Shown here: one piece after another, positions 1-64,000 of the stretch
How the letters are laid out: every line of letters begins with the position of its first letter
Numbering within the stretch: position 1 is the stretch's first letter
DNA from: Methanolobus sp.
GTDB lineage: Archaea > Halobacteriota > Methanosarcinia > Methanosarcinales > Methanosarcinaceae
Length of the DNA stretch: 64,000 bases
Direction of reading: 5' to 3'
NCBI RefSeq assembly: GCF_016278365.1
Contig: NZ_JADQBZ010000011.1
Coordinates: forward strand, 142,469-206,468
Translations under genes and position numbers: made by a program
Notes under the pieces: model-generated
What the model was told of the DNA's origin: nothing
Seen by the model: the letters and a program-made list of their open reading frames with translations, nothing else
The model's database searches: none

Positions 1-153
1 TATTACATCTTCTTCCGAGACCAGATCCCCTTTATAGAAATCCTCGGATATTGTTACACTGATATTCCCCTCTTTGAGGTTCTTTCCAAGCAGTTCTTCG
101 TCGCATACTGCAACAATGAAGCTTTCTCCAGCCCTGTGAATCTTAAGATACAT
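1..153 (-). CDS. DUF424 family protein (C-terminus cut by window edge)
   Basis: Read on the minus strand from the ATG at 153, the first 51 codons begin MYLKIHRAGESFIVAVCDEE and continue with a LLGKNLKEG segment without a stop to the window edge. This matches the N-terminus of the small archaeal DUF424 family, which has no firm biochemical role. It lies 13 bases downstream of the MCM gene in the same direction, so the two are probably co-transcribed. Only the N-terminal half is visible, and the family call rests on recognition of the opening motif. Confidence 0.75.
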   Translation of the reverse strand, partial: MYLKIHRAGESFIVAVCDEELLGKNLKEGNISVTISEDFYKGDLVSEEDVI

Positions 154-166
154 GAAATCACATCAG

Positions 167-2257
167 TTATACTACTTTTATATGATCGTTATCAGGCGTG
201 ACCAGATCTCCGGAGCGCCTCATTTTCGCTATAAGCTCCTCGGCATGCTGCCTATCAATCTGTTGAGCCTGGGCTTCAGCAAAGACTTCCTCCAGAGGTG
301 CCTTTCCCCCGGAATGTCTTTCACCCACTGCTTTAATGATTTCCCTAATGACTTTAATCTTATCCCTCTGGCTCTTGCTTGTACCCGAGGCGATAACATC
401 CACATCCAGAGCACCGGTATCAGGGTCAACACCTACCTGCTTAAGGCAGGCATAGACAATACGAGTGGTCTTCTTTGCATCATCAAGAGTAGCTACATTA
501 CTCAGTCTTACCCTGGCACGTGCTTCCGCAAGCCTGACAAGGGCCTCCAGCTGACGCGCTGTGACCGGCACCGGGGAATCCTTACCTTCACCCATTTTAC
601 GAAGATCCATATAGAACTTGACGAGATGCTCACGAGCAGCTTCTTCCATTATAGGATAGATGTGCCTTCTTGAGTATGCAACATACTTGCGCATCAGTTC
701 GGGATCGATATCCGGTTTCACGACTTCCATATGCTCATCGACGAGCTCCTGCGTGACCTTACTTGCCGGAATGTTCTTTCGCTGCTCTGAAAGTTCACCC
801 GCATAATGCGCTTTAAGGATATGTTTGGCAATCTTGGAGTCCATCTCCTCGTTAGGAGTATCAAGGAGCACGAATATCATGTCAAACCTGGACATGAGAG
901 CAGGTGGCATATTTATCTGCTGGGCTATGCCTTCATACCTGTCAAAGCGCCCATATTTAGGGTTTGCGGCGCCAAGCAATGCACATCGGGATTTGAGGGT
1001 TGCGATTATACCGGCCTTTGCGACACTTATGGTTTGCTGCTCCATGGCTTCGTGCAGGGCACTCTTATCCTCTGTGCTCATCTTGTCCATTTCATCAATT
1101 GCAGCAATACCCATGTCAGCCATTACAAGGGCACCTGCTTCCAATGTCCATCGGCCGTCACCCAGATCATCCTTGACCGCTGCTGCCGTCAGACCACTTG
1201 AGGAAGCGCTCTTACCGGATGCAAACACACCCCTTGGAGCAAGCTTCACCATATAACGCAGCATCTGACTTTTTGCAACACCCGGATCACCCACGAACAA
1301 CATATGAATGTCGCCACGAACCCTGGAACCGTCAGGAAGGTGTTTCGCCACACCTGAAAAGAGCTGCAGTGAGAGGGCTTCTTTCACATCATCATAACCA
1401 TAGATGGAAGGAGCTATCGATTTAATGATCTTCTCATATATTTCGGGATTGCGACTTAATTCCCTGATCTGCTCCTCCTCTTCAGGTGTTATTTCAAGTT
1501 CATCGAACTCCTGATCCATGTATTCCAGTGCATTGGCATGCAACACCAGGTCATAGAAAGGAGACTTTCCTTCCCTTGTTGTCCGCTGGTGAGAGCGGAG
1601 CACACCGTTGATGATAACCCGGTCTCCCGGCTTGACGATTCCAGCAAGGTCATCCTCCACATCCACATCCAGGCTCTGAGGCTGTGTGCCCCCCCGGAGA
1701 TTCTCGGGAGATTCCTGGATCTGCAGTTTCTGGGCATCGATAAAGACCGATTCGTTGATATCAAGCTTAAAAGGGCCTTTCCTGCCACAAGTGTCATTCT
1801 CGCATTCAAGAGGTTCCACGAACTTCAGCTCAGTCTGAGGTATCCTTGTGACATGCTCGCAGCGCATGCATTTGAAGGCTGCATCGACGATTTTTGGACG
1901 GACCTCCGTTGCCTTACGAACCATGCCCTCTATTGCGACAAGCTGCAACAGGTGTTTGCTTCTTAGATCCCTGTTGGGAACCTTGTTCGGTATCCTGATA
2001 AAGCGGACCTTGGCATTGTCCAGTGACTTCTCGATAGGAAGATCGATGTTCTGGAGTGCACTATCTGCACAGGGTATGACTTCATCCGGCTGCATGAGCA
2101 GTTCATCCGCAAGCTCCCTGTCAAATATCTCAAGGTCGGAAAAATCAACATAAATGCTGCGCTGGTCAGGATACTCGTTTGCAAGCTGGAGAATGCTATC
2201 CCAGTAATATTTTTTTAGAAAAGTCCTGAACTTTTCGTCCCACTTACCTTCAGTCAT
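167..2257 (-). CDS. mcm: Replicative DNA helicase MCM
   Basis: A 696-residue minichromosome maintenance protein, the hexameric 3'-5' helicase that unwinds DNA at archaeal replication forks. The N-terminal domain carries a zinc site (C130, C133, C152, C157) and an OB-fold region. The AAA+ core has Walker A GDPGVAKS near 323-330, Walker B AAIDEMD with D388 and E389, the sensor region GAANPKYGRFD, and the arginine finger in MSRFD near residue 457. A winged-helix-like tail follows from about residue 620. The length is normal and there is no intein. The ATG start gives the expected N-terminus. It is followed after 13 bases by the DUF424 gene and preceded by a 77-base gap with no clear hairpin. Confidence 0.97.
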   Translation of the reverse strand: MTEGKWDEKFRTFLKKYYWDSILQLANEYPDQRSIYVDFSDLEIFDRELADELLMQPDEVIPCADSALQNIDLPIEKSLDNAKVRFIRIPNKVPNRDLRSKHLLQLVAIEGMVRKATEVRPKIVDAAFKCMRCEHVTRIPQTELKFVEPLECENDTCGRKGPFKLDINESVFIDAQKLQIQESPENLRGGTQPQSLDVDVEDDLAGIVKPGDRVIINGVLRSHQRTTREGKSPFYDLVLHANALEYMDQEFDELEITPEEEEQIRELSRNPEIYEKIIKSIAPSIYGYDDVKEALSLQLFSGVAKHLPDGSRVRGDIHMLFVGDPGVAKSQMLRYMVKLAPRGVFASGKSASSSGLTAAAVKDDLGDGRWTLEAGALVMADMGIAAIDEMDKMSTEDKSALHEAMEQQTISVAKAGIIATLKSRCALLGAANPKYGRFDRYEGIAQQINMPPALMSRFDMIFVLLDTPNEEMDSKIAKHILKAHYAGELSEQRKNIPASKVTQELVDEHMEVVKPDIDPELMRKYVAYSRRHIYPIMEEAAREHLVKFYMDLRKMGEGKDSPVPVTARQLEALVRLAEARARVRLSNVATLDDAKKTTRIVYACLKQVGVDPDTGALDVDVIASGTSKSQRDKIKVIREIIKAVGERHSGGKAPLEEVFAEAQAQQIDRQHAEELIAKMRRSGDLVTPDNDHIKVV

Positions 2258-2334
2258 GTTTTACACAAATATATAAGCGTTATAAATCAAGTCGATGCAA
2301 GATATACTTAAAGTAATATGAATATTTCGAAACA

Positions 2335-3048
2335 CTATTCAGTATCGCCCATAGTGGAAAGATTGCGCTGAACACGCCTCAAAACACCCCTTAAGGTCTG
2401 TACTTCCCGTTCTAATAAGACAGCCCTCCCGAATATCCTTTTTAGCATGAGTTTGGTCTTTTCTTTTTTATGTACAGGGTATTGGATATCATCAAGAAGT
2501 TCAAATAGATGCTCGTATAAAAGATGAAGATCAGAAGCTTCAGCAAGCCTGTTCTCTCCCGCCTTGATATCACTCAGTTCGTAGAGGACGACTGCGACTG
2601 CATGCGACATGTTCATCACGGGGTAGATATCCGATGTAGGAATGGTCATTATCATGTCACACATCTTCAACTCCTCTCTGCTGAAGCCATGGTCCTCCCT
2701 GCCAAAAAGCACAGCCACAGTTCCCTGGGTACCTGACAGACGGGTTTTTATCTCACGAGGCGAATATGCAGGGACCCTCAGATGAAGGTCAAAAGCCACA
2801 CCCGCGATGCCAGTTGTTCCTATGACAATACTGGCACCATCAACCGCTTCCTCCAGTGAGTCAACGATTGTAGCACCCTGAAGTAAATCCCACGCATGAG
2901 AAGACATGGCCCTTGATTCGACTTCCAGTTTACATGGATTCACAAGTACAAGCTCAGAAAAGCCGAAGTTCTTCATCGCACGGGCAACAGAACCTACATT
3001 CCCCTGGTAAAGGGGTTCCACAAGAACTACTCTGACATCAATAGACAT
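2335..3048 (-). CDS. trmJ: SPOUT-class RNA 2'-O-methyltransferase, TrmJ-like
   Basis: A 237-residue SPOUT methyltransferase. The opening EPLYQGNVGSVARAMKNFGF, the central LFGREDHGFSREEL and the C-terminal IPTSDIYPVMNMSHAVAVVL are the three motifs that build the trefoil-knot SAM site in TrmH/TrmJ proteins. TrmJ methylates the ribose of nucleotide 32 in several tRNAs. The archaeal length fits, with a short C-terminal helical extension (about residues 160-237). It could act on another tRNA or rRNA position, since specificity cannot be read from sequence. It is upstream of mcm on the same strand, with a separating gap of 77 bases. Confidence 0.88.
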   Translation of the reverse strand: MSIDVRVVLVEPLYQGNVGSVARAMKNFGFSELVLVNPCKLEVESRAMSSHAWDLLQGATIVDSLEEAVDGASIVIGTTGIAGVAFDLHLRVPAYSPREIKTRLSGTQGTVAVLFGREDHGFSREELKMCDMIMTIPTSDIYPVMNMSHAVAVVLYELSDIKAGENRLAEASDLHLLYEHLFELLDDIQYPVHKKEKTKLMLKRIFGRAVLLEREVQTLRGVLRRVQRNLSTMGDTE

Positions 3049-3239
3049 ATTTTACAACTGTATCCGGTTTAGATTTCTTATAGTGCTACCTGCATATAAG
3101 TGTAATCGGACAGGAAAGCAGAGTGGCTTAAAAATGCCTGTGCTTCAAATCCTTTTTGAAGACCCAGCCGCCTGCTGCATATATTTTTAATGCAAATCTT
3201 TAAATAATATCGTTACCACACTCATGCAAACCAAACCGG

Positions 3240-3253
3240 TTACTTATAAGTAA
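3240..3253 (+). promoter_or_regulatory. 14-bp palindrome containing a TATA box, upstream of hdrED
   Basis: TTACTTATAAGTAA is a perfect palindrome whose centre is a TATA-like core. Transcription starting about 26 bases downstream would give a leader of about 47 bases ending in the AGGAG ribosome site at 3306-3310, just before the hdrE ATG at 3320. A second TATA-like run (tttatata, 3290-3297) is too close to the start codon to leave room for that ribosome site. The palindrome could be an operator or simply a symmetric TATA box. Confidence 0.45.
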
Positions 3254-3319
3254 AAACCAATCCCGATTCTAAAAGTATGATAGTAATAATTTATATAGAT
3301 ATATCAGGAGAAGATTAAA

Positions 3320-4111
3320 ATGGATTATTTTGCCGGCGTATCCGACGCTTTAAGACTTACATTTGTTCAGGTTATGATAATGGCTAACCTGTCCATCGGT
3401 ATTTTCATTATTGGAATGTATATAAACCTGAAAAAATGGGGCATGGGCTCCACGGGTTACGGGCAGGAGCCATCTGGCAGCATCTTCGCTTTCCCCAGGA
3501 TGCTTGCCCAGCAAATGAGTGAACATGCACACGTGCATAATCAGTCCGTCCTGGAAACCTTTGTCCTTGATATTCTCTTCCAGAGAAGAATACTGAGAAG
3601 AAGCCCCCTGAGATGGTTCATGCACTTTACCATCTTCTTTGGATGGATGGCACTCTTTGTGCTCTCACTTGCTATGTTCGCAGTTGAAATGGTACACCTG
3701 ATATCCGCACAACTCGGAGTTCACGCCCTGCCGGAATTTCTTTCCCCGGAAATCTTCAGAGAATTGCTCGCAGTTCCAAACGACATCTTCAGTTACATAT
3801 TGCTTACAGGTATCATAATAGCAATATACAGGAGACTGTTCGTTGCCAAGGTAAGGGAATCAACCATTGCTTACGATTCCATCCTTCTCATAGGCCTTAC
3901 AGTCATCACCATCTCAGGATTTGTTGCAGACGGAATAAGGACTGGAAGATTCTGGGGATTTGGCATTGAAGACCCAAACCTGGCACCTCCAATGGCCCTA
4001 TTCCACGTAGTAATATCACTGCTTTTCTGTATCGCATATATACCATTCAGTAAATACATACATATGATTGCAATACCGCTTGCACTCCTTGCGAACAAAG
4101 GAGGAGAATAA
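3320..4111 (+). CDS. hdrE: Heterodisulfide reductase cytochrome b subunit HdrE
   Basis: A 263-residue integral membrane cytochrome b that takes electrons from methanophenazine and passes them to HdrD to reduce CoM-S-S-CoB, generating proton motive force. About five membrane segments are visible, near residues 13-33, 97-125, 155-172, 185-205 and 222-255. Histidines placed to ligate haem include those in RWFMHFTIFFGW, LFHVVIS and KYIHMI. The start is the ATG at 3320 with an AGGAG ribosome site 9 bases upstream. HdrD begins 3 bases after the stop, and its ribosome site lies in the last codons of hdrE, so the two are translated as a coupled pair. The presence of HdrDE restricts the host to methanogens with cytochromes. 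Confidence 0.95.
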   Translation: MDYFAGVSDALRLTFVQVMIMANLSIGIFIIGMYINLKKWGMGSTGYGQEPSGSIFAFPRMLAQQMSEHAHVHNQSVLETFVLDILFQRRILRRSPLRWFMHFTIFFGWMALFVLSLAMFAVEMVHLISAQLGVHALPEFLSPEIFRELLAVPNDIFSYILLTGIIIAIYRRLFVAKVRESTIAYDSILLIGLTVITISGFVADGIRTGRFWGFGIEDPNLAPPMALFHVVISLLFCIAYIPFSKYIHMIAIPLALLANKGGE

Positions 4112-4114
4112 ATA

Positions 4115-5362
4115 ATGGCAAAGCGAGAACCTTCAGTTAATACACAGAACTTAACAGCTGTCCAGATAATGGAACTTGACTCCTGCAGCAGATGCGGAGA
4201 ATGCGTGAACTGGTGTCCCACATACGATGCATCAGCACAGGACCCGGGGCTTGCACCAAGGGACAAGATCCTCAGATGGAGAGAATTCATGAACAAGTCC
4301 TACGGACTTCGTGCAAGGCTCTTCGGACCAAAAGAGATACCAGAGGAAGACATCGAGAAATTCAAGGATGACGTATACAAATGCACAACCTGCGGGATGT
4401 GTGCAACAGTCTGTGAATCCGCGATCAATACTGTTGAACTCTGGGAGTCAATGCGTGCAAACCTTGTAAAGCGTGGCAACGGCCCATACGGAAAACAAGG
4501 AATGTTCATCAAGCTCATTGCAGAATACAAGAACCCCTACATGGCAAACAATGCCGACAGAGTCAACTGGTTCCCCAAGGATATAAAGGTCGAGGACAAA
4601 GCTGAGGTACTCTACTTCGGAGGATGCACTGCAGAACTCAAGCAAAGGAAACTTGCCCTGGCAACAGCACGCGTGCTTAACAAGCTTGGTATCAAGTTCA
4701 CGATGCTTGGAGAAGATGAGATTTGCTGCGGTTCAGCACTTATCAGGACCGGGCAGTACTTCATCAACGACACCGCAAAAGTGAATGCCCAGAAGAACAT
4801 CGACAACATCAAGGCAAAGGGAGCAAAGACTGTACTTTACGCATGTGCAGGATGTTACAGAGCCTCTCTGATAGACTGGCCAAGGCTCACTGGTAAGAAA
4901 CTTCCGTTCAAAGTAGTTCACATCACCCAGTTCCTGCAGGACCTCATTGAAAAGGGAGAGATCCAGTGGGAGAAGTCCATCGACAAGAAGGTCACATATC
5001 ACGACCCATGCCACCTTGGACGCCATGTCGGAGTATTCGAGCCACCCAGGGCTGTGCTGAAGAGCATACCGGGTATCGAGTTCATTGAAATGGAAAGAAT
5101 CGAAGAGAACCAGCGCTGCTGTGGAGCAGGAGGCGGAGTAAAGGCCGGTGTTCCTGACCTTGCAATGGGCGTTGCAAAGACAAGGGTTGAAGATGCTCTT
5201 GAAACCGAAGCAGATCTGTTGTCAAGCGCCTGTCCATTCTGTAAGAGAAACCTCAGCGATGGCAGGGATGCACTTGGTGCAAAGCAGCTTGAAGTTGAAG
5301 ACGTTGTGGTCCTTGTTGCAGAAGCAATGGGAATAGACCTTAGCGACGCACCAAAAGAGTGA
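4115..5362 (+). CDS. hdrD: Heterodisulfide reductase catalytic subunit HdrD
   Basis: A 415-residue iron-sulfur protein that reduces CoM-S-S-CoB at the membrane, using electrons from HdrE. The N-terminus has two four-cysteine cluster motifs, [12 protein letters not shown] near residue 24 and [12 protein letters not shown] near 90. Two CCG domains follow. The first contains [16 protein letters not shown] and CAGCYRAS. The second contains [18 protein letters not shown] and SACPFCKR; these ligate the non-cubane [4Fe-4S] sites. The length is normal for HdrD. The TGA stop lies inside the terminator hairpin at 5355-5375. Confidence 0.96.
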
Positions 5363-5382
5363 TTTATTCACTCTTATTTTTT
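5355..5382 (+). terminator. Hairpin terminator of the hdrED operon
   Basis: A perfect 8-bp stem AAGAGTGA / TCACTCTT with a 5-base loop (TTTAT) is followed by ATTTTTT. The hdrD stop codon (5360-5362) is part of the left arm. The form is like an intrinsic terminator, and it separates hdrED from the DUF116 genes. Confidence 0.75.
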
Positions 5383-5438
5383 ACTGTAACTTTTTGAGGA
5401 TAACCTAAATATAATATTTTTTCCCATTTTGCCTACAT

Positions 5439-6077
5439 ATGGAAATTCCCTACGAGATACTCGGAAAAGTCTTCATTGCCATTGCTCTGCTTGCAATAGC
5501 AGGGATAATAATAGCACTCCTGCTAGGAGCGTACAGTTTCAGAAAGCATAGAATGCTTTTTCCGAATTTCATATTATTCATCCTTTACATGTTCTACGGC
5601 CCGGCCAAGATAATCTGCCGCGTTTTCAAAATTAAGGAAACGCTTGTTGATGAGATACTGGTCGAGGTGCGCAATGCTGTGATGCTTGAAAAATTCAAAA
5701 ACATAAAAGGCAAACGCGTCATATTCCTACCCCAGTGTATGCGCCATCCTAAATGCAAAGCCCGCTGTGACCCTATAATCGGATACGAATGCAAGATGTG
5801 CGGCCTTTGTGACATAGGCATCATCTGTAAAGCTGCGTTGAAACACAATTTCGAAGTTTATGTAATACCAGGGGGTAGCTTTGTGAAGAAAATCATAAAG
5901 ACCCAGCAACCTGACAGCTGCATAGGAGTAGCCTGTTATCCTGAGCTATCGGAGTCAATGCAGGGAGCTTCACCTTTTATGGTAGTACAGGGAATATCCC
6001 TGATTCGCGACGGGTGTTTCGATACAAAAGTTGATGTTGAGGAAGTAATCAGGAAGATGGAGGAATGCAATGTATAG
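5439..6077 (+). CDS. DUF116 domain membrane protein (first of a pair)
   Basis: A 212-residue protein with an N-terminal membrane segment (residues 10-30, rich in I, A and L), a second hydrophobic stretch near 40-55, and a cysteine-rich domain. The cysteines sit in PQCMRHPKCKARC, YECKMCGLCDIGIIC and GVACYPEL, a pattern suggesting metal or Fe-S binding. This matches DUF116, a family frequent in methanogens with no proven function. Its last 8 bases overlap the start of a second DUF116 gene, so the pair is probably co-translated and may form a heteromer. It follows the hdrD terminator by about 57 bases. Confidence 0.8.
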   Translation: MEIPYEILGKVFIAIALLAIAGIIIALLLGAYSFRKHRMLFPNFILFILYMFYGPAKIICRVFKIKETLVDEILVEVRNAVMLEKFKNIKGKRVIFLPQCMRHPKCKARCDPIIGYECKMCGLCDIGIICKAALKHNFEVYVIPGGSFVKKIIKTQQPDSCIGVACYPELSESMQGASPFMVVQGISLIRDGCFDTKVDVEEVIRKMEECNV

Positions 6078-6702
6078 GCTTCTTGGTGAAATAATAACAA
6101 TTCTGATCGTCCTGTCAGTGCTTCTGGCAGGCATCGCCCTTGCGGTCAGCAGGATCAGCCTTAACAGACATGTATGGCTTGCAGGTTTCTTTGCAGAAGT
6201 TCTGGATTTTTTCTATCTGCCCCTGAAATTCTTCTTCTTCAAGTTATCGGATACGAGGATCCTTGATAAATGGATGGTATCCCTGAAAAACATTGCTAAC
6301 CAGAGCGCTTTTACACGGACGGAAAAGCGTATGATCATTGCACCTCATTGCATGCGTTTTCTCGAATGTCCTGCGTCCTCCACAAGGACCGGTATTCAGT
6401 GTGTGTCCTGCGGAAAATGTGTATTCTCAAAATTGAAAGAGGACGCTGCAAGGTATGGGTATAAACTCTACATAGTGACAGGCTCCTCATTTGTGAAGCA
6501 TGTACTAAAAGAGGAAAAATATGAAGGCGCCCTCCTGATAGCCTGCGATTACGAGTTGAATAAAGTGATGATGGGGCTGAAAGGGAAAGACATCGTCACA
6601 TACGGAATTCCGATGTATAGTGATGGATGTTTCAACACAGGAGTAGAATACGAGAAAGTACTTCAGGCACTGGAAATGTTTTCCCGTAATGCAAGTAATT
6701 GA
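6070..6702 (+). CDS. DUF116 domain membrane protein (second of a pair)
   Basis: A 210-residue paralogue of the preceding DUF116 protein. It has an N-terminal membrane helix (about residues 5-27) and a second hydrophobic region near 38-57. The cysteine pattern is reduced: APHCMRFLEC and CVSCGKC are kept, but the KARCDP cysteine of the partner is replaced (ECPASST), as is the later CDIGIIC cysteine. It keeps the C-terminal IACDYEL and SDGCFNTG positions. The start overlaps the upstream gene by 8 bases. It may be a subfunctionalised partner subunit; the role is unknown. Confidence 0.8.
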   Translation: MYRLLGEIITILIVLSVLLAGIALAVSRISLNRHVWLAGFFAEVLDFFYLPLKFFFFKLSDTRILDKWMVSLKNIANQSAFTRTEKRMIIAPHCMRFLECPASSTRTGIQCVSCGKCVFSKLKEDAARYGYKLYIVTGSSFVKHVLKEEKYEGALLIACDYELNKVMMGLKGKDIVTYGIPMYSDGCFNTGVEYEKVLQALEMFSRNASN

Positions 6703-6719
6703 TCAGCGGAGAAATTAAC

Positions 6720-7862
6720 ATGTTTGACCTTATCATTGTGGGCGGTGGTCCTGCAGGTACGGCTGCAGGAAGAGTGGCAGGTAAAATGGGATTGAAGACA
6801 TTATTGATAGAGAAGGCGTCCTTCCCACGATACAAGCCATGCGGGGGTGCCCTCTCTGAGCATGCAATGTCCTTTTTGGATTTTGAAATTCCCGAGGAGA
6901 TAATCGAAAAGGAAGTTTTCGGAGCCAGGATATGTTTCAGGGACCAGGTCATTGAACGTTCAAAAGATTATCGCCTCTCTGCTATTGTTACCCGCAGCAG
7001 ACTTGACAATTTCTTTCTTGAAAAGGCAAGGGAAACGGGGATAGAAGATATCACGGGGAAAAAGGTCATTGAGGTCTTAGATGAAGAGGACCATGTGACA
7101 GTCAGGACGGCGGAATCAACTTATGCAGCCAGATTCCTGATTCTGGCAACAGGATCGCAGGGGATGCTAAAGCATCATGTTCGCAGGAAAGACAGCAAGA
7201 AAGAATATGGCATATGTATGGTCGCAGAAGTGCCGGAAAGTAACGGGACAATTGACAGCTACATAAAAGACGCTGTAGAACTACGTTTTGGGGTTGCCGG
7301 CATGGGGTACGGATGGATATTCCCACACGATGGTTATTACTCGGTTGGTACCGGCGGTCTTGCAAATATGTTACCTGACCCAAGGGGCACTATCCAACAA
7401 TACCTTCAGGAGAACCATTTCGACGGAAGCTATAAACTTAATGGACATGTCATCCCATGCGGAGGCTACAAAAGGAATCTTGTCAAGGGCAGAATACTGC
7501 TGGTTGGCGATGCCGCCGGATTTGTGGATGCTTTCACAGGAGAAGGGCTTGCTTATGCCATTCGGTCAGGCCAGATAGCAGCAGAAATCGTGGCTGAGAC
7601 AATTATTTCCAGCCGGGGGCCGGAACATCTTAAAACTTATGAAAAGAGATGTTATTCCGAATTTGGAGAACATCTGAAATATTCCCTCTATTTCGCCAGC
7701 ATTATGCACCGGTTTTCGGAAAAGGCTTTCAGTATTTTTACACAGGAACCAAGAGTCATTGATAAATTTTTGGAAGTGGTTGCATTCAAAACCGACTACA
7801 AACAGTATATGAAATGGCTCCTTCTCAATTTTAAACCAGCTTGGATTGTGAAAAAAGGATAA
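6720..7862 (+). CDS. Geranylgeranyl reductase family flavoprotein
   Basis: An FAD-dependent reductase of the geranylgeranyl reductase family, about 380 residues from the ATG at 6720. The dinucleotide-binding motif LIIVGGGPAGTAAGR opens the protein, followed by the family signature YKPCGGALS with its redox-relevant cysteine, LILATGSQG, and the late FAD motif LLVGDAAGFVDAFTGEGLAYA. Members saturate isoprenoid chains of archaeal lipids or related quinones. I prefer the ATG at 6720 to the upstream TTG at 6699 because GGAG lies at 6708-6711. It follows the DUF116 pair. Whether the substrate is phospholipid or methanophenazine cannot be decided. Confidence 0.88.
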   Translation: MFDLIIVGGGPAGTAAGRVAGKMGLKTLLIEKASFPRYKPCGGALSEHAMSFLDFEIPEEIIEKEVFGARICFRDQVIERSKDYRLSAIVTRSRLDNFFLEKARETGIEDITGKKVIEVLDEEDHVTVRTAESTYAARFLILATGSQGMLKHHVRRKDSKKEYGICMVAEVPESNGTIDSYIKDAVELRFGVAGMGYGWIFPHDGYYSVGTGGLANMLPDPRGTIQQYLQENHFDGSYKLNGHVIPCGGYKRNLVKGRILLVGDAAGFVDAFTGEGLAYAIRSGQIAAEIVAETIISSRGPEHLKTYEKRCYSEFGEHLKYSLYFASIMHRFSEKAFSIFTQEPRVIDKFLEVVAFKTDYKQYMKWLLLNFKPAWIVKKG

Positions 7863-7865
7863 GGA

Positions 7866-8246
7866 TGTGAGTGAGGAGAATAAGCTCCCTTCTGTTGATG
7901 CAATACACTATCCTGCCTGGCAGGATAATGCGCTCTTGCGAGCTGCATTGACGGCATTCGGCTAAGCGTCATATACCGAGGGATGGTCTAAACACCCATT
8001 TACCCCTCCTGACTTGCACCCACGAGGATTCGCCGTTCCATCCGCATTCCACGCGACCTCAACCTCTCAGTATCACAGCATTAACATGGCGCGGTATCGT
8101 TTCTGTGCCAGCATGCAGTAAATGCATGAGTTGCATTGCAACTGCCCGGACTCTCGCCCGGTGCCCTTTACAGGCACTCGTGTGTTTAGATGGTGGGGAG
8201 ACTTTCCTCAGGCCAAAGGCCCGGCGGCCGTCCTTCCTCTCTCACT
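7866..8246 (-). ncRNA. rnpB: RNase P RNA
   Basis: Read on the minus strand from about 8245, the RNA has the landmarks of RNase P RNA. The 5' segment contains GAGGAAAGTCTCC, the conserved CR-I sequence, at about 8209-8197. An internal ACAGAAAC motif follows near 8118-8111, and the 3' part contains ACAGAAGGGAGCTTATTC at about 7903-7886, which corresponds to conserved region V. The ends pair: GTGAGAGAGGA at the 5' end matches TCCTCACTCAC at 7877-7867 with one mismatch, forming helix P1. The size is about 380 nt. The gene converges on the geranylgeranyl reductase gene, and the T-run that could end the RNA lies inside the last codons of that gene. Confidence 0.92.
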
Positions 8247-8270
8247 GGAATTAGGAAGATTCCGGTTAAG

Positions 8271-8280
8271 ATATATATAA
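8271..8280 (-). promoter_or_regulatory. TATA box of rnpB
   Basis: On the minus strand TTATATATAT is centred about 28 bases upstream of the P1 5' end at about 8246, the normal archaeal TATA-to-start distance. The rest of the gap to 8377 shows no gene. Confidence 0.65.
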
Positions 8281-8377
8281 CTGTCTCTCCCATTACAATC
8301 AACCCCATATTTGAGATAAAACATGCAATCATTTTTCACCAGACGCTGTCATCAACGTGACATTTTAGAAAAGTTTA

Positions 8378-8650
8378 TTGCACAGTAGATTTTACTTAAT
8401 AACTGGTGGTGTATTGCGATATAACAGATACCTTATAATGGGCGCTATCCTGCTCACTGCACTTATTCTTATTATGGCTGCTGACATATTCATGATCTCC
8501 CACCCCATATCAGGTTACATTCACTCAAGAAGTATAAGCGATACAAAAATAAGTTACTGGAGCGTGGCCATTGGAATGCTCCTACCACTTGCGATAGCGG
8601 TGCTTTACAGATTGGCAGGACAAAAAAAGAAAGAGACTGCTGACAGGTAA
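8378..8650 (+). CDS. Small two-helix membrane protein, unknown function
   Basis: At most 90 residues, with membrane helices near residues 20-40 (MGAILLTALILIMAADIFM) and 60-82 (YWSVAIGMLLPLAIAVLYRL) and a charged tail KKKETADR. No family is recognised. The start is uncertain: TTG at 8378 opens the frame, TTG at 8414 follows a GGTGGTG run, and ATG at 8438 begins right at the first helix. It is divergent from rnpB and convergent with the DUF1059 gene one base away. Both helices are well formed, which supports a real gene. Confidence 0.55.
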   Translation: MHSRFYLITGGVLRYNRYLIMGAILLTALILIMAADIFMISHPISGYIHSRSISDTKISYWSVAIGMLLPLAIAVLYRLAGQKKKETADR

Positions 8651-8651
8651 C

Positions 8652-8867
8652 TTAAAGCTTCAGGACGCCACACCCGCATCCCCGCCTGATAAGGAAATCC
8701 ATCTTGGTTTTGATCTCATCCTGGTGGAAATCAGAAAGCAGATCATACTCTTTTTTATGTTTATCCATTATATGCTGGAACATCTTTTCCTTGACTGTCT
8801 CCGGGTCATTGTCAATGACTATGAAGTCGTCATTAAATCCAAGATCCCTGCATTTCATTATGATCAC
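8652..8867 (-). CDS. DUF1059 family small protein
   Basis: A 71-residue protein with the DUF1059 opening MKCRDLGF followed by a DDFIVIDNDPETVKEKMFQH helix region, ending in a CGCG motif near the C-terminus (RRGCGCGVLKL). The family is small, soluble and without known function. The native start may be the second methionine (MKCRD) at 8858, since family members begin there. It lies downstream of the GDT1-type exporter on the same strand with an 85-base gap. Confidence 0.75.
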   Translation of the reverse strand: MIIMKCRDLGFNDDFIVIDNDPETVKEKMFQHIMDKHKKEYDLLSDFHQDEIKTKMDFLIRRGCGCGVLKL

Positions 8868-8952
8868 TAATTAAAACCTCCCTTTGAAGAATATATGTTA
8901 ATGGCTTATTAACTTTGCTCAACTATTGAAAAAGGTTCATTTGGAATCCCTA

Positions 8953-9549
8953 TTAAAGGAAGAATGAAGCGCCTATAAGAATGAACATGATTCCTGCAAT
9001 CGTGGAGATTATCTTTTTATCGATTTTTTCCATTATTATCTTTCCAAGATATACAGTCAAGACAGACAGAATGAACAAAGCCATTATCACTCCGACAAAT
9101 ACAAGGAGCGGATTATACTGTGTAGCAAACAGGGCTGCTGCAAGTTGTGTCTTGTCGCCCATCTCTGCAATGAGAATCAGCCAGAATCCCGACATGAAAG
9201 GGCTTTTCAGTTCGTAGGAACCTTCTTCTTCATCCTTGTCCCTCTGGAGCAAGGTCATCAGACCAAACAGAATGAACATCAGACCAGCGCCTATGCGTAC
9301 ATAATCCAGCGGCACTCTCTGAGCAATATAATTGCCGAAAAGTATGGCTATGCCATCCGTCAGGATAAAAGCCAACATCACACCCGCAAGCAGTGATTTA
9401 TATCTGCGGGTTTTCGTAGAAAGCACCAGCACTGCAAGCTGTGTTTTATCACCAAGTTCTGCAAGTCCTACCAACAGGAAAGGGAGCAGTATGTCCTGAA
9501 TCACGATATATGCAGATACCGTATTCAAATATATACATTTGCCAGACAC
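8953..9549 (-). CDS. TMEM165/GDT1 family cation exporter
   Basis: A GDT1/UPF0016 transporter with six predicted helices in two repeats. Each repeat carries the diagnostic motif: GLAELGDKTQLAVL near residue 29 and IAEMGDKTQLAAAL near 130. Family members move Mn2+ or Ca2+ across membranes. The longest frame starts at 9549, but a TATA-like TATATATT sits at about 9529-9536 within it. Transcription from there would begin near 9508, so the likely start is the GTG at 9504 (residue 16 of the long frame), giving about 183 residues on a leaderless or nearly leaderless mRNA. Confidence 0.85.
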   Translation of the reverse strand: MSGKCIYLNTVSAYIVIQDILLPFLLVGLAELGDKTQLAVLVLSTKTRRYKSLLAGVMLAFILTDGIAILFGNYIAQRVPLDYVRIGAGLMFILFGLMTLLQRDKDEEEGSYELKSPFMSGFWLILIAEMGDKTQLAAALFATQYNPLLVFVGVIMALFILSVLTVYLGKIIMEKIDKKIISTIAGIMFILIGASFFL

Positions 9550-9694
9550 AACTAATGTGGCTTTAAGGCAGGTTAATTACGGAAAACTACTTCCTTATTA
9601 ATATAGAATAAGTTTGTGGTTTAGTACAAAAAGACTATATATTGATACTAACTAACCGATATCCTATTACTGTCAAAAAAAGGAAGTAAAAAGC

Positions 9695-12400
9695 GTGAAG
9701 GAAATGGTCAAGGTAGAATCAAATGTCCTCAAGTATTCAGACAAGGAAAAGATGACCAGCGGTGTTTCCCAACTTGATGAAGTGCTTCATTCATTGCGTT
9801 TGGGAGATAATGTAGTCTGGGAAGTGGAGGAACTAAACGACTACAGGTATTTTGCCGGCAAGTTCATCAGCCAAGGCATTAATTCCGGCCATAAGTGTGT
9901 TTACGTAAGATTCGCACCTCATGAACCCATTCTTGAGATAATGGAAGGAATTGAAGTAGTAAAGATCGACCCCGGTAACGGCTTTGACTATTTCAGCAGC
10001 CAGGTCCACAGGATGATAGAATATTACGGTGAGAAGACATATTATGTGTTCGATAACCTTTCCTCACTTATGGTTGAGTGGGCTACTGATGAGCTGGTAG
10101 CCAATTTCTTTAAGGCGACATGCCCTTACCTGTTCGAGCTTGAAACAATTGGATACTTCTGCCTCACCAGAGGAAAGCATAGTCATTCAACAGTCGCCGG
10201 TATCAGGGAAACCACACAGGTACTTATTGATTATTATCACATCAACAACAGGGCATACATACATCCCCTGAAGGTCTACGACCGCTATTCACACAGCATG
10301 TTCCTGCCCCACCTGATAACAGAGGAAGGATGGGAGCCTATATTTGATAGTGGAAAAGCTGCCACCATATCCTCAGGTGACCGCAAAAAAGTTCTTCGAG
10401 CAGGTAGCCGCGGCACGGCCCCATGGGACACGGTGTACACGAAACTAAGACTCCATTATGAGATGGGAATGCTGGATGCCATCCCGGAACCCGAAGTAAA
10501 AGCACTCAAGCAGGAACTTTCAAGGATGGTTGTTGGTGAACACCCCCGTTTCAGCCGCCTTGCAGACACCTATCTCACATTGGAGGACCTGCTCAGTATA
10601 AGGGACAGGATGATAGGCTCCGGGCGTATCGGGGGAAAAGCTGTTGGAATGCTGCTCTCACGTAGCATACTCCTGAGCAGTGAGAATCAAAAGGAATTCA
10701 CAGAGATAATCGAGCCTCACGATTCATTTTACATCGGCTCTGACGTATTTTTCACCTTTATGATCAATAACGACCTATTCCGTCTCAGGGTCAGACTATC
10801 GGACAGCTCCAATATGACAAAGGAAGAGTTTGAAGAGGTCGAGAAAAGATTCCTTGAAGGGAAATTCCCGGAAGAGATAACGGAACAGTTCAGGGACCTG
10901 ATGGATTATTTCGGACAGGCTCCTATCATAGTCAGGTCAAGCAGCCTACAGGAAGACAGTTACGGGAATGCTTTCGCGGGCAAATATCGGAGTGAATTCT
11001 GTGCCAATCAGGGAAGCCCGGAAGAGCGTCTTGAAGCATTCATGCATGCGGTCAAACTTGTTTACGCCAGCGCCCTTAACCCGGATGCTCTTGCATATCG
11101 GAGGACCAGGGGACTCCACTATCAGGATGAACAGATGGCAATACTGGTACAGCGTGTGTCCGGGATGCCTTACAAACAATATTTTTTCCCGGCAATTGCA
11201 GGAGTTGCATTCTCAAAGAATCTCTTTCGCTGGACAAAGCGCATAGATCCTGAAAAAGGATTGATAAGGCTTGTCTTTGGACTGGGAACAAGAGCTGTTG
11301 ACCGTGTGGGAAGAGACTACCCCCGAATGATCGCAGTCAGCCACCCGACGCTCCGTCCGGAAGCTGGTACGAAGGTGATCAAATACTCACAATGGGATGT
11401 GGATGTGCTTGATCTGGCAGAGAGGAATCTTGTAACCATACCTTTCAGTGACCTTGCAAAAGACTGCAATTATCCGGCCCTTAGAATGTTTGTCTCGGTC
11501 ATGGATGACGGATATCTTACAGATCCTTATACCAATGCAATAGACTGCTCACATGAAATGGTGCTTACATTCAACAACCTGATAAAGAATACTAAATTCG
11601 TTGATATCATGGGAGAGGTACTCAGAATAGTGGAAAGAGTATACGAACATCCGGTAGACATAGAGTTCACAGCATCCGCCGATCAAAAGGGAAATGTGAG
11701 GATCAATATAGTCCAGTGCAGACCCATGACAACACCTGGGGGAAGTGAGCAGATAGCTATACCGGACAATATAAAGGAAGAAAATATATTGTTCAGGTCC
11801 AACATGCTCATAAACGAAGGAAAAGTGGAAAATATAGAGTATATTGTGTACATAGATCCAAAAGAATATGAAACTGCGGACATGGATCTGAAAAAGTCAA
11901 TCGGGCGTGTTGTCGGGCGCATCAATGAAAAGATAGGTGGTATGGGTGCAGCATTCATACTTATGGGGCCTGGCAGATGGGGTAGCAGCAACATTGAACT
12001 GGGAGTCAATGCTACATATAGTGAAATAGACCGTACATCCCTGCTCGTGGAAATTGCACGTGAGAAAGCAGGACATACGCCTGAAGTCTCTTATGGGACT
12101 CATTTCTTCCAGGATATCGTGGAAGAAGAAATCATCTATATGCCCATATATCCGGACACGAAAAAATCGAGCTTCAACGAAGTATTCTTCAAAGGTTCTG
12201 AAAACATGCTTACAGACCTGTTTCCGGATCATGAGCAATTCAAAGATGTGGTAAAGGTAATTAATGTCCACGAGGCATCAGGCGGAGCCCAGGCGGTGGT
12301 TATTGCGAACCTGCATGAACAGGATGCTATCTGCTACCTTGAGAAACAGACAGGTACCAGAACATGGAAACTTGACAAGCTTAAAGGCCAGTGGCACTAA
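9695..12400 (+). CDS. RecA-like / PEP-pyruvate-binding domain fusion protein
   Basis: A 901-residue protein starting with GTG at 9695, behind an AAGGAAG ribosome site. Residues 20-240 resemble a KaiC/RecA-type fold (SGVSQLDEVLHSLRLGDNVVW, then CVYVRFAP and YYVFDNLSSLMVEW), but the Walker A lysine is absent. From about residue 300 there is an ATP-grasp-like PEP/pyruvate-binding domain: GRIGGKAVGML, PIIVRSSSLQEDSYGNAFAGKY, VDIEFTA and IVQCRPM. The last 170 residues include GGMGAAFILMGPGRWGSS. I see no phosphohistidine swivel domain as in PEP synthase. It belongs to the archaeal and bacterial PEP/pyruvate-binding family of unknown role. It has no clear operon partner and converges on npdG. Confidence 0.75.
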   Translation: MKEMVKVESNVLKYSDKEKMTSGVSQLDEVLHSLRLGDNVVWEVEELNDYRYFAGKFISQGINSGHKCVYVRFAPHEPILEIMEGIEVVKIDPGNGFDYFSSQVHRMIEYYGEKTYYVFDNLSSLMVEWATDELVANFFKATCPYLFELETIGYFCLTRGKHSHSTVAGIRETTQVLIDYYHINNRAYIHPLKVYDRYSHSMFLPHLITEEGWEPIFDSGKAATISSGDRKKVLRAGSRGTAPWDTVYTKLRLHYEMGMLDAIPEPEVKALKQELSRMVVGEHPRFSRLADTYLTLEDLLSIRDRMIGSGRIGGKAVGMLLSRSILLSSENQKEFTEIIEPHDSFYIGSDVFFTFMINNDLFRLRVRLSDSSNMTKEEFEEVEKRFLEGKFPEEITEQFRDLMDYFGQAPIIVRSSSLQEDSYGNAFAGKYRSEFCANQGSPEERLEAFMHAVKLVYASALNPDALAYRRTRGLHYQDEQMAILVQRVSGMPYKQYFFPAIAGVAFSKNLFRWTKRIDPEKGLIRLVFGLGTRAVDRVGRDYPRMIAVSHPTLRPEAGTKVIKYSQWDVDVLDLAERNLVTIPFSDLAKDCNYPALRMFVSVMDDGYLTDPYTNAIDCSHEMVLTFNNLIKNTKFVDIMGEVLRIVERVYEHPVDIEFTASADQKGNVRINIVQCRPMTTPGGSEQIAIPDNIKEENILFRSNMLINEGKVENIEYIVYIDPKEYETADMDLKKSIGRVVGRINEKIGGMGAAFILMGPGRWGSSNIELGVNATYSEIDRTSLLVEIAREKAGHTPEVSYGTHFFQDIVEEEIIYMPIYPDTKKSSFNEVFFKGSENMLTDLFPDHEQFKDVVKVINVHEASGGAQAVVIANLHEQDAICYLEKQTGTRTWKLDKLKGQWH

Positions 12401-12423
12401 AAAAAGGAATCCACAAAGGGATC

Positions 12424-13149
12424 TTAATCTACGAATTTGATACCGACATCTTTCATGTGGTTACGTATGGCCACATTGACAAGCAGTGGTGTAATTGATT
12501 CCACCATGGAGGATGTTTCAATAGGACCAATATCCAGAGGCCGCATTCCAGGAATGTTTCTGACAAGGTCAAAGACAATGTTCTTTGAATGCATGCTGTT
12601 CCCGCAAACACCGACATCGTAATTGAGTTCGATGTCAAGGTTGGCAAGCTTGGCCGCAGGGACATTATGGAATGCAGAGACCAGCTCAGTTCCTTCCGGG
12701 AGCATAGGAGCGATTTCCTGTGCAGCGCTTCCTGCAGGAGGAGTGACATAACAGAAGTAGTCTGCTTTGTAATCCTCCCGGGAATTTGTCGATATCTCCA
12801 GGGGAACACCGTCCGGAACAATGATGCAGCGATCTTTTTCCATTGGCACTACCACGGATATGACCACTTTCCCCTCAAGCCCCGGTTTGATCTGCCCGAT
12901 GGTAGAAGCTATCTGGCCATACCTTATAGCAAGGAGCACCACGTCGGCTTCTGAGGCTGCATTCGCATTTACATCCCCGGTTATATCTGCTTTGTAACCA
13001 TATTCTTTCAGTATGGCATTATATTCGGCAGCTTTGGACCGGGCCTTTTCCAGTTCCCTTGAACCTACTATAACATGATGTTCCTGCCCCCACCTGAGGG
13101 CAAAACCTTTACCGATACTGCCTGTACCGCCAATTATTGCAATCTTCAT
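12424..13149 (-). CDS. npdG: NADPH-dependent F420 reductase
   Basis: A 241-residue enzyme that transfers hydride between F420H2 and NADP+, supplying NADPH for biosynthesis. The Rossmann motif IIGGTGSIGKGFALRW opens the protein, followed by IVGSRE, whose Ser and Arg contact the NADP 2'-phosphate. VPMEKDRC and VSAFHNVPA are typical family segments. The length is near the usual 210-240 residues. It lies 132 bases downstream of gdhA on the same strand, an apt pairing because GdhA consumes NAD(P)H. A 9-bp hairpin lies between the two. Confidence 0.9.
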   Translation of the reverse strand: MKIAIIGGTGSIGKGFALRWGQEHHVIVGSRELEKARSKAAEYNAILKEYGYKADITGDVNANAASEADVVLLAIRYGQIASTIGQIKPGLEGKVVISVVVPMEKDRCIIVPDGVPLEISTNSREDYKADYFCYVTPPAGSAAQEIAPMLPEGTELVSAFHNVPAAKLANLDIELNYDVGVCGNSMHSKNIVFDLVRNIPGMRPLDIGPIETSSMVESITPLLVNVAIRNHMKDVGIKFVD

Positions 13150-13210
13150 GATAATCCCATCAACGACAATATAAATAATATCAGCAGCCCTGCCAAGAAT
13201 GGAAGAGTCT

Positions 13211-13236
13211 ATATGGCCTGTGATCCCAGGCCATAT
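13211..13236 (-). repeat. 9-bp inverted repeat between gdhA and npdG
   Basis: ATATGGCCT / AGGCCATAT flank an 8-base loop (13220-13227). The stem is perfect but is not followed by a T-run on the minus strand, so it fits an operator or mRNA-processing or stability hairpin better than a classical terminator. It sits 46 bases after the gdhA stop and 62 bases before the npdG start. Confidence 0.5.
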
Positions 13237-13281
13237 AAATGTTGCTTAACTAGATATATTGCAGGATTGGATCCAGAAGGA

Positions 13282-14529
13282 TCAGATCCATCCACGGTCT
13301 TTCATTGCAACTACGACACGCTCGATGGCAACTACGTAAGCAGCTGTTCTCATATCGATGTTGTATTTCTGTGATGCCGCATAGACTGCCTTGTATGCCT
13401 CGGTCATCTTCCTGTCCAGACGGGTGTGGACCCTGATCTCACTCCAGTAATACATGTAGAAGTTCTGGACCATTTCGAAGTATGATACCGTTACTCCACC
13501 TGCATTACAAAGGAAGTCAGGAATAACGTGAATACCCCTCTGGAAGAGGATCTCATCTGCTGCGGGCGTTGTCGGGCCGTTTGCAAGTTCTGCAACGATC
13601 TTGGCATTGATCTTATGCGCGTTCTTCTCGGTAATAATGTTTTCAAGAGCTGCAGGGATAAGTATATCCACATCGAGCTCAAGGATAGATTCATTGCTGA
13701 CAGGCGTGGTGTTTGTCAGGCCTGCAACTGATCCGGTCTTTATCTTGTGCTGGTTTGCAGCTTCGGGATCAATACCGTCCATGTTCATGACGCCGCCCCT
13801 GCTGTCGCTTACTGCCACGATCTTGCAGCCAAACAATTCCTTTGCAAGTTTTGCTGCGAAGTACCCGGCATTCCCGTATCCCTGAACAGCTATCCTGGCA
13901 TCCTTAAGCTCGATACCGAGCACTTTGGCTGCCTCACGGATAGTGTAGAGACCTCCTCTTGCGGTCGCGTCTCCTCTTCCAAGTGAACCACCCATTGTCA
14001 GAGGCTTACCTGTGACAACTCCGGGCTGGTTGAATGAAGAGATCTTTGAGAATTCATCGACCATCCATGCCATGATCTTCGGGTTGGTGTACACATCAGG
14101 TGCAGGAACATCCTTCCTCGGACCAATTATCTGAGCAATACCAGCTATATACTTGCGGCTGAGACGCTCAAGTTCGCCATCGGACATTTCCTTGGGATTA
14201 CAGATGACTCCTCCTTTACCGCCACCCAGCGGAATGTCTACTACTGCGCATTTCCAGGTCATCCATGCAGCAAGTGCCCTTACAGTGTCGATGTTCTCTT
14301 CAGGATGGAATCTGATGCCGCCCTTTGTAGGACCTCTGGCATCATTATACTGTATCCTGAAGCCTTCAAATACCTTGATAGTACCGTCATCCATGCGAAC
14401 GGGGAGCGTAACACGCAGCTCACGCATTGGGTGCCTGAGCATTTCATGTACACTGTCATCTAGTCCAAGAATAGTAGCACACTTTGCCAACTGTTTTCTT
14501 GAGTTTTCAAATGGGTTTTCTAAGGACAT
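13282..14529 (-). CDS. gdhA: Glutamate dehydrogenase (Glu/Leu/Phe/Val family)
   Basis: A 415-residue dehydrogenase that interconverts glutamate with 2-oxoglutarate and ammonia. The substrate domain has GGIRFHPEEN, the catalytic-lysine segment PLGGGKGGVICNP and KDVPAPDVYTN. The nucleotide-binding domain contains VQGYGNAGYFAAKLA and VSDSRGG. The length is typical of hexameric archaeal GDH. The ATG at 14529 has AGAGGT 8-13 bases upstream. TATA-like runs occur near 14551-14560 and near 14590, the latter giving room for the ribosome site. npdG follows on the same strand. Confidence 0.94.
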   Translation of the reverse strand: MSLENPFENSRKQLAKCATILGLDDSVHEMLRHPMRELRVTLPVRMDDGTIKVFEGFRIQYNDARGPTKGGIRFHPEENIDTVRALAAWMTWKCAVVDIPLGGGKGGVICNPKEMSDGELERLSRKYIAGIAQIIGPRKDVPAPDVYTNPKIMAWMVDEFSKISSFNQPGVVTGKPLTMGGSLGRGDATARGGLYTIREAAKVLGIELKDARIAVQGYGNAGYFAAKLAKELFGCKIVAVSDSRGGVMNMDGIDPEAANQHKIKTGSVAGLTNTTPVSNESILELDVDILIPAALENIITEKNAHKINAKIVAELANGPTTPAADEILFQRGIHVIPDFLCNAGGVTVSYFEMVQNFYMYYWSEIRVHTRLDRKMTEAYKAVYAASQKYNIDMRTAAYVVAIERVVVAMKDRGWI

Positions 14530-14751
14530 TGGTTTACCTCTTTACGTGCGATATATATGTTGAAATAAGGTGGATAGTAACCTACTTCTAAGTATAAGAT
14601 GTTTTCTATTACTGTTTATTAGGCAACCACAAAAAACAGCAGCTATGCAATGTTTTCAATTGTCATTCTACACCAAGGGTCATAAGTCACAGACTATGCC
14701 GGAACTATACTTTTCCAGGAGCTTATAAAACAGAGAAGGATAACTGACTAA

Positions 14752-14958
14752 TCAGTCCTCCGCCTCCAGAGCTTGTATAATATCATTTACAGTAAGCTCC
14801 CCTCTTGCAACACGCAATACGGTAGGATAAATATACGAGCAGTCATCAATCTTACCCCACCGTTCTTCGCCCACAATGTTCACAACATCGGCCATTACCT
14901 TCCCACACGTTGGACAATACCTGTTCTCACTTTCTACTCCGCATACAACACATTTCAT
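14752..14958 (-). CDS. Small zinc-ribbon protein
   Basis: A 68-residue protein with two CxxC pairs at the N-terminus (MKCVVCGVE and YCPTCGKVM) forming a likely zinc ribbon. A helical C-terminal half (LRVARGELTVNDIIQALEAED) could be a small interaction domain. No named family is recognised. It stands alone between gdhA (same strand) and the divergent methanogenesis-marker operon. The stop and start are clear, and the cysteine pattern makes it unlikely to be spurious. Confidence 0.65.
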   Translation of the reverse strand: MKCVVCGVESENRYCPTCGKVMADVVNIVGEERWGKIDDCSYIYPTVLRVARGELTVNDIIQALEAED

Positions 14959-15161
14959 TGAAAGACCCCCATAAGAATAAACATATCCCGTTTTTAAAGT
15001 TTGTAATAATAGTATATAATGATGGCCGGCTACTGGTGGCAGGCTCCATAAATGATATCTGCTAAGGCACCATTAAAAACAATTTAACCCTTCAGCGTCA
15101 CATTAATATCAAAATAATCAATACTGAGCAACATAACCAAACTACATTAACGAGGTAAAGC

Positions 15162-16310
15162 GTGCCTGATGAACTATTCGATCTGAAAGTGGGATACACA
15201 TATTTTAAGAATCCTATTGCTCTTGCCCCAATGGGCGGTATGACTGACAGCAAATTCGCAAACCAATATGCTGCAGAGGCAGGGCTTGTAATACTCGGAG
15301 GTTACAACCTTGACTCACTGACACAAAAAGCAGCTTCACAGATGGTGGCCAGAGGGAGAGAAGAGTTTATCTCAGAGAACCCGATGACACTCATTGAAAA
15401 AGAGATCAGATCAATCAAAAATGGCAATACCGTTGCAGTCAATGTAAGGAGCGCCACAATTGAACCTCTTGTGGAAGCTGCAGCCATTATCAAGGACAAT
15501 GGTGCCATTATTGAGCTGGATGCACATTGCAGACAGCAGGAAATGATCGACATCGGCGCGGGGCAGGCACTGGTCTACGATATTCCAAGGCTTACTGAGT
15601 GGATTCGGAGGATCAAAGATACGGGAGCCGTGCTCTCTGTAAAAATCAGAGGTAATGTTGTTGAAAGCACTGCACTTGCAAGAGCCATAGAAAGCGCAGG
15701 AGCGGACATACTGCACCTCGATGCAATGAAAGAAGGTGCAGGAGCAGACCTCAATCTTATCAAGGAGATACGCGATTCTACACGTATGTTCCTTATATGT
15801 AACAACTCTGTTACCGATGCAGATACTGCAAAAGAGATGTTTGCCAGAGGAGCAGACATGGTTTCGGTTGCACGTGGAATACTGGATGATTCCGGTCTCA
15901 TCAGCAGACTTGTCGCGGACATATCAGCCACCCAGAAAGATATTGGCTGGTACAATGCACCCAAACATGTGTGCAGAGGAGAGGGTGATCTGCGCGGGCT
16001 TGCTTTCTGCTGCCTTCCTGTCAAATCATGCCCGGTACACAGCAATATTAAGAAACTTGGGATCACCGCGCAGCAGTTTGCCGATATAAAAATGGATTTT
16101 GCAAAGGGAACTATGCTTGAATATGGCGATAGCACATGTTTTGGGAGCCTTGTGTGGTGCTGTAAGATATCCAAGCCATGCTTCCTCAGGGATGGCGTGC
16201 TTGAGACACTGGGCCTCTCAGATACAGAGTACATGCGCCTTAAAAAAGAACTTGGGGATTACATAATTGAACAGGCTAGCAAGTCCTCACACGGTCCTAA
16301 AAATGGATGA
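15162..16310 (+). CDS. Methanogenesis marker protein 9 (TIM-barrel, Fe-S-like cysteines)
   Basis: A 382-residue protein starting with GTG at 15162 behind GAGGTAAAG. The first 270 residues form a flavin-type TIM barrel like tRNA-dihydrouridine synthase or dihydroorotate dehydrogenase (IALAPMGGMTDSKFA, VNVRSATIEP, LHLDAMKEGAG, GADMVSVARGIL). The C-terminal part has dense cysteines: HVCRGEGDLRGLAFCCLPVK, CPVHSN, DSTCFGSLVWCCKISKPC. This combination is the methanogenesis marker 9 signature, found in methanogens and of unproven function. The cysteines could bind an Fe-S cluster. It is the first gene of an overlapping three-gene operon. Confidence 0.82.
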   Translation: MPDELFDLKVGYTYFKNPIALAPMGGMTDSKFANQYAAEAGLVILGGYNLDSLTQKAASQMVARGREEFISENPMTLIEKEIRSIKNGNTVAVNVRSATIEPLVEAAAIIKDNGAIIELDAHCRQQEMIDIGAGQALVYDIPRLTEWIRRIKDTGAVLSVKIRGNVVESTALARAIESAGADILHLDAMKEGAGADLNLIKEIRDSTRMFLICNNSVTDADTAKEMFARGADMVSVARGILDDSGLISRLVADISATQKDIGWYNAPKHVCRGEGDLRGLAFCCLPVKSCPVHSNIKKLGITAQQFADIKMDFAKGTMLEYGDSTCFGSLVWCCKISKPCFLRDGVLETLGLSDTEYMRLKKELGDYIIEQASKSSHGPKNG

Positions 16311-17286
16311 GACACAAGTCTTTACCATCAAAAAGGGAATCTATGGACCTGCATCATATATTGCACGCTGTGCTCAGCTTGCAATGTGCCTGGAAGTATC
16401 AGCATCCCCAAAACCTGGAAATATAGACAGGTACGATGATTACGCCGATACACGTTATGAACACTTTCTTGCTTCTGCTGTCAGCATATATCCGGCTGCA
16501 GAGGAAGCTTCTAAAAATGTCCAGGGTGCTGGCAAGTGCATAAAAGCTGCAGTAGAGGAGAGCATTAATTGGCAAAACGGAGGTAACACCCACTTCGGTG
16601 CCATCATCCTGCTAATACCACTTGCCATGGCCGCAGGACGCATAATTTCGGAAAAGGAAACCTTCACGATTCCCGAACTGACTGCATGTGCACACAGTGT
16701 AGTGAAGGGAACAAGCACAGAAGATGCCGTTGACTTTTACGACTGCTTTGGGATTGCAGGCGTGCGTGTCAATCCGGTAGAAGAGTTCGACCTTCAGAAA
16801 AATAGTGCTATAGCTGACCTTAAAGAAAAGCATGTAAGTCTGTACGATCTGATGATAATCGCCCGCAGCTATGATATGATAGCAAGCGAATGGACTTCAG
16901 GGTTTACCAGGTCCGCAGAATGCGCAGAGATGATCATAAATGGCATGGAGGGCAAACTGCCTGGGCTTGCCGCTGATATTAACGATGTTATCGTATACAC
17001 ATTCCTGAGTATCCTGTCCCGAAACGAGGACACATTCATTATCACTAAATCCGGCACTGAGCTCGCACACTATGTTTCAGGCCTTGCAAGATCTATAATA
17101 CAAAGAATGGAAAATTTAGGCGAAGTGCATAAGATATATAATAATGAACATAAATTTGATATTATAAAGCCTTTTATTATAGAAATGGACAAGGAGCTTC
17201 TACAAAGGAAGATAAATCCGGGATCTACTGCGGATATAGTCATAGCAGGCTTATTTATCGCTTTACTTGGAGGGGTTAGATACTAA
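16303..17286 (+). CDS. CitG-like triphosphoribosyl-dephospho-CoA synthase family protein
   Basis: About 327 residues from the ATG at 16303, which overlaps the upstream stop by 8 bases. The TTG at 16267 would extend it by 12 residues and is less likely. The motif CLEVSASPKPGNIDRYDDY corresponds to the CitG signature (A-x-PKPG-x-VD), and GGNTHFGAIILLIPLA and GTSTEDAVDFYDC match the following family motifs. CitG proteins join a phosphoribosyl group to dephospho-CoA or similar substrates. Methanogens lack citrate lyase, so a different phosphoribosyl transfer is more likely. Homologues sit in the archaeal-type C1 gene clusters of methylotrophic bacteria, which hints at a C1-cofactor role. Confidence 0.78.
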   Translation: MDETQVFTIKKGIYGPASYIARCAQLAMCLEVSASPKPGNIDRYDDYADTRYEHFLASAVSIYPAAEEASKNVQGAGKCIKAAVEESINWQNGGNTHFGAIILLIPLAMAAGRIISEKETFTIPELTACAHSVVKGTSTEDAVDFYDCFGIAGVRVNPVEEFDLQKNSAIADLKEKHVSLYDLMIIARSYDMIASEWTSGFTRSAECAEMIINGMEGKLPGLAADINDVIVYTFLSILSRNEDTFIITKSGTELAHYVSGLARSIIQRMENLGEVHKIYNNEHKFDIIKPFIIEMDKELLQRKINPGSTADIVIAGLFIALLGGVRY

Positions 17287-17876
17287 TGCTGGGAACAGAC
17301 TTCAATTTGGAGAATTTAGGGATATACGAGGGGATATGTGAGACCATAGTCACAACATGCAAAGGATGGACACCAAATGCAGCCCCCATGGGCATTATCC
17401 GGAGGAAGGATAAAATCTATGTGCGCCTTTACAAGGGTTCTAAGACCTATGAGAATGTACTGGCCGAAAAATTCATTGTCGCAAATATAACCTATGATCC
17501 GATGCTTTTTGCACTTTCCACATTCACTAACCTGGAAGATTCCGCTTTTGAACAGACAGTACATGAAAACCATACAATGTACTCTTTAAAAGATGCGCAG
17601 AGTTGGGTTGCCTTTGAATGCATGAATACAAAAATAACGTCAGAAGCCATGGTTGCAGAGCTTGTACCCATCCATGCGCGCCTTAATAAATGCAGGGTGA
17701 AAGCACCCAACAGAGGATTCTACGGAGTTATAGAAGCCTGCATACATGCAACCAGATACCAGCTTACAGGCGATGAAAAATATCTTAAGCTCATCAAGGC
17801 GTATGGAGATATCGTGGAAAAATGCGGCGGAGATGCTGAAAAAAATGCTTTGAAGAAAGTCTATGAGTTCCTGTGA
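17286..17876 (+). CDS. DUF447 family protein (FMN-binding-like fold)
   Basis: A 196-residue protein whose ATG overlaps the TAA of the CitG-like gene by one base. Features include GIYEGICETIVTTCKGWTPN, APMGIIRRKDKIYVRLYKG and the C-terminal helical part RVKAPNRGFYGVIEACIHAT. This matches DUF447, whose fold is related to split-barrel flavin-binding proteins. The function is unproven. The tight overlap with the CitG-like gene, itself overlapping the marker 9 gene, argues for a common pathway. Confidence 0.78.
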   Translation: MLGTDFNLENLGIYEGICETIVTTCKGWTPNAAPMGIIRRKDKIYVRLYKGSKTYENVLAEKFIVANITYDPMLFALSTFTNLEDSAFEQTVHENHTMYSLKDAQSWVAFECMNTKITSEAMVAELVPIHARLNKCRVKAPNRGFYGVIEACIHATRYQLTGDEKYLKLIKAYGDIVEKCGGDAEKNALKKVYEFL

Positions 17877-17897
17877 GAAAGGTCATTAGTCTTTTGC

Positions 17898-18587
17898 TTA
17901 AACTGTTTCCTGCTTTAATAGTTTCATGAAACGTTTTTTCGCTTTCTTCATGTGACCTGCAAACATTTGCTTAACAACAAATGAAGGAGGAGTTTTACAA
18001 CCTCCGGGAGATGTCTTTCCCTGGCGTATGGCATCCAGTACAGCTTCAACGCTTCTTTCGGAAATGTCTATCTCGGCATAGGATCTGCCTATCATCACAG
18101 CTTCGTGTGCATCACTGCCGCCAACCTGCGGAATACCCAGTTGCTCTGCAACTTTCCGGGCTTTAGAGTTGGGACCGTCCGTCAGGCAGCGGGAATTAAG
18201 GACTTCCACTGCATCGATATCAAGCCCCTCCACATAACCTATACCGTGCGATGTCATCTTAAAAGGATGAGGTATTATCACAACAGCTCCCTGAGCTCGT
18301 GCTCTTTTGATGGTCTCTTCCGGGCTTAAACCAGCTTCGATCTTTTCTTTAACACCCAGCACCAGTATATGACCTTTTGAAGAACTGACTTCGATCCCGG
18401 GAATGACAATCTGTCCGGAGCCCGTCTCAACTGCCCGTTTAGCACATGCTATGCCACCTTCGATGGAATCATGGTCGCAGATAGCAAAGCCATCAAGCCC
18501 ATTCTTTGAGGCGAGTTCCAGGATATCATCAATGCATGCGTTGCTGTCCTTTGAAAAAAGCGAATGTACATGAAGATCGAATCGCAT
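17898..18587 (-). CDS. PHP domain metallophosphoesterase
   Basis: A 229-residue PHP-domain protein. Metal-ligand motifs are visible in order: DLHVHSLFSKD, AICDHDSIEG, VIPGIEVSS, VIIPHPFK and VGGSDAHE. Such proteins hydrolyse phosphoesters (histidinol phosphate, nucleoside 3',5'-bisphosphates and others). The substrate here is unknown. The C-terminal tail is basic and helical (HMKKAKKRFMKLL). A TTATAAAT box at about 18608-18616 lies 25 bases upstream of the ATG, so the mRNA may begin at the start codon (leaderless). Confidence 0.85.
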   Translation of the reverse strand: MRFDLHVHSLFSKDSNACIDDILELASKNGLDGFAICDHDSIEGGIACAKRAVETGSGQIVIPGIEVSSSKGHILVLGVKEKIEAGLSPEETIKRARAQGAVVIIPHPFKMTSHGIGYVEGLDIDAVEVLNSRCLTDGPNSKARKVAEQLGIPQVGGSDAHEAVMIGRSYAEIDISERSVEAVLDAIRQGKTSPGGCKTPPSFVVKQMFAGHMKKAKKRFMKLLKQETV

Positions 18588-18607
18588 GATAGCATGTAAG
18601 GGTCTGG

Positions 18608-18616
18608 GATTTATAA
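18608..18616 (-). promoter_or_regulatory. TATA box of the PHP gene, spaced for leaderless transcription
   Basis: CTTATAAAT on the minus strand is centred about 25 bases from the ATG at 18587, so the predicted transcription start coincides with the start codon. No ribosome site precedes the ATG. Confidence 0.5.
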
Positions 18617-18645
18617 GGATTCTTATAGTGCAAACAGAAAATGAT

Positions 18646-18745
18646 GAAAAACATTAGGAAAATTTAAGCGAACGGGAGGATAGAAGTTTTGGTTGGTTGG
18701 GTGGTTGGATAGGATTGGTGGTACATAGAGAAGTTACCCGTTCGC
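18646..18745 (-). ncRNA. Candidate small RNA closed by a 9-bp terminal helix
   Basis: On the minus strand GCGAACGGG (18745-18737) pairs perfectly with CCCGTTCGC (18676-18668), enclosing 60 bases of mostly C, A and T. About 55 of these, from 18721 to 18677, contain no G. The left arm begins about 26 bases after a strong TATA box, and the right arm is followed by TTAAATTTTCC and then ATGTTTTT, a plausible 3' end. Two copies of AACTTCT lie just inside the arms. This does not look like tRNA or box C/D RNA. A 20-codon frame (18726-18664) also fits inside, so a leader peptide is an alternative. Confidence 0.5.
18691..18721 (+). repeat. G-quadruplex-like GG/TT run
   Basis: The plus strand reads GGTTGGTTGGGTGGTTGG and then ATAGGATTGGTGG: five closely spaced GG runs with one- or two-base loops, followed by three more. 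This can form two-tetrad G-quadruplexes. It is the template-strand copy of the G-free loop of the candidate small RNA. Confidence 0.55.
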
Positions 18746-18764
18746 ATGGATACAAACAACATTA

Positions 18765-18777
18765 TGATATATATACC
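18765..18777 (-). promoter_or_regulatory. TATA box of the candidate small RNA
   Basis: GGTATATATATCA on the minus strand is centred at about 18771, 26 bases from the first base of the terminal helix at 18745. No protein start lies at that distance. Confidence 0.5.
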
Positions 18778-18800
18778 TTGCGTATTGAACATGTTAGAAA

Positions 18801-20060
18801 TTATGAGGGTGATGCATGCTTTTTTGCAAACGAAAGTGCCTTATTTATTACCGCATCCCGGGCTTCCAGGTCAATATCTATCGAATCCCCGTAAGAGATA
18901 TTATGAACCACGCCTTCCCGGAATAGCCAGGAAACCATGGACATTCCTTCTTCAGATAACGGGAGCGAGAGATGTATCCTTTTCCATTTGGGTAGGTGAT
19001 TGCGCAACTCTGCTTTCAGGATATCCAGGCAAAAACCTTTCTTGGCGGAGATAGCCACCGGATTCGGCGTAAGATACTCAAGTGCCAGCATACGTTCACT
19101 CAGCTCTTCCTGTGTAAGCATATCAGCTTTATTGAAAGCTGTAACAATCTCGACTTCCTGTAGCTGCTCCCACATTGTTTCATGCGATGCAAGAAGTTTT
19201 CTGCGGATAGTTTCAACGGGCTCGCTCGAATCCACTACCAACAGGACTACATCAGCATGGAATATCTCATTCAGCGTTGAACGGAAGGCATCTACCATCC
19301 AATGAGGCAGATCCTCTATGAAACCTACGGTATCTGTCAGCAGTACGTTCCTGCCTTCTACATCAAGGGATCTTGTGGTGGGCACCAGTGTGGTGAACAT
19401 CATATCCTTTACCGGGACTTCTTCCTTAGCAAGAGAATTGAAAAGCGTACTTTTACCTGCATTGGTATAACCTGCCAGGGCTACAAGTGAAAAACCCTTC
19501 GAATGTCTCAGGCTGCGTAAGGAATCCCTGTCCCTTTCCATGCTCTCCAGTTCATTCTTGATGCGATTGATCCTGTTCTTTACATCCTGGGCATATGAGT
19601 TCTCATAGCCTCCTAGGCCCATGAAACCAGGCCTTTCTTCCTTCTTTAGAATCGAGATGATTGTCCTTGCTCTGGGAAGTTCGTACTCTAACCTTGCAAG
19701 CTCCACCTGCAACTTGGAGCGGGGAGTCGTGGCGCGGGTGGCGAAGATTTCAAGGATGAGCTGGAATTTATCAATAACTTCCCGGCGACATGTCTCAGAG
19801 ATATTGTATATCTGCATCGTGCTCAGGGGGTTATGGAAAATTACCTTGTCCGCGTTCAGTCCCTGCACTATCCGAGCCAGTTCCTCCACCTTCCCCCTGC
19901 CTACCTGGTACCTGCTATCAGGATGTCTTGCCTGGACCAGTTCAGCAACGACAGTGTAACCCGCTGAGTAGGCGAGCTCTTTTAATTCGAGCATCTGAAG
20001 CTCGTTCTTGTGCTCGTCACTACGGGGATCATTTCTCTTTACCAGGATAGCGCGTTTCAT
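18801..20060 (-). CDS. hflX: Ribosome-associated GTPase HflX
   Basis: A 419-residue GTPase that binds the large ribosomal subunit and is linked to ribosome splitting or rescue. The N-terminal HflX domain has YTVVAELVQARHPDSRYQVG and GKVEELA. A helical linker includes TTPRSKLQVELARLEYELPR. The G domain starts at about residue 196 with GYTNAGKSTLFNSL, then DTVGFIEDLPHW (G3) and AFNKADM (G4). The C-terminal domain is about 60 residues. It follows DUF2209 and endA on the same strand. The ATG start matches the family N-terminus. Confidence 0.93.
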   Translation of the reverse strand: MKRAILVKRNDPRSDEHKNELQMLELKELAYSAGYTVVAELVQARHPDSRYQVGRGKVEELARIVQGLNADKVIFHNPLSTMQIYNISETCRREVIDKFQLILEIFATRATTPRSKLQVELARLEYELPRARTIISILKKEERPGFMGLGGYENSYAQDVKNRINRIKNELESMERDRDSLRSLRHSKGFSLVALAGYTNAGKSTLFNSLAKEEVPVKDMMFTTLVPTTRSLDVEGRNVLLTDTVGFIEDLPHWMVDAFRSTLNEIFHADVVLLVVDSSEPVETIRRKLLASHETMWEQLQEVEIVTAFNKADMLTQEELSERMLALEYLTPNPVAISAKKGFCLDILKAELRNHLPKWKRIHLSLPLSEEGMSMVSWLFREGVVHNISYGDSIDIDLEARDAVINKALSFAKKHASPS

Positions 20061-20094
20061 AACAATGGAGTATTGTCATTAAAGATATAAGGGA

Positions 20095-20484
20095 TTAGAT
20101 GTCCAGTTCCCTGAGAAGAAGTTTCCTGGCACTAAGGGATATGTGGTGCGCAAGTTGCATGCAGAGTCTCTCGCTCAATGATTCCTCGTACTTGAAATTA
20201 CCTGAGAACATGCTGTCAACAAGCCACTGGGGTTTATTGTACATGTCACCCGGCTCTGTGACTATTGTACCTCCAAAGCGAATCTCAGAAACTGTTTCCT
20301 CCATGATGCGCACTACAGAGGGAACATCTGGTGCGGATTCACTTCTGAAGGAACGGATATGTACCTGGTGGACTTTCTCTATATGATCGGCAGTGACTGA
20401 AGCAGCAACAGCTGCGCAGACCATCAAATAGTATCCGTCGACCCTATGACGACCGGAGATATCCACTGCAATTATGTTAAACAT
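20095..20484 (-). CDS. DUF2209 family protein
   Basis: About 129 residues from the ATG at 20484, beginning MFNIIAVDISGRHRVDGYYL. The frame stays open upstream to 20535, but the extra 17 residues do not resemble the family, and AAGAT precedes the internal ATG. Motifs include VVRIMEETVSEI and FGGTIVTEPGDMYN. The family is archaeal with no known function; the opening IAVDISG suggests an RNase H-like beta strand carrying an acidic residue. It sits between endA and hflX on the same strand, in an RNA-related neighbourhood. Confidence 0.72.
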   Translation of the reverse strand: MFNIIAVDISGRHRVDGYYLMVCAAVAASVTADHIEKVHQVHIRSFRSESAPDVPSVVRIMEETVSEIRFGGTIVTEPGDMYNKPQWLVDSMFSGNFKYEESLSERLCMQLAHHISLSARKLLLRELDI

Positions 20485-20564
20485 CTTTTGAAGGTAGAGT
20501 AAGTATCGTATATAAGCGTAACAGTCAACAGGCATTCAAACAGAGTGCAAACCGAATCCACACT

Positions 20565-21632
20565 TCACATCTTAATCCTGCCGATATCGACATAGGTAAC
20601 AGAACCCCTGTCCTCGACAGCATATAACATCCTTTTTCTTACACTATTGGCAAGCCTTACAGCCCTGGACATCACAGGCAGCATGAACACATGATCCCAT
20701 GGGATAGCATGCATCAGGTATTCTGAATGAGGCATTTTTTCGGTGAGACTTACCTGCGAATATACCCTGAAATGTGTACCGAACTTGAACCCGGTCTTTG
20801 GCACAAGCCCTCCATCTCTGAGATTAGCGTATGCCTTGTACTTACGCAGGAAATCCGGCTCGATGGATGAAGCCACGCCTGAGAAAGCATCGATATCAAG
20901 AATTACTCCTGTCTCGCTGTTCCCTATGCTGATGCAGCCGCGCTCCATCAGGTAAGCGGATTCCACCAGAGACAACTGCAGGCGTTCATCGTCAAGTGGC
21001 TTGCCGTAAAAACCGGTCTGATGCAGGTGCTGCGAGGAGGCTGCATCCCACACGATCACACGGTCTTCGAGCAGGGTAGACCTGACAGGTATTTCCGGTA
21101 CAGAGATACCCTCCATCCCACCCTTTACGTTCAGCTTCCTTACTTCATAATATGTAAGGTCGCTTTCCTCATCGACTATTGCTAATACCATCTGCTTGTG
21201 AACATTATCAGCGGCACGGAGGGACGTGAGCAGATCTGGAAGCGGCATGGGGATGCGTTCTGACCTAACATAGACAAAGCTCTTTGCAGGAGTCTTTCCC
21301 GGGTGCCCGCCCCTTGGATATACCCTAAAATCCGTCACACTGGGCTGGACATAGAAACCTCTTTCCTTGAGGTCCTTGTAAACAATATACTTCAATTCAA
21401 AATGCTGTTGCATCTTTGAAGCTTCAGTAAAGAACTCTTCAAATCCCAGAATCCGGTCCTGGGATTCTATATCCAGCTTTTTCTTGTAGAGAAGATAAGC
21501 TGCCTCAACAAGAGTCAGTTCAAGGTTATCACCTTTGGGGCGTCCGTAATAACCGGTGTTATAGAGCTCATTTATTGCCTGCTTGCCTGCAAGGATACGG
21601 TCCTTTACGAGTTTCCCTATCAAAAATGTCAC
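20565..21632 (-). CDS. endA: tRNA-intron endonuclease, tandem-repeat form
   Basis: A 355-residue tRNA splicing endonuclease made of two fused repeats, as in euryarchaea that form two-chain enzymes. The C-terminal repeat has the catalytic set: GFKFGTHFRVY (Tyr), PHSEYLMH (His) and a downstream Lys in NSVRKRMLY. The N-terminal repeat keeps DFRVYPRGGHPG but has AKSFVYV where the catalytic His should be, so it is probably structural. The start is GTG at 21632; a TTG three codons later, behind AGGTGA, is possible. It would cut introns from pre-tRNAs and the bulge-helix-bulge of pre-rRNA. Confidence 0.92.
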   Translation of the reverse strand: MTFLIGKLVKDRILAGKQAINELYNTGYYGRPKGDNLELTLVEAAYLLYKKKLDIESQDRILGFEEFFTEASKMQQHFELKYIVYKDLKERGFYVQPSVTDFRVYPRGGHPGKTPAKSFVYVRSERIPMPLPDLLTSLRAADNVHKQMVLAIVDEESDLTYYEVRKLNVKGGMEGISVPEIPVRSTLLEDRVIVWDAASSQHLHQTGFYGKPLDDERLQLSLVESAYLMERGCISIGNSETGVILDIDAFSGVASSIEPDFLRKYKAYANLRDGGLVPKTGFKFGTHFRVYSQVSLTEKMPHSEYLMHAIPWDHVFMLPVMSRAVRLANSVRKRMLYAVEDRGSVTYVDIGRIKM

Positions 21633-21810
21633 CTGCTGAATTAGAAAATAGCTACAGGGTCCAGATATAGGACAAGCTATTTAACCATGATGGGCTACCC
21701 ACGCCAAGAGCACTATTATGTCACCCGGTTAAGACAGGTACAAAAGAGTTAACCATACAGAAAGCATCTGAAGTATAGAAACTTAAGCTTAAAGTGAAGG
21801 AGACAAAAGA

Positions 21811-22107
21811 ATGGAAAATCCACTTCAAGTAATAATAGATGCTGACCCGGAGCTGGCCAGCCTGATTGGAAAGACACGTGAAACTGCGCTATCTCAAGGT
21901 GCCATCCCTCTCAAGTATAAATTTCTCATAGCCATGGCCCTGGATGCTGCTGAGGGTGCAGCTGACGGAGTAAGAATGCTTGCCATGCAGGCGATGAGCG
22001 AGGGAGCTACAAAAGAGGAGATAATGGAAGCTGTCAGGATAGCCCAGTACATCACAGGAGTGGGTAGTGTCTACACCGCTGCAAATGGCCTGAAAGGCAT
22101 ATTATAA
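21811..22107 (+). CDS. Carboxymuconolactone decarboxylase-like protein without redox cysteines
   Basis: A 98-residue all-helical protein of the CMD/AhpD fold (GAIPLKYKFLIAMALDAAEG, then ALxA-type helices, EGATKEEIMEAVRIAQYITG). The usual CxxC of AhpD-like reductases is replaced (EGAADGVRMLAMQA), so thiol peroxidase activity is unlikely. GAAGGAGA at 21795-21802 is the ribosome site. The gene is divergent from endA and appears monocistronic. The function is unknown. Confidence 0.75.
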   Translation: MENPLQVIIDADPELASLIGKTRETALSQGAIPLKYKFLIAMALDAAEGAADGVRMLAMQAMSEGATKEEIMEAVRIAQYITGVGSVYTAANGLKGIL

Positions 22108-22254
22108 CTAACATACCAATGTCATAGAGGTTTTTCTGCCAGGAGTGATATTAGTATTACAAATATTTTAAACATTCAGGCCTTCATAGTAATTAAATAT
22201 CCGAACAGTAATACTTAACAGTGTCATCGAAAAGTATTAAAAAGAGGTAGAAAA

Positions 22255-22560
22255 ATGGGACTTTTTGGCGACTTTAGAGATTTTCTATACGAGTATAAAG
22301 TAATCCCGCTAGCAATTGCTTTTATAATAGGTCTTGCGGCGACCGCTCTTGTGAAATCCTTTGCAGAGAACATAATTATGCCGATCATCACTCCATTCAT
22401 AGCTGACGGTGCATGGAAAACAGCAACTTTAGAACTTGGCCCTATTGTGATCAGCTGGGGTGCATTTGTAGGAGAATTGGTCAATTTCATTATAATTGCA
22501 TTTGTGGTGTTCATCATTGCAAAGAAAGTCTTAAAAGAGGAGAAAGTAAGCAAAAAATAA
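22255..22560 (+). CDS. mscL: MscL family mechanosensitive channel
   Basis: A 101-residue protein with the MscL layout: an amphipathic N-terminal helix (MGLFGDFRDFLYEYKV), TM1 IPLAIAFIIGLAATALVKSFAENIIMPII with the small-residue packing face of the gate, a short external loop, and TM2 SWGAFVGELVNFIIIAFVVFIIAKKV with a basic tail. It would open under membrane tension to release solutes on hypo-osmotic shock. It is shorter than bacterial MscL (about 130 residues), mainly in the loop and C-terminal bundle. AGAGGTAG precedes the ATG. A hairpin terminator follows. Confidence 0.88.
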   Translation: MGLFGDFRDFLYEYKVIPLAIAFIIGLAATALVKSFAENIIMPIITPFIADGAWKTATLELGPIVISWGAFVGELVNFIIIAFVVFIIAKKVLKEEKVSKK

Positions 22561-22590
22561 TTTCAAGTGCTTTTGCTTTGACCATTATAT

Positions 22591-22626
22591 TGTCTTGATG
22601 AGCTTATCAAGACATTTGATTTTTAG
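22591..22626 (+). terminator. Hairpin terminator after mscL
   Basis: A perfect 9-bp stem TGTCTTGAT / ATCAAGACA with a 6-base loop, followed by TTTGATTTTTAG. It lies 31 bases after the mscL stop and could also serve the converging tspO transcript. Confidence 0.65.
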
Positions 22627-22745
22627 TTAACTACTTATTTTATTTTAATTATTTATTTAGGTCTTTTTACGTTTCAACTTTCGGGCATTACTATGACTTT
22701 CCAGAAAGTGTACCATAAAGAGTAGTAAAACATATGCACCGCTCC

Positions 22746-23249
22746 TCACGAATTAAGCAGCCAGATATAATAGTTCAGCAAGGCTGCAAAAGATACCCAT
22801 GCAAGATACGGCATGAGCAACACGCCAGCAGGCCGTGAGATTCTGTAGAAGAGCCATATCGTTGCTACGATAGCAAACCACAGGAATACGATCTCGATTA
22901 TCCCCAACAGGGGCGAACGCAGGCCGAAGAACAGCACAGACCAGAGGAAATTCAGGAACAACTGTATCCCGAACACACCCGTTGCCAACCGGACATCGCG
23001 GCGATCCCAGCCCTTTCTCCATACAATGTATAGAGCCAGACCCATAAGCAGGTAAAGGAATGTCCATACTACAGAGAACGTCCATTCTGGAGGTACAAAG
23101 AGAGGTTTTTCAAGGGTTGTATACCACGTGGGAATTGCGGAACTTGTGAATATAGCTCCGAGCAGTCCTGCAAGCTGGCATACAACAATCGATGCTATCA
23201 GCTTTTTCCAGTCAACATCCCAGTCCAAGTTAAACCCTTCCTGATACAA
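22746..23249 (-). CDS. tspO: TspO/MBR family membrane protein
   Basis: A 167-residue protein with five membrane helices and the TspO signature: PTWYTTLEKPLFVPPEWTFS, VVWTFLYLLMGLALYIVWR, FLNFLWSVLFFGLRSPLLG and MPYLAWVSFAALLNYYIWLLN. TspO binds porphyrins and related ligands and is involved in tetrapyrrole or stress handling. It is 1.4 kb from the F430 gene cluster, but no operon joins them. Its start is 65 bases from the divergent DUF5652 frame. Confidence 0.9.
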   Translation of the reverse strand: MYQEGFNLDWDVDWKKLIASIVVCQLAGLLGAIFTSSAIPTWYTTLEKPLFVPPEWTFSVVWTFLYLLMGLALYIVWRKGWDRRDVRLATGVFGIQLFLNFLWSVLFFGLRSPLLGIIEIVFLWFAIVATIWLFYRISRPAGVLLMPYLAWVSFAALLNYYIWLLNS

Positions 23250-23323
23250 TTAGGCTTGTGTGCTATTTATTCTCCCCGGTAAAGTTTTAACAAATAAGAG
23301 ATAACTATCTTTCGGTGGTAGAT

Positions 23324-23548
23324 ATGGTTGACATGTCGGTTCTGGCGACAGATACTCAGTCGGGCGGATTTCTTGCCCTTATAATCGTCCTTGCACTCTG
23401 GGAACTTATATGGAAAGGCATTGCCCTGTGGAAAGCTGCGAAGAACGAGCAAAAATACTGGTTCATCGCAATGCTGATAATCAACAGCATAGGGATACTA
23501 CCGATACTATACATATTCGTCTTCCAGAAGGGAAAGAAAGGAATATGA
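23324..23548 (+). CDS. DUF5652 family small membrane protein
   Basis: About 74 residues from the ATG at 23324 (GTG at 23315 is an alternative; GGTGG at 23314-23318 favours the ATG). Two membrane helices (ALIIVLALWELIWKGIALW and YWFIAMLIINSIGILPILYIFVF) are joined by a short charged loop, with a basic tail KGKKGI. The motif LWELIWKGIALWKAAKNEQ is typical of DUF5652, related to phospholipase D-nuclease N-like membrane hairpins. The function is unknown. It is divergent from tspO. Confidence 0.75.
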   Translation: MVDMSVLATDTQSGGFLALIIVLALWELIWKGIALWKAAKNEQKYWFIAMLIINSIGILPILYIFVFQKGKKGI

Positions 23549-23570
23549 CTCTTGAGGGTCCTGACCGGGC

Positions 23571-24488
23571 TTAAGTTGTGGCTAGTCCCCCGGGTAATAG
23601 AAGACCGGACTTGGAAGAATGATTTTTCAAAAACGACCTTACTGTAGCGATATAATCTTCTTCTGCCTCCAGGTGATGTGAATGTGAAGCACCTGGGAAG
23701 ACCTTAATGGTCGCTTCCTTTGTCTGGTTCCGGAAATGCCGGACCGTTGAAGGAGTGGCTTCGTCAAATTCCCCGCATGTATAAAGAACAGGGACCTTAA
23801 TATACGCAAGATTCGGCGTCAGATCTGTTTCTTTCAGTGTCCCGGTCAGGGTGAACTCGGAAGGCCCCCACATGAAATTATAAACCGGGGTCGCCATGAC
23901 CTCAAATGTCTTGAGCAAACATTCCGGCCAGGTATCAAGGCGACAGAGGTGGCGTCGATAGTACTCCATCATCGCGGACTCATACCCCGGACTGTCAAAA
24001 ACGCCCCTGATTTCACATTCATCTATTACTGATCGGGCATCTGCCGGCATTTCAGCGAGAAGCCTGCGCTGGTCATCTAACCACATGGGAGCTGAGATAC
24101 ACGGTCCGGAGAAAGTGAGGGAAGCTATATCCTTTGGCTCATGCCGGGACAGATAAGCGATGGCAAGCATAGCACCCCATGACTGGCCGAGAATATGAAC
24201 CGGGCCAGGAGCGAGGGAATCTCTCACAGCTGCGAGTTCATCGGCATACCGCTCCAGTGTCCAGATCGAAGGGTCTTCGGGTGCCGAAGAACGGTGTGAA
24301 CCTAGCTGGTCATAGAAGATGACAGGACGCTCATCCGCAAGAGCTTCAAGCGGTTCCAGATAATCGTAGCTTGCCCCGGGGCCTCCATGGACAATGATCA
24401 GAGGGGTGCCTTGATTGTTGTTACCAACAATGCGGCATCCTACCCTTCCTCCTGGTACCTTAATATCTCCGACAATATAATTTTGCAT
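23571..24488 (-). CDS. Alpha/beta hydrolase, proline iminopeptidase-like (S33)
   Basis: A 305-residue alpha/beta hydrolase. The oxyanion region is IIVHGGPGASYDYL, the nucleophile elbow is ILGQSWGAMLAIAY, the acid is in TCGEFDEATPS and the catalytic histidine in GASHSHHLEA. This fits proline iminopeptidases and related aminopeptidases that remove N-terminal residues from small peptides. It is 112 bases downstream of cfbB on the same strand but is not expected to take part in F430 synthesis. Convergent with the DUF5652 gene. Confidence 0.85.
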   Translation of the reverse strand: MQNYIVGDIKVPGGRVGCRIVGNNNQGTPLIIVHGGPGASYDYLEPLEALADERPVIFYDQLGSHRSSAPEDPSIWTLERYADELAAVRDSLAPGPVHILGQSWGAMLAIAYLSRHEPKDIASLTFSGPCISAPMWLDDQRRLLAEMPADARSVIDECEIRGVFDSPGYESAMMEYYRRHLCRLDTWPECLLKTFEVMATPVYNFMWGPSEFTLTGTLKETDLTPNLAYIKVPVLYTCGEFDEATPSTVRHFRNQTKEATIKVFPGASHSHHLEAEEDYIATVRSFLKNHSSKSGLLLPGGLATT

Positions 24489-24600
24489 ATTATATAATAA
24501 AAGTCGTTCCTATATATCAATTATGAGTTGCATAGAGCCATACCAAGAATTAAGAACTTCGAGTAAGCTTACAGACGGTTTAATAATTCATCTACGCTAA

Positions 24601-26103
24601 TCACTCCCTACCAACAGATTCCACAAAACTCCCCGCGAACTCCCTGTACGAGCTCGCTACCAGATGAGCATAGCAACCTAAAGTATTATTCACCGTCAGC
24701 CCATCCCAGCCGTCAACGATGCCGGTACCCCGGGAAAGTTTGATGGAGAACTTCGCATCTCTGGGAATATCGGTGACCTCAGAATGATGGAACTCGTGGC
24801 CCCGGAAGGAGTTGCCCCTCTTGCCGATGACAGTATCTATTTCAAGAGAGCCGATGTTGTAGCTAACAACGCGCTTGTGGCCCATGAGAGTGTGACCGGG
24901 GAGTGCTCCCACCATCTCGTGTGTGGATTCCGGCATCTCTGCCATGTGATATGTGCCTTTGTCCTTGACACCGGTAGTCAGTTTTTCCGTGAGGTACATC
25001 AGGCCGCCACATTCTGCATAGATGGGCAGGCCAGAACGGGAGGCGGTGAGTATGTCCTCGCGCATGGAAACGTTATCCTCAAGCTCGGCCGCGAAAAGTT
25101 CAGGGTAGCCGCCACCAATGTACAGGCCATCGACATCCGGAAGTTTGCTGTCATGTATGGGGCTGAAATACCGGAGGTCTGCACCCGCAAGCTGTAACAG
25201 TTCCAGGTTGTCATGGTAATAAAAGTTGAATGCCTCGTCCAGGGCTATGCCGATGACAGGACGCTCACCATGTGTTTCTTTGGCCAGGAAGGCCGTATTT
25301 GCGGGTTTCTCCAGAGGCTGGGCATTGTGCGCAATCTCCAGCAGGCGGTCAATATCCACACCTTCTTTTATCGTATCCCTGATAAATGTGATGCGCTCGT
25401 CAAAATTATCAGCCCTGCGCCGCTCCTCTATAGCGGGAACCAGACCCAGATGTCTCATGGATATTTTCATCGAACCGTTGCGGCGGATTACCCCGATAAC
25501 CGGGATGCCGGTGTAGAACTCTATAGCTTCTTTAGCTTTTTTGGCATGCCTCGGGCCGCCGATGTTGTTGAGGATGACACCTGCGATATGTACATCCTTA
25601 TCAAAATCCTTAAAACCATTGACAAGGGCTGCTGCAGAACGGGTGATGCTTCTGGCGTTAATGATCAATACCACCGAGCACTTGAGTATCTTGGCTATCT
25701 GTGCAGTACTTCCGACATCCGTAAAACTGTCAAAGCCTTCAAAAAGTCCGCGGACACCTTCTATAACAGCAATGTCAGCCTCTCCGTCAACCTCGCAGCC
25801 GTGGATGAACACATCCCTGACACTCTCCCCGTTCATCAGGAAACCATCCATATTGCGAGCCCTTCGCCCGGTTATCTCTGAATAGTAACTGGGATCGATA
25901 TAATCAAGCCCCACCTTGAAAGGTTGGACATTGTAACCAGCCTCGGTAAGGGCTGCAAGCAGACCGATAGTTATTGTGGTCTTGCCCGAAGAGGAGCTGC
26001 CTGCCGACAGGAGTATTCGGGGTATTTCCTTAAATGTTGGTGCCGGAACCTGACTTGCTTCAGGGTTCTCATCTGTGGGAGGGGTTTGCTGCATGATTAT
26101 CAT
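24601..26103 (-). CDS. cfbB: Ni-sirohydrochlorin a,c-diamide synthase CfbB
   Basis: A 500-residue glutamine-dependent amidotransferase of the CobB/CbiA family. The N-terminal ATPase has LLSAGSSSSGKTTITIGLLA, FKVGLDYIDPSYY and VIEGVRGLFEG. The C-terminal class I glutaminase-like domain has LYIGGGYPELF and the nucleophile in YAECGGLMYLTE. In F430 synthesis CfbB amidates the a and c acetate side chains of Ni-sirohydrochlorin. Its position directly after cfbC, cfbD and cfbE supports this role over cobyrinate amidation. It starts 20 bases after cfbC; MIIMQQ gives two possible ATG starts three codons apart. Confidence 0.93.
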   Translation of the reverse strand: MIIMQQTPPTDENPEASQVPAPTFKEIPRILLSAGSSSSGKTTITIGLLAALTEAGYNVQPFKVGLDYIDPSYYSEITGRRARNMDGFLMNGESVRDVFIHGCEVDGEADIAVIEGVRGLFEGFDSFTDVGSTAQIAKILKCSVVLIINARSITRSAAALVNGFKDFDKDVHIAGVILNNIGGPRHAKKAKEAIEFYTGIPVIGVIRRNGSMKISMRHLGLVPAIEERRRADNFDERITFIRDTIKEGVDIDRLLEIAHNAQPLEKPANTAFLAKETHGERPVIGIALDEAFNFYYHDNLELLQLAGADLRYFSPIHDSKLPDVDGLYIGGGYPELFAAELEDNVSMREDILTASRSGLPIYAECGGLMYLTEKLTTGVKDKGTYHMAEMPESTHEMVGALPGHTLMGHKRVVSYNIGSLEIDTVIGKRGNSFRGHEFHHSEVTDIPRDAKFSIKLSRGTGIVDGWDGLTVNNTLGCYAHLVASSYREFAGSFVESVGRE

Positions 26104-26123
26104 ATTTTGATATAAACGGACCT

Positions 26124-26918
26124 TTATCTTGTGAGCTCACGAAGCCTTTCGTCATCCAGTGAACCGGGTAAAATTGACTGGTTGTTGAACATTATAGACC
26201 TGGCAAGATTCCTGTACACCTGTGCAATGTCTGATTTTGGAGCTTTCTCGAGTACCGAGAAGCCATCCCTCTCGCAGTCCTGAACTACCTGTTCCTTGGG
26301 GATAAAAGCCACCAGCCTGCTGCCTATCTCTTCGGAGAACTTGCGTACAATATCTTCTTCACGGGTGACGCTCCTTGAATTACAGATTATGCCGGACAGG
26401 GGCGTGTCTATTTTGGCAAGGCCCTTGCAGATATTATTAGCTGCATAGAGGGGCATGTATTCTCCGGATGTGAGGACGTAGGTTTCAGTGACCAGTCCCT
26501 TGCGTATGGGTGCTACAAAGCCGCCACATACGATATCCCCCGGGACGTCATAGATTATAAGGTCCATATCGTTTATAGAGGGGCATACCTTCTGCAACTT
26601 CTGGATGGCGACAATGATACCCCTGCCCGCACAACCAATACCCGGCTCAGGCCCACCTACCTCTACGCATTTAACTCCGCCGTATCCCTCAAAGACTATA
26701 TCCTTTTCGTTTACATCGAGATGCTGCTTCAGAAGATCGAGGATTGTCGGTATCCTCTTGCCTCCCAGCAGGGTGATGGATGAGTCGCTCTTGGGATCGC
26801 ATCCGATTATCATTACCTTGTAGCCTTCATCGGCGCATGCAGCAGCAACATTTGAAGCTGTACTGGACTTACCGATACCGCCTTTGCCGTAGATGGCTAT
26901 CCTTTTCTGGTCCTTCAT
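26124..26918 (-). CDS. cfbC: F430 synthesis reductase component CfbC (NifH-like)
   Basis: A 264-residue nitrogenase iron-protein homologue. It has the P-loop GKGGIGKS (residues 11-18) and cluster cysteines C96 (PGIGCAGRG) and C131 (DIVCGGFV), which form the inter-subunit [4Fe-4S]. With CfbD it uses ATP to reduce Ni-sirohydrochlorin a,c-diamide by six electrons with lactam formation. Immediate linkage to cfbD and cfbB identifies it as CfbC and not true NifH. It is 43 bases from cfbD. Confidence 0.95.
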
Positions 26919-26961
26919 TTAGATCACCTTGATACTTGACGATAATCATTTGGCAGTAACA

Positions 26962-28083
26962 TTATCTGCCAAGCATATCCTTTGCAACTTCACGCAGGGT
27001 CGCACCGAATTCGGATTCGACTATGTGATTGACACCGAGAGTTTTTGGGTGGAGATCTATTTCCACGATTACATGCTGATGACCCATCTCTTTCAGAGGC
27101 AGGACCTGCCTTGGCCCGTTGGTTACGGAGATGACTTCCATACCTTCCAGAGCTTCCATGGGGATTGCATGAGGTACACCGGTGATGATAGCAAAATCAT
27201 AGTCGCTGTACTTCTGCTTTATGAGCTCGCTCACCTTCACCCCTGTGATTGGATACTCATCCATTCCACCGATGACCTCATGGATAATTATACCTCTTTC
27301 CTGAAGGTCATCCGTGATGCACTTCGCATGGTGACGCACTCTGGGAAGCCCAAGGGAATCATCGATATTGGCCATATTGACCACATTGCCTTCCTTTCCC
27401 ACGGCCAGAGCCACTTCGTTCACAGCTGCGCTGACGTCTGCGAACATATAGCCAGTCTCCTTCTTGGCGTTCATGATGGTTATGCCCCTCTTGCCTTCCT
27501 GCAGGAGCCGGACAACCTTTTCTGCGACCTTGTACTTGACATCGCCCCTGGATGGCTCAAGATACTCCTTGCTGGCGGCACCATGGCGCTTTTCCACCAA
27601 AGTGGCCTCCCTGAGAAGCACTTTCTGCCTCTCAAGCTCTTCCTTGCCGATTACACCCACTTCGAAAGCAGATTCCAAGGTCATAAGCACACCTTTTGTG
27701 TTATCCGGATATCCCGCATGCACTTCCACTTCGATTACAGGCACGTCCAGATTGGCGTCCTCCACAGGCTCACGCAGTTCCTCCCCGATGATCATGCTGG
27801 CACATGTCCCGACCACACCTATGAGCTTTGGTTTGAACATCTCATTGACCTTGACCAACAAAGAAGAAAGTTCCTGACGCCCTCCGAAAACAAAGCCGTT
27901 CTCGTCAAGGGCTGTGGTCACAACACGTATCCCATCCTCTTCCAGAAGCCTCGCGTGCTTGAAAGAACATCCAGGCGGACCGTGCAGGATAGCAACATCT
28001 ACATTCAGATCGCGTAATGTGTATAACGCAGCGACGATAGAACTTGGCCGCGGATGCATGATAGATAGATTTTTTCCCATCAT
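26962..28083 (-). CDS. cfbD: F430 synthesis catalytic component CfbD (NifD-like)
   Basis: A 373-residue NifD-like subunit, shorter than nitrogenase NifD because it binds no FeMo cofactor. Conserved cysteines C39 (LHGPPGCSF) and C94 (VVGTCASM) probably hold the bridging cluster; the protein would act as a homodimer. Together with CfbC it forms the Ni-sirohydrochlorin a,c-diamide reductive cyclase. The sequence [17 protein letters not shown] is typical of the archaeal clade. A 266-base gap separates it from cfbE; I see no convincing gene in that gap, only a weak 84-codon frame that starts inside cfbE. Confidence 0.94.
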
Positions 28084-28349
28084 AGTGAATAACCTTGTCA
28101 GCTTTGATTAGTATGAATAGTGAAATTGGTTAATATCTTTGTCGGGATAAGTGTGAAATTGTATACTTAAGTCCGGGTAATTTTTCTGAAATGAGTAGTT
28201 CCCGGTCCTATAAGAAATATAGGAAATCATGTCTTTAAATGCCTGTAATCCTGTGCACCACATAAGTAACCATATCGATAATATTCTCAACATAAAAGCC
28301 TGTTGATTTGGAGTTGAAAAGAAGATGACTTCAGCAAAGAAGCCAATTA

Positions 28350-29759
28350 TTATCTGAAGCACTTCACGCAGGATAAGACCAGATCGCCCTTTCCCGACAT
28401 CCCCATTGCCTGTTCAAGCCCATCCTCCAGGTGCACAGCATGGCTTATCCGCTCATGCCTGATATCCCTCATCCTATCCCCAACGAGTATCAGACGGTCG
28501 ATATCCTCAATGCGCCTTCCGACAAACTCCGCCACCTTTTCGGGAGGGAGACCTTCACAGACCTGTGCAGCCTCCTCTCCAAGCACCATCAGCACCTTTC
28601 CTGCATTTTTAGGGGTAAGCCCCGAGAGGCCATACTCCAGAGCCCGTTCAGCGGATCTTATATCCATTCCTGAGTTGGAGTTATCAATGAGCGACCTGCC
28701 ATTAATGCTCTTTTCCTGCATCCTTCCCTGAAGTCCGGTGAAGCCTGAGATAACCTCGGCAATTGTCCCTCCGGATACTCCCATATGCAACGCTGCAGCG
28801 CCAGCAGCCGCAAAGGCCAGAGTATAGGAGGAGACATTGTAGGAAGAGTCAACATCGGCACAGATGCTTATTTCTCCTGCATTCAAAGCAACACTTTTCC
28901 CGTTAAAAGTCAGCCGCAGGTCGGCCTGAGTGTCCTGTGAACCGTAGTCAGTGAATGTGAAGAAATCCCTGCCTAACTCCCTGGCTTTGCTGACAGACCT
29001 GCTGTCCTGGGAATTCAGGAAGAATACGCTTCCATCTTTTCCGTAGTCAAGCATCCTGAGTTTTGCGTCGCTTGCCTGTGAGGTGGACTTTGCAATGGCA
29101 TAATCCGGCTCCAGCGTAGTTATCACGCCGATATCAGCATATCCGGTGCCTCCGATGGAGACTTCGAATATACAGCAGCCGGGACGGATATCCATGGACT
29201 TCAATATATCAACAGCATGCAGTATGCTCCCGGGCGCTATACTGAGACCCAGATGCAATATCCTGGCCTTACCACCAGTCCAGAGCTCCAGACCCCGGGT
29301 GGTGTGAAGGGCCACGACCATGGTCCTTGAGAGCATATCTGCCAGAAGGGATGCAGTACTGGTCTTACCTTTAGAGCCGGTGACCTCGATCACCCTTACC
29401 CCTTCAAGCATCTTATTTGCGGAAAAGATCATTCCCACAGCCTTGTGATGGCTGATGATCTCCTTGCCCTGCTCCTTTGCATCCATGAGCATACGATATC
29501 CGGGATCCAGATGGACAGGACTCACTATGAGATCAAAAGGGCCAACTGGGACAGGAGTTCTGGAGACTGCCATAAAAGAATCCTCATGCATGGAAAAGAG
29601 AACATCCTCAGATACAGTATTATAAACATCAACAGCAGTGACATCAAAACCCATTTCTGCCAGCTTCCGGGCTATGATAATACCTGCATGCGTCAGGTCA
29701 AGGACTGCCACTTTGCATTTTGCTGAAAATGTATTTGAAACGCAGGATATTCCTTTCAT
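28350..29759 (-). CDS. cfbE: Coenzyme F430 synthetase CfbE (Mur ligase-like)
   Basis: A 469-residue Mur-ligase-family protein that closes the last carbocyclic ring, converting seco-F430 to F430 with ATP. The P-loop is EVTGSKGKTSTASLLADML near residue 127. Other Mur motifs include FEVSIGGTGYADIGVITTLEPD and LIDNSNSGMDIRSAERAL, where Mur proteins have DxxHNP. It is first in the order cfbE-cfbD-cfbC-cfbB. The 13-base sequence that includes the start codon is duplicated in tandem immediately upstream. Confidence 0.93.
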   Translation of the reverse strand: MKGISCVSNTFSAKCKVAVLDLTHAGIIIARKLAEMGFDVTAVDVYNTVSEDVLFSMHEDSFMAVSRTPVPVGPFDLIVSPVHLDPGYRMLMDAKEQGKEIISHHKAVGMIFSANKMLEGVRVIEVTGSKGKTSTASLLADMLSRTMVVALHTTRGLELWTGGKARILHLGLSIAPGSILHAVDILKSMDIRPGCCIFEVSIGGTGYADIGVITTLEPDYAIAKSTSQASDAKLRMLDYGKDGSVFFLNSQDSRSVSKARELGRDFFTFTDYGSQDTQADLRLTFNGKSVALNAGEISICADVDSSYNVSSYTLAFAAAGAAALHMGVSGGTIAEVISGFTGLQGRMQEKSINGRSLIDNSNSGMDIRSAERALEYGLSGLTPKNAGKVLMVLGEEAAQVCEGLPPEKVAEFVGRRIEDIDRLILVGDRMRDIRHERISHAVHLEDGLEQAMGMSGKGDLVLSCVKCFR

Positions 29760-29781
29760 CGTATTAACTCATCGTATTAAC
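29756..29781 (-). repeat. Tandem 13-bp duplication over the cfbE start codon
   Basis: On the minus strand GTTAATACGATGA occurs twice without a gap. The 3' copy holds the cfbE ATG (29759); the 5' copy holds an identical ATG followed by AGT TAA, giving a two-codon upstream frame. The duplicated segments are identical. Confidence 0.8.
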
Positions 29782-29897
29782 TATGGATACTAAATACTAG
29801 AAAATATCTCTCAACAGAATGTCAATGGAACTGACAGGCTGTATTGGTAGAATGGTACAGAAAGTAGTTAAAGGCAGGATTAAGAGAAAAATGATGA

Positions 29898-30521
29898 CTA
29901 GCTATCATCATCTTCTTCATCATCTTTGTAACTGTCAGAGCCCACCATGGCAGCTGCGATTGATTCAATGCCGTCGAGCCACTCTGCCACTAGCCCGTAG
30001 GGTATATCTTCCATGGTTTTATCAGACAATTGCTTTCCACTCAGGATGTGAGCGCCAATCTCAGCGACAGTGGCAAGGGATATCTCGATGTCATCCGATG
30101 CCTCGGCTTCAAGGGCAACCTTTACAAGGTCATTGACATCTTCCTTCTCATCATAATCCTTGTTCAGGTAACATTCACATGCCGCAAAACTGCCCATAAG
30201 AGAGGTCTGGAGTGATTCAATCATCAGGTCCGCATCCTCAGAGATAGGATCTATCTCAGCAAGTGCTATATCCCTCACACGGAAAAGCATCTTAAGAGCA
30301 GACTCTGATGAGAGCTGGTTCTTATCATGTTTTGCAATTATCTTCAGGCAGGCAAGAATGATGTCATCTTCCATATTGACAAAAATAGCGCCCTCTTTTC
30401 CCTGTGGTTCAGCAGACTCAACAAACTTGAAATTGCTTTCTTTGACCTGGTTCAGCCAGTTCTTCCAGCGTTCCTCAGTATAAAAATCATGATGAAAGGC
30501 TTCATCTTCCCTACCAGACAT
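29898..30521 (-). CDS. DUF2150 family acidic protein
   Basis: A 207-residue soluble, strongly acidic, mostly helical protein ending in a run of Asp and Glu (YKDDEEDDDS). The N-terminus has FYTEERWKNWLNQVKESNF, and the middle has AIFVNMEDDIILACLKIIA and SLMGSFAACECYL. This matches DUF2150, an archaeal family of unknown function. It is 84 bases downstream of UPF0179 and 138 bases upstream of cfbE on the same strand. A link to F430 synthesis is not implied by the sequence. Confidence 0.78.
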   Translation of the reverse strand: MSGREDEAFHHDFYTEERWKNWLNQVKESNFKFVESAEPQGKEGAIFVNMEDDIILACLKIIAKHDKNQLSSESALKMLFRVRDIALAEIDPISEDADLMIESLQTSLMGSFAACECYLNKDYDEKEDVNDLVKVALEAEASDDIEISLATVAEIGAHILSGKQLSDKTMEDIPYGLVAEWLDGIESIAAAMVGSDSYKDDEEDDDS

Positions 30522-30605
30522 TTGCTTACCTCGATTTCGTATTATTCATCTGAATTTTGTTTACCTGCTACTACGACATTAATGTGATAAGTGGATCTTC
30601 GCGAA

Positions 30606-31052
30606 TCACAACTTGAGCTCGACCTTCTTAAGTGAACAGCCAGAGAGACCTTCATCTATGTTTTCAAGGACTTTAGTCACGGTGCACTTGTCACCATTCC
30701 TGATGCCTTCAGGGTTTATCAGATCATAGAGACTATCATCGAAACTGGTGCATTTGGGATTCTCATAGCTGATCCGGGCACCTGCGATAGCCTTCTTGGA
30801 ATCGATCGCTGCCAATATAGGGGAAGTCACAACCTCCACTGCCAGGACACCGGCATCGTGTACGAAGCATTCATGAACCGTATCGCCCCTTAATTTCACT
30901 ATCCGGTACTTACGCCCGGGCTCAAGATTCATACAGGTTCTTTTAAGTTTACATTTTTGGCACTCACGAGACTCGCCAAAGAACATGAAGTCTTCTCCTT
31001 CTTTTGCGAGCCTTGAGCCAACAAGGGTTATCGTAGTATCGGTATCGGTCAT
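30606..31052 (-). CDS. UPF0179 family protein with four-cysteine motif
   Basis: A 148-residue archaeal UPF0179 protein. The cysteines in ESRECQKCKLKRTCMNL, with later ones at HECFVHD and ENPKCTSF, suggest an Fe-S or zinc site. LEPGRKYRIVKLRG and GARISYENPKC are family segments. The function is unknown. It begins 21 bases after the glycerol-1-phosphate dehydrogenase gene, so the two are probably co-transcribed. Confidence 0.85.
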   Translation of the reverse strand: MTDTDTTITLVGSRLAKEGEDFMFFGESRECQKCKLKRTCMNLEPGRKYRIVKLRGDTVHECFVHDAGVLAVEVVTSPILAAIDSKKAIAGARISYENPKCTSFDDSLYDLINPEGIRNGDKCTVTKVLENIDEGLSGCSLKKVELKL

Positions 31053-31073
31053 ATAGTCACCTTGAAAGATTAA

Positions 31074-32141
31074 TTATGAGATCACCTTAGTAATACGTGC
31101 TACTTTTTCAGCGGCTGCGGGTGTCAGGCCCGTTCCGAGTATCGTATATCTTTCCGGGCGGATAGTATGTGCAACAAGAAGCGCCTCTAATATATACCTA
31201 TCTTCAATACCCAGCTCTTCGGCCGTCGTGGGAGCACCTATTACTTCAAGGCACTCTTTTATTTTACTCCATTCTCCTCCATGCAGATACATCATCATGA
31301 TAGTTCCCACACCACACTGCTCGCCGTGAAGCGCATGATGCGGAGAGACCATATCCAGAGCATGGCTGAACATGTGTTCTGAACCGGAAGCCGGTCTTGA
31401 CGAGCCTGCAATGCTCATGGCAACACCACTGGATACAAGGGCCTTGACAACCATCCTTACAGAGCTCTCAAGATCAGGTTTAATGGAATCAGCCGAATCG
31501 ATCAGAATCTTTGCAGTCATCCGGGACAGAGCCGCAGCATATTCACTGAAGGGTTCATTTGTCAGACGATAGGCAAGCTCCCAGTCCCTGACAGCGGTAT
31601 AATTAGAGATGATGTCACCACAACCTGCTGCAAGCAGGCGGTATGGAGCTTTTGATATGATCGCTGTGTCAGCTATCACAGCCATAGGGGCATTTGCCTC
31701 TATCGAGCTTGCCTTCCCGTTGCAGCGAATAGAGGCCCTCGAGGAAACAATACCATCATGTGATGCAGCCGTTGGAACACTCATAAAAGGGACATCCAGC
31801 TGTGTGGCGGCAAGCTTTGCAACATCGATGGATTTACCGCTGCCAACACCGATCAGATATGAAGAGTTGTGCTCAAAAGCCTCTTTTTTAACTTTTTCTA
31901 CTTCGACCATAGAGGCTTCCGCTGACACTACTACCCTGGCATCCTGCCCGCAGTCGTTCAGCAGATCGCAGACTATATCTCCGGCTATCTTCCTGGTATT
32001 ACTGCCTGTGACAATAACAGGGTCTTTGCCAAGTTTAAGATCTTTGCAAACATCTGTTATATCATAGATGACGTCGTGACCTATCAGCACGTCCCTGGGT
32101 AGCTGCATCCACTTTTTCATTCCATCTTGCATGGGGATCAA
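31074..32141 (-). CDS. egsA: sn-glycerol-1-phosphate dehydrogenase
   Basis: A 355-residue NAD(P)-dependent enzyme that reduces dihydroxyacetone phosphate to sn-glycerol-1-phosphate, the first step specific to archaeal membrane lipids. It has the nucleotide-binding segment [19 protein letters not shown], the family motif [13 protein letters not shown] and metal-ligand histidines in [11 protein letters not shown] and [11 protein letters not shown]. The N-terminus ([10 protein letters not shown] near residue 12) is typical. It heads a minus-strand series leading to UPF0179, DUF2150 and the cfb genes and is divergent from DUF63. Confidence 0.95.
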
Positions 32142-32311
32142 TTCTATACCTGCTGGTTTGAGTAGTATATTTAATTAATATCTTACTATATATTGCCTTT
32201 AGAGAGGATCGCCCTTATATAAAAACTACTGTCAATGGGATTTTCCCCATAAACTATTAAACATTTGTTGTATTAGGATATTCCTATATTACATTACTGC
32301 TGTGATCACAA

Positions 32312-33160
32312 ATGGTTCCAATTATAGACAAAATCAGCCAGCTAATAAACGAATATTACATAGACCCGATATTGCACGATAGTGGTTACAATATAGTTAA
32401 CACTGTTACATGGGCAATCATATTAGGGATATGTATATTTGGCATAGTAAAATTACTAAGGAAGATGGATGTCAGTATCAGTGACAGGCTTACAGCCGCA
32501 GTGATTCCTTTCATACTCGCAGGTTCATCGCTCAGGGTTATAGAAGATACCGGCATGCTTGAACCTCCTGTCAGTTACCTGTTCATAACCCCGAATATCT
32601 ATTTTTTGGTTTTCTTTATAACAGTGATCTTCCTCATCCTTGCAAAACTGGTGAGCAGATCAATGGACAAAGACTTTGAGGTAGTATTTGCACTCTTTGG
32701 GTGTGCATGGTTTATTACTAACATAGCCTACCTGCTTCACCTGGAAGATATTGCTCTTCCATGGGTACCGATATTTGTTATCGTTTCTGCAAGCGCACTG
32801 CTTTACGTACTCTATCTGGCATTCGACCGGGCAGGCTCTGATATACTCAAAAATAAACTAAACCTCTCCATACTGGGAGTGCATTTGCTGGACGCTTCAT
32901 CCACTTTTGCAGGTGTCGATTTCCTAGGATACTACGAAAAACACGTAGTGCCTGCATTTCTCATCGACCTGACAGGTACAGCCCTGGTGATGTATCCACT
33001 AAAACTTTTAATCTTCCTGCCAGTAATATACATACTTGATACCCAGTTCAATGAAGACGAAGAATCAAAGACCCTGAAAACGTTCCTTAAACTGGTAATA
33101 ATCATGTTGGGACTGGCACCTGCTGTCAGGAACACGATCCGGATGATGTTGGGAGTGTAA
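32312..33160 (+). CDS. DUF63 family membrane protein
   Basis: A 282-residue membrane protein with about seven helices. The N-terminal amphipathic segment (ISQLINEYYIDPILHDSGYN) precedes TM1 (NTVTWAIILGICIFGIVKLL). The central motif IPFILAGSSLRVIEDTGML and the late GVHLLDASSTFAGVDFLGYYEKHVVP are hallmarks of DUF63, an archaeal family of unknown function. It is followed after 6 bases by a SpoIIM-like gene, an association that suggests a shared membrane role. Confidence 0.85.
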   Translation: MVPIIDKISQLINEYYIDPILHDSGYNIVNTVTWAIILGICIFGIVKLLRKMDVSISDRLTAAVIPFILAGSSLRVIEDTGMLEPPVSYLFITPNIYFLVFFITVIFLILAKLVSRSMDKDFEVVFALFGCAWFITNIAYLLHLEDIALPWVPIFVIVSASALLYVLYLAFDRAGSDILKNKLNLSILGVHLLDASSTFAGVDFLGYYEKHVVPAFLIDLTGTALVMYPLKLLIFLPVIYILDTQFNEDEESKTLKTFLKLVIIMLGLAPAVRNTIRMMLGV

Positions 33161-33166
33161 GACATT

Positions 33167-33772
33167 ATGATTAATGTGGAAAGAAGAGAGAACCTGAGGG
33201 CATACCTTACTGCCCTCAAGCCATATATCGTGCTCAGCACGATAGTTTTTGTCCTGTCTATAGCAGTGGGTTATATTACATACGGAATTTACCCAGAATA
33301 TGCCATGCAATCCATATCGGGGCTTGAGGAACTTGTAGAAATGCTGGAAGGCCTCTCACCCCTGGAGATTATGCTGCTGATCTTTATCAATAACACCATA
33401 GCAATGTTCATTGCAATATTGTTTGGTACAGTATTGGGTATAGTACCTCTGCTGGTCCTGGTTCTAAACGGATTCATAATAGGTACGATCGTCCGCTTGT
33501 TGCTTGTTGAGAACGGCCTTGCATTTATTGTTTCCGGGCTTGTCCCTCACGGTATAATAGAGATACCCCTCCTGCTGCTTTCCACTTCGATCGGGATGAG
33601 GATTGGTTATGAGGTTTTGCTGGCTCTTGCCGGAAAGCCTTCAGGTATAAAAAATGAATTCATAAAAGGAATGAAATTCTTCTTCTACTGGATGGTGCCC
33701 CTCATATTCATCGCTGCGCTCATCGAGACGTTCATCACGCCCGTGATAATGTACCTGGTTGCAGGTACATAA
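33167..33772 (+). CDS. Stage II sporulation protein M-like membrane protein
   Basis: A 201-residue protein with about five helices, of the SpoIIM/DUF95 family. Features are LLIFINNTIAMFIAILFGTVLGIVP and FIVSGLVPHGIIEIPLLLLS, the family core. In archaea these are not sporulation proteins and are often found beside membrane-remodelling or transporter genes. It is co-oriented with DUF63, six bases apart. The start MINVERRENL follows directly from the upstream stop. Confidence 0.85.
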   Translation: MINVERRENLRAYLTALKPYIVLSTIVFVLSIAVGYITYGIYPEYAMQSISGLEELVEMLEGLSPLEIMLLIFINNTIAMFIAILFGTVLGIVPLLVLVLNGFIIGTIVRLLLVENGLAFIVSGLVPHGIIEIPLLLLSTSIGMRIGYEVLLALAGKPSGIKNEFIKGMKFFFYWMVPLIFIAALIETFITPVIMYLVAGT

Positions 33773-33876
33773 GGACATCATAAGGTTAATGGTGACTGGC
33801 TGACAATATATGTAATTGATAATGTAAACAGATTTATTAATGACTAGAACATTTGCGGAGAAAACCGAGGCTAAAC

Positions 33877-35034
33877 ATGATCAACAGGAAAGATATCATA
33901 GAGATAATCGAAGGTTATGATACTGACAACATAAAGATAGGCTCTGTTGCCTCACATTCTGCACTGGATATCTTTGACGGTGCTATAGAAGAGGGCTTCA
34001 GGACCTTTGCAGTCTGCCAGCAGGGACGTGACAAGACATATACGGAATACTTCAGGTCCCAGAGAGATATTGAAGGAAATGTAGTTAGGGGAATCGTGGA
34101 TGAATCAATATGTCTGAAGAAGTTCAATGAGGTTATAAGTCCCGAGAACCAGAAGAAACTGGTCGATAACAACGTCCTTTTCATTCCAAACCGCTCATTC
34201 ACGTCCTACTGCGGCATCGATGATATAGAGAACGAGTTCCGTGTTCCTCTTGTGGGCAGCAGGAACATGCTCAGGAGCGAGGAGAGAGGCATCGAGAGAG
34301 ATTACTATTGGCTACTTGAGAAGGCAGGGCTGCCATTTCCGGAAAGAATAGAGGACCCGCAGGATATCGATGAGCTTGTGATGGTCAAACTACCCCATGC
34401 TGTCAAAAAACTGGAGAGAGGGTTTTTCACAGCCGGTACATACGAGCAGTACCTCGAGAAGTCGCAGGCTCTTCTGAAACAGGGAGTCATTACTCTGGAA
34501 GCTCTTGAGCATGCAAGGATAGAGAGATACATAATCGGGCCGGTATTCAATCTGGATATGTTCTATTCACCCCTTGAGTCAGAGATGAGCAAGACCGAAC
34601 TTTTGGGGGTTGACTGGAGGTTTGAGACCAGCCTCGACGGGCACGTGAGGCTACCGGCACCGCAGCAGATGTCACTTGCAACACACCAGCTCACTCCTGA
34701 ATACACTGTATGCGGTCACAACTCAGCAACACTCAGGGAGTCACTTCTTGAGGAAGCATTTTCCCTGGCAGAGAAATACATAGAGGCCGCCAGAAAATAT
34801 TATGACCCGGGAGTAATAGGCCCGTTCTGTCTGCAGACCTGCGTTGACAAGGATCTTAACTTCTACATCTATGATGTAGCTCCAAGAGTCGGAGGCGGTA
34901 CCAATGTACATATGTCGGTGGGGCATCCCTACGGTAACACCACCTGGCGCAAGCCAATGAGCACTGGAAGACGCATGGCTTTTGAAATAAGAAAGGCCAT
35001 CGAGACAGGCCAGCTGGACAAAATCATAACCTGA
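33877..35034 (+). CDS. purP: FAICAR-forming formate ligase PurP
   Basis: About 385 residues from the ATG at 33877, preceded by CCGAGG; a TTG at 33853 would add eight residues. PurP is the archaeal ATP-grasp enzyme that formylates AICAR with free formate in purine synthesis. Motifs include KIGSVASHSALDIFDGA, VPLVGSRNMLRSEERG, GPVFNLDMFYSPL, GVDWRFETSLDGHVRLPA and VAPRVGGGTNVHM. The full length matches the family. A hairpin terminator overlaps the stop. Confidence 0.94.
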   Translation: MINRKDIIEIIEGYDTDNIKIGSVASHSALDIFDGAIEEGFRTFAVCQQGRDKTYTEYFRSQRDIEGNVVRGIVDESICLKKFNEVISPENQKKLVDNNVLFIPNRSFTSYCGIDDIENEFRVPLVGSRNMLRSEERGIERDYYWLLEKAGLPFPERIEDPQDIDELVMVKLPHAVKKLERGFFTAGTYEQYLEKSQALLKQGVITLEALEHARIERYIIGPVFNLDMFYSPLESEMSKTELLGVDWRFETSLDGHVRLPAPQQMSLATHQLTPEYTVCGHNSATLRESLLEEAFSLAEKYIEAARKYYDPGVIGPFCLQTCVDKDLNFYIYDVAPRVGGGTNVHMSVGHPYGNTTWRKPMSTGRRMAFEIRKAIETGQLDKIIT

Positions 35035-35061
35035 GCAGGACACTCAGGTTGATTCTTTTTT
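35028..35061 (+). terminator. Hairpin terminator of purP
   Basis: A perfect 8-bp stem AACCTGAG / CTCAGGTT with a 7-base loop, followed by GATTCTTTTTT. The purP TGA (35032-35034) lies in the left arm, the same arrangement as at hdrD. Confidence 0.72.
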
Positions 35062-35203
35062 GCATCTGCAGGAGCCTGATGTGACTGGACTTACATAATA
35101 GTCATCCCTTAGTTATAGCCCAGTATCATCATGAAAGGTATGGAGAACAAAAAACCATAATATGGAACAGTTTTTATATATGTAAATATATTATATTCTA
35201 ATA

Positions 35204-35959
35204 ATGCACATCAAAAGGATACCGACCGGAATCGCAGAACTGGACCAGATACTGGAAGGAGGATATCCTGCAGGCCACGGCCTCCTTGTCAGAGGACCCC
35301 CGGGGGCGGGAAAGACCATACTTGCCACGCACTTCCTTCACAGGTCATGCAGAGACGGAAAAAGATGCATGCTTATGCTCACACATGTCAATGTGGAAAG
35401 TTTCCTGGAACAGGCGGAGAACATTGGCTTTGATTTCAGGAAATGCATAGAAAATGGAAAACTCCTGATAACAAAATCCTTTGAGATCAGGACAAATAAA
35501 ATACACAATGCTTCCAGACTTGGGAGTGGCATTGGTTTCCTGGAAAAGGACAGTGTGGAAAGCGTACTGGAAATACCTGATGATGTGGAGGTAGTAGTAA
35601 TTGACAATCTGGATATGCTATCCCTCTATCACAGTGTAGAGGAGTTTGCGGACAAGTTCTTCACGATCAATGACATCCTGTCAAATAAAAAGTGCACCAG
35701 TCTTTTTCTGATAGGTCAGGATGAATCAGGGGAAAAAGATAGCATTGCCGAACATATCGTATTTGGAAGCATCAATATGTATGTCAACAGGGACGAAAGA
35801 ACAGGTAAGGGCTTAAGGCAACTGTATATACCAAAGATGCGCTGCACGAATATAGCTCTTGAACCCATGAGCTTCAGGATAACACCTATGGGAATTAAGA
35901 TAGAGAAGATATTCCAGAGAGATGAAGTCCTCCGCGGCATTCTTGATATCACAGTATGA
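35204..35959 (+). CDS. KaiC/RadA-type RecA-superfamily ATPase
   Basis: A 251-residue single-domain RecA-fold ATPase. It has RIPTGIAELDQILEGGYPAG at the N-terminus, Walker A GPPGAGKT (about residues 32-39) and Walker B VEVVVIDNLDML. There is no helix-hairpin-helix DNA-binding domain as in RadA and no second KaiC domain. Archaeal proteins of this kind often act in signalling or regulation of motility; the partner here is unknown. It is monocistronic, with the AT-rich TTTTTATATATGTAAATAT just upstream supplying a promoter. Confidence 0.82.
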   Translation: MHIKRIPTGIAELDQILEGGYPAGHGLLVRGPPGAGKTILATHFLHRSCRDGKRCMLMLTHVNVESFLEQAENIGFDFRKCIENGKLLITKSFEIRTNKIHNASRLGSGIGFLEKDSVESVLEIPDDVEVVVIDNLDMLSLYHSVEEFADKFFTINDILSNKKCTSLFLIGQDESGEKDSIAEHIVFGSINMYVNRDERTGKGLRQLYIPKMRCTNIALEPMSFRITPMGIKIEKIFQRDEVLRGILDITV

Positions 35960-36246
35960 AGTTGTGTCACCCCTTACCGGATCTTGAATTGAGGCAGCAT
36001 ATGTTTAACAGGGCCTTCCGAATACCGGATAATTATTCATTCATGCACAGCAAGTTATATACATGATAAAAATAATAGGGAGAAAGACTCCACGACCTTG
36101 GATAGGAATATATGCATTTTAAAAATGGTAGAAATCATTTAAATACCATAAATGAAATGATACCACAAACTTAAATTATAATCGATCAAATCGTCCGTGA
36201 TTTTATACTTATAAACTTTATACCCAACCGGGAGGGAATTTAAAAA

Positions 36247-37473
36247 TTGAGTCAGCCTAGTGTTAATATCGGCATGGTGGGTCATGTCGACCATGGAAAA
36301 ACCACGCTTGTGAGTGCACTGTCCGGCATATGGACAGACACGCACAGTGAAGAGATGAAACGCGGCATATCCATCCGTCTGGGATATGCAGATACCACAT
36401 TCCGGAAATGTCCTAACTGCCCCGAACCTCAGTGCTATACAGTTTCAGACAAGTGCGAGGGATGCGGTGAGGCATCCGAAGAACTAAGGACTGTTTCCTT
36501 TGTTGATGCACCAGGACACGAAACATTGATGGCAACGATGCTTTCTGGAGCTGCCATTATGGATGGTGCGATACTTGTCATAGCAGCCAACGAGACCTGC
36601 CCCCAGCCTCAGACAAAGGAGCATCTCATGGCACTGAACATTATCGGTATCAAGAACCTGGTAATCGTGCAGAACAAGATTGATCTGGTCTCAAGAGAAA
36701 AAATGGTGGAACACTACCACCAGATCAAGGAGTTCGTGAAGGGTACAGTGGCTGAAAACGCACCCGTTGTCCCCATATCAGCACAGCAGAACACCAATAT
36801 TGATGCCCTGATCCAGGCAATGGAAGAGATGATCCCGACACCTGTCCACAAACTTGACAAGCCCACACATATGCTTATTGCAAGATCATTTGACATCAAT
36901 AAGCCCGGAACTGCCATCAGTGGCATCACAGGAGGAGTTATAGGTGGCACTCTTACAGAAGGAGTCCTGCATCCTGGCGATGAACTGGAAATATGCCCGG
37001 GCATCAAGATCGAAAGTGAAGGAACTACCAGATGGAAGCCAGTCAGGACTAAAATAACAAGGATAGTGGCAGGGAAGGAAACAGTTAAAGAAGCAACCCC
37101 CGGAGGACTGCTTGCAGTAGGGACCAGTCTTGATCCTACATTAACCAAGAGCGATTCCCTTACAGGGCAGGTTGCAGGAATACCGGGGACCTTGCCTCCA
37201 ACACATGATTCTTTCACACTTGACTTACACCTTCTGGACAGGGTAGTAGGGGTCACTGATGAGGAGAAAATAGGCCCGATCAAGACAAGCGAGCCCCTGA
37301 TGCTCAATGTGGGCACAGCAACCACAGTAGGAACTGTGACAAGTGCAAGGAAGGATATCGCAGAGGTTAAGTTGAAAAGGCCAGTTTGCGCCGAGATCGG
37401 AGCAACGGTGGCTATCAGCAGGCGGGTTGGCTCCCGCTGGCGCCTTATCGGTGTAGGAGTAATCAAGGGTTGA
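36247..37473 (+). CDS. Translation initiation factor aIF2 gamma subunit
   Basis: A 408-residue GTPase that carries initiator Met-tRNA to the ribosome. It starts with TTG at 36247 behind GGGAGGG. G1 is [17 protein letters not shown]. The zinc knuckle CPNCPEPQC...CEGCG is at about residues 57-75. G3 is DAPGHE and G4 is VQNKIDL. Domains II and III follow from about residue 205. It opens a conserved archaeal gene block. The stop overlaps the TTG start of the PIN gene by four bases. Confidence 0.95.
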
Positions 37474-37847
37474 AAGTCATTATCGACACCAACGGCCTGA
37501 TGATACCTGTCCAGTTCAAAGTTGATATATTCGAGGAACTCAAAAGACTGGGATACGACAGGTTCATTGTGCCGCTTGCTGTGGTAAAAGAACTCGAGAG
37601 CCTTGGGAAGAAACTCCGTGGAAAAGACAGGATTGCAGCAAAGATCGCACTTTCACTTTCACAGAGATGCGAAATTATAGATGTTTCCGGCCATGCCGAT
37701 GATGTCATTATCGGGCTTGCAATGGAACTTAGCGCAGCAGTGCTGACAAATGATATCGGATTAAAGAAAAGGCTGGAAAGTGAACATATCCCCATTATAT
37801 GCCTGCGCCAGAAGAACAGGCTTGGCAATATCACGGATGATATATAG
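37470..37847 (+). CDS. PIN domain nuclease, Fcf1-like
   Basis: A 125-residue PIN-domain protein starting with TTG at 37470 (TTGA overlap with the aIF2 gamma stop). The first strand [12 protein letters not shown] holds the catalytic Asp; the conserved Glu is in [10 protein letters not shown], and the later acidic residues are in [13 protein letters not shown]. In archaea a gene of this type regularly sits beside aIF2 gamma and is related to eukaryotic Fcf1/Utp24, an rRNA-processing nuclease. No antitoxin gene is adjacent, so a VapC-type toxin is less likely. Confidence 0.85.
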
Positions 37848-37909
37848 GTTCAGTTAAGATAATCAGAATATAAATATGACAATCATACAGGATTTTCGGA
37901 GTTAATCAC

Positions 37910-38476
37910 ATGTACAAAAAGATGAGGCTCGCGGACACTATTCGTGTGGCTCCTAACCTTCTGGGTGGAGACGTAAGGGCAAATGTGAAGAGTGCCTTAA
38001 GAGACAAGCTCGAAGGCAGAATTGATAAAGCGCTAGGTGCCATTGTAGCTATCACTGAGATTGATGCTATCGGAGAAGGACACATCCTTGTTGGTGATGG
38101 AGCCGTCTATTATGATGCTACATTTGATGCGATAGTGTTCGTTCCTGTCATCCAGGAAGTCATCGAGGGTGAAGTTGTTGAGACTGTTGACTTTGGTGCA
38201 TTCATAAGTATTGGTGCAATGGACGGGCTTTTACATGTGAGCCAGATAACTGATGACTTTATGTCCTACGATGGCAAGAATGGAAGGCTAATCAGCAAGG
38301 GCGGCGGAAGGTCGCTTGGAGAAGGCGACAAGGTCAGGGCACGTGTCGTTGCAGTCAGTATCAACGAAAGAGAACCAAGGGAAAGTAAAATAGGTCTTAC
38401 TATGAGACAGCATTCCCTCGGTAAAATGGAATGGCTGGAAGAAGATAAGAAACCCAGCGCAGAGAAGGCACAATAA
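37910..38476 (+). CDS. rpo7: RNA polymerase subunit Rpo7 (RpoE')
   Basis: A 188-residue stalk subunit of archaeal RNA polymerase. The N-terminal domain includes MYKKMRLADTIRVAPNLLG and IVAITEIDAIGEG. The C-terminal S1/OB domain starts near residue 80 (EVVETVDFGAFISIGAMDGLLHVSQI), ending in IGLTMRQHSLGKMEW. It pairs with Rpo4 (not in this window) and contacts nascent RNA. It is followed after 9 bases by the Spt4/Rpo-E'' gene. Confidence 0.95.
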   Translation: MYKKMRLADTIRVAPNLLGGDVRANVKSALRDKLEGRIDKALGAIVAITEIDAIGEGHILVGDGAVYYDATFDAIVFVPVIQEVIEGEVVETVDFGAFISIGAMDGLLHVSQITDDFMSYDGKNGRLISKGGGRSLGEGDKVRARVVAVSINEREPRESKIGLTMRQHSLGKMEWLEEDKKPSAEKAQ

Positions 38477-38485
38477 TTTGGAGGG

Positions 38486-38677
38486 ATGGAGATGGGTGAA
38501 CAGGTTTGCCGTGAATGCCATCGTATATTAACAAGCCAGACATGCCCCATATGTGGATCCAGCAACCTCAGCTCGGACTGGAGTGGCATGGTCGTTATCA
38601 TAGATCCCGAGCGTTCAGAGATTGCAAAGAAGATAGATGTCAAGGTAGCAGACAAGTATGCATTGAAGGTGCGCTGA
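38486..38677 (+). CDS. spt4: Transcription elongation factor Spt4 (RpoE'')
   Basis: A small zinc protein of 61-63 residues that pairs with Spt5 to increase RNA polymerase processivity. The zinc site is CRECHRILTSQTCPICG, followed by the family strand SDWSGMVVIIDPERSEIAKK. Two ATGs (38486 and 38492) are possible; GGAGGG at 38480-38485 is better spaced for the second. The TGA is directly followed by the TTG of the next gene. Confidence 0.93.
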   Translation: MEMGEQVCRECHRILTSQTCPICGSSNLSSDWSGMVVIIDPERSEIAKKIDVKVADKYALKVR

Positions 38678-39274
38678 TTGGGTGTGCAGATAAGTTTGCC
38701 TGAATCTGTCAGGCCTCTTTTTCGCAGACTGTTTGGCACATTGTACACAGGCACTGGTGATGACACCATCAGAAAACTATCCAAGGACCTGGATAGTCCC
38801 ACAAAACTTATATCCGTAGGTGATGTTACTACATTCCACTTGCTCAGTTCAGATATCATACCGGACATCCTTATAGTGGATGACCGGACAAAACGCGGAC
38901 CGGCTTCTGACCGGGTCGTGGTGGGCACAAAGCATAAAGGCTTCAGAGAAATATCCGTTGATAATCCGGCCGGGGTGATAACCGGGGATTTGATAGACGC
39001 TGTGGGTGATGCAATTGCATCGAACTGCCGTGTGAGGATATTTGTGCGCGGCGAAGAAGACCTTGCAGCTGTACCCGCCATGCTGATGGCTCCCGAAGGT
39101 TCAGCAGTGTTGTACGGACAACCTGACCAGGGAGTTGTACTTGTACAAATCACAGAATCAAAAAAAGAAGAAATCAGGGACCTGTTAACAAAGATCATTG
39201 AAGCACAGGGCCATAATGAAGATACGGAAATCATTTGGAGGAAATTAGATGGACATAAAGATCATGAAGGATAA
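38678..39274 (+). CDS. GTP-dependent dephospho-CoA kinase (DUF359)
   Basis: A 198-residue protein with the DUF359 signature: ISVGDVTTFHLLSSDIIPDI, IVDDRTKRGP, NPAGVITGDLIDAV and VRGEEDLAAVPAMLMAPEGS. Archaeal members phosphorylate dephospho-CoA using GTP to complete CoA synthesis. It starts with TTG at 38678 immediately after spt4 (GTG at 38684 is an alternative). Its end overlaps the S24e gene by 26 bases, consistent with one long transcript. Confidence 0.88.
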   Translation: MGVQISLPESVRPLFRRLFGTLYTGTGDDTIRKLSKDLDSPTKLISVGDVTTFHLLSSDIIPDILIVDDRTKRGPASDRVVVGTKHKGFREISVDNPAGVITGDLIDAVGDAIASNCRVRIFVRGEEDLAAVPAMLMAPEGSAVLYGQPDQGVVLVQITESKKEEIRDLLTKIIEAQGHNEDTEIIWRKLDGHKDHEG

Positions 39275-39548
39275 CACCAACGCACTCCTTAACAGGCGTG
39301 AGATTGACTTCAGCATTAACTATGAAGGACCAACTCCTGCAAGAAGTGTTGTCAGAGGAAAGATAGCAGCTATGCTGAACGTACCTCTTGAACTGGTAGT
39401 CGTCCACAAGATGGGTAACGAGTTCGGCAGACAGGCACTTGAAGCATATGTAAAGATATATGAGAGTGCAGAGCGCATGAAACAGATCGAGAAAAACTAT
39501 ATACTGGAAAGGAACACAGTTCCTGAACCGGAAGTAAAAGAAGAATAA
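39249..39548 (+). CDS. rps24e: 30S ribosomal protein S24e
   Basis: A 99-residue S24e. The motif [20 protein letters not shown] is the conserved N-terminus, followed by [20 protein letters not shown]. It starts inside the end of the dephospho-CoA kinase gene with GGAGG at 39237-39241. S27ae follows after 17 bases. Confidence 0.95.
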
Positions 39549-39565
39549 TTTCCAAAGGTGAAATA

Positions 39566-39715
39566 ATGGCTGCAAAAGATTACTACAAGGTCAGTGGCGA
39601 TTCCATTGAGAGGGCAAACCAGATCTGCCCCCGCTGTGGAGAGGGTGTATTCCTGGCTGAACACAAGGACAGACGTTCCTGTGGTAAGTGCGCATACACT
39701 GAGTTCAAGAAATAA
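39566..39715 (+). CDS. rps27ae: 30S ribosomal protein S27ae
   Basis: A 49-residue protein, short enough to be missed by a length cut-off. It reads [20 protein letters not shown], then a zinc ribbon CPRC and CGKC, ending AYTEFKK. This is the archaeal S27ae, without the ubiquitin fusion of eukaryotes. AAAGGTGA at 39554-39561 is the ribosome site. It closes the aIF2 gamma-to-S27ae block. Confidence 0.95.
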
Positions 39716-40110
39716 TTATATTCAATCTATTTTTAATCACGGCCACAAGTTGTGATTTTATTCCTACTTTTTTTGTTTTGGCTTTTCAATGCATACTTTT
39801 AATCTTGTCATGCCTACTTGCCCGAAGATTTATAACAGCAGATAAGAATTATTATAAAAGTATACCCCATAATGAAAATAGCATTGACTTTATATTTATA
39901 CTTACTAGTGCAGTAAAGATACTATAGTTTAGCAGTACCGATTAGTAAGATTAAAATACATGGTAAGTATTACCTAAAATGCAAACATTTGGATCAGTTA
40001 TAGCAATTAACATGTGTTAACTAAAATATACATATTGGCACCTTAAGCTATATATAGAAATCAAATGTCAAGATTGGGTTATTGTCTTTATAAACAGTTG
40101 GTGATTCAAA
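39716..40110 (+). promoter_or_regulatory. Regulatory gap before the chelatase operon
   Basis: A 395-base AT-rich region without a gene. After S27ae there is a weak hairpin (AATCAC / GTGATT, 39735-39757) followed by TTATTCC and a T-run, a possible terminator. Two inverted repeats lie upstream of the operon: GGTAAGTATTACC (39962-39974) and TTAACATGTGTTAA (40007-40020). A TATA-like CTATATATAG at 40047-40056 would start transcription near 40078, about 33 bases before the DUF2162 ATG. The repeats are placed where a metal- or cofactor-sensing regulator could bind. Confidence 0.5.
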
Positions 40111-40785
40111 ATGGATACTATTTATGCTGCAGTTGTAGGCATTCTTATCGCCATATTCATCTTTGGGCTGAAAACAGGAGTAGGGTGTGGATTTTCGAGT
40201 ATACGGAAACGGGATGTGCTCATCCTGGCCACAGGTTACTTTGTCATATCAGTTATCCTTGGAAGTCTTGTAGGATTGGTGGATGAGTCGTATCTGGAGG
40301 GAATAGCAGGTCTTGGAATGACCCTGCACGTCCTTATTGCGCTCATCCTTATCGCGGTCGGGATATATACTCAGAAAAAATGGATCTGCGGGCATGATGT
40401 CTCAAAAAAGACATTCCTTGTTATCTCGGTACCATGCCCTGTCTGCCTGACAGCCCTTTTTGTGTCCTGCATGCTCCTTGCCTCAAGCCTTGAGATAAGC
40501 GGATGGAAGGTCGGTGTCATAGTAGGCATCGTTTTCTTCCTGTCAGTGGTATCATCCACATGGGTCTTCAAGAGTATGAGAAAAACACCTGAAGACCTTG
40601 GGACAGCTATGATGTTCCTTGGTATATTCTACCTGATGGGAGCCATGATAGTTCCTGCCTATATAAAGGCAAAACAGTTGAATATTTCAACCATCGAAGG
40701 CGGAGGCCTGGATATCGTTCCGCTGGTAGTGATATCGTTATTTATACTTGGCGGATTTGCTTTTAATTATATGAGAGGTCAATAA
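40111..40785 (+). CDS. DUF2162 polytopic membrane protein
   Basis: A 224-residue protein with about seven helices and a conserved cysteine group: C26 in KTGVGCGFSS, C93 in KWICGHDV, and C109, C112, C120 in VPCPVCLTALFVSC inside a helix. This fits DUF2162, annotated as a putative transporter. The CPVC pair in a membrane helix recalls thiol-redox carriers such as CcdA, or a metal-binding path. It is first in a four-gene set with an ExbB-like protein (2 bases downstream), DUF2149 and a CobN-like protein, which suggests a role in handling a metal or tetrapyrrole at the membrane. Confidence 0.78.
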   Translation: MDTIYAAVVGILIAIFIFGLKTGVGCGFSSIRKRDVLILATGYFVISVILGSLVGLVDESYLEGIAGLGMTLHVLIALILIAVGIYTQKKWICGHDVSKKTFLVISVPCPVCLTALFVSCMLLASSLEISGWKVGVIVGIVFFLSVVSSTWVFKSMRKTPEDLGTAMMFLGIFYLMGAMIVPAYIKAKQLNISTIEGGGLDIVPLVVISLFILGGFAFNYMRGQ

Positions 40786-40787
40786 AA

Positions 40788-41411
40788 ATGGATACAACTT
40801 CTTCATTGTTCGGTATTTTGTACACTTTTTCAGCTTCACTGCTGTACCCCGTAATAATAATCCTGCTGGGAATGGTAGTCCACTCCCTTATTCTCATCGG
40901 AGAGTTCCTTTCGGAATACGCAAGGCGTCATCGTGATGTAAAGAACCTGCAGGACTGTTGCCATGATATAAAAGAACATATGAATAAGGCTGCTTTTGGG
41001 AAAGCTGCAATTTCCCTGCGTAACATCAAACAGAACTTCATGGTAACAGGCTTTGCAAAAGCTGCTGCAGAACATCTTGAAAAGAGCACCGTTGCTTCTA
41101 TAGAATGGCTTTCCCAGGACTATGAGATAATGATGGCAAAAAGGCTTGAGCAGACAAGGATCGTCGCGACGATCGCTCCGATGCTCGGCCTGATGGGAAC
41201 ACTGATACCGTTGGGACCTGCACTAATAGGACTTTCCCAGGGCAATATCGAACAACTTGCAAACAACCTCATGATAGCATTTGCAACAACGGTTGTAGGA
41301 CTTTTCGCAGGCACCATTGCCTATGTGCTCACCCAGGTGAGGAAAAGATGGTACTGGCAGGATATGGCTGACATCGATTATATCCTGGATACGCTGGAGA
41401 TGCAGGAATGA
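40788..41411 (+). CDS. MotA/TolQ/ExbB-like proton channel subunit
   Basis: A 207-residue protein with three helices: TM1 about residues 15-42, TM2 TIAPMLGLMGTLIPLGPALI (about 128-147) and TM3 LANNLMIAFATTVVGLFAGT (157-176). The GLMGT motif (Thr 138) and the ATTVVG threonines (167-168) match the channel-lining residues of ExbB/TolQ. A cytoplasmic domain of about 85 residues sits between TM1 and TM2. Such subunits form the pentameric stator that couples proton flow to mechanical work. The stop overlaps the DUF2149 start by four bases. Confidence 0.9.
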   Translation: MDTTSSLFGILYTFSASLLYPVIIILLGMVVHSLILIGEFLSEYARRHRDVKNLQDCCHDIKEHMNKAAFGKAAISLRNIKQNFMVTGFAKAAAEHLEKSTVASIEWLSQDYEIMMAKRLEQTRIVATIAPMLGLMGTLIPLGPALIGLSQGNIEQLANNLMIAFATTVVGLFAGTIAYVLTQVRKRWYWQDMADIDYILDTLEMQE

Positions 41412-41767
41412 GAAGGCGAAGATACAGACGAACAGGGCTCATCACCAACGAGGATGAGCAAAACCCGCTCACAGGGGTTGCCAATCTCTTCGATATTGCA
41501 ATGGTATTCTCAGTTGCACTCCTGGTAGCACTGGTAATGTCCTACAACATACCGGAATTATTAACTGACGAGGACATAACCATCGTGAAGAACCCCGGAC
41601 AGAAAGACATGCAGATCATCATGAAAGAACAAGGCAAACCTATCGAGATAATGAATATGACAGACCAGATCGGAGGAGGAACCGGAGAGGCCCTTGGTAC
41701 GGCTTACAAACTTGCTGACGGAAGAGTGGTCTATGTGCCGGAGGAGGAAAACATGACTTCAACATAA
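41408..41767 (+). CDS. DUF2149 protein, ExbD-like single-pass subunit
   Basis: A 119-residue protein: basic cytoplasmic N-terminus (MRRRRYRRTG), one helix (NLFDIAMVFSVALLVALVMS, residues 26-45), and an external domain of about 70 residues. An aspartate (D29) at the start of the helix is placed like the essential proton-carrying Asp of ExbD/TolR. Overlap with the ExbB-like gene supports a stator pair. DUF2149 is not formally described as ExbD; the reading is inferred from topology, the acidic residue and context. Confidence 0.78.
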   Translation: MRRRRYRRTGLITNEDEQNPLTGVANLFDIAMVFSVALLVALVMSYNIPELLTDEDITIVKNPGQKDMQIIMKEQGKPIEIMNMTDQIGGGTGEALGTAYKLADGRVVYVPEEENMTST

Positions 41768-41800
41768 TTTTTTTTGCCTTACTGGACAAGTTAGGTTGTT

Positions 41801-41823
41801 TTAACACAACTATAATTTATAAA
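41801..41823 (+). promoter_or_regulatory. Internal promoter and possible operator of cobN
   Basis: TTTATAAA at 41816-41823 predicts a transcription start near 41845, about 80 bases before the cobN-like start. Just upstream, GTTGT / ACAAC (41796-41810) surrounds TTTAAC. The octamer TTAACACA (41801-41808) is the reverse complement of TGTGTTAA in the repeat at 40013-40020. Confidence 0.45.
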
Positions 41824-41861
41824 AATAACTTGTGAATAATAAGAATGGAAAACACGTGAAA

Positions 41862-41900
41862 GCATTTCGGTACCGCCTGCAAGCAAAGTGACCGAAATGC
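41862..41900 (+). promoter_or_regulatory. Hairpin in the cobN leader
   Basis: GCATTTCGGT / ACCGAAATGC form a perfect 10-bp stem around a 19-base loop. It ends 14 bases before the GGTGAT ribosome site (41915-41920). There is no T-run and no recognisable B12-box, so a cobalamin riboswitch is not supported, but a structured regulatory leader is plausible. Confidence 0.5.
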
Positions 41901-41923
41901 CTGGCACGCTATCGGGTGATAAC

Positions 41924-44900
41924 ATGCAAGTAAAAAGTATAGTGGTATTGTTATTAAGTTTGTTGTTGCTGGCATCGCTGGCAGCACCTGTATCGGCAGA
42001 TGAATTGAAGTTTGTTACCAATACGACAAGCAATGAGAACGGGGAGTTTATTCTAACAGATATTCCCAATGGGAATTATACACTTTCTGGAATAATATGG
42101 AGCACGGCAATGAGCGGTATGTGGCTCACAAACGCACAAGAGATAGCGGTTGAGAACGGGCAGCCTGTAGAGAATATAGTCATGGAGATGAGAAAGAATA
42201 CAAGCATTGACCATGATGCCATTCTGAGCATGCTGAACAGAACCACAATATCCGGAATCACAGTTGACAAAAACAGAGCCATTAAGCCTGAAACACAACT
42301 TATTCTTACTGATGAGAACGGGAGATTCATCCTCAATGCAACCAGCGATGAGAACGGGGAGTTCATTCTGGAAAATATCACAAACGGTGAATACACACTC
42401 TCTGGAATAATATGGAGCACAGCAATGAGTGGTATGTGGTTAACAAATGTGCAAGAGATTACTGTTAAGAACGGACAACTTGTCGAGGATATAGTCATGG
42501 AGATGAGAAAGAACACCAGCATTGACCATGTTGCCATACTAAGCATGCTGAACAGGACCACGATATCCGGAGCCACAGTTGACAAGAATGGAGTCATCAA
42601 GCCTGAAACACAGGTTCTTCTTACCGACGAGGAAGGTCATTTTGTCTTCTCTGCAACAAGCGATGCTAACGGAGAGTTCATCTTGGAAAATATCATGGAT
42701 GGTGAATACACACTCTCAGGAATAATATGGAGCACTGCGATGAACGGCATGTGGCTCACAAATGTGCAGGAGATCACAGTTGAGAATGGGCAGCCTGTTG
42801 AGAACATAGTTATGGAGATGAGAAAAAATACCGGTATTGACCATGATGCGATACTGAGCATGCTGGACAGGACCACAATATCCGGAACTACAGTTGACAA
42901 GAATGGAGCAATTAAACCGGGGACTCAACTCGTACTGATGAAGAAAGTCAAGTCCTCTGACAGTATCCCTTCAAATAATGCAACTTATCTGAAGGTAGCA
43001 ATCGTAACCGGCTACTCCTCATATGATAACGAACTTGCTGCTTCCATAGAAAGGATCAATGCCAACACAGGCCTCAATATTACATCCAGTTATTATATCA
43101 CTACCAAACTGCCGGATGACATAGACTTGAGCCAGATGGATATGATTTACATCGTGATGGTCACACAGAGTGCACCAAAGCTTCAGGAAACTATACAGCA
43201 GGCAATTGATAACGGGGCACTTGTCATAGGCTCCAACACATATCTCCCTGAAAGCACCTATGAAGTTCCTTCGGATTTTGCGGACCTGATCGTATTCAAG
43301 AAGTACCTTTCACAATACTGGTCAGGGGGAGCTGCGGATGACGAGAACTTCGATAATCTCATATTCTATCTGGCAAAGGAATACTACGATCGCACAGATC
43401 TTATAGTAAAAGAACCTACCGGCCTGGAAGGCGCAATATATCATCCTGCAATGACGGCAACTCCCATAGAGTACTTTACAGCCGATACACAGGAATATTT
43501 CAACTGGTATGCAATCAGGACTAACGGACATGCCTTTGATGAAAATGCACCGACTGTCGGGATCACGTTCTATAAGTCATACTATCCGGATGATATGGAG
43601 CCTGTCGACAAGCTCATAGAAGGGTTTGAGGCAAAAGGTGTCAATGTAATTGCCTGTTACGGAAATGCAGATCATTCTCTTGATGGATACCTGAACTACA
43701 GCAGCCAGACAAAGGTCGATGCTGTTGTTTCCTATCACTACAGAGGGAATTACTTTGATATAAAGGGCCTTGGGGTCCCTGTCATAAATGCCGTCCTCAA
43801 CGGGTACATGAACACCAGCCAATGGATAGAAACAAGCACTCCTTTGCCTGTTACAAATATGCTGAGGATTTACGGGCCTGAAGCTGAAGGGATGATAGAC
43901 CCCATTATGATAGGAGCAAAGGAAACAATTCTGGTGAACAACAGCACTGTGGAAAAGTACCTAGTCCATGAAGGACAGGCCCAGTGGCTCGTTGACCGCA
44001 CCATCGCACAGGCAAATCTTGGCATCAAGGATGAAGCTGACAAGAAGGTTGCCATCATCTACTACAACCATGGAGGCGGCAAAGATAACATCGGAGCGTC
44101 ATACCTTGAGGTTGCCCCGAGTATCGTGAATCTTCTGGAGGGAATGGCCGATGCAGGTTATGATGTGGACGGCAGCCTCATACCCAATAAGACAGAACTC
44201 GTGGACCTCATGGTTTACCAGGGGAGGAACGTAGGCACATGGGCACCGGGAGAACTTGATGCTCTTGTTAGGACAGGAAAAGTTGTGCTGCTGCCCGAAA
44301 GCACCTACCAGGTGTGGTTTAATGAACTTCCCGAGAAGAGAAGGGAAGAGGTCATAGAAATGTGGGGAGAGGCTCCGGGAGAGATAATGGTCTACACCGA
44401 TGGCAACGGCAAGCAGTTCATAGTCATCCCCACCATCAGCCTCAGCGAGAATGTAATCCTTGCTCCCCAGCCCTCACGCGGGTGGCTGGAGAACTACGAT
44501 GCATTGTACCACGATACAGAATTACCCCCGCATCACCAATATATTGCATTTTACCTATGGCTGCAGCATGAGTTCGATGCTGACGTGATGGTCAACATGG
44601 GGAGGCACGGTACCGTAGAATGGCTGCCCGGGAAGGATTTCTGCCTGCTCAGTGATGAATGGCCCGGACTTATGGTTGGCGATATACCGGTCATATATCC
44701 TTATGTAATGGATGGCATGGGTGAAGGCATGCAGGCAAAGCGCCGGGGAAATGCTGTAATTATCGACCACATGATACCTCCGGTGATATCTGCAGGCCTT
44801 TATGGGAATTACAGCCTGCTTAGCAGTGAAATTACATCATACCAGACATCCGTTACAGAAGACGAATCGCTCAGGCAGGCACATTTACAGAAGATAGTCA

Positions 44901-47113
44901 ACCTTACACTTGAACTGGGGCTTGACAGTCATGTTGACATGAGCCTTGCCCAGGATGAAGCAACTGTTGGTCTGTTCCTGGAAGAGCTTACTGATGTACT
45001 CTATGAGCTCAGGAGCCTGTCCATGCCATACGGCCTGCACATACTCGGAGAGGCGCCGGAAGGAGAGGCACTTGTCGGGATGGTCAACTCCATGCTGGGC
45101 AGCGGATTTGCAGAAAAGGTGGCCGTGTATAATGAATCAGATTCGGCATACTACGACCTGCTCTCAAAGGTGCTCCTGGAGGGAGAGAGTGTTACTGACG
45201 CACAGGTGCAGGTACTGGACACTACTTCCACAGATATCGAAGCCTACCTGAACACTGCGATCAATTACACAGAACTGCTCTCAGAAACTGAAAATGAGAT
45301 CCAGCAGGTCCTGAAAGCCATGAACGGCGAGTTCATCAGGCCAAACCTGGGCGGCGACCCTGTGCTCCGCTCCGAGACACTTCCTTCGGGCAGCAACTTC
45401 TACGCTTTTGACGAACAGCTCATTCCCACAAAGCAGGCGTGGCTGGAAGGAAAGGCACTTGTTGACCAATGGCTTGCAGAATATTATGCTGAGCACGGCG
45501 AGTATCCTACAAAAGTGGGATATATACTCTGGGCAGGAGAATCCACACGCCACCAGGGTATAATGGAGTCACAGATTCTTTATCTACTCGGTGTGGAGCC
45601 GGTCTGGAACGACAATAACGGCAAGGTAGAGGATGTCAAGATTATAGATTCCGCCGATCTTGGAAGACCTCGTATTGATGTAATCGTACAGATATCCGGC
45701 CTGTACCGGGACACTTTCCCGATGAAGGTGCAACTGATAGACAAGGCTGTAAGGCTTGCCTATGAGAATCGAGAGACCGATGTATATGATAACTATGTGG
45801 CCTTGAACACAGATACATTACAGGAGGTTCTGAACGAGACTATACAGGACGAGAACCTCTCATTGAATGTCTCACTGTTCAGGATATTCGGCCCTGCCGA
45901 CGGGAACTATGGAACCGGCATGGCAAATGCAGTATCTGCCAGCGACACATGGGAAGATAACGATGCATTGGCACAACTGTATATCAACAGGATGAGCTAT
46001 GTCTACGGCCAGAACATCTGGGGACAGAGCATATCCGAGTACATCAGGCAACAGACAGGCCTGACGATCGATATAGATAATAAGGTTGTCTTTGAGAATA
46101 ACCTGAACGGGACACAGGCCATATTCCATAGCAGAAGTTCCAACACATATGGTTCACTCGATACAGATGATTTCTACCAGTATCTGGGAGGACTCTACAA
46201 TGCTATTGAATATCTATCTGGCACCGCACCAGATGCTTATGTCGTGAACCTGCAGAATATGGGAGACCTGAAAGTGGAAACACTCCAAACCTATCTTGCA
46301 AACGAAATTTATGCAAGGTACTTCAACCCCACATGGATTAACGGAATGCAGCAGCATGGGTTTGAGGGTGCCAGACAAATGGAAGAATTCCTTGAGAATC
46401 TCTGGGGTTGGGAAGCCCTTAACCCGGATCTCATCAGTGATGATGTATGGAACAGAGTGTATGAGAACTACTTTGCCAATGGCGAGCTCAGCGACTGGCT
46501 GAAGGAGAACAATCCCCATGCTTATCAGGCCATGGTAGCTCGGATGACCGAAACTGCCAGGAAGGGAAACTGGAACGCTTCAGATGAAGTTTTAAAAAGC
46601 CTTGTGGCCGAGCAAGTTAGGGCAGTCATTGATAGTGGCGCCACATGTTGCCACCATACTTGTGGCAATTTACTTAACCAGGCATTTGTAGACGGAATTG
46701 CACAGGCGCTTGTTGAAACCGGACAAATTAGCCAAAATGAACTTGACATGTACAAGAAGATCATGCAGGAAGCTACGACTGAAACGACACCTACGACTAC
46801 AACAGAGAGACCATCCAGCTCATCTTCCAGCTCAAGCAGTATCGGAAAAGAGCTCAACATAGTAGAAACTGGCTCAGGCAACCAGACTTCCATGAGTGAA
46901 GCAGGAGCAGGTACTGATTTTGATAAGGATGTATCGATGAAGTCTCCTGTAAAGGACAACTACGTTGAAGGCTACGAGATGACAAGGGAAAGTGTCGCAC
47001 AGCCGGATAACAGCGGCCCCTCATTCTCAGGCTCTGACATAATAGCTTCAGTGCTTGTGCTTGCCGGAGTCGGGGCAGTGTATGTGGGATTCTGGAAGAG
47101 GAGGAAAATGTAA
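41924..47113 (+). CDS. Secreted, membrane-anchored CobN-like metallochelatase with N-terminal repeats
   Basis: About 1,729 residues from the ATG at 41924, which gives a clean signal peptide (MQVKSIVVLLLSLLLLASLA, cleavage after VSA); the upstream ATG at 41888 would bury it. Residues about 36-350 are three near-identical 105-residue repeats with a carboxypeptidase-regulatory-like strand pattern (NGEFILENI, GEYTLSG). The CobN/Mg-chelatase H core follows, with GRHGTVEWLPGKDFCLLSDE (near 892), VIYPYVMDGMGEGMQAKRR and IDHMIPP. A TCCHHTCG cluster lies near 1575, then a Thr/Ser-rich linker and a C-terminal helix (SDIIASVLVLAGVGAVYVGF) with basic RRKM. Cytoplasmic cobalamin CobN has no signal peptide or anchor. 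Context with ExbB-, DUF2149- and DUF2162-type genes resembles HmuS in bacteria. Confidence 0.88.
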   Translation: MQVKSIVVLLLSLLLLASLAAPVSADELKFVTNTTSNENGEFILTDIPNGNYTLSGIIWSTAMSGMWLTNAQEIAVENGQPVENIVMEMRKNTSIDHDAILSMLNRTTISGITVDKNRAIKPETQLILTDENGRFILNATSDENGEFILENITNGEYTLSGIIWSTAMSGMWLTNVQEITVKNGQLVEDIVMEMRKNTSIDHVAILSMLNRTTISGATVDKNGVIKPETQVLLTDEEGHFVFSATSDANGEFILENIMDGEYTLSGIIWSTAMNGMWLTNVQEITVENGQPVENIVMEMRKNTGIDHDAILSMLDRTTISGTTVDKNGAIKPGTQLVLMKKVKSSDSIPSNNATYLKVAIVTGYSSYDNELAASIERINANTGLNITSSYYITTKLPDDIDLSQMDMIYIVMVTQSAPKLQETIQQAIDNGALVIGSNTYLPESTYEVPSDFADLIVFKKYLSQYWSGGAADDENFDNLIFYLAKEYYDRTDLIVKEPTGLEGAIYHPAMTATPIEYFTADTQEYFNWYAIRTNGHAFDENAPTVGITFYKSYYPDDMEPVDKLIEGFEAKGVNVIACYGNADHSLDGYLNYSSQTKVDAVVSYHYRGNYFDIKGLGVPVINAVLNGYMNTSQWIETSTPLPVTNMLRIYGPEAEGMIDPIMIGAKETILVNNSTVEKYLVHEGQAQWLVDRTIAQANLGIKDEADKKVAIIYYNHGGGKDNIGASYLEVAPSIVNLLEGMADAGYDVDGSLIPNKTELVDLMVYQGRNVGTWAPGELDALVRTGKVVLLPESTYQVWFNELPEKRREEVIEMWGEAPGEIMVYTDGNGKQFIVIPTISLSENVILAPQPSRGWLENYDALYHDTELPPHHQYIAFYLWLQHEFDADVMVNMGRHGTVEWLPGKDFCLLSDEWPGLMVGDIPVIYPYVMDGMGEGMQAKRRGNAVIIDHMIPPVISAGLYGNYSLLSSEITSYQTSVTEDESLRQAHLQKIVNLTLELGLDSHVDMSLAQDEATVGLFLEELTDVLYELRSLSMPYGLHILGEAPEGEALVGMVNSMLGSGFAEKVAVYNESDSAYYDLLSKVLLEGESVTDAQVQVLDTTSTDIEAYLNTAINYTELLSETENEIQQVLKAMNGEFIRPNLGGDPVLRSETLPSGSNFYAFDEQLIPTKQAWLEGKALVDQWLAEYYAEHGEYPTKVGYILWAGESTRHQGIMESQILYLLGVEPVWNDNNGKVEDVKIIDSADLGRPRIDVIVQISGLYRDTFPMKVQLIDKAVRLAYENRETDVYDNYVALNTDTLQEVLNETIQDENLSLNVSLFRIFGPADGNYGTGMANAVSASDTWEDNDALAQLYINRMSYVYGQNIWGQSISEYIRQQTGLTIDIDNKVVFENNLNGTQAIFHSRSSNTYGSLDTDDFYQYLGGLYNAIEYLSGTAPDAYVVNLQNMGDLKVETLQTYLANEIYARYFNPTWINGMQQHGFEGARQMEEFLENLWGWEALNPDLISDDVWNRVYENYFANGELSDWLKENNPHAYQAMVARMTETARKGNWNASDEVLKSLVAEQVRAVIDSGATCCHHTCGNLLNQAFVDGIAQALVETGQISQNELDMYKKIMQEATTETTPTTTTERPSSSSSSSSSIGKELNIVETGSGNQTSMSEAGAGTDFDKDVSMKSPVKDNYVEGYEMTRESVAQPDNSGPSFSGSDIIASVLVLAGVGAVYVGFWKRRKM
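42030..42945 (+). repeat. Three tandem 315-bp repeats in the cobN-like gene
   Basis: The segment AATAATATGGAGCAC recurs at 42091, 42406 and 42721, exactly 315 bases apart, and flanking sequence is nearly identical in each copy. The period is a whole number of codons (105 residues), so the protein repeats stay in frame. The third copy runs into the chelatase domain with slight divergence. Confidence 0.92.
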
Positions 47114-47125
47114 AATACACAAAGG

Positions 47126-47160
47126 AAACATGTCAGCAGAGCCTGACATGTTCTTATTTT
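47126..47160 (+). terminator. Hairpin terminator of the cobN-like gene
   Basis: A perfect 10-bp stem AACATGTCAG / CTGACATGTT (47126-47135 and 47142-47151) with a 6-base loop, followed by CTTATTTTC, starting 12 bases after the stop codon. The rest of the 303-base gap to 47417 holds no gene; a TATA-like TTTATATAC near 47338-47346 could serve the following protease. Confidence 0.75.
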
Positions 47161-47416
47161 CGAGAGATTGAAGACTTACTTCAGATTTATCATTTGATGC
47201 ATAGCCTTTAGCTTGGCTGTGTTATTTGTCTTTTTTACTTACGCCTATTATTGGTTATTCTTAGTAGGACCCATCTGAAACAATTCTACGAATTAAATAT
47301 TAGTATTACTATAGCTGATTTAAGATACATATCTAATTTTATATACGTTTAAATTCAGATATGTAAAGAGTTACGGACAAGTCCTGTAATGTCGACTAAA
47401 AACCGGAAGTCTGGCA

Positions 47417-50400
47417 ATGCACAAAAATGTACTATTCCTGTGGAGCCTAATAGTGCTCCTACTCATCATTCCAATCGCCGGGGGCGATGAAAATGACACA
47501 TCTGAAAACGATAATGCAAACATGATTCTTCTCAAAGCAGGCCCGATACATACAGATATTGTTTCTGTTGCCGGTGAGAAGGAAATTGAGGAGGCTCCTG
47601 CTGCATCCATTGCTTCTTACTCTGTTGACACGACAGAGACTGACGATAACCTTGGAAGTTACTATATTGTGCAGTTTGATGGACCAGTGCTTGAAGAATG
47701 GAAGAACGAACTTGCCGTGACCGGGGCTGCCCTGTTCTATTACGTCCCAAATAATGCTTTTGTCGTGAGAATGGATCCTGCACAGAAAGAACAGGTCGAT
47801 TCCCTTGATTTTGTGAAATGGACAGGGGAATACAGGGCACCATACAAACACCAGGTCAATACAGGAAAGGTCGCAACCTTGTCAATGTCCCCATCATCCT
47901 ATGATGCTGCAGACCTTATTGTACTTCTTTTTGACGAGAGCGAAAGCCGGAATATACTGGAAAAGATCATTTCCATGGATGCGGACATTGTGGAAAGTTC
48001 CCCTCGCATCCTGAGGGTAAGAATCACAAGGGACAGGATCAACGATCTTGCAGCCATCGAAGGCATCTGCTGGATCGAAGAATATGCAGTACCGGTCGTT
48101 TTCAATGACGTTGCCGCCGGTATAATCAACGTGAACCATGTCCACGAGAATTACAGGCTGAACGGTACAGGGCAAATAGTTGCAGTGTGCGATACGGGAC
48201 TGGATACAGGCGTCGATGATGAGTTCATTCATGAAGACATCAGGGGAAGGATTCGGGGCATTTTCGACCTTGTCGGCGATGGGGCTGGTGACCAGCATGG
48301 ACATGGCACACATGTGACAGGGTCTGTGCTCGGGAATGGGGCAAACTCTGGTGGACAGTATAAAGGTATGGCTCATGAGGCATTGCTTGTGTTCCAGGCT
48401 GCAGGTACAGCCGGGGGAGAGCTAACGGGCATCCCGGCGGACCTGAATTTACTTTTCCAGCAGGCATACAATCAAGGCGCAAGAATCCATACTAATAGTT
48501 GGGGTTACACCCATGACAGCGGGAACTATAGTCTTAACTCGTGGCAGGTTGACACATTCATGTGGAATAATCCTGACATGCTTATTCTTTTCGCAGCAGG
48601 CAACTATGGAGAGGATATCGATAAGAATGGTATAGTGGATTCCAATTCCATCACCCCTCCTGGAACATCAAAGAACTGTATTACCGTGGGTTCTTCGGAG
48701 AACAATAGATCTTCATTAAGCTCAACAACTTGGGGGAGCAATTATGGCTTTCCCATAAATAATGACATCAGGGCCAACAATATTGAAGGAATGGCTGCCT
48801 TCAGTAGCCGAGGACCAACAGACGATGTCAGGATAAAACCAGATATTGTTGCTCCTGGCACATATATAGCATCTACGAAATCCAGTCTCGCTACTGCCCT
48901 ATATAGCATGCCTGGTTATCCTGAATATGCATATTCGAGCGGTACCAGCATGGCCACTCCACTCGTTGCGGGAGCAGCAGCACTTGCGAGGCAGTATTAT
49001 ACCGAAATAGAAGATTTGCCAAGCCCGAGTGCCGCACTTATCAAAGCCACCCTGATCAACGGTGCCCATGATATGACCCCCGGACAATACGGGACAGGAA
49101 ATTACCAGGAGATTGTGGGCAGGCCTGATCATTCACAGGGCTGGGGCCGTGTTGACGTTGAGAATTCACTTTTCCCTGAGTATCCCAAGGTAACCGCATA
49201 CCATGACATGAGTGAAGGCCTGGTTACTTCACAAGCGTGGAGCGCAGACTACGGTTATATCAAAGATGGAGAGCCACTCAGAGCAACACTTGTGTGGACC
49301 GACTATCCGGGTTCTCCCGCTTCCGGGAAGGCACTTGTTAACGACCTTGACCTCACGGTGACAGGCTCTGGGAACACATACTACGGAAACGGGGCATCTG
49401 AATCGATCAATAACATCGAAGCAGTAGAGATAGAAAGTACTTCATCCGGCAGTTATCAATTTACAGTGACCGGGGAAAACATACCACAGGGACCACAACC
49501 CTTTGCACTGGTCCTTTCTTTCACCTGTGATAATAACTTGTTCCCGGCACATGACTCCTATACATCGGAAAGTATGGCCATAATAGCAACTGATGTTGTG
49601 CATCCGGGAGGAGTGAACTTAAGCTCTATAAACATGAAGATTAATGGTGCATCTGTATCTTACACGAATTCGGCCATAAATGACGGATACAGAATACAGC
49701 ATGATACTTCCGCCCCATACCAAAGCGGGGAATATAATGTGTCGGTGACGGCCTTTACAGCAAAAGGACAGCCGTTCTCATATAGATGGAAATTCAATGT
49801 GAACGCTGCACCTGTGACAGTGACAGGCATAACAGTAAAAGCAGCTCCTACAAAGATCACTTACATTGAAGGTGAGGAACTAAATGTTCAAGGCCTGATT
49901 ATAACTCTGCTCAAATCAGATTCAAGCACAGAAGATGTAATTTTTACTAACTTCAGCTCAAAAGGAATAACGGTGAATCCTGCAAACGGGACTGTCCTTG
50001 CAACAACCAACACATTGGTTACCATCACCCATACTGAAAGTGGGAAAAGCACTACACAGGCAATCACTGTGAATGCTTTACCTGTAACAGTGACAGAAAT
50101 AAAGGTGGAAACCGCTCCTACAAAAGTCACTTACACTGAAGGTGAGAAACTAGATGTTCAAGGCATGGTTATAACTCTGCTCAAATCAGATTCAAGCACA
50201 GAAGAGGTAGCGTTTGCAAATTTCAGCTCAAAAGGAATAACTGTTAATCCTGCAAACGGAACTGTCCTTGCAACAACCAGCACACTGATTAATATCTCCC
50301 ATACTGAAAGTGGGAAAAGCACAACACAGGCAATCACCGTTAATGCTGTAACAGTAACAGGAGTTTCGGTCAAGTCCACACCTGCAAAAGTGATATACAC

Positions 50401-52417
50401 TGAAGGAGATAATCTCAATTTGCAGGGTATGGTAATAACTCTTACCAGGTCAAATTCGGCTACAGAAGATGTAATTTTTACGGACTTCAGCTCAAAAGGA
50501 ATTATTGTAATTCCTGTAAATGGAACTGTCCTTGCAACAACCAACACACTGGTTACTATCACCCATACTGAAAGCGGGAAAAGCACGACACAGCTAATCA
50601 CTGTTAATACTGCACCAATAAAGGTTACATCGATCACCATAAACGGAGCAGGGAATGCTATGGCAGTAGAGAAGGGGAAAACACTGCAGATGTATGCAAC
50701 AGTGTCTCCTGCAAATGCAGCCAATAAGGACATCTCATGGTCAGTGATAAATGGAGCAGGAACGGCCACAATCAGTCAAACTGGACTGTTAACAGCAACA
50801 GGAGTTGGGACAGTAACTGTCAGAGCGACAGCTACTGATGGTTCGGGCATACTAGGCACTCTCAATGTTATGGTTACTGAAGTACCAGTGGTAGTAACTA
50901 ATATTTCAGTAAAGACAGCGCCCACTAAGCTAACCTACACAGAAGATGAAACTCTCAATCTACAGGGTTTGGTAATAACCCTCACCAAATCAAATTCAAG
51001 CACAGAAGAGGTAGCATTTGCAAACTTCAGTTCGAAAGGAATTGTTGTGACTCCTGCAAACGGAACTGTTCTTGCAACAATCAATAAATTGGTCACCATC
51101 ACCCATACTGAAAGTGGGAAAAGCACAACACAGGTAATTACTGTAAATGCTGTACCTGTAACAGTGACAGGAATAGTAGTAAAAACAGCTCCTACAAAAG
51201 TCACTTACACTGAAGGTGAAACTCTCAATTTACAGGGCATGGTAATAACCCTGCTAAAATCAAACTCAAGCACAGAAGATGTAGCGTTTGCAAACTTCAA
51301 TTCGAAGGGAATTGTTGTGGCTCCTGCAAGTGGAACTGTTCTCACAACATCCAATACAACGGTTACTATCACCCATAGTGAAAGCGAGAAAAATACAACA
51401 CAGGTGATCACTGTGAACGCTGTACCTGTAACAGTGACAGGCATAACAGTAAAAGCAGCTCCCACAAAATTAGTCTACACTGAAGGTGAAGCTCTCAATC
51501 TGCATGACATAATAATAACTCTTACCAGGTCAAATTCGGTTACAGAAGATGTAATTTTTACGGACTTCAGCTCAAAAGGAATTGTTGTGACTCCTGCAAA
51601 CGGAACTGTTCTTGCAACAACCAACACAATGGTAGCCATCGCCCATACTGAAAGCGGGAAAAGCACGACACAGGCAATCACCGTTAATGCTGTACAGTCC
51701 CCACCCCCAGCGACAAGTGGTGGTGGAGGCGGTGGGGGAGGTGGTTCCACCGGAGAAAAGACAGAGAATATATTATTGAAAGACGTAAGTTCAGTCTTTG
51801 TTGGCAAGGATGCAGTCAGGTTTGACTTCAAAAACCCTGGCAGCGACATACAGTATATAGAATATACCTCCCTGAAGAACTCGGGAACCATAACTGCAAC
51901 CATAGAGATGTTAAAGGATCGCTCTATCTTTGCCGTTTCGTCACCTGAGGGAACCGTGTACAGGCACGTAAATATATGGCTGGGGAAAAGCGGATATGCC
52001 ACCGAGGCAAACATTATTGATCCAGGGATTGTATTCAGAGTTGATAATAGTTGGATAAGCAGTAATAACATAGATCCGGCCTCTATTATTCTTAACAGGT
52101 ACAGTGACGGTACGTGGAGCAAACTGCCCACTGAACAGACAGGTTCGGACGCAGATTTCCTATACTTCAGGGCAGCAACGCCGGGATTTTCTCCATTTGC
52201 GATCACAGGTGAAAGCTTCGAAAATGAATCAATACTACATAGCACATCTGAGGCGCTGTTCTCAACAGACTCTCCAGAGAACAGAGTAGGTGCCTTGGAT
52301 GATTCCAGTGACCCAAAAGCAAATGGAGCTCAAGCCGAGAAAACATTGCCCGCTATTTCTGTTACTGTCACATTGATAATAGTTATCTTTGCCTGCTTCC
52401 TCCTTAGGAAGCAGTAA
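47417..52417 (+). CDS. Large secreted subtilase (S8) with Ig-like repeats and PGF-pre-PGF domain
   Basis: A 1,666-residue exported serine protease. The signal peptide is MHKNVLFLWSLIVLLLIIPI. A propeptide region (about 75-240) contains YYIVQFDGPVLEEWKNEL. The catalytic triad is D259 (AVCDTGLDTG), H299 (HGHGTHVTG) and S511 (SGTSMATPLVAG). A P-domain-like beta region follows to about residue 790. Six about-90-residue Ig-like repeats occupy roughly 799-1426, split three and three by one Big_2-type domain. A GGGGGGGGG linker leads to a PGF-pre-PGF domain (ATPGFSPFAITG) and a C-terminal helix (SVTVTLIIVIFACFLL). It should sit on the cell surface and digest proteins or process surface layers. A paralogue follows. 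Confidence 0.92.
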   Translation: MHKNVLFLWSLIVLLLIIPIAGGDENDTSENDNANMILLKAGPIHTDIVSVAGEKEIEEAPAASIASYSVDTTETDDNLGSYYIVQFDGPVLEEWKNELAVTGAALFYYVPNNAFVVRMDPAQKEQVDSLDFVKWTGEYRAPYKHQVNTGKVATLSMSPSSYDAADLIVLLFDESESRNILEKIISMDADIVESSPRILRVRITRDRINDLAAIEGICWIEEYAVPVVFNDVAAGIINVNHVHENYRLNGTGQIVAVCDTGLDTGVDDEFIHEDIRGRIRGIFDLVGDGAGDQHGHGTHVTGSVLGNGANSGGQYKGMAHEALLVFQAAGTAGGELTGIPADLNLLFQQAYNQGARIHTNSWGYTHDSGNYSLNSWQVDTFMWNNPDMLILFAAGNYGEDIDKNGIVDSNSITPPGTSKNCITVGSSENNRSSLSSTTWGSNYGFPINNDIRANNIEGMAAFSSRGPTDDVRIKPDIVAPGTYIASTKSSLATALYSMPGYPEYAYSSGTSMATPLVAGAAALARQYYTEIEDLPSPSAALIKATLINGAHDMTPGQYGTGNYQEIVGRPDHSQGWGRVDVENSLFPEYPKVTAYHDMSEGLVTSQAWSADYGYIKDGEPLRATLVWTDYPGSPASGKALVNDLDLTVTGSGNTYYGNGASESINNIEAVEIESTSSGSYQFTVTGENIPQGPQPFALVLSFTCDNNLFPAHDSYTSESMAIIATDVVHPGGVNLSSINMKINGASVSYTNSAINDGYRIQHDTSAPYQSGEYNVSVTAFTAKGQPFSYRWKFNVNAAPVTVTGITVKAAPTKITYIEGEELNVQGLIITLLKSDSSTEDVIFTNFSSKGITVNPANGTVLATTNTLVTITHTESGKSTTQAITVNALPVTVTEIKVETAPTKVTYTEGEKLDVQGMVITLLKSDSSTEEVAFANFSSKGITVNPANGTVLATTSTLINISHTESGKSTTQAITVNAVTVTGVSVKSTPAKVIYTEGDNLNLQGMVITLTRSNSATEDVIFTDFSSKGIIVIPVNGTVLATTNTLVTITHTESGKSTTQLITVNTAPIKVTSITINGAGNAMAVEKGKTLQMYATVSPANAANKDISWSVINGAGTATISQTGLLTATGVGTVTVRATATDGSGILGTLNVMVTEVPVVVTNISVKTAPTKLTYTEDETLNLQGLVITLTKSNSSTEEVAFANFSSKGIVVTPANGTVLATINKLVTITHTESGKSTTQVITVNAVPVTVTGIVVKTAPTKVTYTEGETLNLQGMVITLLKSNSSTEDVAFANFNSKGIVVAPASGTVLTTSNTTVTITHSESEKNTTQVITVNAVPVTVTGITVKAAPTKLVYTEGEALNLHDIIITLTRSNSVTEDVIFTDFSSKGIVVTPANGTVLATTNTMVAIAHTESGKSTTQAITVNAVQSPPPATSGGGGGGGGGSTGEKTENILLKDVSSVFVGKDAVRFDFKNPGSDIQYIEYTSLKNSGTITATIEMLKDRSIFAVSSPEGTVYRHVNIWLGKSGYATEANIIDPGIVFRVDNSWISSNNIDPASIILNRYSDGTWSKLPTEQTGSDADFLYFRAATPGFSPFAITGESFENESILHSTSEALFSTDSPENRVGALDDSSDPKANGAQAEKTLPAISVTVTLIIVIFACFLLRKQ
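49811..51694 (+). repeat. Six Ig-like repeats of about 270 bp inside the first subtilase
   Basis: Units begin near 49811, 50081, 50345, 50885, 51155 and 51425. Units 1, 4, 5 and 6 are about 270 bases, and unit 2 is 264. The start motif is VTVTGI-x-VKxAPTK and the end is TITHTESGKSTTQAITVNA. A different domain of about 270 bases (50612-50884; ISWSVINGAGTATISQTGLL) interrupts the series. Units are similar at DNA level, indicating recent duplication or recombination. Confidence 0.88.
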
Positions 52418-52494
52418 CTCTTTTTTTAACTTTTTCTCGCAGGTTCACTGCAGGACAGTATTACTTAGTTTGCAATATTAAGCAGCACAAATAA

Positions 52495-52514
52495 ATATAC
52501 TATTAATAGTATAT
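52495..52514 (+). promoter_or_regulatory. 20-bp perfect palindrome upstream of the second subtilase
   Basis: ATATACTATTAATAGTATAT reads the same on both strands. It lies immediately upstream of a TATA-like TTTAATATAC (52518-52527), which is about 26 bases from the ATG at 52549, so the mRNA may be leaderless. The palindrome is in the position of an operator or the BRE. Confidence 0.5.
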
Positions 52515-52548
52515 CTATTTTTAATATACAGTTCGTGGATGTAGGCTT

Positions 52549-55500
52549 ATGCGCGCTAAAAACAAGATCCTCATTACGTTTATTCTGATAATTCTCACAA
52601 CTTCTCTGTGTGCTGCAGGAAGTGTATCTAATGCAGATTTTAATGATGAAGGCCTCCTCCTCTTAAAAGCCGGGTATGTGGATACAGACATCACAAAGGA
52701 GCCCGGAATACAAAATGATGAGCATGAGCCTATGGCTTTCACCACCCAATCCATGGATAATGAGGAAAAATACTACATTGTGCAGTTCATCGGTCCCATA
52801 CAGGGAACATGGAAGCAGGAGATAATATCTCAAGGAGCTTCTATCTACAATTATGTTCCAAACAACGCATTTGTCTTCAGGATGAATGAGACTGTAAAGG
52901 TGCAGTTATATTCACTCGATTTCGTAAAATGGATCGGCGAGTACAAGCCTTCGTACAAATATATGCCTGAATTGGTAAATGATGAGATTCCTCAACTATC
53001 TTCTTCACCAGATGAAAACAGGACCACCTATTTCGTATTGCTTTTTTCCCCGGTAGACAGTGAAAAAGTAATTAATGAAATTATTTCACTGGACGGGAAG
53101 GTCCTTTCAAGCTCAGGAGATATCCTGAAAGTACAAATACTATCATCCACACTACCCGATATTGCGACAATAGATGAGGTCAGCTGGATAGAAGAATATA
53201 TTCAGCCCTTTGTTTTCAACGATATGGCTGCTGCCATTATAACCGTAAACCCTATCCTTAACACATATGGCCTGAAAGGAGAGGAGCAGATAATAGCCGT
53301 ATGTGACACAGGGCTTGACACAGGAAACAAAGACACAATACATACGGATCTGAGAGGTAGAGTATTAAGTCTTGTAGATACAAAAGGGGATGGAAGCGCT
53401 GCCGATCAGAATGGTCATGGAACTCATGTTGCAGGATCCGTACTGGGGAACGGGGCAAACTCTGGCGGTCAGTATAGCGGAATGGCACCTGAGGCAGAGC
53501 TGGTATTCCAAGCGGTGGGAGATGCCAGCAATTCTTTGGACCTTTCAGCTGGCCTGGAAGAAATATTCCAGGCAGCATACAACCTTGATGCAAAAATCCA
53601 TACAAACAGCTGGGGAACTTCTTCATATGGGGCATATACAACATATTCGCAACAAGTAGATCAGTTCATGTGGGATAATCCTGACATGCTGATCCTTTTC
53701 GCGGCTGGCAACAGTGGTGCAGATGGAAGTGGTACAATCAATGCTCCCGGAACGGCAAAAAATGCATTGACTATTGGAGCTTCGGAGAATAATAGGTCTT
53801 CCCTTGGCATTTATGCAGACAATATCAACGAAATCGCTTTTTTCAGCAGTCGTGGCCCTACGGCTGATGGCAGGATCAAGCCTGATTTGGTAGCTCCTGG
53901 GACTTATATAAATTCAACAAAATCAAGCTTGACCAGCGGCAGCGGGTATTATACATACATGAGCGGGACAAGCATGGCGACACCTATTGTCGCCGGAACT
54001 GCTGCGCTTGTCAGGCAATACTACATGGATATTGAAGGCCTGTCAAACCCGAGTGCTGCACTTATCAAAGCTACATTGATAAACGGCGCCTACGACATAA
54101 CATCCGGACAAGACAGGCCGAACTATTCACAGGGCTGGGGGCGAATTGACCTTGAAAGCTCCATATATCCCCGGTATCCGCAAGCCATAAGTTATTTTGA
54201 CAATGTAAAGGCATTGGACACCACCGAATCCTGGAGTGTAAGCTATAACATTCCCCACACGTCAGAGCCTCTAAGGGTTACACTTGTCTGGACAGATTAC
54301 CCGGGTGGGGGCGCATATACTAAAGGACTTGTGAACAACCTTGACCTCGTTGTAGTCGGACCAGAGGGCACATACTATGGGAACGATGCTCATGACATCA
54401 CTAACAACGTTGAAGGTGTAGAACTGGCAAATCCTGCTGTCGGGATATATACAATAATAGTAAGCGGTACAAATGTTCCCGAGGGTCCGCAAAACTTCTC
54501 TCTTGTAGTTTCCTATGAGAATAACGATGTTTTCCCTATGCATAATTCATACACAACCAACGCCACAACTGAGGTTTACATTAACCTGACACATCCTTCA
54601 GGAATCGATGGAAACTCTGTGAGCATGACTATAGATAATTTCCCAGTCCTCTATTCCCTGGAAAACATAGAGGAAGGATATAGAATCAGAAATCTTACTT
54701 CTCAGCCTTATTCAGAGGGATACCACAATGTATCAGTCAGTGCAGTGACGAACCTGAGTCAACAACTGGACCACAGCTGGAGATTCTATGTCAGTGCAGA
54801 AGAGAATGTGATAGTGATTCAAGGACTTGAAGAAAATGCTGTGATACAAGAAGAAACTTTCGAGATGAATATAAGCAACCGGAAAATGTGTAATTTCTGG
54901 TACAATATAGATAACGGAATCAATTACACAGAAGAAAACACATTTTCATTCAACACTATCCTTAACCTCACCGAAGGTCACCATAACATCACAGTCTTTG
55001 CTGAAGATATCACTGGAAACACAAGCTCAGTCATTCTCAATTTTACCGTTTTCACAAACCCCCCGGTTATCACTTCACCTGCATCTGGAACGATATACTA
55101 CCTACCCGATAACAGCTTTAATGTAAGCGGTACTGCAGGAATAGCTACCAATGCCTCAGTTTATGTAAATGATATACTCACAAACGGTTCTCACTCCACC
55201 CAGAACGGAACATTCAGTATCAATAGCATACCACTCTTGAATGGCACAAACACCGTGAATGTTACTTCCATCTTAAACTATTCTGAGCAGGAATACTTCA
55301 GTCCCAACACCACAATATACCTTAGCGTGGGAAAGATTTTCGACACTGGAATTAGTGATGAGGCAACGCTTCCGATTCCCGGAATTGTAAGTGTCCCCTG
55401 CCCAACCATCAACTTCAACATAACCGGCACATCCGCCAATCCGGGAAGCCTGGCCGGTGCTATCGTCAGAGGACAGGACCCGGGAAGCGGAACCTATCTA

Positions 55501-56712
55501 ACGGGCCCTGCTGTTGATATCAAAGCGATGAATGGCTCTGAGCTTGTTAATTCATACAATTTTGGAAGGAATGTTTCCTTGAGCCTTGGATATGATCCGG
55601 TTCTCGTGGATAATGCAGGCAAACTTACTATTGCATGGTATGACCCTGTTGAAGATACCTGGGTGCCTTTTAGGAGTACGGTAAACAGTTCCGCACATAC
55701 TCTCAATACAAATATCACACACCTGAGCATATATGCTCCCCTTGAGGACACCATTTCCCCAGTTATCAGCGGACTCTCAAGTTCAAGGACTACGACGTCA
55801 ATCATCCTTACATGGCAGAGCTCACCTGATACAGGCTATGTAGAGATCAGAAGGAATGGTGTTCTTATCACAAATAGCTCCGGCTCAACCTTGACCGACA
55901 GCGGACTGTCTGAGGGCGTCACTTACACCTACAGCCTCAGAGGAACCGACTTTGTTGGGAATATCGGGGAATGGTCCAATATCAGTGTAACAACAGCCCA
56001 GACCGCTTCAACTGGCTCAGGAGGCGGCGGCGGTGGAGGAGGCTCCAGCGGAGAGAGTGCAGAGAACATCCTCTTTAAGGATGTGCTTACAGTCAATACA
56101 ATGACAGACGCGGCCATTACATTTGATTTCGACAACGAGATGAATGATATATATTATGTAAAGTACCTGTCACTGAAGAATTCGGGCAAGATCAGCACTA
56201 CTATTGAAGTGTTGAAGAACACATCCGGTTTTGCAAAGAGCGCGGCTCCAGATGTCACTTACAGGAATATCAACATCTGGGTCGGCAAGACCGGATACGC
56301 CACGGAGAGCAATATAATGGATCCTGCCATAGGATTCCGCGTCAGCCAGGCCTGGGTTCTCGACAATGCCATTGACCCATATACTGTAAGGCTCAACAGG
56401 TACTCCGGCGAGTCCTGGGAAGAACTTGCCACGGAACAGACAGGCTCCGATGACAACTATTTCTATTTCGAGGCAAAAACTCCCGGCTTCTCACCTTTTG
56501 CCATTACAGGTAAACATCTCTCACTTGCCAAACAGGGAGGAGATCCAGAAGCCTTTCTGCTTGAACAGGAAGGCAACACAATATCTTTAACACAGGATGA
56601 TGGGAATGGCAAAGGAAATACTGGAAAGGACCCACTTCCGGAAGCACTCATAGGAATCTTATGTGTGACACTCACAGCCTTTTATTTCTTCAGAAGAAGA
56701 CAGCAAAATTAA
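52549..56712 (+). CDS. Second secreted subtilase (S8) with Ig-like, FN3-like and PGF-pre-PGF domains
   Basis: A 1,387-residue paralogue of the preceding protease. It has a signal peptide (KILITFILIILTTSLCAAGS), a propeptide with YYIVQFIGPIQGTWKQEI, and the triad D253 (AVCDTGLDTG), H293 (GHGTHVAG) and S475 (SGTSMATPIVAG). A beta domain follows, then Ig-like modules (VITSPASGTIYYLPDNSFNV), a fibronectin III-like module (LSSSRTTTSIILTWQSSPDT), a Gly-rich linker and a PGF-pre-PGF domain (TPGFSPFAITG), ending in ALIGILCVTLTAFYFFRRR. It lacks the six repeats of its neighbour, so the two share the catalytic and anchoring ends but differ in the stalk. Confidence 0.92.
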   Translation: MRAKNKILITFILIILTTSLCAAGSVSNADFNDEGLLLLKAGYVDTDITKEPGIQNDEHEPMAFTTQSMDNEEKYYIVQFIGPIQGTWKQEIISQGASIYNYVPNNAFVFRMNETVKVQLYSLDFVKWIGEYKPSYKYMPELVNDEIPQLSSSPDENRTTYFVLLFSPVDSEKVINEIISLDGKVLSSSGDILKVQILSSTLPDIATIDEVSWIEEYIQPFVFNDMAAAIITVNPILNTYGLKGEEQIIAVCDTGLDTGNKDTIHTDLRGRVLSLVDTKGDGSAADQNGHGTHVAGSVLGNGANSGGQYSGMAPEAELVFQAVGDASNSLDLSAGLEEIFQAAYNLDAKIHTNSWGTSSYGAYTTYSQQVDQFMWDNPDMLILFAAGNSGADGSGTINAPGTAKNALTIGASENNRSSLGIYADNINEIAFFSSRGPTADGRIKPDLVAPGTYINSTKSSLTSGSGYYTYMSGTSMATPIVAGTAALVRQYYMDIEGLSNPSAALIKATLINGAYDITSGQDRPNYSQGWGRIDLESSIYPRYPQAISYFDNVKALDTTESWSVSYNIPHTSEPLRVTLVWTDYPGGGAYTKGLVNNLDLVVVGPEGTYYGNDAHDITNNVEGVELANPAVGIYTIIVSGTNVPEGPQNFSLVVSYENNDVFPMHNSYTTNATTEVYINLTHPSGIDGNSVSMTIDNFPVLYSLENIEEGYRIRNLTSQPYSEGYHNVSVSAVTNLSQQLDHSWRFYVSAEENVIVIQGLEENAVIQEETFEMNISNRKMCNFWYNIDNGINYTEENTFSFNTILNLTEGHHNITVFAEDITGNTSSVILNFTVFTNPPVITSPASGTIYYLPDNSFNVSGTAGIATNASVYVNDILTNGSHSTQNGTFSINSIPLLNGTNTVNVTSILNYSEQEYFSPNTTIYLSVGKIFDTGISDEATLPIPGIVSVPCPTINFNITGTSANPGSLAGAIVRGQDPGSGTYLTGPAVDIKAMNGSELVNSYNFGRNVSLSLGYDPVLVDNAGKLTIAWYDPVEDTWVPFRSTVNSSAHTLNTNITHLSIYAPLEDTISPVISGLSSSRTTTSIILTWQSSPDTGYVEIRRNGVLITNSSGSTLTDSGLSEGVTYTYSLRGTDFVGNIGEWSNISVTTAQTASTGSGGGGGGGGSSGESAENILFKDVLTVNTMTDAAITFDFDNEMNDIYYVKYLSLKNSGKISTTIEVLKNTSGFAKSAAPDVTYRNINIWVGKTGYATESNIMDPAIGFRVSQAWVLDNAIDPYTVRLNRYSGESWEELATEQTGSDDNYFYFEAKTPGFSPFAITGKHLSLAKQGGDPEAFLLEQEGNTISLTQDDGNGKGNTGKDPLPEALIGILCVTLTAFYFFRRRQQN

Positions 56713-56750
56713 TATTATGAAGCTGACCATTAAGCGCTGGAGAATTAAGT

Positions 56751-57743
56751 TTGAAAGGAACAGTGCTTGGTATAGAGGGTACGGCATGGAATCTCAGCGC
56801 GGCCATCGTTAATGAAAAAGATGTGATTGCAGAGGTCACTGATACTTATAGCCCCGCAACCGGGGGCATTCATCCACGTGAAGCGGCCCAGCATCATGCC
56901 AAATATGCTTCCACAGTTATCAGGAAGGTGCTGGAGGAAGCAAATGGGAAAGGTGTCACATCTTCAGACATCAATGCTATTGCATTTTCACAAGGACCAG
57001 GGCTTGGTGCCTGCCTGCGGACTGTGGCAACGGCTGCAAGGATGTTGGCTATCACATTCGAGGTACCTCTTATTGGCGTTAATCACTGCCTGGCACACAT
57101 AGAGATCGGGCGCTGGAAAACTCCAGCAAGGGATCCTGTCACCCTGTATGTCAGCGGTGCGAACTCCCAGATACTTGCCTACCGGATGAGGAAGTACCGC
57201 GTATTTGGCGAGACACTGGATATTGGCCTTGGGAATGCATTTGATAAGTTTGCAAGGAACGCGGGCTTAAGCCATCCGGGCGGTCCCAAGATAGAGCAGC
57301 TTGCGAAAAAATCGACGAATTACATACCCCTGCCCTATGTGGTAAAGGGTATGGACCTTTCCTTCTCAGGACTTTCAACTGCAGCAACAGAAGCGCTTAA
57401 GCGCAATTCCCTTGAGGACGTATGTTACTCACTGCAGGAAACTGCCTTTGCCATGATAGTTGAAGTGACCGAACGTGCCCTTGCACACACCGGTAAGAAC
57501 GAAGTCCTGCTTGCAGGTGGCGTAGGAGCAAATATGCGGCTTCGGGAAATGCTGGACATCATGTGTACTGACAGGGGCGTATCCTTCCATGTGCCTGAAA
57601 AGAGATTTATGGGAGATAACGGAGCAATGATAGCATACCTGGGGCTTTTGATGTATAACGCAGGAGATATCCTGAGCATAGAGAATTCGCATGTCAATCC
57701 GAATTTCAGACCGGATGATGTAGATGTCACCTGGCTGGAGTGA
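56751..57743 (+). CDS. kae1: KEOPS tRNA N6-threonylcarbamoyladenosine transferase Kae1
   Basis: A 330-residue ASKHA-fold enzyme that installs t6A at position 37 of tRNAs reading ANN codons. It starts with TTG at 56751 (KGTVLGIEGTAWNLSAAIV). The metal-binding histidines H112 and H116 are in NHCLAHIEIGR, with SQGPGLGACLRT, GLSHPGGPKIEQLAK and LAGGVGANMRLREM nearby. In many euryarchaea Kae1 continues in frame into Bud32; here it stops after VDVTWLE and Bud32 lies in another frame. Confidence 0.94.
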   Translation: MKGTVLGIEGTAWNLSAAIVNEKDVIAEVTDTYSPATGGIHPREAAQHHAKYASTVIRKVLEEANGKGVTSSDINAIAFSQGPGLGACLRTVATAARMLAITFEVPLIGVNHCLAHIEIGRWKTPARDPVTLYVSGANSQILAYRMRKYRVFGETLDIGLGNAFDKFARNAGLSHPGGPKIEQLAKKSTNYIPLPYVVKGMDLSFSGLSTAATEALKRNSLEDVCYSLQETAFAMIVEVTERALAHTGKNEVLLAGGVGANMRLREMLDIMCTDRGVSFHVPEKRFMGDNGAMIAYLGLLMYNAGDILSIENSHVNPNFRPDDVDVTWLE

Positions 57744-57748
57744 TCATA

Positions 57749-58357
57749 ATGATAGTAAGCGAGGAGAATATTGATGGAGATATAATAGAGCTTACAAATG
57801 GTGCAGAAGCAACTGTGAGGATAGAAGACGGATGTGTCGTCAAGGAGAGAATCCAAAAGAGATACCGCCTCCGAGAACTGGATGAGCGCATCCGGAAAGA
57901 GAGGACAAAGGCCGAAAGCCGCCTCATATCGGAAGCAAGGCGTCTTGGGATACCAACTCCAATAATCCATGATGTGGAGAAATCAGTTATTAGGATGCAG
58001 TACATCCCGGGAATGCCGCTAAAGCATGTCATCAACGAGGTACTGAGTGAGCGCCTTGGAGAACTTGTAGGGCTCCTGCATACCGGAGGTATCATTCATG
58101 GTGACCTGACCACATCGAACCTGATACTTAACGATGACAAACTCTACATGATAGATTTCGGACTATCGTTCATGAACTCTGCTGTCGAGGCCAGAGGTGT
58201 GGATATCCATGTGCTCTTCCAGACCTTTGAGAGTACACACCATTATTATGAGTCACTAATCGAAGCTTTCTGCAGGGGATACAGGAGAGTTTTTACAGGC
58301 GCTGACGAAGTGCTTGAAAGGGTTACAGAAATAGAGAAGAGAGGAAGATATGCGTAA
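57749..58357 (+). CDS. bud32: KEOPS atypical kinase/ATPase Bud32
   Basis: About 202 residues from the ATG at 57749 (GGAG at 57735-57738); GTG at 57740 overlapping the Kae1 stop is an alternative. Bud32 is the small RIO-like kinase that supports t6A synthesis. Kinase motifs are CVVKERIQKRYR (lysine), a helix with TKAESRLISEARR, the catalytic loop IIHGDLTTSNLIL and MIDFGLSF (DFG). It overlaps the next gene by 8 bases, forming a tight operon with Kae1 and XTP pyrophosphatase. Confidence 0.93.
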   Translation: MIVSEENIDGDIIELTNGAEATVRIEDGCVVKERIQKRYRLRELDERIRKERTKAESRLISEARRLGIPTPIIHDVEKSVIRMQYIPGMPLKHVINEVLSERLGELVGLLHTGGIIHGDLTTSNLILNDDKLYMIDFGLSFMNSAVEARGVDIHVLFQTFESTHHYYESLIEAFCRGYRRVFTGADEVLERVTEIEKRGRYA

Positions 58358-58895
58358 GATCGTTTTTGTTACAGGTAATAAGGGTAAGCTAAAGGAAGCC
58401 AGGGATATACTCGCAACAAAAGGAATAGAAGTTATTCAGAACAGTGATGGCTATCCTGAACTGCAGGAAGATGAGCTTGAGCCGATTGCGGCCTATGGAG
58501 CCAGATGGGTGGCCGAGAAACTTGGAATGCCTGTGATAGTGGATGATTCCGGGCTCTTCATAAAGGCTCTCAACGGATTTCCCGGTCCTTATTCTGCCTT
58601 CGTGGAAGAACACCTCGGTAATAAGAGGGTCCTTAAGCTGATGGAAGATGAAGAGGATAGGACCGCAGTCTTCAAATCAGTTATAGGCTACTGTGAACCT
58701 GGTAAAGAGCCTATGGTGTTTACCGGAACGGTTGAAGGGAAGATCGCATTTGAAGAGCGTGGGACAGGTGGATTCGGATATGATCCCATTTTTGAATATA
58801 AGGGCATGACCTTTGGTGAACTTGGTGACGAGGAAAAGAACAAAGTGTCACATCGCAGAAGAGCCCTGGACAAGTTCTGTGAATGGCTCGACTGA
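58350..58895 (+). CDS. XTP/dITP pyrophosphatase (RdgB/HAM1)
   Basis: A 181-residue house-cleaning enzyme that hydrolyses non-canonical purine triphosphates such as XTP and ITP. Motifs: VTGNKGKLKEARDIL at the N-terminus, VVDDSGLFIKALNGFPGPYS, and GGFGYDPIFEYKGMTFGEL near the C-terminus. Length and motifs are standard. The ATG overlaps the Bud32 stop. Confidence 0.93.
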   Translation: MRKIVFVTGNKGKLKEARDILATKGIEVIQNSDGYPELQEDELEPIAAYGARWVAEKLGMPVIVDDSGLFIKALNGFPGPYSAFVEEHLGNKRVLKLMEDEEDRTAVFKSVIGYCEPGKEPMVFTGTVEGKIAFEERGTGGFGYDPIFEYKGMTFGELGDEEKNKVSHRRRALDKFCEWLD

Positions 58896-58907
58896 CAGAG
58901 GGATTGT

Positions 58908-59489
58908 ATGAAAGAACAGGGACTTCTTCAGGATACGAGAGCTATAGACACAGTTCCCCTTAAGATGGCCTTTTATCTGGCGCTTATGGGAATTATCATT
59001 GTGCTTGTTGCTGTGTCCTGGAGCAACATATCACCTTTCTTTAGAGGATACCAGGCTGAAGAACAGCTCAATGACCTGTCGGTTGAGCTGCTTTCAATCC
59101 AGAAGGGATATACCAGGAACCTGGAGGAAGTGGGAAGCACGACAGGTTCAATGTGCACGGTCCGGCTGTCACTGCCGGACAACGTCAGATACCTTGCTTT
59201 GGGTGTTGACCCTGATCCCGATATCGACGGAAACCTGAGTAACACAGCATGGAATACTGAGAACAATACAATGCTCATCCAGTATAATAACGGGGTCAGA
59301 AACCGTTTTATCATCGAGGGAGAGCACATCGGATTCAGACAAGGCAGTCTCACTGCTAAAGGAAGCTGGGAACTGGACCCATATTCAATCCAGGACAATA
59401 TGGGAATTATTATAGAGAATCCAGTGAATGGTGAGTATATATTTGAACTGGTATTTGCAGGTGAAAAATATACACTATCTCATTTCTGA
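58908..59489 (+). CDS. Hypothetical membrane-anchored extracytoplasmic protein
   Basis: A 193-residue protein with one N-terminal helix (about residues 18-40, MAFYLALMGIIIVLVAVSWS) followed by a beta-rich external domain (VRLSLPDNVRYLALGVDPDP, ENPVNGEYIFELVFAGEKYT). No family recognised with confidence. Its topology resembles pilin-like or archaellum-associated proteins, and it converges on the archaellin gene. It follows the XTP pyrophosphatase gene by 12 bases. Confidence 0.65.
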   Translation: MKEQGLLQDTRAIDTVPLKMAFYLALMGIIIVLVAVSWSNISPFFRGYQAEEQLNDLSVELLSIQKGYTRNLEEVGSTTGSMCTVRLSLPDNVRYLALGVDPDPDIDGNLSNTAWNTENNTMLIQYNNGVRNRFIIEGEHIGFRQGSLTAKGSWELDPYSIQDNMGIIIENPVNGEYIFELVFAGEKYTLSHF

Positions 59490-59524
59490 AGCCCAATAAC
59501 AAATTTTCCCCAATATTTAAAATA

Positions 59525-59565
59525 TGTAGTAGAAAAAGTATTGATATGTATCTGAATAGATACTT
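59525..59565 (-). terminator. Hairpin and T-run after the archaellin gene
   Basis: GTATCT / AGATAC with a 4-base loop (59548-59563) begins just after the archaellin stop. On the minus strand it is followed by ATATCAATACTTTTTCTAC, a U-rich tail. The stem is short (6 bp). Confidence 0.5.
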
Positions 59566-60438
59566 TCAGTACTTCAATGAGATATACTTGACATCGAAGT
59601 ATGCACCTGGTGTTGTGAAATCAAAGAATACGAGGGAACCTGCTTCCGGCCGGATCTGGAAAGATACTTCCGTCCTTGGCTTAATGCCAGCGTAATCGTC
59701 ATCATCCTCACCGAACACTTTGCGAATGTCGACAACGATCTCCATTATATCTCCTGTCCTTAACACCGGCTGTGTGGCCTTGAAAGTGCTTTGGTCACGG
59801 ATACGCACAGGTTCGATGGAGAAATACTCAGCTGTGGGTTTATGTATCTCAGCGCTTGTTTCTGAAATATCATATCTCAGATTGGAAACATGAGCACCAT
59901 CGGACAGATATATGATGATCTGGGACAGATCCACGTCTTCACTTCCCGGCCCAAGGGACACGGAAATATGTAGTTTAGTGATTTGACCATATTCCAGCGT
60001 ATTGCTCACAATAACATTGCCTGAACTGCTACCACTCCCGGTGATAGTGAAAGGATATGTGCCGGGTTGTGTGAAACGATGCTCAAAATAGGACCCGTCC
60101 GCAACAGATGAATTTACACCGGCTACAGATATATCGAAAGCACCTGAAGTAGAGATCCACTCTACCATCCCGCCTTTGTAAGAATTGATAGTAGTATTGG
60201 AAACGGCACCATCAGTTACTGTAGCAGTGGAATAGACTGCACGTTCCCCGTCAACACGGTCAACACGCATATTTGAAGAGACTTCCCTTGTAGTTTCCTG
60301 ACCGGTCTGAGAAGCTTTTTGCTGGAGCACACCGGATGTCTTAATAAGAAGTGCTGATGCGACTGCAGCTACCAGTACCATTGATATGAATATGATCAAG
60401 GTACCTATACCGACCTGTGCACGGGTGTCACTGTGCAT
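59566..60438 (-). CDS. Archaellin (archaeal flagellin)
   Basis: A 290-residue type IV pilin-like protein with a class III signal: [20 protein letters not shown] then [12 protein letters not shown]. The prepilin peptidase probably cuts before the Q of AQVGIG. The hydrophobic helix forms the filament core, and the rest is the exposed beta domain. No other archaellum genes are visible, so it is an isolated copy. A TATA-like TATAAATA lies near 60509-60518, giving a leader of about 50 bases. It could be a filament subunit or a pilin-related surface protein. Confidence 0.85.
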
Positions 60439-60649
60439 TGTATGTTTTTGATTTGCTTTCGTGTGCTTCCCTCATCAAACGTTGTAGCAATCGTGTAACA
60501 TGAGTATATTATTTATAGTATATTAATGCTGTTATTTATGACACTTAACTTTGAAGCCAGCAAGCATAATCCACCATAAATTCATCCTCATCTATCGCAT
60601 ATAGATATAATATATATTATAATATATAAATAGTCGCATTTATTCAATA

Positions 60650-61354
60650 TTAATACGACTTAAAGTCTGCACTATCAGGAAAATGACCATCCACCAATAT
60701 TACCCGGGCGGGTGCAGCATCACAGCCTTCCAGTTTCATGGGAAGGCAAATAATGTGATATATACCTTCATTCACCAGAGAAAGATCAATATTCTCAAGG
60801 ACAACAATACCATTTTCCAGAAGCAGCCTGTGATTATCCAGAGATGTACTGCAATCGACCGAAAGAGTATCAACACCTATAAGCTTGAACCCGCGTTCCA
60901 GTACCCATGGTCCCACTTCAGGCTTCAGTCCGCATATGCAATCACTCAGCCCGGATGTCTGGTTGCATGAATCAGCAGAGCAGTTACGAGTCTTTACCAA
61001 TATGGTGTCAACATATGGGTCTTTATAAGCGCCTGATCTCTTGAAAGCAGCCTGTATTTCATTGTGCGAGATATCAACAGTTACACCAGAAAGATCTAAG
61101 ACGACAGCTTTGCCAAGAAGAGAACTAAGAGGAAGCCAGTCAACCGTCAAACCATTCTTAAGAATATGCGAGGGAGCATCCACATGAGTACCTGTATGCG
61201 TTCCAAATGTTACCCTGGAAACTGCATATCCGTCAGACTCGATCGAAGACACAGACTCTATCACTGTTTCAGGGTCACCGGGATAAACGGGAGTATCACG
61301 GGAAACCCCGACCGTGATGTCAATGATCCTGCCGTGCATTTTGCCAGGTTCCAT
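60650..61354 (-). CDS. Cyclase family protein (kynurenine formamidase-like)
   Basis: A 234-residue metal-dependent amidohydrolase-type protein. The signature HTGTHVDAPSHIL provides two histidines and the aspartate that bind metal; IDITVGVSRDTPVYPGDP is the family N-terminus, and FKLIGVDTLSVDCS follows. Members include kynurenine formamidase and isatin hydrolase; methanogens do not degrade tryptophan by this route, so the substrate is unknown. It starts 3 bases after a PHP-domain gene, suggesting one operon. Confidence 0.87.
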   Translation of the reverse strand: MEPGKMHGRIIDITVGVSRDTPVYPGDPETVIESVSSIESDGYAVSRVTFGTHTGTHVDAPSHILKNGLTVDWLPLSSLLGKAVVLDLSGVTVDISHNEIQAAFKRSGAYKDPYVDTILVKTRNCSADSCNQTSGLSDCICGLKPEVGPWVLERGFKLIGVDTLSVDCSTSLDNHRLLLENGIVVLENIDLSLVNEGIYHIICLPMKLEGCDAAPARVILVDGHFPDSADFKSY

Positions 61355-61357
61355 TTT

Positions 61358-61999
61358 CTAATATTTCAGGAAGCGGAGGGAATTATCCAGTACGCCGTTT
61401 GCCTGTTTCTCTGTAAGTCCTGAACCCATGGCCACCTTCCTGGCAAAATCCCGGGTAATGAGATTATCAGGGCTATGAGCATCGGTATCGACCACAAGGG
61501 TGGCACCGGCTTCCATGCCTATACGTGCAACATGACCATTTGTCCTGTTATGGCCGTTCCTTGCAGTTATCTCAAGACACACATCATTGTCACGTGCAGT
61601 TTCAGCTTCTTCTATAGTTATGAAACCCGGGTGTGCAAGAATATCCACGTCGCTCAGTTCAACTGATGCTGCATTAGTTCCCGGCATGACCGGCTCATTG
61701 ATGGTCTCGCCATGAACAACAACTACCTCTGCACCAAGCTGTCTTGACATCCGTGCCAGCGCCGCGATCTTAGCCGGAGGAACATGGGTTATCTCAACAC
61801 CAACCAGTACCCTGATATCATACTCATCTTCCAGATACTTGGCCTTTTTAACATTACTCAGTACATGCTCCACATTGGAGAAATCAACATGGTCAGTAAT
61901 CCCTATTGCTCTGTAGCCATGGACAACCGCCCTTCTGACAAGCTCGCTTGGTATCAGTTCCCCGTCACTGAAAATTGTATGGGTATGCATATCTATCAT
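61358..61999 (-). CDS. PHP domain protein, histidinol-phosphatase-like
   Basis: A 213-residue PHP protein. Metal ligands are in MIDMHTHTIFSDG, GITDHVDFSN, VGVEITHVPP, VVVHGE, DILAHPGF and VVDTDAHSPDN. The family is named for histidinol phosphate phosphatase but many archaeal members have other substrates. It is separated from the cyclase gene by only 3 bases and from the TPR gene by about 174 bases with no clear feature. Confidence 0.87.
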   Translation of the reverse strand: MIDMHTHTIFSDGELIPSELVRRAVVHGYRAIGITDHVDFSNVEHVLSNVKKAKYLEDEYDIRVLVGVEITHVPPAKIAALARMSRQLGAEVVVVHGETINEPVMPGTNAASVELSDVDILAHPGFITIEEAETARDNDVCLEITARNGHNRTNGHVARIGMEAGATLVVDTDAHSPDNLITRDFARKVAMGSGLTEKQANGVLDNSLRFLKY

Positions 62000-62173
62000 G
62001 ACAACACCTCAAGGACATCTACAAGAATATATTACACCTATTATTACAGGTTTTTGCAACCTTCCTGATAATTTATGATAATTATACATCTGCCTATGCT
62101 TTACAGTTAAATAAATCCATTCATAGGGTTTAGTGACTGCATTGGCTGTTGCCTCCCACTTCCACATCCATTC

Positions 62174-63172
62174 TCACAGGCTCTTGTACGCCTTGACTAT
62201 ATTAGCAAGGACACCTTCATTTTCGACTGGAAAATGATCCACAGTAAAGACCTTTAAAGACTCGCGATAGGCACCTACAGCTTTTTCGATATTATCAGAC
62301 CGGTCAGCTGTTGCAGATAGCTCAAAATAAGCATTACCAAGGTTGTTTTGAACGGTGGCATACTCCATTGGATTGCTCTGCAGAGTGAAAACCTCAAGGG
62401 CATTACTGTAGGAAACTATAGCTTTGTTGATGTTATCCGGACTGCCATCTAAACGCGACATCTCCAGATACACGTTGCCGAGATTGTTCTGCACACCAGC
62501 ATACTCTATGGGATAAATGTCTTTCCTGAAGACTCTCAGGGACTCATCATAGTACCGGACAGATTCTGATAATGAAACGCTATCCCCGGTGAAAAGACCT
62601 TTTTTCCTGTATGCGTTACCAAGCTTGTTGTTTAGTGAGGCAAAATACAGAGGATCTTTAGCTAGTGAATAGTGACTTAGAGAATCATTATACATTCTAA
62701 TGGAAGTATCCAGGTCCTCTGCCCTGCCACTGGCATCGTATAACTTAAGATATGCGTCCCCAAGGCTGTACTGAATTAGAAAATATTCCGCAGGGCTATC
62801 ATCTATGGTGAAAAGACTGAGTGCTTTTGAGTAAAAGGATATGCTGTTATGAAGATTAGAGGACGCGTTCCCATAAGATGACATCTCTTCATATGTCTTG
62901 CCGAGATAATAATGGTTCATTCCATATTCACGCGGAAAATCAGATGAAGAGACTATTCCAAAAACGCTGTTATATGTACTGACAGAGCTCCCAAAATCAC
63001 GCTGTTCACGATATATCTGAGCCTGTTCCCATCGGGATTCAACCTCATCCAGTGTCCTGGTTTTGGAGTAGTCACCTGCAATAAAGAAAGATGCAATAAG
63101 AAGAATGAGGAACAAAATGACCAGGGCGGAGCGCCTGGGGACACCTTCCGGAATTAATTCTTCCAACGCCAT
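62174..63172 (-). CDS. Membrane-anchored TPR repeat protein
   Basis: A 332-residue protein with one N-terminal helix (SALVILFLILLIASFFIAGD) and then tetratricopeptide-like repeats of about 46 residues. The unit pattern is VQNNLGNAY or SLGDAYLKL, then NIxKAVxxY and SLxVFT, seen five or six times (for example VQNNLGNVYLEMSRLDGSPD and VQNNLGNAYFELSATADRSD). It should be a protein-binding scaffold at the membrane. The partner is unknown. Confidence 0.82.
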   Translation of the reverse strand: MALEELIPEGVPRRSALVILFLILLIASFFIAGDYSKTRTLDEVESRWEQAQIYREQRDFGSSVSTYNSVFGIVSSSDFPREYGMNHYYLGKTYEEMSSYGNASSNLHNSISFYSKALSLFTIDDSPAEYFLIQYSLGDAYLKLYDASGRAEDLDTSIRMYNDSLSHYSLAKDPLYFASLNNKLGNAYRKKGLFTGDSVSLSESVRYYDESLRVFRKDIYPIEYAGVQNNLGNVYLEMSRLDGSPDNINKAIVSYSNALEVFTLQSNPMEYATVQNNLGNAYFELSATADRSDNIEKAVGAYRESLKVFTVDHFPVENEGVLANIVKAYKSL

Positions 63173-63266
63173 CGATCGTTTTCACCCGAACATTCAATGA
63201 AATTTGTCTTATACAACTAATCTGCAAAAGGGCATATAAATAGTTATATAAAAGTAAAGCTTTGTT

Positions 63267-64000
63267 TCACTCACCCTTTTGTGAGATGACCTGGGCAAAA
63301 GCAAAATTTGGTTTTACATCATTTATCTTGACGCGCACATGGTCACCTACTTTCACATTCTTTACAAATACCACAAAATTATCGATAAGCGCAGCACCGT
63401 CTCCACTTGCACCAAGTTCCTTTATCTCGACATCGAACTCGTCACCTTTACGGACGGGAGATGTCAGGAACTTTTTGCCTATAACGTATATTTCGGCGCT
63501 CTGGGAGCGGGAAGCATCGGGAGTATAGGAGCGCATGAACGTGAAATTCTTGTCCATCTTATTGAGGAAATCCTTGAACATGTCACCCTGGAAAACCTTG
63601 ACAACAAAATGGCCACCGGGTTTGAGTATCTTCTTGGCACATCCGAGGGCTGAGGTGGTCAGGTCGATAGATCGCGCATGGTCCAGGCTCCAGTTGCCGG
63701 ACAAGTTGGGTGCGGCATCGCAGATCACCACATCTACTCCCCTCAGGCCTACCATTTCTACGATCTTCTCAACAGTCCTATCGGAAGTGATATCGCCTTT
63801 TATGGTTTCGACACCTTCTATCGGAGAGATCTTTTGAAGGTCAACACCAATAACACGTCCTCCGGAAATCTCTTTTGCAACTTCCAGCCAGCCTCCCGGT
63901 GCAGCCCCGAGGTCAACTACTGTGTCTCCGGATTTGATGAGTTGATGCTTTTCATTGATCTGGAATAACTTATAAGATGCCCTTGAACGAAAACCCTCAT
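63267..64000 (-). CDS. rlmE: RlmE-like rRNA ribose methyltransferase with TRAM domain (5' end outside window)
   Basis: The frame runs in from the window edge; the true start is beyond 64000. The visible 244 residues begin EGFRSRASYKLFQINEKHQL and carry the SAM motif VDLGAAPGGWLEVA, then VICDAAPN and VVKVFQGDMFKDFL, the RrmJ/RlmE pattern. From about 63443 downward a TRAM-type RNA-binding domain follows (VRKGDEFDVEIKELGASGDG). RlmE 2'-O-methylates a uridine in the large rRNA. The TRAM addition is usual in archaea. Confidence 0.92.
   Translation of the reverse strand, partial: EGFRSRASYKLFQINEKHQLIKSGDTVVDLGAAPGGWLEVAKEISGGRVIGVDLQKISPIEGVETIKGDITSDRTVEKIVEMVGLRGVDVVICDAAPNLSGNWSLDHARSIDLTTSALGCAKKILKPGGHFVVKVFQGDMFKDFLNKMDKNFTFMRSYTPDASRSQSAEIYVIGKKFLTSPVRKGDEFDVEIKELGASGDGAALIDNFVVFVKNVKVGDHVRVKINDVKPNFAFAQVISQKGE

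Follow-up and report, generated by a model that had tools for sequence, protein, structure and literature searches.

The locus lies in a 64,000-nucleotide stretch of a Methanolobus sp. contig (the window), in which four co-oriented, closely packed open reading frames for DUF2162, ExbB, DUF2149 and CobN were all found on the forward strand at positions 40111–47113. The first gene (40111–40785) encodes a DUF2162 membrane protein of 224 aa, a probable metal permease (PF09930, E 2.3e-66). It is followed by a 207-aa stator protein of the ExbB/TolQ/MotA family, the counterpart of HmuU (40788–41411; PF01618, E 8.2e-13), by the 119-aa DUF2149 protein, the counterpart of HmuV in an ExbD-like position (41408–41767; PF09919, E 5.4e-34), and by a secreted, membrane-anchored CobN-like class I chelatase of 1,729 aa (41924–47113; alternative GTG start at 41888). 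The first-pass annotation had described four such genes and a 1,729-residue CobN with a signal peptide and a C-terminal anchor, and the reading frames, Pfam matches and topology agree with that description. All coordinates below refer to the same strand, except for an unstranded inverted repeat, TTAACATGTGTTAA (40007–40020), which stands upstream of the operon, occurs also in the close congeners L111 and L072, and is a possible operator. A TATA-box-like element, CTATATATAG (40048–40057), was recognized in the sequence about 55 bp 5' of the first gene. Terminator-like hairpins, both from a consensus scan only, bracket the operon: one separates it from the ribosomal-protein gene upstream (39735–39757), and the other lies 3' of CobN (47127–47152). 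An Rfam scan near the operon revealed no cobalamin riboswitch or other RNA; its single weak match, IS009, was far under the cut-off.

Read from the ATG at 41924, CobN begins with the signal peptide MQVKSIVVLLLSLLLLASLAAPVSA (41924–41998; hydrophobicity 2.57), followed by three tandem 315-bp repeats (42019–42909) that encode carboxypeptidase-regulatory-like beta domains and probably form a stalk. The CobN/ChlH chelatase domain (43313–46591) covers positions 2–1089 of the 1090 in PF02514, so that the Pfam CobN-Mg_chel match is full-length (1077 bits), and the NCBIfam model NF004645, “cobaltochelatase subunit CobN”, scored 2594 bits over residues 141–1739. The PDB relatives of the domain are HmuS (9d26, the best match), CobN (7c6o) and ChlH (4zhj). 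The protein ends in a hydrophobic membrane helix (47039–47095) and a KRRKM tail. Among archaeal CobN homologues, 95 of 104 have the N-terminal and 83 of 104 the C-terminal hydrophobic segment, and N-glycosylation sequons reach a median of 19 per 1000 aa; three cytosolic CobNs, from which the archaeal surface CobNs stand apart in the tree, have neither segment and 0–4 sequons per 1000 aa. On these predicted features, we conclude that CobN is exported and held by its C-terminal helix, with the chelatase domain outside the membrane.

CobN shares the chelatase domain and the motifs HG-EWLPGK and DxDD-Q with the class I chelatases CobNST and ChlIDH, but it differs from them in being secreted and anchored. 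The genome (2.87 Mb, 99.9% complete) has no second PF02514 gene, and no full-length ATPase of the ChlI/ChlD or CobS type was found in it, the Mg_chelatase matches being partial and weak. The active-site motifs of CobN, GRHGTVEW (44600–44623, the CobN-type EWLPGK site) and DTDDFYQYLGG (46160–46192), are of the CobN type. The HmuS signature, HFG(T/A)HG plus LSLDHxxEFMGG, is absent from the window CobN, which has NMGRHG and DTDDFYQYLGG instead, and is retained in the Bacteroidales homologues. Most archaeal CobNs, the window protein included, retain the active-site motifs. Some Methanomicrobiales homologues have lost the HG motif and still keep the operon, so that what these systems have in common may be something other than chelatase chemistry.

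The two proteins encoded between DUF2162 and CobN resemble a proton-driven stator. ExbB has a MotA_ExbB domain in which T138 and T168 are invariant in 80 homologues. DUF2149 is predicted to have a single membrane helix and a small outer domain, and its model, which is poor (pLDDT 59), places the helix at residues 20–47; Asp29 (codon 41492–41494), which opens this helix, is invariant in 84 of 84 homologues. The conserved threonines and the one-helix partner opened by an invariant aspartate are shared with ExbB-ExbD-TonB, TolQ-TolR and MotA-MotB. Unlike in those stators, no TonB or peptidoglycan-binding partner was seen in the operon, and a sequence and fold comparison of DUF2149 with ExbD, made with the model of pLDDT 59, gave no significant match. 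Viral contigs contained no relatives of DUF2149.

DUF2149 belongs to the family of the last gene in bacterial hmu operons. The hmuYRSTUV operon of Bacteroidota, whose HmuS is a haem de-chelatase, is known, and in the 2025 description of HmuS the role of the archaeal CobN homologues was called unclear and archaea were said to lack complete hmu operons (PMC12583661). Both systems unite a CobN-family ectodomain, ExbB (HmuU) and DUF2149 (HmuV) in one operon, with ExbB and DUF2149 adjacent as in hmuSTUV, and 13 of 14 HmuS proteins, which are relatives of the window CobN, likewise have an anchor at either end. The archaeal set differs in that it has DUF2162 in place of HmuT, no HmuY or HmuR, a CobN-type active site and no outer membrane. 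The relationship to hmuSTUV that had been proposed from the window sequence thus stands for S, U and V, with the reservation that CobN lacks the HmuS signature, and fails for T: no DUF2162 protein scored above the family cut-off in 198 Bacteroidales genomes (0/198), and HmuT has no Pfam match. DUF2162 is not HmuT, and occupies the place that HmuT has in the bacterial operons. Its residues conserved over 61 homologues are K21, H73, D96, M167 and a CPxC motif (CPVC at 40435–40446; C109 in 61/61, C112 in 60/61), and it is probably a metal permease. The predicted model is helical (pLDDT 81), with no related solved fold (best Foldseek E 0.32). A profile match to viral VP1 was judged to be noise.

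To what extent the four genes belong together can be seen from 84 sampled DUF2149 genes. ExbB adjoins 81 of them, the full set is together at 49, and the arrangement recurs across the phylum. Because the same genes recur in unchanged order in many genera, the arrangement is not due to chance, and we conclude that DUF2162, ExbB, DUF2149 and CobN are one unit; the coupling of an outward-facing CobN to a proton-stator pair, as first proposed, is thus a conserved one. The set also occurs outside the archaea. Plasmid pGLOV01 of Trichlorobacter lovleyi carries the same four families in identical order. This host, unlike that of the window, is Gram-negative, and its cluster is flanked by TonB receptors, TonB and a second ExbB/ExbD, with the corrinoid gene bzaF alongside.

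A short box, YVEGYEM in the window CobN (46961–46981), precedes the C-terminal membrane helix by 10–20 residues and was found in 80 of 84 archaeal CobNs, compared with 8.4 expected. With an anchored CobN that bears the box and is linked to ExbB and DUF2149, the window locus belongs to the CobN-ExbB-DUF2149 group. The T. lovleyi CobN has VEGFEM, and similar sequences are present in HmuS as well as in giant, unrelated surface proteins that adjoin ExbB-DUF2149 pairs with no CobN. The box is missing from partner proteins whose tails are of the PGF-CTERM or S-layer kind; an S-layer protein beside some of the motors was considered as a carrier and rejected. Judged from its sequence, the box may be the site at which the motor docks on CobN, and this candidate gives a handle to the initial idea of a motor acting directly on a surface chelatase.

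Cobalt, nickel and haem had been left open as substrates, and the gene neighborhoods narrow the choice to cobalt first. In ANME-1 loci, the four-gene set is joined to CbiMNQO genes and then to CbiT, CbiL, CbiF, CbiG and CbiH/CbiC, and TIGR00123 scored above its cut-off in three of them (L044, L088 and L184); T. lovleyi adds its corrinoid gene, and Prevotellaceae relatives have CbiK, CbiA-type and CobQ-type genes nearby. No cobalt genes lie next to the operon in Methanosarcinaceae; elsewhere in the window genome there are two CbiM-type importers and NikR. The neighborhoods speak for cobalt, and there are nickel (Runella) and haem relatives. With a probability of about 0.5, the operon is a proton-driven machine that scavenges metal, cobalt first, at the cell surface, an archaeal version of the bacterial haem-iron system. 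CobN would present its class I chelatase domain on the repeat stalk outside the membrane. ExbB and DUF2149 would form the stator pair within it, in which the DUF2149 aspartate, to judge from its invariance and family, would carry the protons. The motor may grip the VxGxxM box or the anchor helix of CobN and drive its opening and closing, a task that would replace the work of the cytoplasmic CobS/CobT or ChlI/ChlD ATPases on cytosolic chelatases. The chelatase would then strip cobalt, or possibly nickel, from corrinoids outside the cell or from other strong complexes; Co2+ (again, nickel is possible) would pass through the CPxC protein DUF2162 and CbiMNQO-type importers into corrinoid synthesis.

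Other readings of the same genes have to be weighed against cobalt scavenging. That the operon supplies nickel for F430 and hydrogenase is unlikely, but this reading has a relative in its favor, the Runella plasmid copy, which is embedded among the hydrogenase-maturation genes hypF-hypCDE together with a permease weakly similar to NicO. Roughly a dozen Methanolobus share an upstream repeat, TGTTTGC-N16-GCAAACA, which is kept about 141–143 bp before the operon and has a spacing similar to that of the E. coli NikR operator. However, the window strain lacks the repeat and the other sites that we read belong to no metal genes, nickel genes included, so the identity of the metal cannot be deduced from it. 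When nickel is limiting, M. marburgensis has more CobN1 and NikR1 (PMC12350162), CobN1 being possibly not of the ExbB-linked type. Against a nickel system, the archaeal copies with informative neighbors go with CbiMNQO and corrin genes. That the surface CobN takes iron from haem as HmuS does, with Fe2+ entering via FeoB, is quite improbable. The shared HmuU and HmuV families, HmuS as the best structural match, a gene for haem-binding ChaN within the locus of Hydrogenedentota and the response of M. barkeri CobN-like proteins to iron and sulfur source (PMC10846266) are consistent with it. Against it, the window CobN has DTDDFYQYLGG where HmuS has LSLDHxxEFMGG with its His-1209, HmuY, HmuR and HmuT are absent, and no iron genes were seen beside archaeal copies, whereas cobalt genes are.

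Two further readings concern what CobN does. The automatic annotation as NF004645 would make it an ordinary late cobaltochelatase of B12 synthesis with the ExbB pair as an unrelated neighbor. We rejected this extremely improbable explanation on account of the signal peptide and anchor and because no full-length partner ATPase was found in the genome; the linkage repeated in distant phyla, the common box and the separate tree position also speak against it. Alternatively, the motor might move a surface protein and thereby help cargo to cross the S-layer or the envelope of the cell, with CobN as a binding receptor and not an enzyme. ExbB-DUF2149 pairs without CobN adjoin box-bearing giant CARDB/PQQ/beta-helix proteins, Peripla_BP_2 proteins and S-layer proteins, and one CobN clade has no HG motif, in line with such a role; the active-site motifs retained in most archaeal CobNs make it, on balance, an unlikely one.

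A wider reading, somewhat less likely than not, is that ExbB-DUF2149 is a general energizer for proteins that face outward where there is no outer membrane. It would dock on a short VxGxxM-type box immediately outside the membrane and pass proton-driven force straight to CobN chelatases or giant CARDB/propeller proteins, with no TonB or outer-membrane receptor, and bacterial HmuS would be driven likewise. If so, HmuU and HmuV would act on HmuS itself and not, as in published models, on the receptor HmuR. Archaea have the putatively energized core of the hmu operon, in a cobalt-linked variant. There is now a testable function for proteins whose annotation goes no further than CobN, DUF2149 and DUF2162, which are widespread in cobalt-needing methanogens and ANME archaea, and whether an ExbB-type motor works directly on a cell-surface enzyme becomes a question that can be put to the test through a mutable box of seven residues.

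The four open reading frames proposed in the first-pass annotation were confirmed on a single strand: DUF2162 (40111-40785), ExbB (40788-41411), DUF2149 (41408-41767) and CobN (from the ATG at 41924, or an alternative GTG at 41888, to 47113). Terminator-like hairpins are located at 39735 and 47127. The genome (2.87 Mb, 99.9% complete) carries one CobN-family gene, two CbiM-type genes and one NikR, and only partial, weak matches to an Mg_chelatase-type ATPase. Its closest named relatives among the contigs compared belong to Methanolobus and other Methanosarcinaceae, which makes a Methanolobus-like methanogen the most probable host. Translations read by eye showed a set of genes similar to cfbBCDE, the F430 synthesis cluster, about 10 kb upstream of the operon (24601-29759). 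After it (47417-56712) come two adjoining giant surface proteins that resemble subtilases, contain repeats and carry C-terminal anchors, likewise judged by eye. Roughly a dozen Methanolobus loci (for example, the sampled loci L064 and L039) share a conserved inverted repeat, TGTTTGC-N16-GCAAACA, approximately 141-143 bp before DUF2162; the window strain lacks it. Six Methanosarcina-type operons have an ArsR-type HTH gene on the opposite strand just upstream, whose product is a candidate regulator.

DUF2149 was present in 93 of 295 genomes of the host phylum. The 84 loci examined for linkage were chosen through DUF2149, so that the counts are conditional frequencies, and some contigs are cut: ExbB adjoined 81 of the 84 DUF2149 genes, and all four genes were found together around 49/84. 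The prevailing order was DUF2162-ExbB-DUF2149-CobN, and tandem CobN copies were common. A scan of named groups added Methanosarcina, Methanococcoides, Methanohalophilus, Methanothrix, Methanoculleus, ANME-1, ANME-2 and ANME-3 among archaea, and Prevotellaceae, Planctomycetota and Hydrogenedentota among bacteria. An association of DUF2149 with TolQ in methanogens has been reported (PMC9425974), as have HmuV matches that include a Methanomicrobia cluster (PMC10100974); no paper in the open-access library, to which our search was confined, uses the term DUF2162.

Hydrophobic segments were found at the N-terminus in 95 of 104 archaeal CobN homologues and at the C-terminus in 83 of 104, some of these frames being cut by contig ends, whereas three cytosolic CobNs and BchH had neither. 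The homologues contain a median of 19 sequons per 1000 residues, compared with 0-4 in the cytosolic reference proteins. In the stator pair, Asp29 of DUF2149 (84/84) and T138 and T168 of ExbB (80/80) are invariant. DUF2149 resembles ExbD in layout only; a profile comparison of the two and a PDB search gave nothing significant. In DUF2162, a CPxC motif is all but invariant and is accompanied by C26, H73, D96 and M167, a pattern compatible with a metal permease; its model matched no solved fold.

The proposed kinship with the bacterial haem-utilisation (hmu) operon held in part. DUF2149 scored above its family threshold in 17 of 198 Bacteroidales genomes. The loci read are operons of the hmu type, coding for an HmuY-type lipoprotein, a TonB receptor, CobN/HmuS, HmuT (a membrane protein of ~230 residues), ExbB and DUF2149. 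An annotated Bacteroides finegoldii plasmid agrees with this content, and HmuU therefore corresponds to ExbB and HmuV to DUF2149. HmuT, however, is not DUF2162, a family that no genome among the 198 matched above the cut-off. Four Prevotellaceae loci encode an ExbB of ~350 residues with an N-terminal extension resembling HmuT, probably an HmuT-ExbB fusion. Trichlorobacter lovleyi has the exact archaeal order, surrounded by TonB receptors, TonB-ExbB-ExbD and BzaF. Azospirillum has CobN-ExbB-DUF2149 followed by an ABC binding protein and permease, and in Runella ExbB-DUF2149-CobN is flanked by hypF and hypCDE and accompanied by a TonB receptor and a protein of weak similarity to NicO permeases.

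HmuS is described as a haem de-chelatase whose archaeal homologues are of unclear role; its signature is HFG(T/A)HG plus LSLDHxxEFMGG, and His-538 and His-1209 face the metal (PMC12583661). Both motifs are kept in the Bacteroidales set, whereas the window CobN has NMGRHGTVEWLPGK and DTDDFYQYLGG at these sites. The majority of archaeal copies combine HGTQEWLPGK or HGTHEWLPG with DNDD-x-x-QY; a DH motif resembling that of HmuS occurs in one archaeal clade, and the cytosolic CobNs (Tsukamurella, Azotobacter, Halobaculum) have EWLPGK and D-x-x-D motifs. A Methanoculleus-type clade of six sampled loci has lost the HG motif (FSIFSNICLMPGKE) in the same operon and may thus bind without catalysis. In the tree, the three cytosolic CobNs group together (support 1.0), and the archaeal operon CobNs join HmuS and the Azospirillum and Pseudoalteromonas copies (0.996). 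Trichlorobacter and Runella adjoin the latter group with a support of 0.86, which falls to 0.47 when an odd archaeal copy (L063) is included, so that the deep branching is supported only moderately.

When the tails of ExbB/DUF2149-linked CobNs were aligned, the linker leading to the C-terminal helix proved variable except for a short conserved box. Methanosarcinaceae have YVEGYEM at this place, other archaea GKVM and SGHVM, Trichlorobacter VEGFEM, Runella VKGYKM and HmuS GMVLKK. A single pattern matched 80 of 84 archaeal tails, compared with 8.4 in shuffled tails (maximum 19, 300 shuffles), a descriptive figure because the pattern was derived from those very sequences; it also matched 10 of 14 HmuS tails (1.1 expected). 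Proteins unrelated to CobN provide a fairer test. Giant CARDB/PQQ/beta-helix surface proteins beside CobN-less ExbB-DUF2149 pairs have a box-like stretch at the same position (RVNGYPM, EVEGKRM, VFGYPF, VSGFPF, GTGHPF), the pattern having been widened to include these variants after they were seen, so that these matches, too, are not independent of it. Archaeal pairs of this kind, with a VxGxxM-like box ahead of the neighbour's C-terminal helix, include L086, L091, L093, L094, L096, L098, L107 and L108. In 40 related genomes, all 30 V(E/Q)GYEM-encoding loci read were CobN tails, and no box was found in S-layer or PGF-CTERM partner proteins. We infer that the box is a candidate docking site of an ExbB-DUF2149 motor, which would energise the surface protein. 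At five congener loci, ExbB-DUF2149 lies directly downstream of an S-layer gene (PF07752) whose product lacks the box. Up to four V(E/Q)GYEM copies occur within ~20 kb (for example, at G135:C1:310301-330709, a contig of a related genome), which indicates an expansion of CobN by tandem paralogues in some Methanolobus; the window genome has a single copy.

Cobalt, nickel or haem had been suggested as the substrate. The informative archaeal neighbours are ANME-1 loci, in which the operon is linked to CbiM, CbiN, CbiQ and CbiO; on several contigs the set precedes CbiT, CbiL, CbiF, CbiG and CbiH/CbiC, or else a cobyric acid synthase. Trichlorobacter and Prevotellaceae copies are also accompanied by corrinoid genes. 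Nickel and haem appear in bacterial relatives, the Runella context pointing to nickel and those of Bacteroides and Hydrogenedentota to haem. In Pseudomonas aeruginosa, the TonB receptor PA1922 belongs to a Zur-controlled operon with the cobN-like PA1923 (PMC8531726). CobN-like proteins of M. barkeri are more abundant on FeS2 or cysteine than on Fe(II)/HS-, and two 'BtuS' proteins of this species are said to lack the operon (PMC10846266). By analogy with HmuS, the likeliest chemistry is that the surface CobN would strip metal from an external complex. Taken together, these contexts make the core look like an engine for scavenging metals in general, its permeases being exchangeable; the branch with DUF2162 would most likely serve cobalt.
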